IMG/VR virus record: IMGVR_UViG_3300031951_001030
Location: 1-26,800 of that record
Origin: a virus
DNA length: 26,800 nucleotides
Direction: 5' to 3' (one strand)
In this document: piece by piece, positions 1-26,800 of the stretch
Layout of the letters: each line of letters starts with the position of its first letter
Numbering within the stretch: the stretch's first letter is position 1
The notes under the pieces: generated by a model
Told to the model about the DNA's origin: nothing
The model's database searches: none
The model's input: the letters and a program-made list of their open reading frames with translations, nothing else
Made by a program: the position numbers and the translations under genes

Positions 1-90
1 TATGAATTGGTGGCAGTTGCAAAATTAGCCAATCCAATACAACGCACTTTTGACATTAACCAGATATTTATTATTAGGTTTGATACCTAA
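1..90 (+). CDS. C-terminal end of an unidentified upstream gene (partial)
   Basis: The first reading frame is open from base 1 to the TAA at 88-90 and would encode the last 29 residues (ending ...IIRFDT) of a gene starting before the window. The other two + frames close almost at once. The stop sits inside the hairpin at 72-92, as is common when a terminator follows a gene closely. Nothing in 29 residues identifies a function. The following gene looks virion-like, so a structural protein is possible, but that is only context. The stretch is short enough to be open by chance. Confidence 0.5.
   Translation, partial: YELVAVAKLANPIQRTFDINQIFIIRFDT
65..72 (+). promoter_or_regulatory. TATTTATT box 43 bases before a start codon (candidate promoter element)
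   Basis: This 8-mer lies 43 bases before the ATG at 108. Similar boxes (TATTTATA) lie 40 and 44 bases before the starts at 15072 and 22163. Two of these three gaps are the longest in the window. It overlaps the end of the upstream frame. It resembles the reverse complement of the T4 late-promoter box TATAAATA, not the box itself, so promoter activity on this strand is only a suggestion. Confidence 0.25.
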
Positions 91-97
91 TATTTTT
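72..97 (+). terminator. Hairpin with T-run, possible intrinsic terminator
   Basis: TATTAGGT (72-79) and ACCTAATA (85-92) form a perfect 8-bp stem around a 5-base loop, followed directly by TTTTT (93-97). It covers the stop codon of the upstream frame and lies just before the ribosome binding site of the next gene. The stem is AT-rich (2 G/C pairs) and therefore weak. It may only reduce read-through or protect an mRNA end. Confidence 0.4.
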
Positions 98-107
98 GGA
101 GAATAGT

Positions 108-611
108 ATGGCAACTTTAAAAGAATTATATGACAAGTCTACCTCGGCTACAATTAGTGAAGCAAAAGCCTTGGGAACATCTGATGGAAGAAAGGGTGTA
201 AACTTTTTTGATGGAACGGGTCGTGGTCCGTGGAATCCATTATACGAAGGAACGAATGACGTATGGCAAGGTGAATTTGTTGAAAACAAAGAAGGAAAAA
301 ATGTAACTCCTGCAGCTACTAATAATAGCACATATCCACTTAGTAGATGGAAAGCCGATGCATTAAAGATTGCATTTGAAGGCAAGGGTCCAGCAAAACT
401 GTCAGCCGGGTATTTTGGAAATACACGCTTTACCGAATTTAAAGATACTGCAGGTAGATGGACACCTGACGGTTCTAAATTACACAAATATGCGCCATTA
501 AAAGGAAAACAATTTGCAGGTGGAAAGTCCGACCCAGGATTGAACGTATGGGCAAACACTAGAGTTGTGTCCAGTGCAACGAGTACGAGTGTACGTGGTT
601 CACAGGGTTAA
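108..611 (+). CDS. Unrecognised 167-aa phage protein, probably virion-associated
   Basis: I do not recognise this protein. The start is the ATG at 108, with GGAG at 98-101 six bases upstream; the frame extends back to a TTG at 96, but that overlaps the ribosome binding site. The product (MATLKELYDKS...) is soluble-looking with no signal peptide or membrane segment. It is rich in Gly, Thr, Asn and aromatic residues, with a short N-terminal helix (residues 1-22) followed by loop- and beta-rich sequence such as FFDGTGRGPWNPLY and a Ser/Thr-rich tail (VVSSATSTSVRGSQG). That composition suits a small structural or head-decoration protein, but no motif proves it. It ends 20 bases before a nuclease gene and is probably co-transcribed with it. 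Confidence 0.7.
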   Translation: MATLKELYDKSTSATISEAKALGTSDGRKGVNFFDGTGRGPWNPLYEGTNDVWQGEFVENKEGKNVTPAATNNSTYPLSRWKADALKIAFEGKGPAKLSAGYFGNTRFTEFKDTAGRWTPDGSKLHKYAPLKGKQFAGGKSDPGLNVWANTRVVSSATSTSVRGSQG

Positions 612-631
612 TTAATTTATAAAGAGGTTAT

Positions 632-991
632 ATGAAAACTCGCTCCGCAAAAAATAAAGGAAAGCGTTTACAAAACGCTCTCCGTGATTTAATACTGGAA
701 CACTTTCCGCAATTAGAACCAGATGACGTAGTTTCTACGCTGATGGGAGACTCGGGGACGGATATCAAACTAAGCCCTGCAGCACGGAAAGTGTTCCCGT
801 ATTCCCCCGAATGTAAAAATCAAGAAAAATTGAATATTTGGGCATCGTTGGAACAGGCAGAAAAAAATACTAAAGAAGGGACAGCACCCGTACTATTCTT
901 TAAAAGAAACCGTACCAAGATGTATGTGGCAATGGATGCAGAACATTTTTTTGAGTTGATAAACCGTCTCCAACAACTTGACAAAAATTAA
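632..991 (+). CDS. Small PD-(D/E)XK phage endonuclease (Holliday-junction-resolvase/VRR-like)
   Basis: A 119-aa protein with a basic N-terminus (MKTRSAKNKGKRLQNALRD) and the arrangement of a PD-(D/E)XK nuclease: an N-terminal helix with Q14, then GDSGTD with D44, then E60-C-K62 within PYSPECKNQEKLNIW, followed by a Gln/Glu-rich helix. D44, E60 and K62 would bind metal and activate water. The C-terminal part (VLFFKRNRTKMYVAM, then FFELINRL) is the beta-alpha cap I recall from small T4-like phage proteins annotated as nuclease or resolvase. The start has GAGG four bases upstream. The primase and SbcCD-like genes that follow suit a role in recombination or trimming of branched DNA. The nuclease fold is well supported by motif; the exact substrate is not. 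Confidence 0.75.
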   Translation: MKTRSAKNKGKRLQNALRDLILEHFPQLEPDDVVSTLMGDSGTDIKLSPAARKVFPYSPECKNQEKLNIWASLEQAEKNTKEGTAPVLFFKRNRTKMYVAMDAEHFFELINRLQQLDKN

Positions 992-1012
992 TGTTGTTGT
1001 TAACTTGTAAGT

Positions 1013-1915
1013 ATGATGATACTTACACTTCTCCAAGAACTATTAGGTAGTTATATTCAACAAAAGGACGAGTATTTATTTACTTGTCCTTTTTGTTCAC
1101 ATCCAAAAAAGAAATTATCAATTAATATTTTAACCAACAAATGGAAATGCTGGGTGTGCGGTAGTAAAGGTGGACATATTATTTGGTTATTAAAAAAACT
1201 AAATGTTGCCAAAGCGTTACTACAAAAATTTAAAGAAGAACTAGGTGAAGTAGAGATTCAGAAGTACAAAACTACCACAGTAGAAACAACATTACAGCTG
1301 CCATATGAATACAAACCACTGTGGAAAGTAGAAAAAAATTATTCATATTACCACGCAATTAGTTACTTAAAACAACGAGGAATTACCGCAAATGACATTC
1401 TACGATACCGTATCGGATTTTGCACAGAAGGCCCGTATGCTAATCGAATTATACTTCCTTCATATGATAGGAACCATCAGCTCAATTACTTCACCGCCCG
1501 ACTCTTCTACGACGAAGGAATGAAATATAAAAATCCACCTGTGAGTAAAAACATTATATGTTTTGAAAATATGGTGGATTGGAATGAACCAATAATTTTA
1601 TGCGAAGGGATGTTTGACGCAATCACATTGCGTAGAAATGTGATTCCATTACTTGGCAAAAATATACCAAAGGTATTAGAAAAGGCCTTGATTGAACATC
1701 ATGTTAAAGATGTTATTATTTTTCTTGACGAAGATGCACGAACCGATGCGTTAAAGTTAGAACGACGATTATTGACACATAATATAAATGTTCGTGTAGT
1801 TTTTACACAAGGTAAAGATGCAAGTGATATGGGATTTGAACAAGCGTGGGAAGAAATTTCTTATGCCAAGCAAACAAATTTTAAAGAATTTATTACGCAC
1901 GGGTTATTTAAATGA
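1013..1915 (+). CDS. DNA primase (CHC2-type zinc domain plus TOPRIM)
   Basis: A 300-aa single-chain primase. The N-terminus carries a zinc knuckle, C25-P-F-C28 and C46-W-V-C49, for template recognition. The central part (about 85-190) contains the linker and an RNA-polymerase-like basic region. A TOPRIM fold follows: the acidic E198-G motif in ILCEGMFDAIT and D239-E-D241 in IIFLDEDA, which bind catalytic Mg2+, then a GKDASDMG stretch near 265. It is shorter than bacterial DnaG (about 580 aa) and near the size of T4 gp61, with no helicase domain visible. It would make RNA primers for lagging-strand synthesis. Two ATGs are adjacent (1013 and 1016), and no good ribosome binding site precedes them. 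Its stop overlaps the next start as ATGA, so translation of the nuclease-ATPase gene is probably coupled. Confidence 0.9.
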   Translation: MMILTLLQELLGSYIQQKDEYLFTCPFCSHPKKKLSINILTNKWKCWVCGSKGGHIIWLLKKLNVAKALLQKFKEELGEVEIQKYKTTTVETTLQLPYEYKPLWKVEKNYSYYHAISYLKQRGITANDILRYRIGFCTEGPYANRIILPSYDRNHQLNYFTARLFYDEGMKYKNPPVSKNIICFENMVDWNEPIILCEGMFDAITLRRNVIPLLGKNIPKVLEKALIEHHVKDVIIFLDEDARTDALKLERRLLTHNINVRVVFTQGKDASDMGFEQAWEEISYAKQTNFKEFITHGLFK

Positions 1916-4900
1916 AAATAAATGTTCCATTTACAAAATTACGACATATTGTACATCTAGCAGATATTCATATTCGATTGTTTCGTCGTCACGAGGAATA
2001 CGAACTTGCATTCGAACGACTGTATAGTGACATTCGTTCGAAGCAACTAGAAGATTTCGTCATCGTATTAGCCGGCGACATCGTTCATGCAAAGACGGAC
2101 ATGAGTCCAGAAATGGTTGAAATTACCTCTCGTTTCTTGAAAAATATTGCAGATATTGCTCCAACGATTTTGATTGCCGGTAATCATGACTGTAATTTAG
2201 CAAATACTAATCGTATGGATGCATTGACTCCACTAGTGAATAATCTCCAGCACCCACAGTTATATTATGTTAAGGATTCTGCAATTGTAACAGTGGCCGA
2301 TACACAGTTTGCTGTCATGTCTATTTTTGACGAGCATGATACGTGGCCAGTTGCAACAGAACTAAACACTCCACATAAAATTGCATTATATCACGGACCA
2401 GTTCATGGTGCTGTGACTGATGCAAACTTTACGATTACAAACCGTCATGTAAATATTTCTACATTTGATGGATTTGATATGGTATTACTTGGAGATATTC
2501 ACAAGCCGTCGCAGGTTCTTAAAGAACGTAATCCAATTATCGTGTATCCTGGTTCACTTATTCAACAGAACCACGGCGAAACACTGGACCCACACGGGTG
2601 GTGTTTGTGGAATGTTGCGGCACGGTCATTTGAGTTTGTCCCATTAGAAAACGATTATGGATATGTAACACTTGAAGTATATAACTCACGTATTACATAC
2701 CCATCGAACATGCCTAAGAATGCTAGAGTGAGATTGTTCACGGGAGATATGGATACTACGGAAGTTAAGAAACTCATTACAACACTTCGTAATAAGTACA
2801 ACATCATCGAAATGTCGGTCAATAAGAATAGAAAGCCGTCAAACGTGAACACAAGTACAATTCAGTCACATGATATATTAGATTTAACAAACGTTTCGTT
2901 ACAGAATACGTTAATCAATGATTGGTTGGCACAGAAATATAGTACGTTGGATGATACTGTATTGAAAGCAATAGAACAAATTAATAAAGATTTGAATTCC
3001 AAAATTGTTCATGATGACCAATCCCGAAATATTCATTGGCGCCCACTACTCTTTAAGTTTTCTAACATGTTTTCATACGGGGAAGATAATGAAATTAATT
3101 TCTCTGACATGAAAGGATTGTATGGAATTTTTGCTGCAAATGCCTCTGGAAAGAGTTCTATTATGGATGCACTCATGTTTTGTTTATACGACAAGACCCC
3201 GAGAGCATTTAAGGGTGACCATATTCTAAACAATCGTAAAGATTCATTTACCTGTGAACTTGCCTTTGAAATTAATCATGAAACGTTTGGTATTAAACGC
3301 GTCGGAACTCGTAAGAAAAATGGCGATGTAAAGGTAGATGCCTCGTTCTGGAAGATATTACCCGATGGAAGTCAGCAGAATTTAAACGGAGAAGACCGTC
3401 GTGATACGAATGCTAATATTCGTTCATATGTCGGAACCTATGAAGATTTTGTCATGACTGCGTTGAGTAGTCAGAATAGTAATGCGCTCTTTATTGACAA
3501 GTCACATTCTGAACGGAAAGACCTACTCATTCAGTTTATGGGATTGAATATCTTTGATAAATTATTTGATGCTGCACATGATGAAGCAAAAGAAATCACG
3601 GGCATTCTCAAACGGTTTAAGAAGTCTGATGTAACAGACCAACTGGCGGACGTGCATCAAAATCTTGTAAAAGTCACCGATAGAATTGATGAATTTGAAT
3701 CGGGGAAGGAAACGTTTGTACAGACATTATCAGATATAGAAACCCAGTATAAGGAGAAATATGCAACCAAGCGACCGGTTCCAGAGACTTCGGGTAATTG
3801 GACTGACTTACAAAATAGATTAGTAACTACTGAAAAGAAATTAAAGACTGCTCAGGAAGATGTTGCTATTGCGGAATACGCATTAATTTCCAGTGAAACC
3901 GATTTGAAGGAAGCCACCACACATTTCAATGATTATGATATGGTTGCCTTACAAGTATCATTTGACAAGTGGAATGAGTTAAATGAGTTGTCTAAGAAGA
4001 AAAATAATAGTATTCGTGTATTGAATACTAAGATTCAAGAAAAGACATTGTTTAAGACAAAATTGGAAGCATATAAGTATAATCCAAACTGTGATGTCTG
4101 TGTAGAAAATAATCGTTCTGTTATTGAAGACGTTAAGTTGACCAACGAAGAGTTAGATAACTTGTATGCTGAACGAATTATTGAGGAAGATGCAATTCGA
4201 ACTATTGCTACGGAATGTTCGGAACATGCGTGGAATAAAGATTCTTACGAAGAAGCACTTGTTCTCAAAAAGGAATTAGTGGAACTTGGTCAAGAAGTGG
4301 AAAAATCTAAAAACGTATTAGTTACCGCAAAAAATACCTTGGAAAAGGTGGAAATTTCGTTGGGTAAGATTCATGATGAAATTTCGGTATACAAGACGAA
4401 TGAAGAAAATATTCTACACAATCAGACGGTCGAGAAAGAACTACAAGTAATACATCGTAATATTGCAGATACCAAACAAAATATTGCCAATATAGACAGA
4501 GAACTTCGTTTATTACACGGTGACCTATCTGTACTTAATGCTAAGAAGACTGAGTTAAAAAATAAATTGAAAGAGGCTGAAGAACTGGAAATTACGTATG
4601 AAGCATATAATCATTATATGCTGGCAGTTGGTCGTGACGGGGTGCCATATGATTTGATGAGTAAAGCAATACCAAATATTGAAGCAGAAATCAATAATAT
4701 CCTATCTCAGATTGTTGACTTTTCGGTGTCACTTGAGGTGGATGGAAAGAACATTAACGGAAAATTATCATATGATAACGATCGGATATGGCCACTTGAA
4801 AACAGTTCAGGTATGGAACGATTTATCACTAGTTTAGCAATCCGAGTTGCTCTACTGAACGCAAGCAATCTTCCGAAGTCCAACATGTTTATTATTGACG

Positions 4901-5076
4901 AAGGATTTGGGGTACTTGATGCCGACCATCTTCATTCTATGCAAATATTGTTTAATTTACTTAAATCTCATTTCGACACTATACTTATAGTAAGTCACTT
5001 AGATACAGCAAGAGACATGGTAGACAACCTCATAGAAATTAAAAAAGAGGATGGATATTCCAGTGTATCTATATAA
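1912..5076 (+). CDS. Fused SbcD-SbcC (gp47-gp46 / Mre11-Rad50-like) recombination nuclease-ATPase
   Basis: A 1054-aa protein joining both halves of the Mre11-Rad50 (T4 gp47-gp46) complex. Residues 1 to about 345 form a calcineurin-like nuclease with the full motif set: D18-x-H20, G55-D56, G90-N-H-D93, H161-G-P-V-H and G194-D-I-H197. Residues from about 375 are the SMC-type ATPase: Walker A A408-ANASGKS415, coiled-coil arms, a zinc hook C727-D-V-C730, a second arm, the signature S965-S-G-M, Walker B FIID996-E997 and the H-loop H1029. In T4 these are two genes that process double-strand ends for recombination-dependent replication. Here one uninterrupted frame encodes both, fixing 1:1 stoichiometry. 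The first Walker A glycine is alanine (A408). The gene overlaps the primase by ATGA. Confidence 0.95.
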   Translation: MKINVPFTKLRHIVHLADIHIRLFRRHEEYELAFERLYSDIRSKQLEDFVIVLAGDIVHAKTDMSPEMVEITSRFLKNIADIAPTILIAGNHDCNLANTNRMDALTPLVNNLQHPQLYYVKDSAIVTVADTQFAVMSIFDEHDTWPVATELNTPHKIALYHGPVHGAVTDANFTITNRHVNISTFDGFDMVLLGDIHKPSQVLKERNPIIVYPGSLIQQNHGETLDPHGWCLWNVAARSFEFVPLENDYGYVTLEVYNSRITYPSNMPKNARVRLFTGDMDTTEVKKLITTLRNKYNIIEMSVNKNRKPSNVNTSTIQSHDILDLTNVSLQNTLINDWLAQKYSTLDDTVLKAIEQINKDLNSKIVHDDQSRNIHWRPLLFKFSNMFSYGEDNEINFSDMKGLYGIFAANASGKSSIMDALMFCLYDKTPRAFKGDHILNNRKDSFTCELAFEINHETFGIKRVGTRKKNGDVKVDASFWKILPDGSQQNLNGEDRRDTNANIRSYVGTYEDFVMTALSSQNSNALFIDKSHSERKDLLIQFMGLNIFDKLFDAAHDEAKEITGILKRFKKSDVTDQLADVHQNLVKVTDRIDEFESGKETFVQTLSDIETQYKEKYATKRPVPETSGNWTDLQNRLVTTEKKLKTAQEDVAIAEYALISSETDLKEATTHFNDYDMVALQVSFDKWNELNELSKKKNNSIRVLNTKIQEKTLFKTKLEAYKYNPNCDVCVENNRSVIEDVKLTNEELDNLYAERIIEEDAIRTIATECSEHAWNKDSYEEALVLKKELVELGQEVEKSKNVLVTAKNTLEKVEISLGKIHDEISVYKTNEENILHNQTVEKELQVIHRNIADTKQNIANIDRELRLLHGDLSVLNAKKTELKNKLKEAEELEITYEAYNHYMLAVGRDGVPYDLMSKAIPNIEAEINNILSQIVDFSVSLEVDGKNINGKLSYDNDRIWPLENSSGMERFITSLAIRVALLNASNLPKSNMFIIDEGFGVLDADHLHSMQILFNLLKSHFDTILIVSHLDTARDMVDNLIEIKKEDGYSSVSI

Positions 5077-5088
5077 ATGGGATACTGA

Positions 5089-7608
5089 ATGCCAAGAACC
5101 AGAAAGTCCACATTAGCTTTAAATCTTCATAAATACGATGTATTAATTGAAGACCAAGGTACACGTTCCGACTACTTTAAAATTAGCCAATTTGACGGTT
5201 ATTTTTACGGTGGTCGAAACGCGTTTCTTATTGCCGGTGCTGGAATATTAAAACCTAACTCAAAAATATTAGTAGAAATCTTGAATAAAGATGGGACATC
5301 GGTGTATAGTGCACCGGTGTCGAATTTTATTGAAGGTAACTCTAGATTGGTACAAATTGAAGTATATAGTGATACGCCTATTGGACCGGGTAAGGTCGTA
5401 ATACTGGGATGTGCAGAGTTTTACAAAAACGGAACACCGATACCACCAGAGTGGCGTGACAAATTTAATGTGAGATGGACTACCGATGTAATCATTTCAC
5501 CACGAATTGAAAACAAAACTCCTATTCGATTTGCAAAACCACCGCAACTAGTCGTAGAGGAAAAATTCTACCTAGAACCCAGTTATTCTGCGTTTATACA
5601 ACGATTACAAGAACCGTTGGATATTAAATTTGACCCCACATATCTAAATGTGTTTCCAAACGGGTATCTATTAGAAATAACTGGTCCTACCACTGCATCA
5701 AAATTTTCGTCGGAATTTTTAAACGGTAGAATTACTGGGTCACTGTCCTACTCAGCACCCGGAGTTTCTCAAAATTTAAATGTATCGTTACCTATAACGA
5801 AAATTTTCAATAGTAAACTTGCAGAAAGTAATGGTTCTCTATTATATACCGATAACAATACCTTAATACTGAATGGATTTTTTAGTAGTAGTACACTTTA
5901 CACTACGAATCTTGATAAACTTGGTAATGTAACGGTAAGCGGCTCGTTGTCGTTGGAGTACGATAGGTTAGAGGTAGCTAATACGATTTATGATGTATCT
6001 TACGCAAAAATTCGTATTGTAAATCTAAGTACATTGTCCGGTGAAATTCATAAAATTAGAATTTCGTATAAACCTGCCGCAGAACCTGGTGAATATGTTG
6101 TATTAGGCGATATCACCACGGATGTGGCAGAATTATTTGCAGTAGATAGTTCCAGTACAGTTTTACCAACCGGTATATTTAATAGAAATTTACTTGTTGA
6201 TGACTATTGGTATACTGCCACAATGTCATTGCAAAAAAATCAAATAGAACCAACCTTACCAACATACTATAATTCATCTTCATTAATAACTACGAAAATT
6301 ACGTCTTCGCAAGTAGACTTACTGGACGCAATAAATGTAACTCCGCGGATTGTTGGTAGTTCGTATGTAAATAATGTGTCATACTTTATTGGTAATAGGT
6401 CTACAAATAGTCTTAGACTATTTCCGAACAGTGAATATACATTAACGTTTGATGCAATTGCCAATAAGTACTCGGGCTCAACGGAGTTAGCACAGTCTGA
6501 TTATTCTATGGAAGTGTATTTAATCACTCAAGAAACGAGTGGTTCTAGAATACTTACACCCGATGCTCGTGGACAGTTAATTGGAACATTAACACCAAAT
6601 GCAACGTTCAAAAAACAAAATTTTGAAAATACCCAGTTTAATTTTATACCAAACATTAAAGATGCAAGTATAGTAGGTATACGATTCGTAGTGTATGGGG
6701 GCTGGTGGAGTATTTCAAATATTTCCGTAAAAACTGCAACTGAAGACTTCTTTAGTCCCGATGAAGTGGATACACTACTTCAAAACTTAAATTATCGAAA
6801 TAAAGTTTTGACGTTCAAGGCAGATTATTTAGATATTAACAATAATTCTATTGGTATATCGACGTTATCCACTCCAACCTATTTCGTTGGTTCAAAAACC
6901 ACACCGTTTGATAGTAGTTCGGTTGCTTCATCAAGTTATGCATTTACTGCATCGTATGCATTAAATGGTGGAAGTGGGGCTGGATTTCCGTTTACTGGAA
7001 GTGCTGTTATTACCGGCAGTCTTAATATAACGGGCTCATTTGCATTTACTGAAGGTGGTACCTATATCACCGGCTCTGCATCGTTGGCCGATATTGATGG
7101 TGCTGCATTTGCTTTGTCATCGCAATATTTAGTCCTTTCGCAAAGTAGTAATCTCACCAATGAAAGAGTTTTATCGTTATCAAGTAGATTTTCTGCAAGC
7201 GATGGCGGGGCAAATAATAATTATACAGTAGATTTATCCAATAATATGAGAACGTCTACGGTTGGAATAATTATAGATGGTGGTGGCTCCGCAATAACCA
7301 CCGGAGAAAAAGCAGAAATATTAATTCCATTTAGTGGTAGTATACAATCATGGGCGTTACTTGCAGATAGGTCGGGAAGTATTACAGTTGATATTTGGAA
7401 AAGTACATATGCAACATATCCACCAACGGCATCCAATAGTATTGTAGCATCAGAAAAACCATTTATATCTGCAAGTGTGAAAAATACATCATCGTCATTA
7501 GCAGGATGGACTGCCTCTATAAATAAAAATGATACATTAAAATTTTATGTGTCGGCAAGTAGTACTATACAACGTGTGAATTTAACTTTAGAACTTCTAC
7601 GATTATGA
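5089..7608 (+). CDS. Large tail-fibre/baseplate-attached adhesin (839 aa)
   Basis: An 839-aa beta-rich structural protein opening the fibre block. Residues 1-170 form an N-terminal domain (DVLIEDQG..., then EWRDKFNVRWTTDVIISPRI near 120-140) that I associate with baseplate-proximal fibre proteins of environmental phages, probably the attachment end. The middle (about 170-560) is Ser/Thr/Asn-rich beta domains. Residues about 605-634 carry the SSYAFTASYALNGG module, and about 637-665 repeat ITGSLNITGS-type strands typical of fibre shafts. The C-terminal 140 residues (from about 700: VGIIIDGGGSAITTGEKAE...) form a domain I recognise as a recurrent phage fibre tip, likely a jelly roll contacting the receptor. 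A short GGGA lies upstream of the ATG. Its stop overlaps the next gene by ATGA. Confidence 0.8.
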   Translation: MPRTRKSTLALNLHKYDVLIEDQGTRSDYFKISQFDGYFYGGRNAFLIAGAGILKPNSKILVEILNKDGTSVYSAPVSNFIEGNSRLVQIEVYSDTPIGPGKVVILGCAEFYKNGTPIPPEWRDKFNVRWTTDVIISPRIENKTPIRFAKPPQLVVEEKFYLEPSYSAFIQRLQEPLDIKFDPTYLNVFPNGYLLEITGPTTASKFSSEFLNGRITGSLSYSAPGVSQNLNVSLPITKIFNSKLAESNGSLLYTDNNTLILNGFFSSSTLYTTNLDKLGNVTVSGSLSLEYDRLEVANTIYDVSYAKIRIVNLSTLSGEIHKIRISYKPAAEPGEYVVLGDITTDVAELFAVDSSSTVLPTGIFNRNLLVDDYWYTATMSLQKNQIEPTLPTYYNSSSLITTKITSSQVDLLDAINVTPRIVGSSYVNNVSYFIGNRSTNSLRLFPNSEYTLTFDAIANKYSGSTELAQSDYSMEVYLITQETSGSRILTPDARGQLIGTLTPNATFKKQNFENTQFNFIPNIKDASIVGIRFVVYGGWWSISNISVKTATEDFFSPDEVDTLLQNLNYRNKVLTFKADYLDINNNSIGISTLSTPTYFVGSKTTPFDSSSVASSSYAFTASYALNGGSGAGFPFTGSAVITGSLNITGSFAFTEGGTYITGSASLADIDGAAFALSSQYLVLSQSSNLTNERVLSLSSRFSASDGGANNNYTVDLSNNMRTSTVGIIIDGGGSAITTGEKAEILIPFSGSIQSWALLADRSGSITVDIWKSTYATYPPTASNSIVASEKPFISASVKNTSSSLAGWTASINKNDTLKFYVSASSTIQRVNLTLELLRL
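6906..6980 (+). repeat. SYAxTASYALNGG module in the 839-aa fibre
   Basis: A Ser/Ala/Tyr module (SSSYAFTASYALNGG) that recurs several times in the separate 941-aa fibre gene about 3.4 kb downstream. It ends in a glycine-rich hinge. Such modules probably form the trimeric coiled or spiral shaft leading to the next domain. Shared modules between neighbouring fibre genes give homology for domain exchange. Confidence 0.6.
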
Positions 7609-8600
7609 TAATATACGAACAAAATTTTTTTGGTTTGACTACTTCCAATATAGCATCAAATTTTAAACTAACTTACAATGTGCAAGGCGTGGGTGCCATC
7701 TATTCTAGATGGCCATCTAATACGTCTGGGGCAAATATGTATAATTCGTACCTACTTGCAGGTGTAACGGGTTCAAATCCAATATACTGTGGCATGGCAG
7801 TTCGCCAAACTGGAGGAACTTTTCTACTACTTATTAGACAGAATGGTACAACTCACGTTGACCTCGTATCAAGCAATGGACTAATTACGGTGCGTAGAGG
7901 TGGCAGTACTACATTAGCAACATACACCATACCAAATTATGTGTCTAACAATTGGTATTATTATGAATTTGGCGCAGTTATAGATGATATTTCCGGAAGT
8001 GTGCACGTAAGACTTAATGCACAAACGGTAATTAGTGCATCTGGACTAGATACGCGAAATGGTGTATTGGCATATGCTGATGAAGTGAGAGTTGATCAAC
8101 AGAGCGACTTTACATATATAACGGATTGGTACATAACAAACACACAAGGAAGTAATCCTGCAACCAACGGATTTTTAGGCGATATACGAATATTTTCAAC
8201 GACACCAACCGCATCAGGTGATACGATAAATTTCACACCGCTGTCTAGCTCAAATGCATTAATGGTAGATGATGGAAACTCCCCCGATAACGATGTCACG
8301 TTTGTATCGGCATCGCTTCCAAATAGTATGGACCTATACAAAACGGTGGAATATACCGGGTCAGTTACACAAATATATGGGTTAGGAGTTAAAGCACTTG
8401 CACGAAAGACGGAACCAGGTTCACGCGCTATGCAGATAGCAATTAAAAGTGGCAGTACGTTTGCATACTCCCCAAGCGAATCAATATTGGACAGTTATCG
8501 ATATCATGCAGGAATATTCGAAACAAATCCAAATACGGGGACACCATGGTCTTCGTTGTCTGATGTAAATAATACACAAATTGGTTTTACAATTTTATAA
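7605..8600 (+). CDS. LamG/concanavalin-like fibre or adhesin protein, paralogue A (331 aa)
   Basis: A 331-aa beta-sandwich protein whose start overlaps the preceding stop (ATGA). The N-terminal half (MIIYEQNFFGLTTSNI..., VDLVSSNGLITVRRGGS, NNWYYYEFGAVIDDISGSVHVRLNAQTV) has the strand pattern of concanavalin/LamG carbohydrate-binding folds. The second half (from about 200, IRIFSTTPTASGDTINFTPL) runs to a C-terminal NPNTG motif and IGFTIL. The next gene has the same architecture with low identity, so the two are tandem paralogues. The likely role is a short fibre or receptor-binding protein. No catalytic motif is visible. Confidence is high for a virion adhesin and lower for the exact fold. Confidence 0.75.
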   Translation: MIIYEQNFFGLTTSNIASNFKLTYNVQGVGAIYSRWPSNTSGANMYNSYLLAGVTGSNPIYCGMAVRQTGGTFLLLIRQNGTTHVDLVSSNGLITVRRGGSTTLATYTIPNYVSNNWYYYEFGAVIDDISGSVHVRLNAQTVISASGLDTRNGVLAYADEVRVDQQSDFTYITDWYITNTQGSNPATNGFLGDIRIFSTTPTASGDTINFTPLSSSNALMVDDGNSPDNDVTFVSASLPNSMDLYKTVEYTGSVTQIYGLGVKALARKTEPGSRAMQIAIKSGSTFAYSPSESILDSYRYHAGIFETNPNTGTPWSSLSDVNNTQIGFTIL

Positions 8601-8619
8601 TTTTTATTGGAATAGTATT

Positions 8620-9705
8620 ATGACGTTATTACTCTACGAACCATTTGATGAATATGAATTAAATTCAACTGTGTTTAGAACAAAATATGGTATGGGTGGT
8701 AGTAATACTTCTACCTTAACTAGAAATCAATCGGGTATAACGGGTAGACCGTCCGGTTCAATATTTATGATAGGAAATAATATTAGTCCCTACACATCGG
8801 ATTTCTCTTTTCAAAACAGTCATAGAGAAATTATTTGTTATGTGGCGGTATACCCGGTGACAAATGTCTCGACTGCCTTAATTGAATTCCGTAATATGGG
8901 GACGTTATTATTTGGTATAGCTCCTACTCCCAGTACTACTACTATATATAATTCTATTGGTACAATATTCTCGTCAACTGCAACAGTTCGATTCAATTCA
9001 TGGAATTTTCTTGAAATACGTTCGGTAATTAGTAGCGCTAGTCTTGGTAGTGGAAGTGTACAAATAAAAAATAATGGACAGTTATTATTTTCTGCAAGTG
9101 GTTTAAACGTGAATGCAAGTAATGTATTTCCAGCAGTCAATGTGTTTAGAATAGACAATAGAATTAATCCTGATCGAATCATACTTATAGACGATTTACT
9201 AATATTAAATACCTCGGGAGTGTCATTTAATACGTCAATTGGAAATGGTAATTTTTTTATGGCAAGTTATGTTCCATCCGCATCTGGATTTTATACTCAA
9301 ATGACTTCTTCCGGGGCAACGACTGATGCAAATGCAATTAACGAACGTCCAAACGATGGAGACACGAGTTACCTAATTGCATCAGCTTCCGGAATCTTCC
9401 CCCTCAGAGAAACATTTACACTACGACCTGCAAACACCGCATCGGTATTTAGTACAATACCAATATCATCATCAATTGAAGCAGTGTTAAAAAAATCAAT
9501 TGTTAGAGCGGATGGACCGGATTTAATGGGAGTCGAACATTTATTACGTATTAATAGTACCGATTATACCGGAAGTAATGCTATTTCTGCATCTATAACA
9601 TATACCGATCAATTCACTGGATGGGAGATAAATCCTAACACAGGAAACAAATTCAGACCTGCAGAGTTTAATTCATTGGAGGTGGGTTTTAAAAGAGATT
9701 CATAA
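8620..9705 (+). CDS. LamG/concanavalin-like fibre or adhesin protein, paralogue B (361 aa)
   Basis: The start is taken at the ATG at 8620, with TTGGA about nine bases upstream. The open frame reaches back to a TTG at 8581, but that lies inside the previous gene and lacks a ribosome binding site. The 361-aa product begins MTLLLYEPFDEYELN, has the same strand pattern as paralogue A (FNSWNFLEIRSVISS, then VQIKNNGQLLFSASGLN) and closes with GWEINPNTGN...FNSLEVGFK, matching the NPNTG...IGF close of paralogue A. Both probably bind surface glycans. The stop overlaps the next start as TAATG. Confidence 0.75.
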   Translation: MTLLLYEPFDEYELNSTVFRTKYGMGGSNTSTLTRNQSGITGRPSGSIFMIGNNISPYTSDFSFQNSHREIICYVAVYPVTNVSTALIEFRNMGTLLFGIAPTPSTTTIYNSIGTIFSSTATVRFNSWNFLEIRSVISSASLGSGSVQIKNNGQLLFSASGLNVNASNVFPAVNVFRIDNRINPDRIILIDDLLILNTSGVSFNTSIGNGNFFMASYVPSASGFYTQMTSSGATTDANAINERPNDGDTSYLIASASGIFPLRETFTLRPANTASVFSTIPISSSIEAVLKKSIVRADGPDLMGVEHLLRINSTDYTGSNAISASITYTDQFTGWEINPNTGNKFRPAEFNSLEVGFKRDS

Positions 9706-10130
9706 TGTCCACTGATTTACGAGTTACCCAAGACTTAACCACTACATTAATAGGATCCGGTAGTTCTGACGTTAGAATTACCCAAGATTTAACTACCGTA
9801 CTAATAGGATCCGGTAGTTCTGACGTTAGAATTACCCAAGACCTAATAACACTAATAGTCGGGGTAGCTGAAAGTAGTTCTTTAACAAGAGTGTCCTCTG
9901 TATTTGATAATATTTTATATACGAACACTGGTTCCGTAGTAAATGTCTCCTCAGTGTTTGATAATATTCTATACACAACCACGGGGTCAAACGTAAACGT
10001 ATCATCGGTGTTTGATAATATCCTATACACGAATACCGGGTCAAACGTAAACGTGTCTTCAGTATTTTTAAATATAATTATATCAAACGTCACAAGTAGA
10101 CCATTTGCATATGCATACATTATTGATTAG
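9705..10130 (+). CDS. Small repeat protein made of seven ~18-residue units
   Basis: A 141-aa protein that is almost entirely repeat. Three units of type DVRITQDLTTVLIGSGSS are followed by four of type NVSSVFDNILYTNTGS. The two types align as V-x-[IV]-[TS]-x-x-[LF]-x-x-[IV]-L-[IY], so all seven probably descend from one unit. Period 18 with alternating hydrophobic residues suits a beta-solenoid or stacked hairpins. I recall phage fibre-region proteins with RVTQ/RVSQ...VEVL repeats that look related. It sits between adhesin paralogues and the long fibre and shares a TAATG junction with the former. A spacer or minor fibre component is likely; function is otherwise unknown. Confidence 0.75.
   Translation: MSTDLRVTQDLTTTLIGSGSSDVRITQDLTTVLIGSGSSDVRITQDLITLIVGVAESSSLTRVSSVFDNILYTNTGSVVNVSSVFDNILYTTTGSNVNVSSVFDNILYTNTGSNVNVSSVFLNIIISNVTSRPFAYAYIID
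9714..9875 (+). repeat. Three 54-bp tandem coding repeats (type A)
   Basis: Units begin at 9714, 9768 and 9822, exactly 54 bases apart. The stretch TAATAGGATCCGGTAGTTCT is identical at 9748 and 9802, showing a recent duplication; the third unit has diverged. The repeat keeps frame and encodes the DVRITQDL units. Confidence 0.85.
9891..10106 (+). repeat. Four 54-bp tandem coding repeats (type B)
   Basis: Units begin at 9891, 9945, 9999 and 10053, again 54 bases apart, each opening with GTxTCxTCxGT and TTTGATAATAT (lost in the last unit). Third-position differences show these are older than the type-A pair. They encode the VSSVFDNILY units. Confidence 0.85.
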
Positions 10131-10141
10131 AGAATAACACT

Positions 10142-12967
10142 ATGGCAGGAATTATTGTAAAAAGTAACCCAACATCAGGTTCCACACCAGATCCACAATA
10201 TTTGGCAGTCGGAGAATTAGCATTTAATTCTTACGATGGCCGGCTATTCTCTAAAAAACATAATGGTGAATTGGTATTACTGAATTACAAGCCAAATCCA
10301 ACTGCCTCTATTGCGGACACAGCAAATTCTTCTTCATACGCATTAACTGCCTCGTATGCGTTGAATGGCGGTGGCGGTGGAGGTGGTCAAGCAATTTATA
10401 CGAAATATGACCCATTTGCTCCACCGACAAATCCGTCGGTCTTAAATGATGAGTTTACCGTCAGTGGTAGTGGAATTCCATCGGGATGGACTTTGGCAAC
10501 TGGCAGTGGAACAGTTACAGTATTGAACGGACGGTGTATCATAACTCCACTGACTGGTTCGGGGGACAACCCTACTGCCATAGAAAAAGTTTTACCTACT
10601 GGAGGTTTTACAGTACTTACTAGAATGGAACTTTTAGGGAAAAATACATATCATAATTCTGCAATATACTTGAGAGATACGGTTAGCGGAAAAGTTACAG
10701 TCTTCAGAATTTTTTGTGGACCGAGTAATGATATTCGACTATTAAATACACAAGTTTTAAGATATAATAGTTTTACAAGTTTCAATTCAATTTCATATGA
10801 AGGTGGTGCATTTTCACCGACAGTATTTCATAGAATTGATTTTGATGGAACTACATTATACTTTGCACGTTCGTTTGATGGTGTTGAATATGATATATTA
10901 TTTAGTGAACCTGCTTCATCATGGTTTAGTACTCAACTCCCAAACCGCGTTGGTATCTGTGCATCAACGATAAATACTTCAGTTGGCTGTAAAGCAGTAT
11001 TTGATTTTTTCAGACATTCTTCCACACCATTTGCAGACCTCGGTCGAGAAGTTGGGGTTGGTTCAGATGGGAATGGTTCTACACAATCTAATGCAATTTC
11101 ATCTAGTTGGGCATCCAGTTCAATCAGCGCAAGTTATGCAACAACTGCATTAACGGCATCGTTTGCTTTGAATGGTGGTGGAGGTGGTGCACCAATTAAC
11201 ACGGGTTCGTTTGCAACCACCGGTTCAAATATATTCATTGGAAATCAGACAATTACGGGTTCGTTAACATTGTCTAGTAGTTTACCGGTAGAACTACGAG
11301 TTATCGGTGACACAGAAATTACCGGATCGTTAAGAACTTCTGGATTAAGCGTAGTCAGCGGTTCACTGGCCATATCCAGCCCAAATACATTAGTATTGGG
11401 TAGTCAAATATTTTATCCGCAATCAAGTAATGGGTTTAGTGTTAATGAAAACTTTGACCCAAGTAATGATTCCAATCAAGTGGCATACCACTTTACTACA
11501 GGTACTTCGGCAAAAACCAGTGTAGTGTTTGGTTTAGCAAGAACAAATAGATTTACCAGCTGGTTCGGGGTTACTGGGGATGTTTCAAATAACCAATTTG
11601 TTATTGGTTCAGAATTTGCCGGAACTGATTTTGAATTTAGAAGTAATCTTGGTATACGTCCCGTTCAATTACAAGGTGGTAACTTATTGGCACGAATTAC
11701 CAGAACGGGTCACGTATTAGCAAATGCATTTACCAGTTCTTTAGTAAATCAAGTTGGATTTTTAGGAACGAGTAGTTGGGCACGAAATAGTGCAACAGCA
11801 AGTACAGCAACTTCTGCTGCCACGGCTAGTCTATTACTGGGTTCAATCGAAAGTGCGTCATATGCAGCAACTGCTAGTGTATTATTAGGGTCTGTTCAAA
11901 GTGCGTCATATGCAGTAACGGCATCATTTGCATTAAATGGCGGGACTGGGGGAGGAAGTAGTGTTAGTGCAAGTTGGGCGTCGAGTTCTATTAGTGCAAG
12001 TTTTGCAACAAGTGCGTCATTTGCAAACACAGCAATAACATCAAGTTATGCACTAACATCGTTATCTGGAATTACGGTTAATCTAACTGGAAGTACTGTC
12101 GGTGTGAATGTATATAGGTCGGCAAGTTTAACATTAACAGATAACAATTTGAACTACATTCCGTTTACTACGGAACGTAGAGATGATTTGAATTTCTGGG
12201 ATATAAGTGACCCAACAAAATTAATAGTACCAAATGGGGCAGACGGGTGGTATACAATATCGGGGTATTGTCACTGGAACGCCAACACTGGCTTAGGTAG
12301 AAGAATATCGATTGTAGTAGATGGGACCGAAACGGTTGGGTATAGTTCTACTGTTGCATATTTTGAACACAACGACCCGGGTACACATGCGGGCGCAGTG
12401 GTATATCTAACGTCGGGTAGTTTTGTTCAACTAGGTGTTAGTGAAAATGACGGTGACAACGTTCCTATAAATGCAAGTGCAAGTATTGGAATGGTGCGAA
12501 TTGGGTCATCTACAAACGTTCCTTCTGCAAGTTTTGCAACAACGGCTTCATATGCATTAAATAGTAATCAGTCACAAACTAGTTTGAGTAGAGGGACGGT
12601 TTCGGCAAATGTTGCAAGTATATCACCAAATCAAAATTACACCGGAAGTATTTCTCTTGGAAAAACGTTTATGTTACTTTCTACCCAAGTAAATACCGAC
12701 GTGCGCCTTAGATTATATGGTTCTCAATCATACGTAAACAGTGATTTAACTCGACCAATCGGAACTGACCCTGCAAATAATTCTGGAATCATAACCGATT
12801 TGATTCTAAGCGGTTCTCCGGCGTTATATAATTATACATTGTCCCCTATAGCAAACGGGGCAAACATGGATCCAGTGACGGTATCAACTATATATTATAC
12901 AGTAACCAATCTGTCTGGAACTACCACTGACATTTCCATGTCATTCAATCGAATTGTGTTAGAATAA
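10142..12967 (+). CDS. Long modular tail fibre (941 aa) with ConA-like, C1q-like and tip domains
   Basis: A 941-aa fibre. The N-terminal cap (residues 1-50, YLAVGELAFNSYDGRLFSKK) is the GELA-N-DG-L-K motif recurrent at the attachment end of phage fibres. Shaft modules rich in SYA-TASYALNGG lie near 57-84, 317-349, 543-640 and 793-806. Between them are a concanavalin-like domain (about 90-300, FDGTTLYFARSFDGVEYD), ITGSL strands and an adhesin domain (about 360-545). Residues about 650-790 resemble a C1q/TNF-like jelly roll (IPNGADGWYTISGYCHW pattern). The last 130 residues (RLRLYGSQSYVNSDL..., YTLSPIANGANM...) resemble a recurrent fibre-tip domain, the likely receptor contact. This is probably the main long fibre. 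The ribosome binding site is a modest GAG. Confidence 0.85.
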   Translation: MAGIIVKSNPTSGSTPDPQYLAVGELAFNSYDGRLFSKKHNGELVLLNYKPNPTASIADTANSSSYALTASYALNGGGGGGGQAIYTKYDPFAPPTNPSVLNDEFTVSGSGIPSGWTLATGSGTVTVLNGRCIITPLTGSGDNPTAIEKVLPTGGFTVLTRMELLGKNTYHNSAIYLRDTVSGKVTVFRIFCGPSNDIRLLNTQVLRYNSFTSFNSISYEGGAFSPTVFHRIDFDGTTLYFARSFDGVEYDILFSEPASSWFSTQLPNRVGICASTINTSVGCKAVFDFFRHSSTPFADLGREVGVGSDGNGSTQSNAISSSWASSSISASYATTALTASFALNGGGGGAPINTGSFATTGSNIFIGNQTITGSLTLSSSLPVELRVIGDTEITGSLRTSGLSVVSGSLAISSPNTLVLGSQIFYPQSSNGFSVNENFDPSNDSNQVAYHFTTGTSAKTSVVFGLARTNRFTSWFGVTGDVSNNQFVIGSEFAGTDFEFRSNLGIRPVQLQGGNLLARITRTGHVLANAFTSSLVNQVGFLGTSSWARNSATASTATSAATASLLLGSIESASYAATASVLLGSVQSASYAVTASFALNGGTGGGSSVSASWASSSISASFATSASFANTAITSSYALTSLSGITVNLTGSTVGVNVYRSASLTLTDNNLNYIPFTTERRDDLNFWDISDPTKLIVPNGADGWYTISGYCHWNANTGLGRRISIVVDGTETVGYSSTVAYFEHNDPGTHAGAVVYLTSGSFVQLGVSENDGDNVPINASASIGMVRIGSSTNVPSASFATTASYALNSNQSQTSLSRGTVSANVASISPNQNYTGSISLGKTFMLLSTQVNTDVRLRLYGSQSYVNSDLTRPIGTDPANNSGIITDLILSGSPALYNYTLSPIANGANMDPVTVSTIYYTVTNLSGTTTDISMSFNRIVLE
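11773..12060 (+). repeat. Cluster of Ala/Ser/Tyr shaft modules in the 941-aa fibre
   Basis: A run of related units (SSWARNSATASTATSAATAS, LGSIESASYAATAS, LGSVQSASYAVTASFALNGG, SASWASSSISASFATSASFA), partly duplicated at base level (GTGCGTCATATGCAG occurs twice about 51 bases apart). Further copies lie at about 10310-10392, 11092-11190 and 12520-12562. They look like a flexible or coiled shaft that can grow or shrink by slippage or recombination. Confidence 0.7.
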
Positions 12968-12979
12968 AGGAGTCATGTA

Positions 12980-13849
12980 ATGGCATCATACTATAAATCA
13001 ATATTAAATCCGAATATGCAGGTTGCCGCATCGTTAGTAGAAACGGTATCAAGTGTGCGTGAAGCATTTACTACATGCGGATTTACGAGAACGGTGCAAT
13101 CGGGTTCATTAGATAATTTAAATACACTAACTCCATTTGGTACAGCAAATCAACAGTATACGTATGACGTATTTGCGTTCAATGATTCGTGGCAAAGTAC
13201 GAATCCATTATTTATTAGAGTGCGATATTTTAGTGGCGGCCAAATCAATGGTGTACAACTATATTGTCAAATGGGTACAGCACATAATAGTTCTGGATCG
13301 TTCACAGGAATTGATACGTTGACAGAAATATCAAATGTTGCCGCATACACCACAACACCAGTTTCCGGTAGTACTATACATGGTTGTGGAGATGGATCTT
13401 TTATGACGGTTGCCTATTTTCCACAAATGGCAACCGGTCAATTTTTTGTTTTTGAACGACTGTATGGTACGAATGGTCAACCAACAGGCAGTGGATTTCA
13501 TATGCTTGGTACAGAAGGAAATGTAGTTGCCACAAAAATTTTATATTCGCAAACTGCCATATACGGAAATGCACCGGCATCAAGAGAAAGCGGATTTATA
13601 CCAAACTCTAAATCATCACGTAGGCCATCGTTGTATGACGGACGATTTGTGGCTGGTCTAATCTACCCGTTTGCAGGCCGACCACTGAACCCGACCCCAA
13701 ATATATTAGTTGCATTTACTGCCGACGTAAACGCAATATTACAAACTGTACCATATACCGTGTACGGAACCCAACGAGATTACATAAATTTTGGAACAAA
13801 TTCTCCAAATATGTACACAAACAACGTCTTTTTACTACGGAGTACTTGA
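12980..13849 (+). CDS. Fibre-region virion protein, paralogue C (289 aa)
   Basis: A 289-aa protein with a strong AAAGGAG eight bases before the ATG. It opens with MASYYKSILNP and a helix (AASLVETVSSVREAFTTCGF), then beta-rich sequence containing YDVFAFNDSWQSTNPLFIRVRYFSGG. The same architecture, helix then YQVFSMND...PVYIRLDYG, occurs in the next gene, so they are tandem paralogues. No catalytic motif, signal peptide or membrane segment is visible. Position among fibre genes suggests a tail-tip, fibre-associated or baseplate component. I do not recognise a named family. Its TGA overlaps the next ATG by one base. Confidence 0.7.
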   Translation: MASYYKSILNPNMQVAASLVETVSSVREAFTTCGFTRTVQSGSLDNLNTLTPFGTANQQYTYDVFAFNDSWQSTNPLFIRVRYFSGGQINGVQLYCQMGTAHNSSGSFTGIDTLTEISNVAAYTTTPVSGSTIHGCGDGSFMTVAYFPQMATGQFFVFERLYGTNGQPTGSGFHMLGTEGNVVATKILYSQTAIYGNAPASRESGFIPNSKSSRRPSLYDGRFVAGLIYPFAGRPLNPTPNILVAFTADVNAILQTVPYTVYGTQRDYINFGTNSPNMYTNNVFLLRST

Positions 13850-14790
13850 TGACAGTTATTGTTACATCCTCATTATTACATGCGGCATCGCCTGCAACGG
13901 CAACATCAGAATCGTTTACTAGTTTTGTGAAGGTTATAGGAGATAGCTTGTCGGCTGCAGGGTGGATAAACACCAATGCAGTCGGGGGTATTAACACAAG
14001 TTCAGCAACACCGCCGCCAGCAAGTACGAGATCGACGGGATATCAAGTATTTAGTATGAATGATGTACTGCACAATAATGGGTATCCTGTATATATTCGA
14101 TTGGATTATGGGAATATTGCCGTATCCACGACCCGATATAGTGTAGCAGTTACCGTTGGTTTTGACCACGATGGTAGTGGAAGTGTCGGGGGCAGTAATC
14201 GGTCGTTGGGAATTGGTAACACGGGAGCAACGTCGATGGTAATAACAACCGGCGGCGCACCCAACTCAGGTGCATTGTACGACCACCGAGTGTGTATTAT
14301 TTCCGGTGGCGATATGGGTATACTTATTGCAGATAATTTGCCGGGTGCTGCAGCATTTGGATTTGTAGAACGAACGAAGGATGTGTATGGAAATGTTACA
14401 AACGAGGGAGTAATTGTAGGAACACATAATGCAAATGCACCAGAATACAGACAATCATATTTGATGTACACGCCACTCAGTGCAAGTCAAGTACCGGTTC
14501 CAGAAACATTTCAAAATTATGTACACAGTAGTTTGGCAACATCAAGAAATGCGCAGTTTCTTTCAGTAGGATTGTTTATACCGATGGTACAGTATGGACC
14601 ACATAATCTGTTGCGTATGATGGGATTGGTAAAATCGTCCGACTTTGTCACCAACGCAACATATACTATTAATGTGTATAACACATCAAGTACCTATTTT
14701 GTTTCATCAAATATTGAATTTAGTGATAGTTCTATAGTAGCCGATAGAAGTTTTACGACGAATAATCGGTTAATTATGAGAAGCGAATAA
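13849..14790 (+). CDS. Fibre-region virion protein, paralogue D (313 aa)
   Basis: The start is set at the ATG at 13849, overlapping the previous stop as TGATG; a TTG at 13846 is in frame but has no advantage. The protein begins with a helix containing SESFTSFVKVIGDSLSAAGW, comparable with REAFTTCGF in paralogue C. The shared core YQVFSMNDVLHNNGYPVYIR follows, then a Gly/Ser-rich insertion (HDGSGSVGGSN) and further strands. Function is unknown. Duplication followed by divergence in a fibre cluster is typical of receptor-recognition or fibre-assembly proteins. It ends one base before the next small gene. Confidence 0.7.
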   Translation: MTVIVTSSLLHAASPATATSESFTSFVKVIGDSLSAAGWINTNAVGGINTSSATPPPASTRSTGYQVFSMNDVLHNNGYPVYIRLDYGNIAVSTTRYSVAVTVGFDHDGSGSVGGSNRSLGIGNTGATSMVITTGGAPNSGALYDHRVCIISGGDMGILIADNLPGAAAFGFVERTKDVYGNVTNEGVIVGTHNANAPEYRQSYLMYTPLSASQVPVPETFQNYVHSSLATSRNAQFLSVGLFIPMVQYGPHNLLRMMGLVKSSDFVTNATYTINVYNTSSTYFVSSNIEFSDSSIVADRSFTTNNRLIMRSE

Positions 14791-14791
14791 T

Positions 14792-15010
14792 ATGTCAACC
14801 GGTTCTTTTTTAGACACAGGAATTGTAACAGCTTCTGTACAAGAAATGCAAATAAATCTGAATTCGCATATTACGTATATGTTAACATATCCTACAATAA
14901 TAGGATACTCTGGAAGTGAGCCTCGTGCAATTACACAACTTCCTACACAATCAGTGAGCGGAATGGTTGTTCCAACGGTCGGACAAGTGTGGCCAAGAGG
15001 CTCATGGTAA
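14792..15010 (+). CDS. Small 72-aa protein closing the fibre operon
   Basis: A 72-aa protein, MSTGSFLDTGIVTASVQ..., ending VGQVWPRGSW. It has no membrane segment, cysteines or recognisable domain. It starts two bases after the preceding stop, with a weak GAGAAG upstream, and is followed by a hairpin, so it is the last gene of the fibre block. A minor tail or fibre-associated protein is likely from position alone. Confidence 0.6.
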   Translation: MSTGSFLDTGIVTASVQEMQINLNSHITYMLTYPTIIGYSGSEPRAITQLPTQSVSGMVVPTVGQVWPRGSW

Positions 15011-15017
15011 TGTTTTT

Positions 15018-15036
15018 TAGAGTAGAAACTCTATTT
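15018..15036 (+). terminator. Hairpin at the end of the fibre block, possible weak terminator
   Basis: TAGAGT (15018-15023) and ACTCTA (15028-15033) pair around AGAA, preceded by TTTTTT and followed by TTT. It lies in the 61-base gap after the fibre genes, the first sizeable gap since base 108. The stem is only 6 bp, so termination may be partial. Confidence 0.35.
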
Positions 15037-15039
15037 ATA
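15032..15039 (+). promoter_or_regulatory. TATTTATA box 40 bases before a start codon
   Basis: TATTTATA sits 40 bases before the ATG at 15072 in one of the few real intergenic gaps. It partly overlaps the hairpin, and TATAAT follows at 15047-15052, 20 bases before the ATG. Either could be the -10 element of a promoter for the 1398-aa gene. No clear -35 box is seen. Confidence 0.3.
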
Positions 15040-15071
15040 AGAAGTTTATAATATTTACCAAATACTACTTT

Positions 15072-18000
15072 ATGAAAGAAGAAAACAATCCGTACGATTC
15101 ACCCGATTACGCATTAAGTGGGTTCACTGGAGCCTTTAAGAAAGTACCACCGCCGGAAGATAAGGAGGTACTTACAAAACGTTTTGCAGACTTGGACCCA
15201 ATAGAAGAGGAAAAGTCCAGTACGGAACGTGTGCGTAGATATTATAAAAGACATCCAGAAAAAGTTAGAAAATATTTACGTGATACGCAAGATGATAGAG
15301 TCCAACGGAATCGTGATCGTGCAAAAGCAGTAAAAAAACACGGAAAAGCTAAAATGAAAAACCATGACGTTCATCATCCAGATGGTCCTGGCAACGGTTG
15401 GCGTTTAGCAAAAAAAGATCATGGTCGAGATAAAAAAGACGGAAGTCCGCCGGAACCATCGACCAAGAAATCTACACCGTCAAAAAAACCCGAAAAGAAA
15501 ACTACTGCGTCTACACCAAAAAAATCAACTAAAAAGTCTACACCAAAGAAACCATCGGCGGTAAAACGTCGTACACCGTCGAAGCAAGATGCCATCAAGA
15601 AAAGTATTGCTACATTTGTTCTGTATGCAATGAAACAGTTGGAAATTACTGACAGACCAACATTTGTAATTATTGAACCTACGAAAGACATGATGAGTTT
15701 GGGTCATTATAATCCAAAACTAAATAAGGTTGCAGTAGTCGTAAAAAATCGTTTATTAGCAGACATTTTACGTACGCTTGCACATGAATTGGTACATGTC
15801 AAACAAATGCAAAACGGGCAACTAACAACCCCATCAGTAGATACTGCAACGGGTTCGCCAATTGAAAATGAGGCAAATGCACTTGCAGGAGTATTGATGC
15901 GTAATTATGCAAAGATGAATAAGAACATCTTCCTTTCCGAAGGATTAATCGTGGAAGGAGGTGCTGCAGGACATTTAGCACACCCGTTTGAAGACGAAGA
16001 TCTTTCCTTTGCTGACATGAAAGAAATGATTAATCGTGGATTGTTAGGTGGATTAGACCAAGAAGCACCTGTCACCGAAAAGTTAGATGGGCAAAATATT
16101 GCATTTACCGTGCGTGATGGGCAAATTGTATTTGCACGTAACAAAAGTCATGTAAAAAATCGTGGAAAGAATGCATTAGATGTGGCAGGTATTCGTCAAA
16201 TGTTTTCTGGGCGTGGCGGAATTGAAAAGGCATTTACTGGTGCCGCAGAAGATTTGCAGGCAGCAGTAGAAAGAATGACCCCTGAACAAATTCAGCAAAT
16301 GTTTGGAAGTGGTTCTAAGTTCATGAGTTTGGAAGTTATCCTCCCAGATACACAAAATGTCATTCCGTATGGGAAAAGTGTCTTGGTCATGCATGGAACT
16401 ATCGAATATGATGAAGACGGAAATGAAATTGGTCGGTCAACAACCGATGGAAAGGAATTTGCTGATGCAGTTACTGCGGTTGGAGCAGAACAACAAAAAA
16501 CATTTGGTATTAGCGGTCCAAAAACTATTGTATTCAGTGATGCCGAAACAGAGACGTATCAACAGAAAGCTGAAGACTATTCTGGTCGGTTAGATAGAGT
16601 TGCTCAAGAATTTGAATTAGATGACAAAGCTACCCTAGCAGATTATCGTCGTGCTTGGTGGGAACGTGAACTTACTCAACAAATGCAATCTAAGGGAATC
16701 GAACTATCCGAGAAGGAATTTAATGGGTTAGTAGATCGTTGGACAGACGGTAGTAAAAAATTTGGGGTGAAAGATATTGAGAACGACGAAACCAAGAAGT
16801 GGTTTAGAGAGTTTGAGAAAAATGAATTAGCACAAAAACAAAAGGCAATGATTAAGCCGATAGAAACTACTTTCTTACAAGTCGGAACTGACTCATTGCG
16901 GAGAGTTACCAACTTCTTATCATCGAATAATCCAGAGGCCAGTGCCCAGCTCAAACGGGACGTGCTGGAAGCCATTAAAGCAATCAGAGATAGTGACCAA
17001 CCAGATAAGATTGCTAAGCTACAGAGGGAATTAGAACGTCTGGAGGGTATGGGAATTGATAACATCGTCCCATCGGAAGGTGTGGTATTTATTTATAACG
17101 GGAAACCCTATAAGTTTACCGGACAATTTGCTCCTATAAATCAAATTACGGGAACATTTAAGTTTGGAATGGCTCCAAAAGAATCGGAAGAACCAAAAAC
17201 ACCTGAACTAACTGATATAAAAGATGTGGCGTCTAAATTAGAATTTAAACCAACCACAAAACAAGCAAAACAATATGCACAAGGCAATGACATAGGAGAT
17301 GCCTCAGACTTAGAAGGTATGAAACCGATGTCGTTTGCAAAAAATACCGTTGACGGATTGAAAGTTGTTACGGTGACAGCTGATGGTAAAGAAACTGAAA
17401 ATGTGGCAGAAGTAGGCGACATTATTATGTCTGGACCGTCCGGCGAGCAATATGTGGTCAAGGCAGGTAAATTTGATAAATTGTATGCTGATGGACCAAA
17501 CGGAACAAAAATACCTGAACAATCTCCTCGACAAGTAGCGGCATATACGGGAACTGAAGACATTACATTTACGGCTCCGTGGGGTCAATCAATGGTGATG
17601 AAGCCAGGTGATTATTTAGTGAAAGATGGTGATGGATATTATCGTGTTGCAAAACAAGAATACGAACAAACATACAATCCACCGGGTACCACGGAAACAG
17701 AACCTACGGCAGCAGAACCAACGGAACCCTCAGCAGAAACTCCACCAAAACGAACTATTGCAATCTTTACGGGTCGATTCCAACCGTTCCATGCCGGTCA
17801 TTATAGTATTTATGAAGGATTGGTGGAGAAATTTGGGAAAGAGAATGTATATATAGCTTCTAGCGGTAAGACGGATGCTATTAAATCACCATTTGAGTTC
17901 AGGGACAGACAAGAAATCATGACCCGAATGTTTGATATTCCGGAAGAGATGATTGTTCAAGTTAAAAATCCATATGCACCTGTGGAAATTCTAGAAAAAG

Positions 18001-19268
18001 TACCTGAAGATACTACGTATGTAACCGCAGTCAGTCAAAAGGACTCGGAACGTTTAAGTGGCGGTAAATACTTTAGAAATTTTGATGATGTACCGGAAGA
18101 AGAACGTAAAGGATTTAAAGACCAAGGATATTTTATTGTTGCACCAGAAATGCAATTGTCAATTGACGGAAAAAATATCAGTGGAACACAACTTCGTGCC
18201 GTAATGGGTGACCCACAAATTACTGACCGTGCAAAACAAGAAATTTTCACAAAAGTGTATGGAAAGTTCGACCAAAAAATCTTTGATAAGATTGTAAAAA
18301 CAACAACGGAATCGGAAGAAGCCAGAAAACTAACTGCTCAGCACGGTGAACCAACAAAACGTGGTAAGAAAAAACCAGATGAAAAAGCAGTAAAACGTGC
18401 CAAGTCGGTATTGCGACAACGAGTTGAAAACCCCGACACTGGTAGAAAAATTTTAGTTGCTACAGCATTAACGTATCCAAAAGAACATTCGGCTAGAAAA
18501 GCAGCAGAAGCATTGGTGCAAGCTGCAATGCAACAGAATGAGACAATGTTGATGGAAAGTAAATCTAGTTCTGAGAATTTAAAAGTCTATATATATGTGA
18601 AAGAACATACAGAAGAAGAATTGGAACATGAAATTGACGAGTATTTCAAGAACGAACGAACGTTAAAAGCATTTCCAAATCTAGCAGATTCTTCATATGA
18701 ATTAATTGATATGATTAAAAAGGCACCTGCCGAAGTGTTAGATATAAACGAATTAAAAGCATTAGAAAACAGTGACGTTGGTGATATTTTAAGTGGGAAA
18801 AATAAAACGCAAATTCTAAAACAAATGATTGGTAATAAGAAGGATGTTACGGGATTGTTAACAGATATTAAAGCAAAGAAACCAATTTCCATGCCAGTTG
18901 TTATTAAACATGTAAGTGGCTATTATTTGTTGGGTGGAAATACACGATTATCGGTATTAGCATCACTGGGACATACGATGCCGGTAAAAGTACTCGGGAG
19001 AGCAGCACCATTCGATGCACCTATCTCCGTATATCCTGCTAAAAAAGATGGAAGTGCGTCAAAGAAAAAAGTAAACGCAAATACATTATTTAAATCGTTA
19101 TTAAAAATGCGTATTACAAATCCAGAAACGGGTAACGAAATTAAAATTGACACGGCAATGGATTATAACAAAGAACATCCTGCACACAGAGCAGCAATGG
19201 CTGTTATTCGTCAAAGAATGCGTGGATTATCAAATAGAGCAGGTATACCAAAAAACAGACAAGACTAA
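15072..19268 (+). CDS. 1398-aa multidomain protein: HNH-like motif, basic tail, zincin, ligase-fold nucleotidyltransferase, NMNAT-like and ParB/Srx-like domains
   Basis: Domains in order: a basic N-terminus with H98-DVHHPDG105, resembling part of an HNH motif; a Lys/Pro/Thr tail (124-172); a zincin with H238-ELVH242 and likely third ligand E265 or E267; a nucleotidyltransferase of the ligase superfamily with K337-LDG340 (motif I), MSLEVILP, E669-GVVF (motif IV) and K681 in YKFTGQFAP (motif V). I recall the latter region as DUF6267 in phages. Two GD-(I/Y)...Y-V beta modules follow (about 750-878), then an NMNAT/cytidylyltransferase domain with G901-RFQPFHAGH910 and I1036-SGTQLR1042. Next is a ParB/Srx-like segment (about 1250-1305, G1288-GNTRL) and two NPxTG modules (1117-1155, 1347-1385). 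The ATG lacks a clear ribosome binding site. Family names are from memory; biological role unknown. Confidence 0.85.
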   Translation: MKEENNPYDSPDYALSGFTGAFKKVPPPEDKEVLTKRFADLDPIEEEKSSTERVRRYYKRHPEKVRKYLRDTQDDRVQRNRDRAKAVKKHGKAKMKNHDVHHPDGPGNGWRLAKKDHGRDKKDGSPPEPSTKKSTPSKKPEKKTTASTPKKSTKKSTPKKPSAVKRRTPSKQDAIKKSIATFVLYAMKQLEITDRPTFVIIEPTKDMMSLGHYNPKLNKVAVVVKNRLLADILRTLAHELVHVKQMQNGQLTTPSVDTATGSPIENEANALAGVLMRNYAKMNKNIFLSEGLIVEGGAAGHLAHPFEDEDLSFADMKEMINRGLLGGLDQEAPVTEKLDGQNIAFTVRDGQIVFARNKSHVKNRGKNALDVAGIRQMFSGRGGIEKAFTGAAEDLQAAVERMTPEQIQQMFGSGSKFMSLEVILPDTQNVIPYGKSVLVMHGTIEYDEDGNEIGRSTTDGKEFADAVTAVGAEQQKTFGISGPKTIVFSDAETETYQQKAEDYSGRLDRVAQEFELDDKATLADYRRAWWERELTQQMQSKGIELSEKEFNGLVDRWTDGSKKFGVKDIENDETKKWFREFEKNELAQKQKAMIKPIETTFLQVGTDSLRRVTNFLSSNNPEASAQLKRDVLEAIKAIRDSDQPDKIAKLQRELERLEGMGIDNIVPSEGVVFIYNGKPYKFTGQFAPINQITGTFKFGMAPKESEEPKTPELTDIKDVASKLEFKPTTKQAKQYAQGNDIGDASDLEGMKPMSFAKNTVDGLKVVTVTADGKETENVAEVGDIIMSGPSGEQYVVKAGKFDKLYADGPNGTKIPEQSPRQVAAYTGTEDITFTAPWGQSMVMKPGDYLVKDGDGYYRVAKQEYEQTYNPPGTTETEPTAAEPTEPSAETPPKRTIAIFTGRFQPFHAGHYSIYEGLVEKFGKENVYIASSGKTDAIKSPFEFRDRQEIMTRMFDIPEEMIVQVKNPYAPVEILEKVPEDTTYVTAVSQKDSERLSGGKYFRNFDDVPEEERKGFKDQGYFIVAPEMQLSIDGKNISGTQLRAVMGDPQITDRAKQEIFTKVYGKFDQKIFDKIVKTTTESEEARKLTAQHGEPTKRGKKKPDEKAVKRAKSVLRQRVENPDTGRKILVATALTYPKEHSARKAAEALVQAAMQQNETMLMESKSSSENLKVYIYVKEHTEEELEHEIDEYFKNERTLKAFPNLADSSYELIDMIKKAPAEVLDINELKALENSDVGDILSGKNKTQILKQMIGNKKDVTGLLTDIKAKKPISMPVVIKHVSGYYLLGGNTRLSVLASLGHTMPVKVLGRAAPFDAPISVYPAKKDGSASKKKVNANTLFKSLLKMRITNPETGNEIKIDTAMDYNKEHPAHRAAMAVIRQRMRGLSNRAGIPKNRQD

Positions 19269-19277
19269 GAGGTTATT

Positions 19278-19868
19278 ATGGCAGACCATGAAGCAATTAA
19301 TAATGTGCGACGAAAAATTAATGAAGTAATGAAAAAGACCGACGAACGTATTGTAGTCGGGTGGCGTCCAGGATTAAGTGAAACTCGTAATGAAGGCGAT
19401 GTATGGGAAGATTTGGATGGGAAAAAGTGGACGGTTAAAAATGGTGTAAAACAAAATGTTACCAAACTAGATTTGGCAAAAACGCCATGGTTCTGTCCTC
19501 AATGTGATAAAGCTATGGGACATCGCCTTGATACCAAATTTTGGATGATGCAAGGTAAATGTATGGATTGCGTCATTAAAGAAGAAACAGAAATTCGTCT
19601 GCAAGGAAAGTGGGATGAATATGAAAAGAGTAAATTACAAAAAAATTATGTAGCATCATTACGTGACCATATTAAAGAATTACAGCATTATCATGATACG
19701 GTAACTTCTCCGTCATTTGTTCATGCCGATGAAGAACGAATCCTAATGATAGAGCAATGGAATGTGGACATTGATAAGATAAAAGAAGATCTTAAAAAGG
19801 ATATTCAAGAATTAACTGCTCATCTTTTAGAATGTGAGGCGCAAATGAATGACGGAAAAAATAATTGA
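19278..19868 (+). CDS. Zinc-ribbon protein with helical C-terminus (196 aa)
   Basis: A 196-aa protein preceded by AAGAGGTTATT. Residues 1-72 contain a helix, then W-rich sequence (VGWRPGL, VWEDLDGKKW). C73-P-Q-C76 and C95-M-D-C98 form a four-cysteine zinc ribbon separated by 18 residues (FWMMQGKC). Residues about 105-190 are long charged helices, likely a coiled coil. I recall similar zinc-finger proteins next to T4-like terminase genes. The place of a small terminase (T4 gp16) upstream of terL is otherwise empty, so this or the next gene could fill it, but no DNA-binding helix-turn-helix is obvious. It overlaps the next gene by 20 bases. Confidence 0.75.
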   Translation: MADHEAINNVRRKINEVMKKTDERIVVGWRPGLSETRNEGDVWEDLDGKKWTVKNGVKQNVTKLDLAKTPWFCPQCDKAMGHRLDTKFWMMQGKCMDCVIKEETEIRLQGKWDEYEKSKLQKNYVASLRDHIKELQHYHDTVTSPSFVHADEERILMIEQWNVDIDKIKEDLKKDIQELTAHLLECEAQMNDGKNN

Positions 19869-20511
19869 AGCAACTCGTAAACTATTGAAAGAATTTGTCA
19901 AGTTGTCACAACTATCTCAAATAGTGGTGGCTGTGGTGCTAACAATCTTTGCATTTAGTATGGGACAATGTGAGAGTGATTCTAAATTAAATAAATTTAG
20001 AGCAGAATTTTCGATGTTACAAGAACAGGCCGAAAAAACAAAACAATTTGCCGATTCTGCAAAAACCGAAGTGGTAAGATTGTCAAATGAATCGAAGCAA
20101 AAAGATGCTACTATCACAAAATTGTCGTTAAAAGTAGAACTTGGAAACCAAAGTCGTGAACGACTACGGGGAGAACTTAGCGTACTGGAAGATAGTCTAG
20201 AAAGTGCAATGGATACCGCACAGGTCGTTCAAATACAAGAAGGTATTATTTACAACTTAAAAGACCAATTAGAAACTGCGGAATGTACTATTACGACTCA
20301 GCGTGAAATAATTACAGCACAACAATTTAAAATTACAAAATTGGATAGTGCAATAGCATTAACAACTCAACGCGGTGATAGTTTACAAAACGTAGTTAAT
20401 AACTTAATTAATATGCCAAAACCACCCCGCCAATGGATTAGTAAGAAAACTGCTGGAATTGTTGCATTCACCGCAGGTGTGATTGTTGGGGATAAATTGG
20501 CAAGGAGATAA
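19849..20511 (+). CDS. Membrane-anchored coiled-coil protein, possible spanin-like lysis protein (220 aa)
   Basis: A 220-aa protein with a basic N-terminal helix, a hydrophobic segment (about 22-39, LSQIVVAVVLTIFAFSMG) ending at C41, a long coiled-coil rod (about 44-185), and a second short hydrophobic segment (201-214) before a basic KLARR end. The layout recalls Rz-type inner-membrane spanins, or single-chain u-spanins with both ends in membranes. However, the residues before C41 (SMGQ) do not form a proper lipobox, so an acyl anchor is doubtful. Its start lies 20 bases inside the previous gene with GAGG nine bases upstream. Alternatives are a membrane-anchoring or tail tape-like accessory protein. 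It directly precedes terL. Confidence 0.65.
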   Translation: MTEKIIEATRKLLKEFVKLSQLSQIVVAVVLTIFAFSMGQCESDSKLNKFRAEFSMLQEQAEKTKQFADSAKTEVVRLSNESKQKDATITKLSLKVELGNQSRERLRGELSVLEDSLESAMDTAQVVQIQEGIIYNLKDQLETAECTITTQREIITAQQFKITKLDSAIALTTQRGDSLQNVVNNLINMPKPPRQWISKKTAGIVAFTAGVIVGDKLARR

Positions 20512-20512
20512 G

Positions 20513-22093
20513 ATGGGACAGGAGTTAAAGGAGTTAATTAAGCAGGAATATAAAAAATGTGCAATAAGTCCAGAATATTTTCTATCAAAATATTCGTTCA
20601 TACAACACCCGGTACGAGGTCGGGTGTTGTTTGATTTATATCATTATCAAAAAAATTCTTTAAAAGATTTTCAACAACATGATTATAATATTGTACTGAA
20701 GGGGCGTCAGATTGGTATTTCTACGTTAGTGGCAGGATATTCTCTGTGGTTATTGTTGTTTCACCGAGATAAGAATATTCTTGTTATTGCAACTAAACAA
20801 GAAACAGCAAAGAACTTGGTCACAAAAGTAAGATTCATGCATCAAAATCTTCCCGTATGGTTGCGTGGACAATGTATAACAGATAATAAACTCTCGTTAC
20901 AATTTTCAAACGGGTCACAGATTAAAGCCGTGGCAAGTAGTAAGGATGCAGGACGTTCTGAAGCATTGTCATTGTTAATTCTTGACGAAGCAGCATTCAT
21001 TGATGATGCAGACATTATTTGGACAGCCGCATCAAGTACGTTATCTACAGGCGGTCAAGCAATTCTTCTCTCTACGCCAAATGGTATTGGTAATTTCTTC
21101 CACAAAATGTGGCAACAAGCGGAGAATAAGGAAAACGGATTCAATCCCATTCTCTTAGACTGGCGAGTACACCCAGAACGTGATCAAGCTTGGCGTGACC
21201 GTCAGACAGAACTCATGGGTGAAATGCAAGCATCACAGGAACACGATGCCTCATTTATCTTTTCTGGTAATACCGTGGTCCCACCAGATATTATTGAATT
21301 TTATAAAAAGACGTATGTACAAGAACCTATTTCTAAGCAAGGATTTGATGGAAATTTGTGGGTATGGGAATACCCTGTAGCAGGTAAATCTTATGTTGTT
21401 TGTGCTGACGTTGCCCGAGGCGATGGTGAAGATTATTCTACCTTCCATGTCATCGATGTAGAAAAATCTATGCAAGTTGCAGAATATAAAGGTAAGGTGG
21501 AGACAAAACAATTTGGTAATATGTTAGTGTCTATTGCCACCGAATACAACGATGCACTATTAATTCCCGATAACAGTTCTATCGGATGGAATTGCATTCA
21601 ACAAATTATTGACCGTGGATATCGAAATCTCTTTTATATGTCAAGAGATTTACAATACGTTGATGTCGAACATCAAATAACAAATAGACATTATCGGGAT
21701 GAACGAAACATGGTTCCAGGCTTTATGATTTCCCAACGCACTCGTCCACTCATCATTGCACGACTCAAAGAGTATATGTTAGATAATTCGTTTACGATTC
21801 GGTCTGGTCGTATGATGGCAGAATTAGAAACGTTTATTTGGAAGAACGGTCGTCCAGAGGCATTGCAAGGATATAATGACGACTTGGTATTGGCACTGTG
21901 TATTGGATTATGGGTCCGTGATACAGCACTTCGTCTACGACAGGAAGGAATCGAATTAACAAAAATGGCATTAGATAAAACGTCATACAATAGTATTCCT
22001 CTTGCAATCAAGCAAGGTGGTCTTGATCATAATCCATATGAAATGAAAATTGGTAACAATCAGAGCGAAGATATTCGTTGGCTTATAGGATAG
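20513..22093 (+). CDS. terL: Terminase large subunit (T4 gp17-like)
   Basis: A 526-aa DNA-packaging motor: N-terminal ATPase and C-terminal RNase-H-like nuclease. The ATPase has a deviant Walker A, K63-GRQIGIST71, in which the usual lysine of GKT/S is Ile and a Lys precedes the loop, as in some terminases. Walker B is L157-DEA160 and motif III is LLSTPNGIGN. The nuclease has D299 (VCADVARG), D353 (LIPDNS) and D456/D457 (YNDDLV), the acidic triad that cuts concatemers. It is shorter than T4 gp17 (610 aa). The start is the ATG at 20513 with AAGGAG five bases upstream; a longer frame from TTG 20483 is inside the previous gene. It docks on the portal encoded downstream. Confidence 0.95.
   Translation: MGQELKELIKQEYKKCAISPEYFLSKYSFIQHPVRGRVLFDLYHYQKNSLKDFQQHDYNIVLKGRQIGISTLVAGYSLWLLLFHRDKNILVIATKQETAKNLVTKVRFMHQNLPVWLRGQCITDNKLSLQFSNGSQIKAVASSKDAGRSEALSLLILDEAAFIDDADIIWTAASSTLSTGGQAILLSTPNGIGNFFHKMWQQAENKENGFNPILLDWRVHPERDQAWRDRQTELMGEMQASQEHDASFIFSGNTVVPPDIIEFYKKTYVQEPISKQGFDGNLWVWEYPVAGKSYVVCADVARGDGEDYSTFHVIDVEKSMQVAEYKGKVETKQFGNMLVSIATEYNDALLIPDNSSIGWNCIQQIIDRGYRNLFYMSRDLQYVDVEHQITNRHYRDERNMVPGFMISQRTRPLIIARLKEYMLDNSFTIRSGRMMAELETFIWKNGRPEALQGYNDDLVLALCIGLWVRDTALRLRQEGIELTKMALDKTSYNSIPLAIKQGGLDHNPYEMKIGNNQSEDIRWLIG
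20602..20630 (+). other. GC-rich 10-bp hairpin inside the 5' end of terL
   Basis: ACAACACCCG (20602-20611) and CGGGTGTTGT (20621-20630) form a perfect 10-bp stem around a 9-base loop, followed by TTGATTTA. It begins 89 bases into terL, encoding part of QHPVRGRVLFD. The G/C-rich core stands out in AT-rich DNA. It could be an attenuator, RNA-processing site or packaging signal. One such inverted repeat is not unlikely by chance in 27 kb. Confidence 0.4.
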
Positions 22094-22104
22094 AAACGTT
22101 TTAA

Positions 22105-22126
22105 TATAAATTTAGTTATATTTATA
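22105..22126 (+). promoter_or_regulatory. AT-rich promoter-like region after terL
   Basis: The 69-base gap after terL holds TATAAATT (22105-22112), one base off the T4 late box TATAAATA, and TATTTATA (22119-22126), 44 bases before the next ATG. The gap separates terL from the small-gene cluster, so a promoter for that cluster is plausible. Confidence 0.4.
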
Positions 22127-22144
22127 TAGTGATGTACTTTATAT

Positions 22145-22156
22145 TCTCCGCGGAGA
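22145..22156 (+). promoter_or_regulatory. 12-bp perfect palindrome containing the ribosome binding site
   Basis: TCTCCGCGGAGA is a perfect palindrome, G/C-rich in AT-rich surroundings. Its right half contains the GGAG (22152-22155) that serves the ATG at 22163, seven bases away. Pairing TCTC with GAGA, or two transcripts with each other, would hide the ribosome binding site; a dimeric repressor could also bind it. No regulator is identified. Confidence 0.4.
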
Positions 22157-22162
22157 CTTTTT

Positions 22163-22489
22163 ATGAAACGTAGTGAACTGGAAGAAATTATTAAAGAAGA
22201 AATTTATAAAATAATAAATGAAATTCGATTCATGCGCGATGAATCGTTGGATGAAAAAACTGTTCCTCCGTACACTAAAGAAACGCGTAAAAATCGTCGT
22301 CGGATGTCACCTGCACAGATTGCAAAGAGAGACGAGATTGGTAAAAAGATGAAAGGTAATTCTAAAACGGTGGCACGATTTAAGAAAAACTACGGTGACG
22401 AATGGGAAGATTACCTGTGGGCCTCAGCGTCTAGTATAGCACTCGGCGGCGGATTTAAAAAGAAAGACGGTTCATCTGATGATGAATAA
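22163..22489 (+). CDS. Small charged helical phage protein (108 aa)
   Basis: A 108-aa protein with GGAG seven bases upstream. The N-terminus (MKRSELEEIIKEEIYKIINE) is an amphipathic helix. The rest, SPAQIAKRDEIGKKMKGNSK followed by VARFKKNYGDEWEDYLWASA, matches a short module I recall from several T4-like aquatic phages (SP-QI-RR-DEIG, KKYG-EW-YLWA). The tail is Gly/Lys/Asp-rich. No catalytic residues are recognisable. It is the first gene of the cluster between terminase and portal. INE at the end of the helix fits a T4 gp21-type cleavage pattern, so an internal head protein is possible. Confidence 0.75.
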   Translation: MKRSELEEIIKEEIYKIINEIRFMRDESLDEKTVPPYTKETRKNRRRMSPAQIAKRDEIGKKMKGNSKTVARFKKNYGDEWEDYLWASASSIALGGGFKKKDGSSDDE

Positions 22490-22537
22490 AATATTACATA
22501 GAATAGTTAAAAAGCTTAAACCAACGGGAGTACAACA

Positions 22538-23206
22538 ATGATTAGAATGATGGGATTAGTAGACCTACGTGGAATCGGAGCCCCGGTTGGTTCACGTACT
22601 ATCGAAGAAGACCTTACCGGCAATCAAAAAAAATTAGACGTTGATAAAGATGGGAAAATTGAAGGCGAAGATTTAGCAAAACTACGGACTAAGAAAGAAA
22701 ATTTGAACGAAGAAAATCCAGACAATCCAGACGTTGTTGATGACCACGAAGGTCAGATGGCAAAAGCAGATTTGATGGCAATTAATAAGCATTCAAAAGA
22801 AATTTATAACATGTTGGGTGACGATGAAGAACTAGAGGGATGGGTTCAGTCAAAAATCACCAAGGCAGCGGAATACATGAATGCAGTATATAACAACATG
22901 AATTATGAGAAGAATAAACCAGGTTCATTGGGTGATGGGGAAGGAACACCTGCAGATGCCACCGATGGTATGATGCCAGAAGGTACGCATTTAAACCCAT
23001 CCAAAGACCACAAAGATCCACACAAAGATCCACACCTAGCTCATGAAAGTATTTGTGAAGGTGCAGATTGTATGGATGAAGTTGCTCCTGAAGGATGGGA
23101 AGGTACCGTCAAAGCAATGAAGAAATATAAGAAAATTGACAATCCGTGGGCGCTTGCTTATTACATGAAGTCCAAGGGATATAAATCACATAAAAAGGAC
23201 AAGTAA
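22538..23206 (+). CDS. Modular small protein with EF-hand-like loop and two recurrent phage modules (222 aa)
   Basis: A 222-aa acidic protein with GGGAG seven bases before the ATG. Residues 34-45 (DVDKDGKIEGED) fit a calcium-binding EF-hand or dockerin-like loop, with D at positions 1, 3 and 5, G at 6, I at 8 and D instead of E at 12. Residues about 70-125 (DDHEGQMAKADL...WVQSKITKAAEYMNAVY) and the C-terminus (APEGWEGTVKAMKKYKKI, then NPWALAYYMKSKGYKSHKK) are two modules I recall in many T4-like marine phage proteins, unnamed. A His/Asp-rich linker (HKDPHKDPHLAHE) with a 12-base direct repeat joins them. Context suggests a head or core component; molecular function is unknown. Confidence 0.8.
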   Translation: MIRMMGLVDLRGIGAPVGSRTIEEDLTGNQKKLDVDKDGKIEGEDLAKLRTKKENLNEENPDNPDVVDDHEGQMAKADLMAINKHSKEIYNMLGDDEELEGWVQSKITKAAEYMNAVYNNMNYEKNKPGSLGDGEGTPADATDGMMPEGTHLNPSKDHKDPHKDPHLAHESICEGADCMDEVAPEGWEGTVKAMKKYKKIDNPWALAYYMKSKGYKSHKKDK

Positions 23207-23207
23207 C

Positions 23208-23570
23208 ATGGAACCGATTGCAAAGTTTTTAGGAACATTGATGTCCAGTAGAACGCAAGCACATGTGTTTCATTTACAAACACCGTCATTTGCCGCACAT
23301 AAAGCATTGAATGAATATTATGATGAGATTGTTGATTTAATTGATTCCTACGCAGAAATGGCCCAAGGTCGATATGGAATTATTCGCGGATATGTTATGT
23401 CGAATCAGATTTTTGAAGATGATTCGGTGTTAAAATATTTTGCAGGATTGCAGAAGTTTGTTGATGAAATTCGCACACAATTACCTCAAGACGGAGAACT
23501 CAACAACACCGTGGATGAAATTTCTGGTTTAATTAGTTCAACTATTTATAAATTAAAATTTTTAAAGTAA
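23208..23570 (+). CDS. Mini Dps/ferritin-like helical protein (120 aa)
   Basis: A 120-aa all-helical protein, one base after the preceding stop, with AAAAGGA upstream. H19, H31, D46 and E50 repeat exactly the spacing of the E. coli Dps ferroxidase ligands H51, H63, D78 and E82 (gaps 12, 15, 4); the position of D67 is N35. Flanking sequence (LQTPSFAAHKALNEYYDEIV) resembles the Dps H-x-x-H helix region. I recall similar phage proteins as DUF5856, a name from memory. At 120 aa it is shorter than Dps (about 167) and lacks a Lys-rich DNA-binding tail. It could bind iron and protect DNA, or be a Dps-fold virion part. Fold likely; activity untested. Confidence 0.75.
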   Translation: MEPIAKFLGTLMSSRTQAHVFHLQTPSFAAHKALNEYYDEIVDLIDSYAEMAQGRYGIIRGYVMSNQIFEDDSVLKYFAGLQKFVDEIRTQLPQDGELNNTVDEISGLISSTIYKLKFLK

Positions 23571-23571
23571 T

Positions 23572-23907
23572 ATGAAATACATTGATTTTTACGAAAATAT
23601 TTGTCGATGTGATGAAGGATGCGGGTGTGAAGAAACTACCAACGAATACACGGGGGATACGTTTTCTGCGCCGCAACCTGACTTTGACACATATTCAACG
23701 TATAATAATGACCCACATAAAAAGAAAAAGTTAGAAGAATTTTCTGCTTTACTTGAAAAAAATACACCCACGAGTCCCGACAAGTGGGCAAAAGCAAAAG
23801 CAGCCGCACGTGCAAAATTTGATGTGTATCCTTCTGCTTATGCAAATTTGTGGGCTGCAAAGAAATATAAGAGTATGGGCGGTGGATGGAAGAAGGGTAA
23901 AAAATGA
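23572..23907 (+). CDS. Small protein with Cys-rich N-terminus and KFDVYPSAYAN module (111 aa)
   Basis: A 111-aa protein starting one base after the previous stop; no clear ribosome binding site, so re-initiation is likely. The N-terminus has a cysteine cluster (C12-R-C14, C18-G-C20 in ICRCDEGCGCEE) that could bind metal. The C-terminal 45 residues (SPDKWAKAKAAARAKFDVYP, then SAYANLWAAKKYKSMGGGWKK) are a compact basic module I recall in many phage and algal-virus small proteins, function unknown. The strongly basic C-terminus suggests nucleic-acid contact. The stop overlaps the next start as ATGA. Confidence 0.75.
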   Translation: MKYIDFYENICRCDEGCGCEETTNEYTGDTFSAPQPDFDTYSTYNNDPHKKKKLEEFSALLEKNTPTSPDKWAKAKAAARAKFDVYPSAYANLWAAKKYKSMGGGWKKGKK

Positions 23908-24230
23908 TAAGTCTTTCGGATATTTTGGAAGAAGTCGTTGATGAACTAGACGAAAAGTATAAGACCAAAGGTAATTTGGGAAAATGGCTTCGTCAAAAAT
24001 GGGTGGATATTTCACGAAAAGATAAAAGTGGAAAGCATCCACCATGTGGGGCATCTGCTGGAAAAAAAGAACGAAAAGGTGGCTCTGCTAAATATCCAAA
24101 ATGTCGTCCTGCCCGTTCTGCAGCAGCAATGAGTAAAGGTGAAAAACGGTCAGCAGTTACTCGGAAACGTAAAGCAGGAAATCCTGGTGGTAAACCTACG
24201 ATGGTGTCAACGTTCAAAAAGGATAATTAA
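23904..24230 (+). CDS. Basic small protein with KWVDI...YPKCRP module (DUF5872-like, 108 aa)
   Basis: A 108-aa protein whose start overlaps the previous stop by ATGA. Residues 1-12 (MISLSDILEEVV) form an acidic-hydrophobic leader like those of two downstream genes. The remainder (WLRQKWVDISRKDKSGKHPP, then YPKCRPARSAAAMSKGEKRS) is a Lys/Arg-rich module I recall as DUF5872, seen in phages and algal viruses. Two cysteines (one in PPCGAS, one in PKCRP) may bind metal. The high positive charge behind a removable leader would suit a DNA-condensing internal head protein, but that is inference. Confidence 0.8.
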   Translation: MISLSDILEEVVDELDEKYKTKGNLGKWLRQKWVDISRKDKSGKHPPCGASAGKKERKGGSAKYPKCRPARSAAAMSKGEKRSAVTRKRKAGNPGGKPTMVSTFKKDN

Positions 24231-24231
24231 T

Positions 24232-24648
24232 ATGGATAATATTACTGAAGCTTGTTGGGAAGGATATAGACAAGTTGGTATGAAGGATAAAGGTGGTAAG
24301 ATGGTTCCCAACTGCGTTCCTATCAACGAAAATGACATTTATGATGGTGAGTTTTGTCCAGCATGTTTAGCTAAATATATCTTAGAACGTAAGGATATGT
24401 TGGAAGAAGCAGAATATCAAGGTCGCAAAGTTCCCCTTGGAAAACCAATGCGCGGCGATGTTGGAAAATTCAAAGTATATGTTAAAGACCCAAAAACTGG
24501 TAATATCAAGAAAGTAAACTTCGGTGACAAAAAGATGCGTATCAAGAAGAATATTCCTGGTCGCCGTAAGTCATTTAGAGCACGTCACAACTGTGCAAAT
24601 CCTGGCCCAAGAACTAAAGCACGGTATTGGAGTTGCCGTAAGTGGTGA
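24232..24648 (+). CDS. Small protein with CWxGYxxVGMK and FRARHNC...YWSCRKW modules (138 aa)
   Basis: The start is the ATG at 24232 with AAGGA eight bases upstream; the frame extends back to 24139, but only inside the preceding gene. The N-terminus ACWEGYRQVGMKDKGGKMVP and the central CPAC motif (C41, C44) are followed by a C-terminal block, KPMRGDVGKFKVYVKDPKTG, then RRKSFRARHNC and YWSCRKW. I recall both blocks as very common in T4-like marine phages, sometimes fused to other domains. Conserved cysteines and basic residues suggest a metal-stabilised nucleic-acid or capsid-lattice contact. Function unknown. It overlaps the next gene. Confidence 0.8.
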   Translation: MDNITEACWEGYRQVGMKDKGGKMVPNCVPINENDIYDGEFCPACLAKYILERKDMLEEAEYQGRKVPLGKPMRGDVGKFKVYVKDPKTGNIKKVNFGDKKMRIKKNIPGRRKSFRARHNCANPGPRTKARYWSCRKW

Positions 24649-25058
24649 TACGTCTCCGTGATTTATTGACCGAAACCGACACGAAAAAAGACACTCCGTA
24701 TGTCAGCGGAGATACTTATATTAGTAAGGAAGAAGCAAAACGTATCTATGATTATATGGGATATGATTTTGACTTCAACCAATTTGTTTTGGGCATGAAT
24801 ACGGAATTAGAACACCAAGATGTCACGGACGGAAGTTTAGTAAAAACTGCAATGATTGCTGCTGCACATCTTCGGGAAGTTCCAGATTATTATACAAAAT
24901 TAAAGCAGTATGTGGAATCTAAAAAAGTCACCAAAGAAGATGGGGCCCCCACGGGAGGAATTGGATTAAGTCTTCCCGGCGGTTATATTAATGGAGCACC
25001 AAAACCCAAAGATGTCAAAAAGATGCGGAAGCATCTCAATAAGGAGAAAGATCAATGA
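24642..25058 (+). CDS. DUF5661-like small phage protein (138 aa)
   Basis: Starts on GTG: 24642 (nine bases after GGAG at 24629-24632) or the next codon, 24645, which overlaps the previous stop as GTGA. The leader IRLRDLLTE matches the next gene's IRLTDLLVE. The core FVLGMNTELEHQDV...AMIAAAHLREVPDYYTKL has the F-x-x-GM-x-(V/T)E-x-EH and HL-x-x-x-PDYY pattern I recall as DUF5661, a helical family of unknown function in phages and bacteria. The C-terminus is a Gly/Pro linker and basic helix. An internal head protein is possible because of the leader. The stop overlaps the next start by ATGA. Confidence 0.75.
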   Translation: MVIRLRDLLTETDTKKDTPYVSGDTYISKEEAKRIYDYMGYDFDFNQFVLGMNTELEHQDVTDGSLVKTAMIAAAHLREVPDYYTKLKQYVESKKVTKEDGAPTGGIGLSLPGGYINGAPKPKDVKKMRKHLNKEKDQ

Positions 25059-25390
25059 TTCGTTTAACAGATTTATTGGTAGAGAATGCAGAAAACCGCA
25101 TCAATTTGATGAAAATTCAAACCATTATGGAAAAACTCTATCCAGAATTAACCGGTGAACAAAGTAAAAAGTTGATGGAATTGTGCACAGAGATGCACAT
25201 GATGGCTTCTCAATTAAACACAATTCCGTACATTAGAACGGAAACTGCTTTAGTTGAATGGAAACTTTTGGTCACTGCATTCAAGACAAAAGTAAATGAA
25301 CTAAAAGAAGAAGTGGTCAGCGTATGTGAAAATAAAAAAATAGATTGCACTACAGTAGTTAAAGCATTAGATGAAGTATTAACATACTAA
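25055..25390 (+). CDS. Small helical protein before the portal gene (111 aa)
   Basis: A 111-aa protein with AAGGAG eight bases upstream and an ATGA overlap with the gene before. The leader MIRLTDLLVE ends in L-V-E, a match to the (L/I)-x-E cleavage rule of the T4 prohead protease. The rest is three or four amphipathic helices without recognisable motif; two cysteines (C99 and C106) lie in the last helix. Its position directly before the portal gene, where T4 has the sheath and tube genes, suggests a head role. No family recognised. Confidence 0.7.
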   Translation: MIRLTDLLVENAENRINLMKIQTIMEKLYPELTGEQSKKLMELCTEMHMMASQLNTIPYIRTETALVEWKLLVTAFKTKVNELKEEVVSVCENKKIDCTTVVKALDEVLTY

Positions 25391-25400
25391 GTGAGGTTAT

Positions 25401-26800
25401 ATGGCAGATACGAGTATTTTTAGTAGATTAAAAAAACTTTTTTCTACTAACACAATTGTACGAAATGTCGGTGGCAAAAAACTAAGAATTGCAGACACGG
25501 ACCAAATTCAGTCATTCGTAAACCGTCGAGGGGTTGACCGATACCACCGGGTTTATCAGTCAGGGACGGGTGGATACGGGTCACACCACGGCCGTTACGA
25601 GGCTGCTGCAGCATTTCAAGGTGCAAGACTGCAACTATTCCGTGATTATGATATGATGGACAATGACCCTATTGTTTCTTCTATATTAGATATTTATGCA
25701 GATGAATCTACGGTTAAGGACGAATTTAATCGTATTTTAACTATTAAAACCGACGATACTCGTATTCAAGAAATTTTACATAATTTGTTTTATGATATTT
25801 TAAATGTGGAATTTAATCTCTGGCCGTGGATTCGTAACATGGCAAAATACGGAGATTTCTTTTTATATTTAGATATTCACGATGAGTATGGCATTGTCAA
25901 TGCCATACCGCTTTCCGTATATGAAACCATCCGTGTGGAAGGTGAAGAACCTGGAAACCCATTTTCTGTACGATTTAGTATTCAGAACGACTTTTTGGCA
26001 TTAGGTAAAACAGAGTTCGATAATTACGAAATTGCACATTTTCGATTGCTGGCCGATACCAACTTCTTACCGTATGGCAAAGCAATGATTGAAAACGGCC
26101 GCCGTGTTTGGAAACAATTGCAGTTAATGGAAGATGCAATGTTAATTCATCGTATTATGCGAGCACCAGATAAACGTAAGTTTAGAATTGACATTGGAAA
26201 TATTCCACCCGCCGAAGTAGAAACGTACATGCAACGAATTATCGACCGAATGAAAAAAGTTCCATTGGTTGATCAAAAAACGGGTGATTATAATCTTCGG
26301 TATAATATGCAGAATATTACAGAAGACTTTTATCTCCCAGTGCGTGGGAAGGATAGTGGTACGGATATTGAAACCATGCAAGGATTACAATTTAATGCTA
26401 TTGAAGACATTGAATATCTTCGTAAGAAACTTCTTGCGGCATTTAAAGTACCGAAATCTTTCATAGGATATGATGAAGATGTAAATGGAAAGGCAACGTT
26501 GGCTGCACAAGACGTTCGATTTGCACGCACGATTGAACGCATTCAACGTATTATGATTTCGGAATTAACGAAGATTGCAATTATTCATTTGTATGTACAG
26601 GGGTTTACGGATGAAAATCTTATCAACTTTGAACTTTCACTAACAAATCCTTCCACGTTATACGAACAAGAAAAAATTAATATCTGGAAAGAAAAGTTTG
26701 CACTTGCTCAGCAAATGACCGGCGGACAAACCGTATTATTTTCTCAAGATTGGGTATATAATAATATTTTAGAAATGTCTGACGAAGAAATTGCAAAAGA
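25401..26800 (+). CDS. Portal vertex protein (T4 gp20-like), cut by window end
   Basis: The frame runs from the ATG at 25401 (GAGG four bases upstream) to the window end without a stop: 466 codons, so the C-terminus is missing (T4 gp20 is 524 aa). Recognisable gp20 blocks: YEAAAAFQGARLQLFRDYD with NDPIVSSILDIYADE after it (clip/wing start), HFRLLADTNFLPYGKAMIEN, HRIMRAPDKRKFRIDIGNIP, and the stem/crown region LRKKLLAAFKVPKSFIGYDE followed by ATLAAQDVRFARTIERIQ. It would form the dodecameric portal through which terminase packages DNA and to which the tail attaches. Small head genes precede it rather than tail sheath and tube as in T4. Confidence 0.95.
   Translation, partial: MADTSIFSRLKKLFSTNTIVRNVGGKKLRIADTDQIQSFVNRRGVDRYHRVYQSGTGGYGSHHGRYEAAAAFQGARLQLFRDYDMMDNDPIVSSILDIYADESTVKDEFNRILTIKTDDTRIQEILHNLFYDILNVEFNLWPWIRNMAKYGDFFLYLDIHDEYGIVNAIPLSVYETIRVEGEEPGNPFSVRFSIQNDFLALGKTEFDNYEIAHFRLLADTNFLPYGKAMIENGRRVWKQLQLMEDAMLIHRIMRAPDKRKFRIDIGNIPPAEVETYMQRIIDRMKKVPLVDQKTGDYNLRYNMQNITEDFYLPVRGKDSGTDIETMQGLQFNAIEDIEYLRKKLLAAFKVPKSFIGYDEDVNGKATLAAQDVRFARTIERIQRIMISELTKIAIIHLYVQGFTDENLINFELSLTNPSTLYEQEKINIWKEKFALAQQMTGGQTVLFSQDWVYNNILEMSDEEIAK

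Follow-up and report, generated by a model that had tools for sequence, protein, structure and literature searches.

Polyvalent proteins of phages and conjugative elements carry multiple catalytic domains in one chain and, according to the available part of PMC5512222, combine unrelated injected effectors. Other systems with points of likeness to the protein described here are the RNA ligases (Naegleria RNA ligase, fungal Trl1, T4 Rnl1 and Rnl2), the HIGH-superfamily NadM/NMNAT and PPAT enzymes, the phage NAD reconstitution system NARP1, and the DUF6267 proteins (PF19782) of cyanophages. Our study concerns a 1398-aa protein encoded in a 26,800-nt stretch of viral DNA, hereafter the window, from IMG/VR, a database of uncultivated viruses. 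At the level of sequence, it resembles the polyvalent proteins covered in the available part of PMC5512222 in its several catalytic domains, a possible zincin-like metallopeptidase region and the nearness of its gene to terminase and portal genes, and the ligase-adenylyltransferase pair that it carries was not met among the proteins in that part of the source. Like the RNA ligases, it has motifs I, III, IV and V and is predicted to adopt their fold; it departs from them in a large helical insertion that separates motif III from motif IV, in its fusion to an adenylyltransferase and in scoring below the cut-off of the Pfam RNA_ligase profile PF09414. Its adenylyltransferase, or partner, domain has the HIGH-superfamily fold, GRFQPFHxGH and ISxTxxR in common with NadM/NMNAT and PPAT enzymes, but no Nudix domain was found in it, its family shares a K-D segment, and some of its relatives lack the first His of HxGH. 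The likeness to NARP1 lies in possible NAD chemistry; the differences are the presence of a ligase and, in most records with the pair, the absence of NadV, with which phage NadM is usually associated. A search of open-licence papers found no description of the pair.

The open reading frame occupies positions 15072..19268 of the window, starts with ATG and, like all features given below, lies on the plus strand. It was found at 99.9-100% identity in three further IMG/VR contigs, and five more contigs (L005-L009) carry a relative of similar length (61-69% identity over the best segment); it is therefore not an assembly artefact. Its genomic context includes a terminase large subunit gene (20483..22093) and a portal protein gene (25401..26798), which continues beyond the window. 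The sequence of the chain includes a basic region with an HDVHHP motif (residues 50-121, 15219..15434); comparison with four relatives gives 74-82% identity over residues 40-125. Profile matches point to a metallopeptidase-like region (residues 170-290, 15579..15941) with HELVH at residues 238-242, matching phrog_87 metallo-protease at 6.8e-4 and Peptidase_M78 at 8.9e-4, the latter under the Pfam cut-off. Pfam places a PGDYG domain (PF14083) at residues 777-868 (17400..17675); among 69 distinct relative ORFs, a one-sequence profile of it matches five, including two near-copies of the 1398-aa protein. In the translation, a C-terminal motif occurs twice (NPDTGRKILVATALTY..., 18420..18518, and NPETGNEIKIDTAMDY..., 19110..19199), and a ParB/sulfiredoxin-like stretch (GGNTRLS, 18897..18995) was recognized by eye only. 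The preliminary description of this DNA was silent on the HELVH region, the PGDYG domain, the ParB-like stretch and the repeated motif. Two candidate features seen in relatives were not retained. A head-targeting-like start (MDKLTEFLVKPFLTEG) fits 17 of 56 distinct first-Met N-termini of relatives, where the corresponding counts are 47 of 992 for other ORFs, 25 of 4969 for Met positions inside those ORFs and 12 of 1287 for Met positions inside the relatives; the pattern was composed after inspecting the N-termini, the start of the 1398-aa protein does not fit it, and it serves as a lead only. A prohead-protease site before the ligase domain, (I/L)xE-GG in many relatives, was given up as a rule for the family, since M replaces the E in a large group (LLLMGG).

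The ligase-fold (KxDG) domain was delimited by modelling, structure searches and conservation at residues 288-700 (15933..17171). It comprises motif I, EKLDGQN, with K337 as the predicted AMP-accepting lysine (16077..16097); an ARNKS segment at the position of motif Ia, with R356 (16134..16148); motif III, EVILPDTQNVIPY, with E421 (16332..16370); motif IV, EGVVF, with E669 (17076..17090); and motif V, KFTG, with K681 (17112..17123). K337, D339, G340, R356, E421, E669, G670 and K681 are unchanged in all 96 distinct full-length ligase domains. The AlphaFold model of residues 285-705 has a pLDDT of 90.4, and its best 25 rows in the VIA structure comparison are RNA or tRNA ligases only, representing few distinct proteins. 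The best match is Naegleria RNA ligase (Z 9.3, rmsd 3.7, 183 aligned), followed by fungal Trl1 (9.2), T4 Rnl1 (8.7), T4 Rnl2 (8.2) and TbREL1 (8.1); a Z of 9 is only slightly higher than the background, which the tool puts at 7-8. Some DNA ligases score near these values (Pmar-Lig 7.6, an Aquifex enzyme 7.3, ASFV ligase 6.8), T4 DNA ligase has 5.7, and so this comparison leaves the choice between RNA and DNA type undecided; guanylyltransferases reach about 5.5. Foldseek gave nothing under E 0.001 in the PDB (best 0.014, T4 Rnl1), and a sequence-profile search of the PDB gave no match, while in BFVD two viral 'RNA ligase domain' proteins are among the matches at E < 0.001. Against PF09414, the 1398-aa protein scores 13.8 bits (E 0.064), under the gathering cut-off of 27 bits. 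On the VIA alignments, the motifs and BFVD taken together, the modelled domain is assigned to the RNA-ligase type. No C-terminal ligase domain was noticed in the chain. Its family is present in at least 568 of the 600 candidate IMG/VR stretches listed, and the ligase part of every protein scanned lacked a confident Pfam or PHROGs match.

The HIGH-superfamily adenylyltransferase domain (NMNAT/PPAT fold) was assigned by Pfam, profile and structure searches to residues 890-1110 (17739..18401), and its model has a pLDDT of 91.5. It contains GRFQPFHAGH (residues 901-910, 17772..17801) with the invariant H910, a SQKDSERL segment (18033..18056) whose K990 is invariant in 33 aligned partner domains, and ISGTQLR (residues 1036-1042, 18177..18197) with R1042. 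K337-LDG, E669-GVVF and K681 lie in the ORF at the positions given in the preliminary description, and its central observation, two catalytic nucleotidyltransferase folds in one chain, is borne out by confident models and conserved catalytic residues. It had named loss of HxGH or KxDG in homologues as refuting its reading: KxDG is kept throughout, whereas HxGH is partly lost, the first His (H907) being replaced in 13 of 48 non-redundant partner domains; 10 of the 48 have GPHH-type variants. H910 is kept in 48/48 and the ISGTQLR Arg in 47/48. The partner domains form two subfamilies, NMNAT-like and PPAT-like, related to one another by profile comparison. The term 'NMNAT-like' is right as a description of the modelled fold; structural Z scores are alike for NadM (12.5), an archaeal NMNAT (11.9), PPAT (11.7) and NaMNAT (11.4), and leave the substrate unfixed.

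The two domains are rarely separated in relatives. Both are present in one ORF in 59 of 62 intact relatives (24 ligase-first, 35 partner-first), and the remaining three comprise one with the partner as a neighbouring gene (LR756500), one stop-broken ORF with a partner fragment upstream (L065) and one short piece in a record containing Ns (L115). The tree requires three changes of the ligase-first order, two of them forced by well-supported branches. The fusion is thus no oddity, the pair being joined or adjacent in many other phages, which suggests that both parts probably do one job. Some relatives carry additional modules: a polynucleotide-kinase-type HAD (phrog_415, 2e-8 and 6.4e-9) is fused in L021 and L023, and a P-loop motif lies near the N-terminus in 9 of 69 distinct ORFs, with AAA_33 at 3.6e-9 in L063. 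These are possible end-healing modules judging by sequence, or the kinase and HAD could alternatively serve NAD metabolism in a NadR-like manner. For the L063 kinase no clear relative came up in the PDB, the L021 HAD gave no PDB match by sequence, and an AAA_33 kinase was sought and not found in contigs G001-G003, which are like the 1398-aa locus.

A relation to DUF6267 had also been proposed, and it stands only in part. Over about 400 aa, the order of an N-terminal HLxHxxED motif and of the KxDG, EG-V and K motifs is common to DUF6267 and the 1398-aa protein, DUF6267 having a conserved Asp where the family described here has the motif III Glu. However, the Pfam profile does not match the 1398-aa protein at E up to 10, nor any of seven records with the pair of the 1398-aa type (positive control: 7 of 11 phage records). 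Profile homology between the ligase domain and DUF6267 was rejected as not significant (probability about 1%). In favour of kinship are only the motif order, one full-length co-linear alignment of low confidence, and a BFVD match of the ligase model to a DUF6267 fusion of phage S-PM2 (A0A0M6VVW4, E 7.2e-5). The suggestion to look for DUF6267 proteins fused to an adenylyltransferase proved fruitful: S-PM2 has both in a single gene, and a HIGH adenylyltransferase gene lies within about 1.3 kb of the DUF6267 gene in 9 of 10 records sampled. Adjacency is not obligatory, since about 76 kb separate the genes in S-SM2 and 78 kb in Sf-CH8, and the ACG-2014f and S-CAM7 records suggest a similar separation. 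The cyanophage partner was not among the matches listed by tblastn with the partner domain of the 1398-aa protein. Among 50,697 phage records, 468 have DUF6267-like genes and 535 have related adenylyltransferase genes, mostly in cyanophages in both cases. In the annotations consulted the former are nameless and the latter are named by fold only ('cytitidyltransferase'); the open-licence literature yielded no mention of DUF6267, nor of 'cytitidyltransferase' together with 'cyanophage'.

The pair most likely repairs or caps RNA or DNA ends. Our preferred reading, with a probability of roughly 45%, is a polyvalent-type multi-enzyme phage protein whose core is an ATP-dependent RNA-ligase-type enzyme and a HIGH adenylyltransferase acting in the same nucleic-acid-end pathway. 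K337 would accept AMP from ATP and hand it to a 5'-phosphate terminus, which is most likely that of an RNA, after which the nick would be sealed or the end would stay capped. The partner domain would move AMP from ATP onto a second 5'-phosphate group, either of a small nucleotide such as NMN or of the nucleic-acid end itself, and would thereby supply or finish the end handled by the ligase; the likely use would be to mend RNA or DNA that host defence has cut. We infer for the pair that ATP is the donor and RNA the substrate, that the domains act in sequence and that the role is one of counter-defence. It is distinctly unlikely, in our estimate, that both domains act on the same bond, the adenylyltransferase writing, or in reverse removing or exchanging, an A(5')pp(5') link at a 5'-phosphate end that the ligase-fold domain reads to seal or cap; the writing step is drawn by direct analogy from NMN + ATP -> NAD.

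Several other readings of the pair must be considered. In a somewhat unlikely one, the partner would be a genuine NMNAT that replenishes NAD depleted by the host while the ligase mends cut tRNA, the two sharing a chain only because both are needed early in infection. NMNATs are the closest PDB sequence relatives of the partner domain (1f9a, 8.4e-8), its best matches in isolate phages without the pair are mostly NadM-type proteins, and unrelated injected effectors are combined in polyvalent proteins, as noted above from PMC5512222. However, linkage in both orders to one ligase family exceeds what bundling predicts, the GPHH-type variants count against it, and of 7 records with the pair, some of which may be incomplete contigs, 6 lack NadV (PF04095), whereas phages with NadM reportedly always carry NadV (PMC9503650, available part). 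The proposal of NAD salvage is weakened accordingly, 8 of 11 records that have related genes lacking NadV as well, yet NadV is present in 1 of the 7 and 3 of the 11. Unlikely, too, is that the pair nucleotidylates a target (RNA 5' capping or protein AMPylation) without ligation, nucleotidylation of RNA or protein having been the last alternative named in the preliminary description: the domain ends close behind motif V and its fold is common to capping-type covalent nucleotidyltransferases, but guanylyltransferases score well below the 8.1-9.3 of RNA ligases, and the polynucleotide-kinase-type HAD fusions also argue against it.

An improbable role for the partner is making NAD for an NAD-dependent 2'-phosphotransferase (KptA/Tpt1) step after Trl1-type ligation; fungal Trl1 is among the top structural matches, and KptA, NadV and the pair are neighbouring genes in LR756500, but KptA exceeds the curated cut-off in only 1 of 11 records with the pair or related genes. 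The self-recycling ligase of the preliminary description, which would use NAD and release NMN for the partner to remake into NAD, is now very improbable. The two chemistries would form a closed cycle, and LR756500 has a separate NAD-ligase domain together with NadV. Against it, the predicted fold is of RNA-ligase type, and PF01653 (DNA_ligase_aden, the NAD-ligase adenylation domain) has no match in the 1398-aa protein at E up to 10, and none in 6 of the 7 pair-carrying records; the available part of PMC9503650 ascribes the NAD specificity of ligases to an added Ia domain. In addition, the identical protein occurs on a 146-kb contig (L004, G001) where an ATP-type DNA ligase was found and PF01653, NadV and PF09414 had no match. 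We give just as little weight to the idea that the enzyme domains have decayed and the protein is a structural or scaffold one. The nearby terminase and portal genes, the long linkers and the comparison with L047, where the C-terminal part (65%) is more conserved than the ligase domain (53%), fit such a protein, but the eight invariant ligase-motif residues do not. In comparison with L005, the catalytic domains (85/78%) also outrank the metallopeptidase-like (45%) and C-terminal (58%) parts, as they do with L009 (71/70% against 47% and 54%).

The fused proteins connect the nameless DUF6267-like genes with the adenylyltransferase genes named by fold, and they point to assay targets, namely an adenylyltransferase and a ligase that uses ATP, both in one pathway. 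If the preferred reading is true, they would represent a further RNA-ligase-fold family, common in IMG/VR, whose ligase parts, where scanned, matched nothing in Pfam or PHROGs with confidence, and they would newly connect the chemistry of nucleotide cofactors with the repair of nucleic acids. If both domains do act on the same A(5')pp(5') bond, this would be a new RNA end chemistry in the phages with the fused type and in cyanophages, where DUF6267 and 'cytitidyltransferase' are separate genes.

The 1398-aa ORF at 15072-19268 (plus strand) contains both motif sets that the preliminary description had placed in a single chain. Its ligase-type domain carries motif I (EKLDGQN, residues 336-342, with K337), motif III (beginning at E421), motif IV (EGVVF, residues 669-673), and motif V (KFTG, residues 681-684); its partner domain carries GRFQPFHAGH (residues 901-910) and ISGTQLR (residues 1036-1042). 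The fusion is real, since three further IMG/VR contigs carry this protein at 99.9-100%, one of them the 145,753-base contig L004, and a relative of similar length was found at five more loci (L005-L009). The Pfam matches above cut-off were PGDYG (residues 777-868, 1e-7) and CTP_transf_like (898-980, 5.8e-6); Peptidase_M78 fell below cut-off, RNA_ligase reached a mere 0.064, and DUF6267 gave no match. In PHROGs, the second domain falls in phrog_395, 'cytidyltransferase' (1.1e-12), and the first has no match at E of 0.01 or below. A C-terminal motif beginning NPxTGxxIxVxTA is present twice (18420-18518 and 19110-19199), with no Pfam match above cut-off at either copy. The chain resembles the polyvalent proteins described in PMC5512222.

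A model of the ligase domain (residues 285-705), built from 62 aligned sequences, had a mean pLDDT of 90.4. In a structural comparison in which 900 PDB chains were re-aligned, and where the tool's background for the best Z is 7-8, the top 25 rows were RNA or tRNA ligases belonging to a handful of proteins: the best match was the Naegleria RNA ligase (Z 9.3, rmsd 3.7, 183 aligned), and fungal Trl1 (9.2), T4 Rnl1 (8.7), T4 Rnl2 (8.2), and TbREL1 (8.1) were also found. DNA ligases rank below (Pmar-Lig, Z 7.6; an Aquifex enzyme, 7.3; ASFV, 6.8; T4, 5.7), with a gap of less than 1 Z between the best of them and the lowest of the top RNA ligases. Archaeal RNA ligases reached a Z near 7, and mRNA guanylyltransferases one near 5.5. 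Foldseek against the PDB returned nothing under E 0.001, T4 Rnl1 being the best match at 0.014. A sequence profile of the domain found no ligase in the PDB; the family is therefore far from known ligases in sequence. Residues K337, D339, G340, R356, E421, E669, G670, and K681 do not vary across the 96 distinct full-length domains, and K358 is kept in 92 of them.

The partner model (residues 884-1118, pLDDT 91.5) fits NadM/NMNAT (Z 12.5, 11.9), PPAT (11.7), and NaMNAT (11.4) about equally. By sequence profile, window-type partners are closest to NMNATs (1f9a, 8.4e-8) and a second group, of the L014-L025 type, to PPATs (3nd5, 2.5e-6); hhalign relates the two profiles (probability 95.8, E 7.5e-9). 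All 48 non-redundant partners keep the final His of HxGH and 47 keep the Arg of ISGTQLR; in 13 the first-His position is occupied by G or A (10) or by T (3). Prevotella phage Lak-C1 (L120, 4986-5606, read with code 15) has a HIGH adenylyltransferase standing alone, a relative of the PPAT-like subfamily. We also observed that ribonucleotide reductase subunit annotations lie on or overlap HIGH adenylyltransferase genes in phage 121Q (L130, 4010-4543), S-B64, S-H35, and S-WAM2; these annotations are probably errors.

Relatives of the ligase domain are abundant in IMG/VR (at least 568 among 600 candidate stretches, of which the best 80 were taken further); eight more came from GTDB contigs and three from a phage collection of 50,697 records. 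Among the matches listed there were 103 distinct ligase domains, 62 in ORFs uncut by a contig end and 41 in cut ORFs. The partner lies in the same ORF in 59 of the 62, ligase-first in 24 and partner-first in 35. L076, with an ORF of 623 aa, is a compact natural example of the fusion. The three exceptions are L028, where the partner is the next gene; L065, where a stop interrupts the ORF and a piece of the partner lies upstream; and L115, a 269-aa fragment from a record containing Ns. A partner is visible in 24 of the cut ORFs, and the 17 without one are all cut on the 5' side. It is important to note that the partner profiles used for this count were made from these very loci; as an independent check, Pfam CTP_transf_like at E under 0.01 was found in the window protein, L010, L026, L027, L048, L056, L063, L076, L083, and L112 (the last three falling short of the curated cut-off), with no match in L014, L021, L023, L111, and L116, which have a PPAT-like partner. 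A maximum-likelihood tree of 57 ligase domains, in which some long branches are uncertain, requires three changes for the ligase-first order, two of them forced by well-supported branches. The domain order has thus switched on more than one occasion, with the pair retained. A ligase-first pair also occurs in a record labelled as a bacterial chromosome (L116, CP070664.1, a WOR-3 MAG, 7968-10379; likewise L114). Of nine neighbouring ORFs scanned there, two have PHROGs matches, one to a GtrB-like glycosyltransferase and the other to an unknown family, and none matches a structural phage gene; this pair may be cellular or come from a degraded prophage.

The mention of DUF6267 (PF19782) in the preliminary description proved useful. 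Genes of this cyanophage family were found beside or fused to a HIGH adenylyltransferase. In phage S-PRM1, PF19782 matches a 400-aa gene (5.2e-140) immediately upstream of, and overlapping, the 'cytitidyltransferase' gene, an arrangement shared by S-CAM9 and S-CAM3. The two genes adjoin with a one-base gap in S-RIM12, are separated by two genes in HTVC008M and by one in DLP_6, and form a single 591-aa ORF in S-PM2, a phage cultured on Synechococcus WH7803. By tblastn on the 50,697 records, DUF6267-like genes were found in 468 and the cyanophage-type adenylyltransferase in 535. Nine of the ten records having both among the matches listed place them on the same strand and no more than about 1.3 kb apart; in the tenth, PV340853 (Sf-CH8), the distance is 78 kb. 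They lie about 76 kb apart in S-SM2, and the positions listed for ACG-2014f and S-CAM7 likewise suggest a wide separation, although they come from separate records of the same phage. KxDG, EG-V, and K are retained in the DUF6267 alignment, whose N-terminus has an HLxHxxED motif resembling that of the window domain. A BFVD structure search with the window ligase domain matched fused viral proteins named just 'Cytidyltransferase-like' (A0A6J5MCV5, E 4.2e-38) and, lower down, the S-PM2 fusion (E 7.2e-5). However, the profile comparison with DUF6267 was not significant (probability 1%), and at the position of the window family's motif III Glu DUF6267 carries D. DUF6267 is thus probably a distant cousin of the window ligase family, which it does not itself belong to. 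Two other phages, Xanthomonas phage X1 and Stenotrophomonas phage Moby, have a HIGH adenylyltransferase gene overlapped by a short KxDG gene, and two genes upstream of the KxDG gene lies a polymerase-beta-like gene. The four-gene cassette (X1, L117, 2128-5477; Moby, L119, 2441-5558) includes a possible PD-(D/E)XK gene between the polymerase-beta-like and KxDG genes; the first three genes of the cassette were assigned by eye, and Pfam gave nothing convincing for the KxDG and polymerase-beta-like genes.

One idea in the preliminary description was a self-recycling NAD-using ligase. A pair devoted to NAD recycling should be accompanied by genes for an NAD ligase or for NadV. NadV and PF01653 were each found in one of seven pair-carrying records, in both cases LR756500 (the contigs being possibly incomplete), and the ATP DNA ligase PF01068 in three, one of them G001, which encodes the identical protein. 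PMC9503650 states that phages with NadM always have NadV and ascribes ligase NAD specificity to the Ia domain. An NAD-recycling ligase is therefore unlikely; NMNAT activity of the partner by itself is possible. PF09414 RNA ligases were above cut-off in two of the seven, G001 not being among them. NadV occurs in three of 11 records with related genes, and KptA is above cut-off in one of 11 records with the pair or related genes, possibly incomplete contigs again. Additional modules are found in relatives: a HAD domain in L021 and L023, with phrog_415 'polynucleotide kinase' as its match (2e-8, 6.4e-9), and a P-loop motif inside the first 120 residues in 9 of the 69 distinct ORFs whose start side is intact, the P-loop region of L063 matching AAA_33 (3.6e-9) and Zeta_toxin (2.9e-7). 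These modules are compatible with end healing before sealing; a NadR-like role is a possible alternative, and PDB sequence searches with the P-loop kinase and HAD domains decided neither reading. AAA_33 is present in the L087 record and was not found in the window-type contigs G001-G003, so such a kinase lies outside the window phage's set, as far as these contigs show.

The window also codes for RusA-like and primase genes, for repetitive proteins that by eye resemble tail or fibre proteins, and, downstream, for terminase and portal genes. Its SbcD-like (phrog_100) and SbcC-like (phrog_77) subunits are joined in a single 1054-aa ORF (1912-5076). The closest isolate terminases are those of Microcystis phage Mel-JY01 (52%), which also carries the pair, and Flavobacterium phages immuto (51.5%), absent from the phage records matched by the window protein. 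Small genes lying between those for terminase and portal (22163-25390) have similar N-termini (MIRLTDLLVE, MISLSDILEE), and many relatives of the window protein have the same kind of short hydrophobic, Glu-ended start. The N-termini of the small genes might be head-targeting sequences; T4 internal proteins are packaged via a conserved targeting sequence, according to PMC3012670. The window protein's own start has no such sequence, and its packaging is for this reason a mere lead.

We found no description of this pairing in the literature open to search. The RNA-ligase-fold enzyme and the HIGH adenylyltransferase form a real, conserved pair. Its most likely role, to which we assign a probability of about 0.45, is that of an ATP-using end-repair or end-modification pair. 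The window family represents two known folds in a new family, in a combination that has been repeatedly rearranged.
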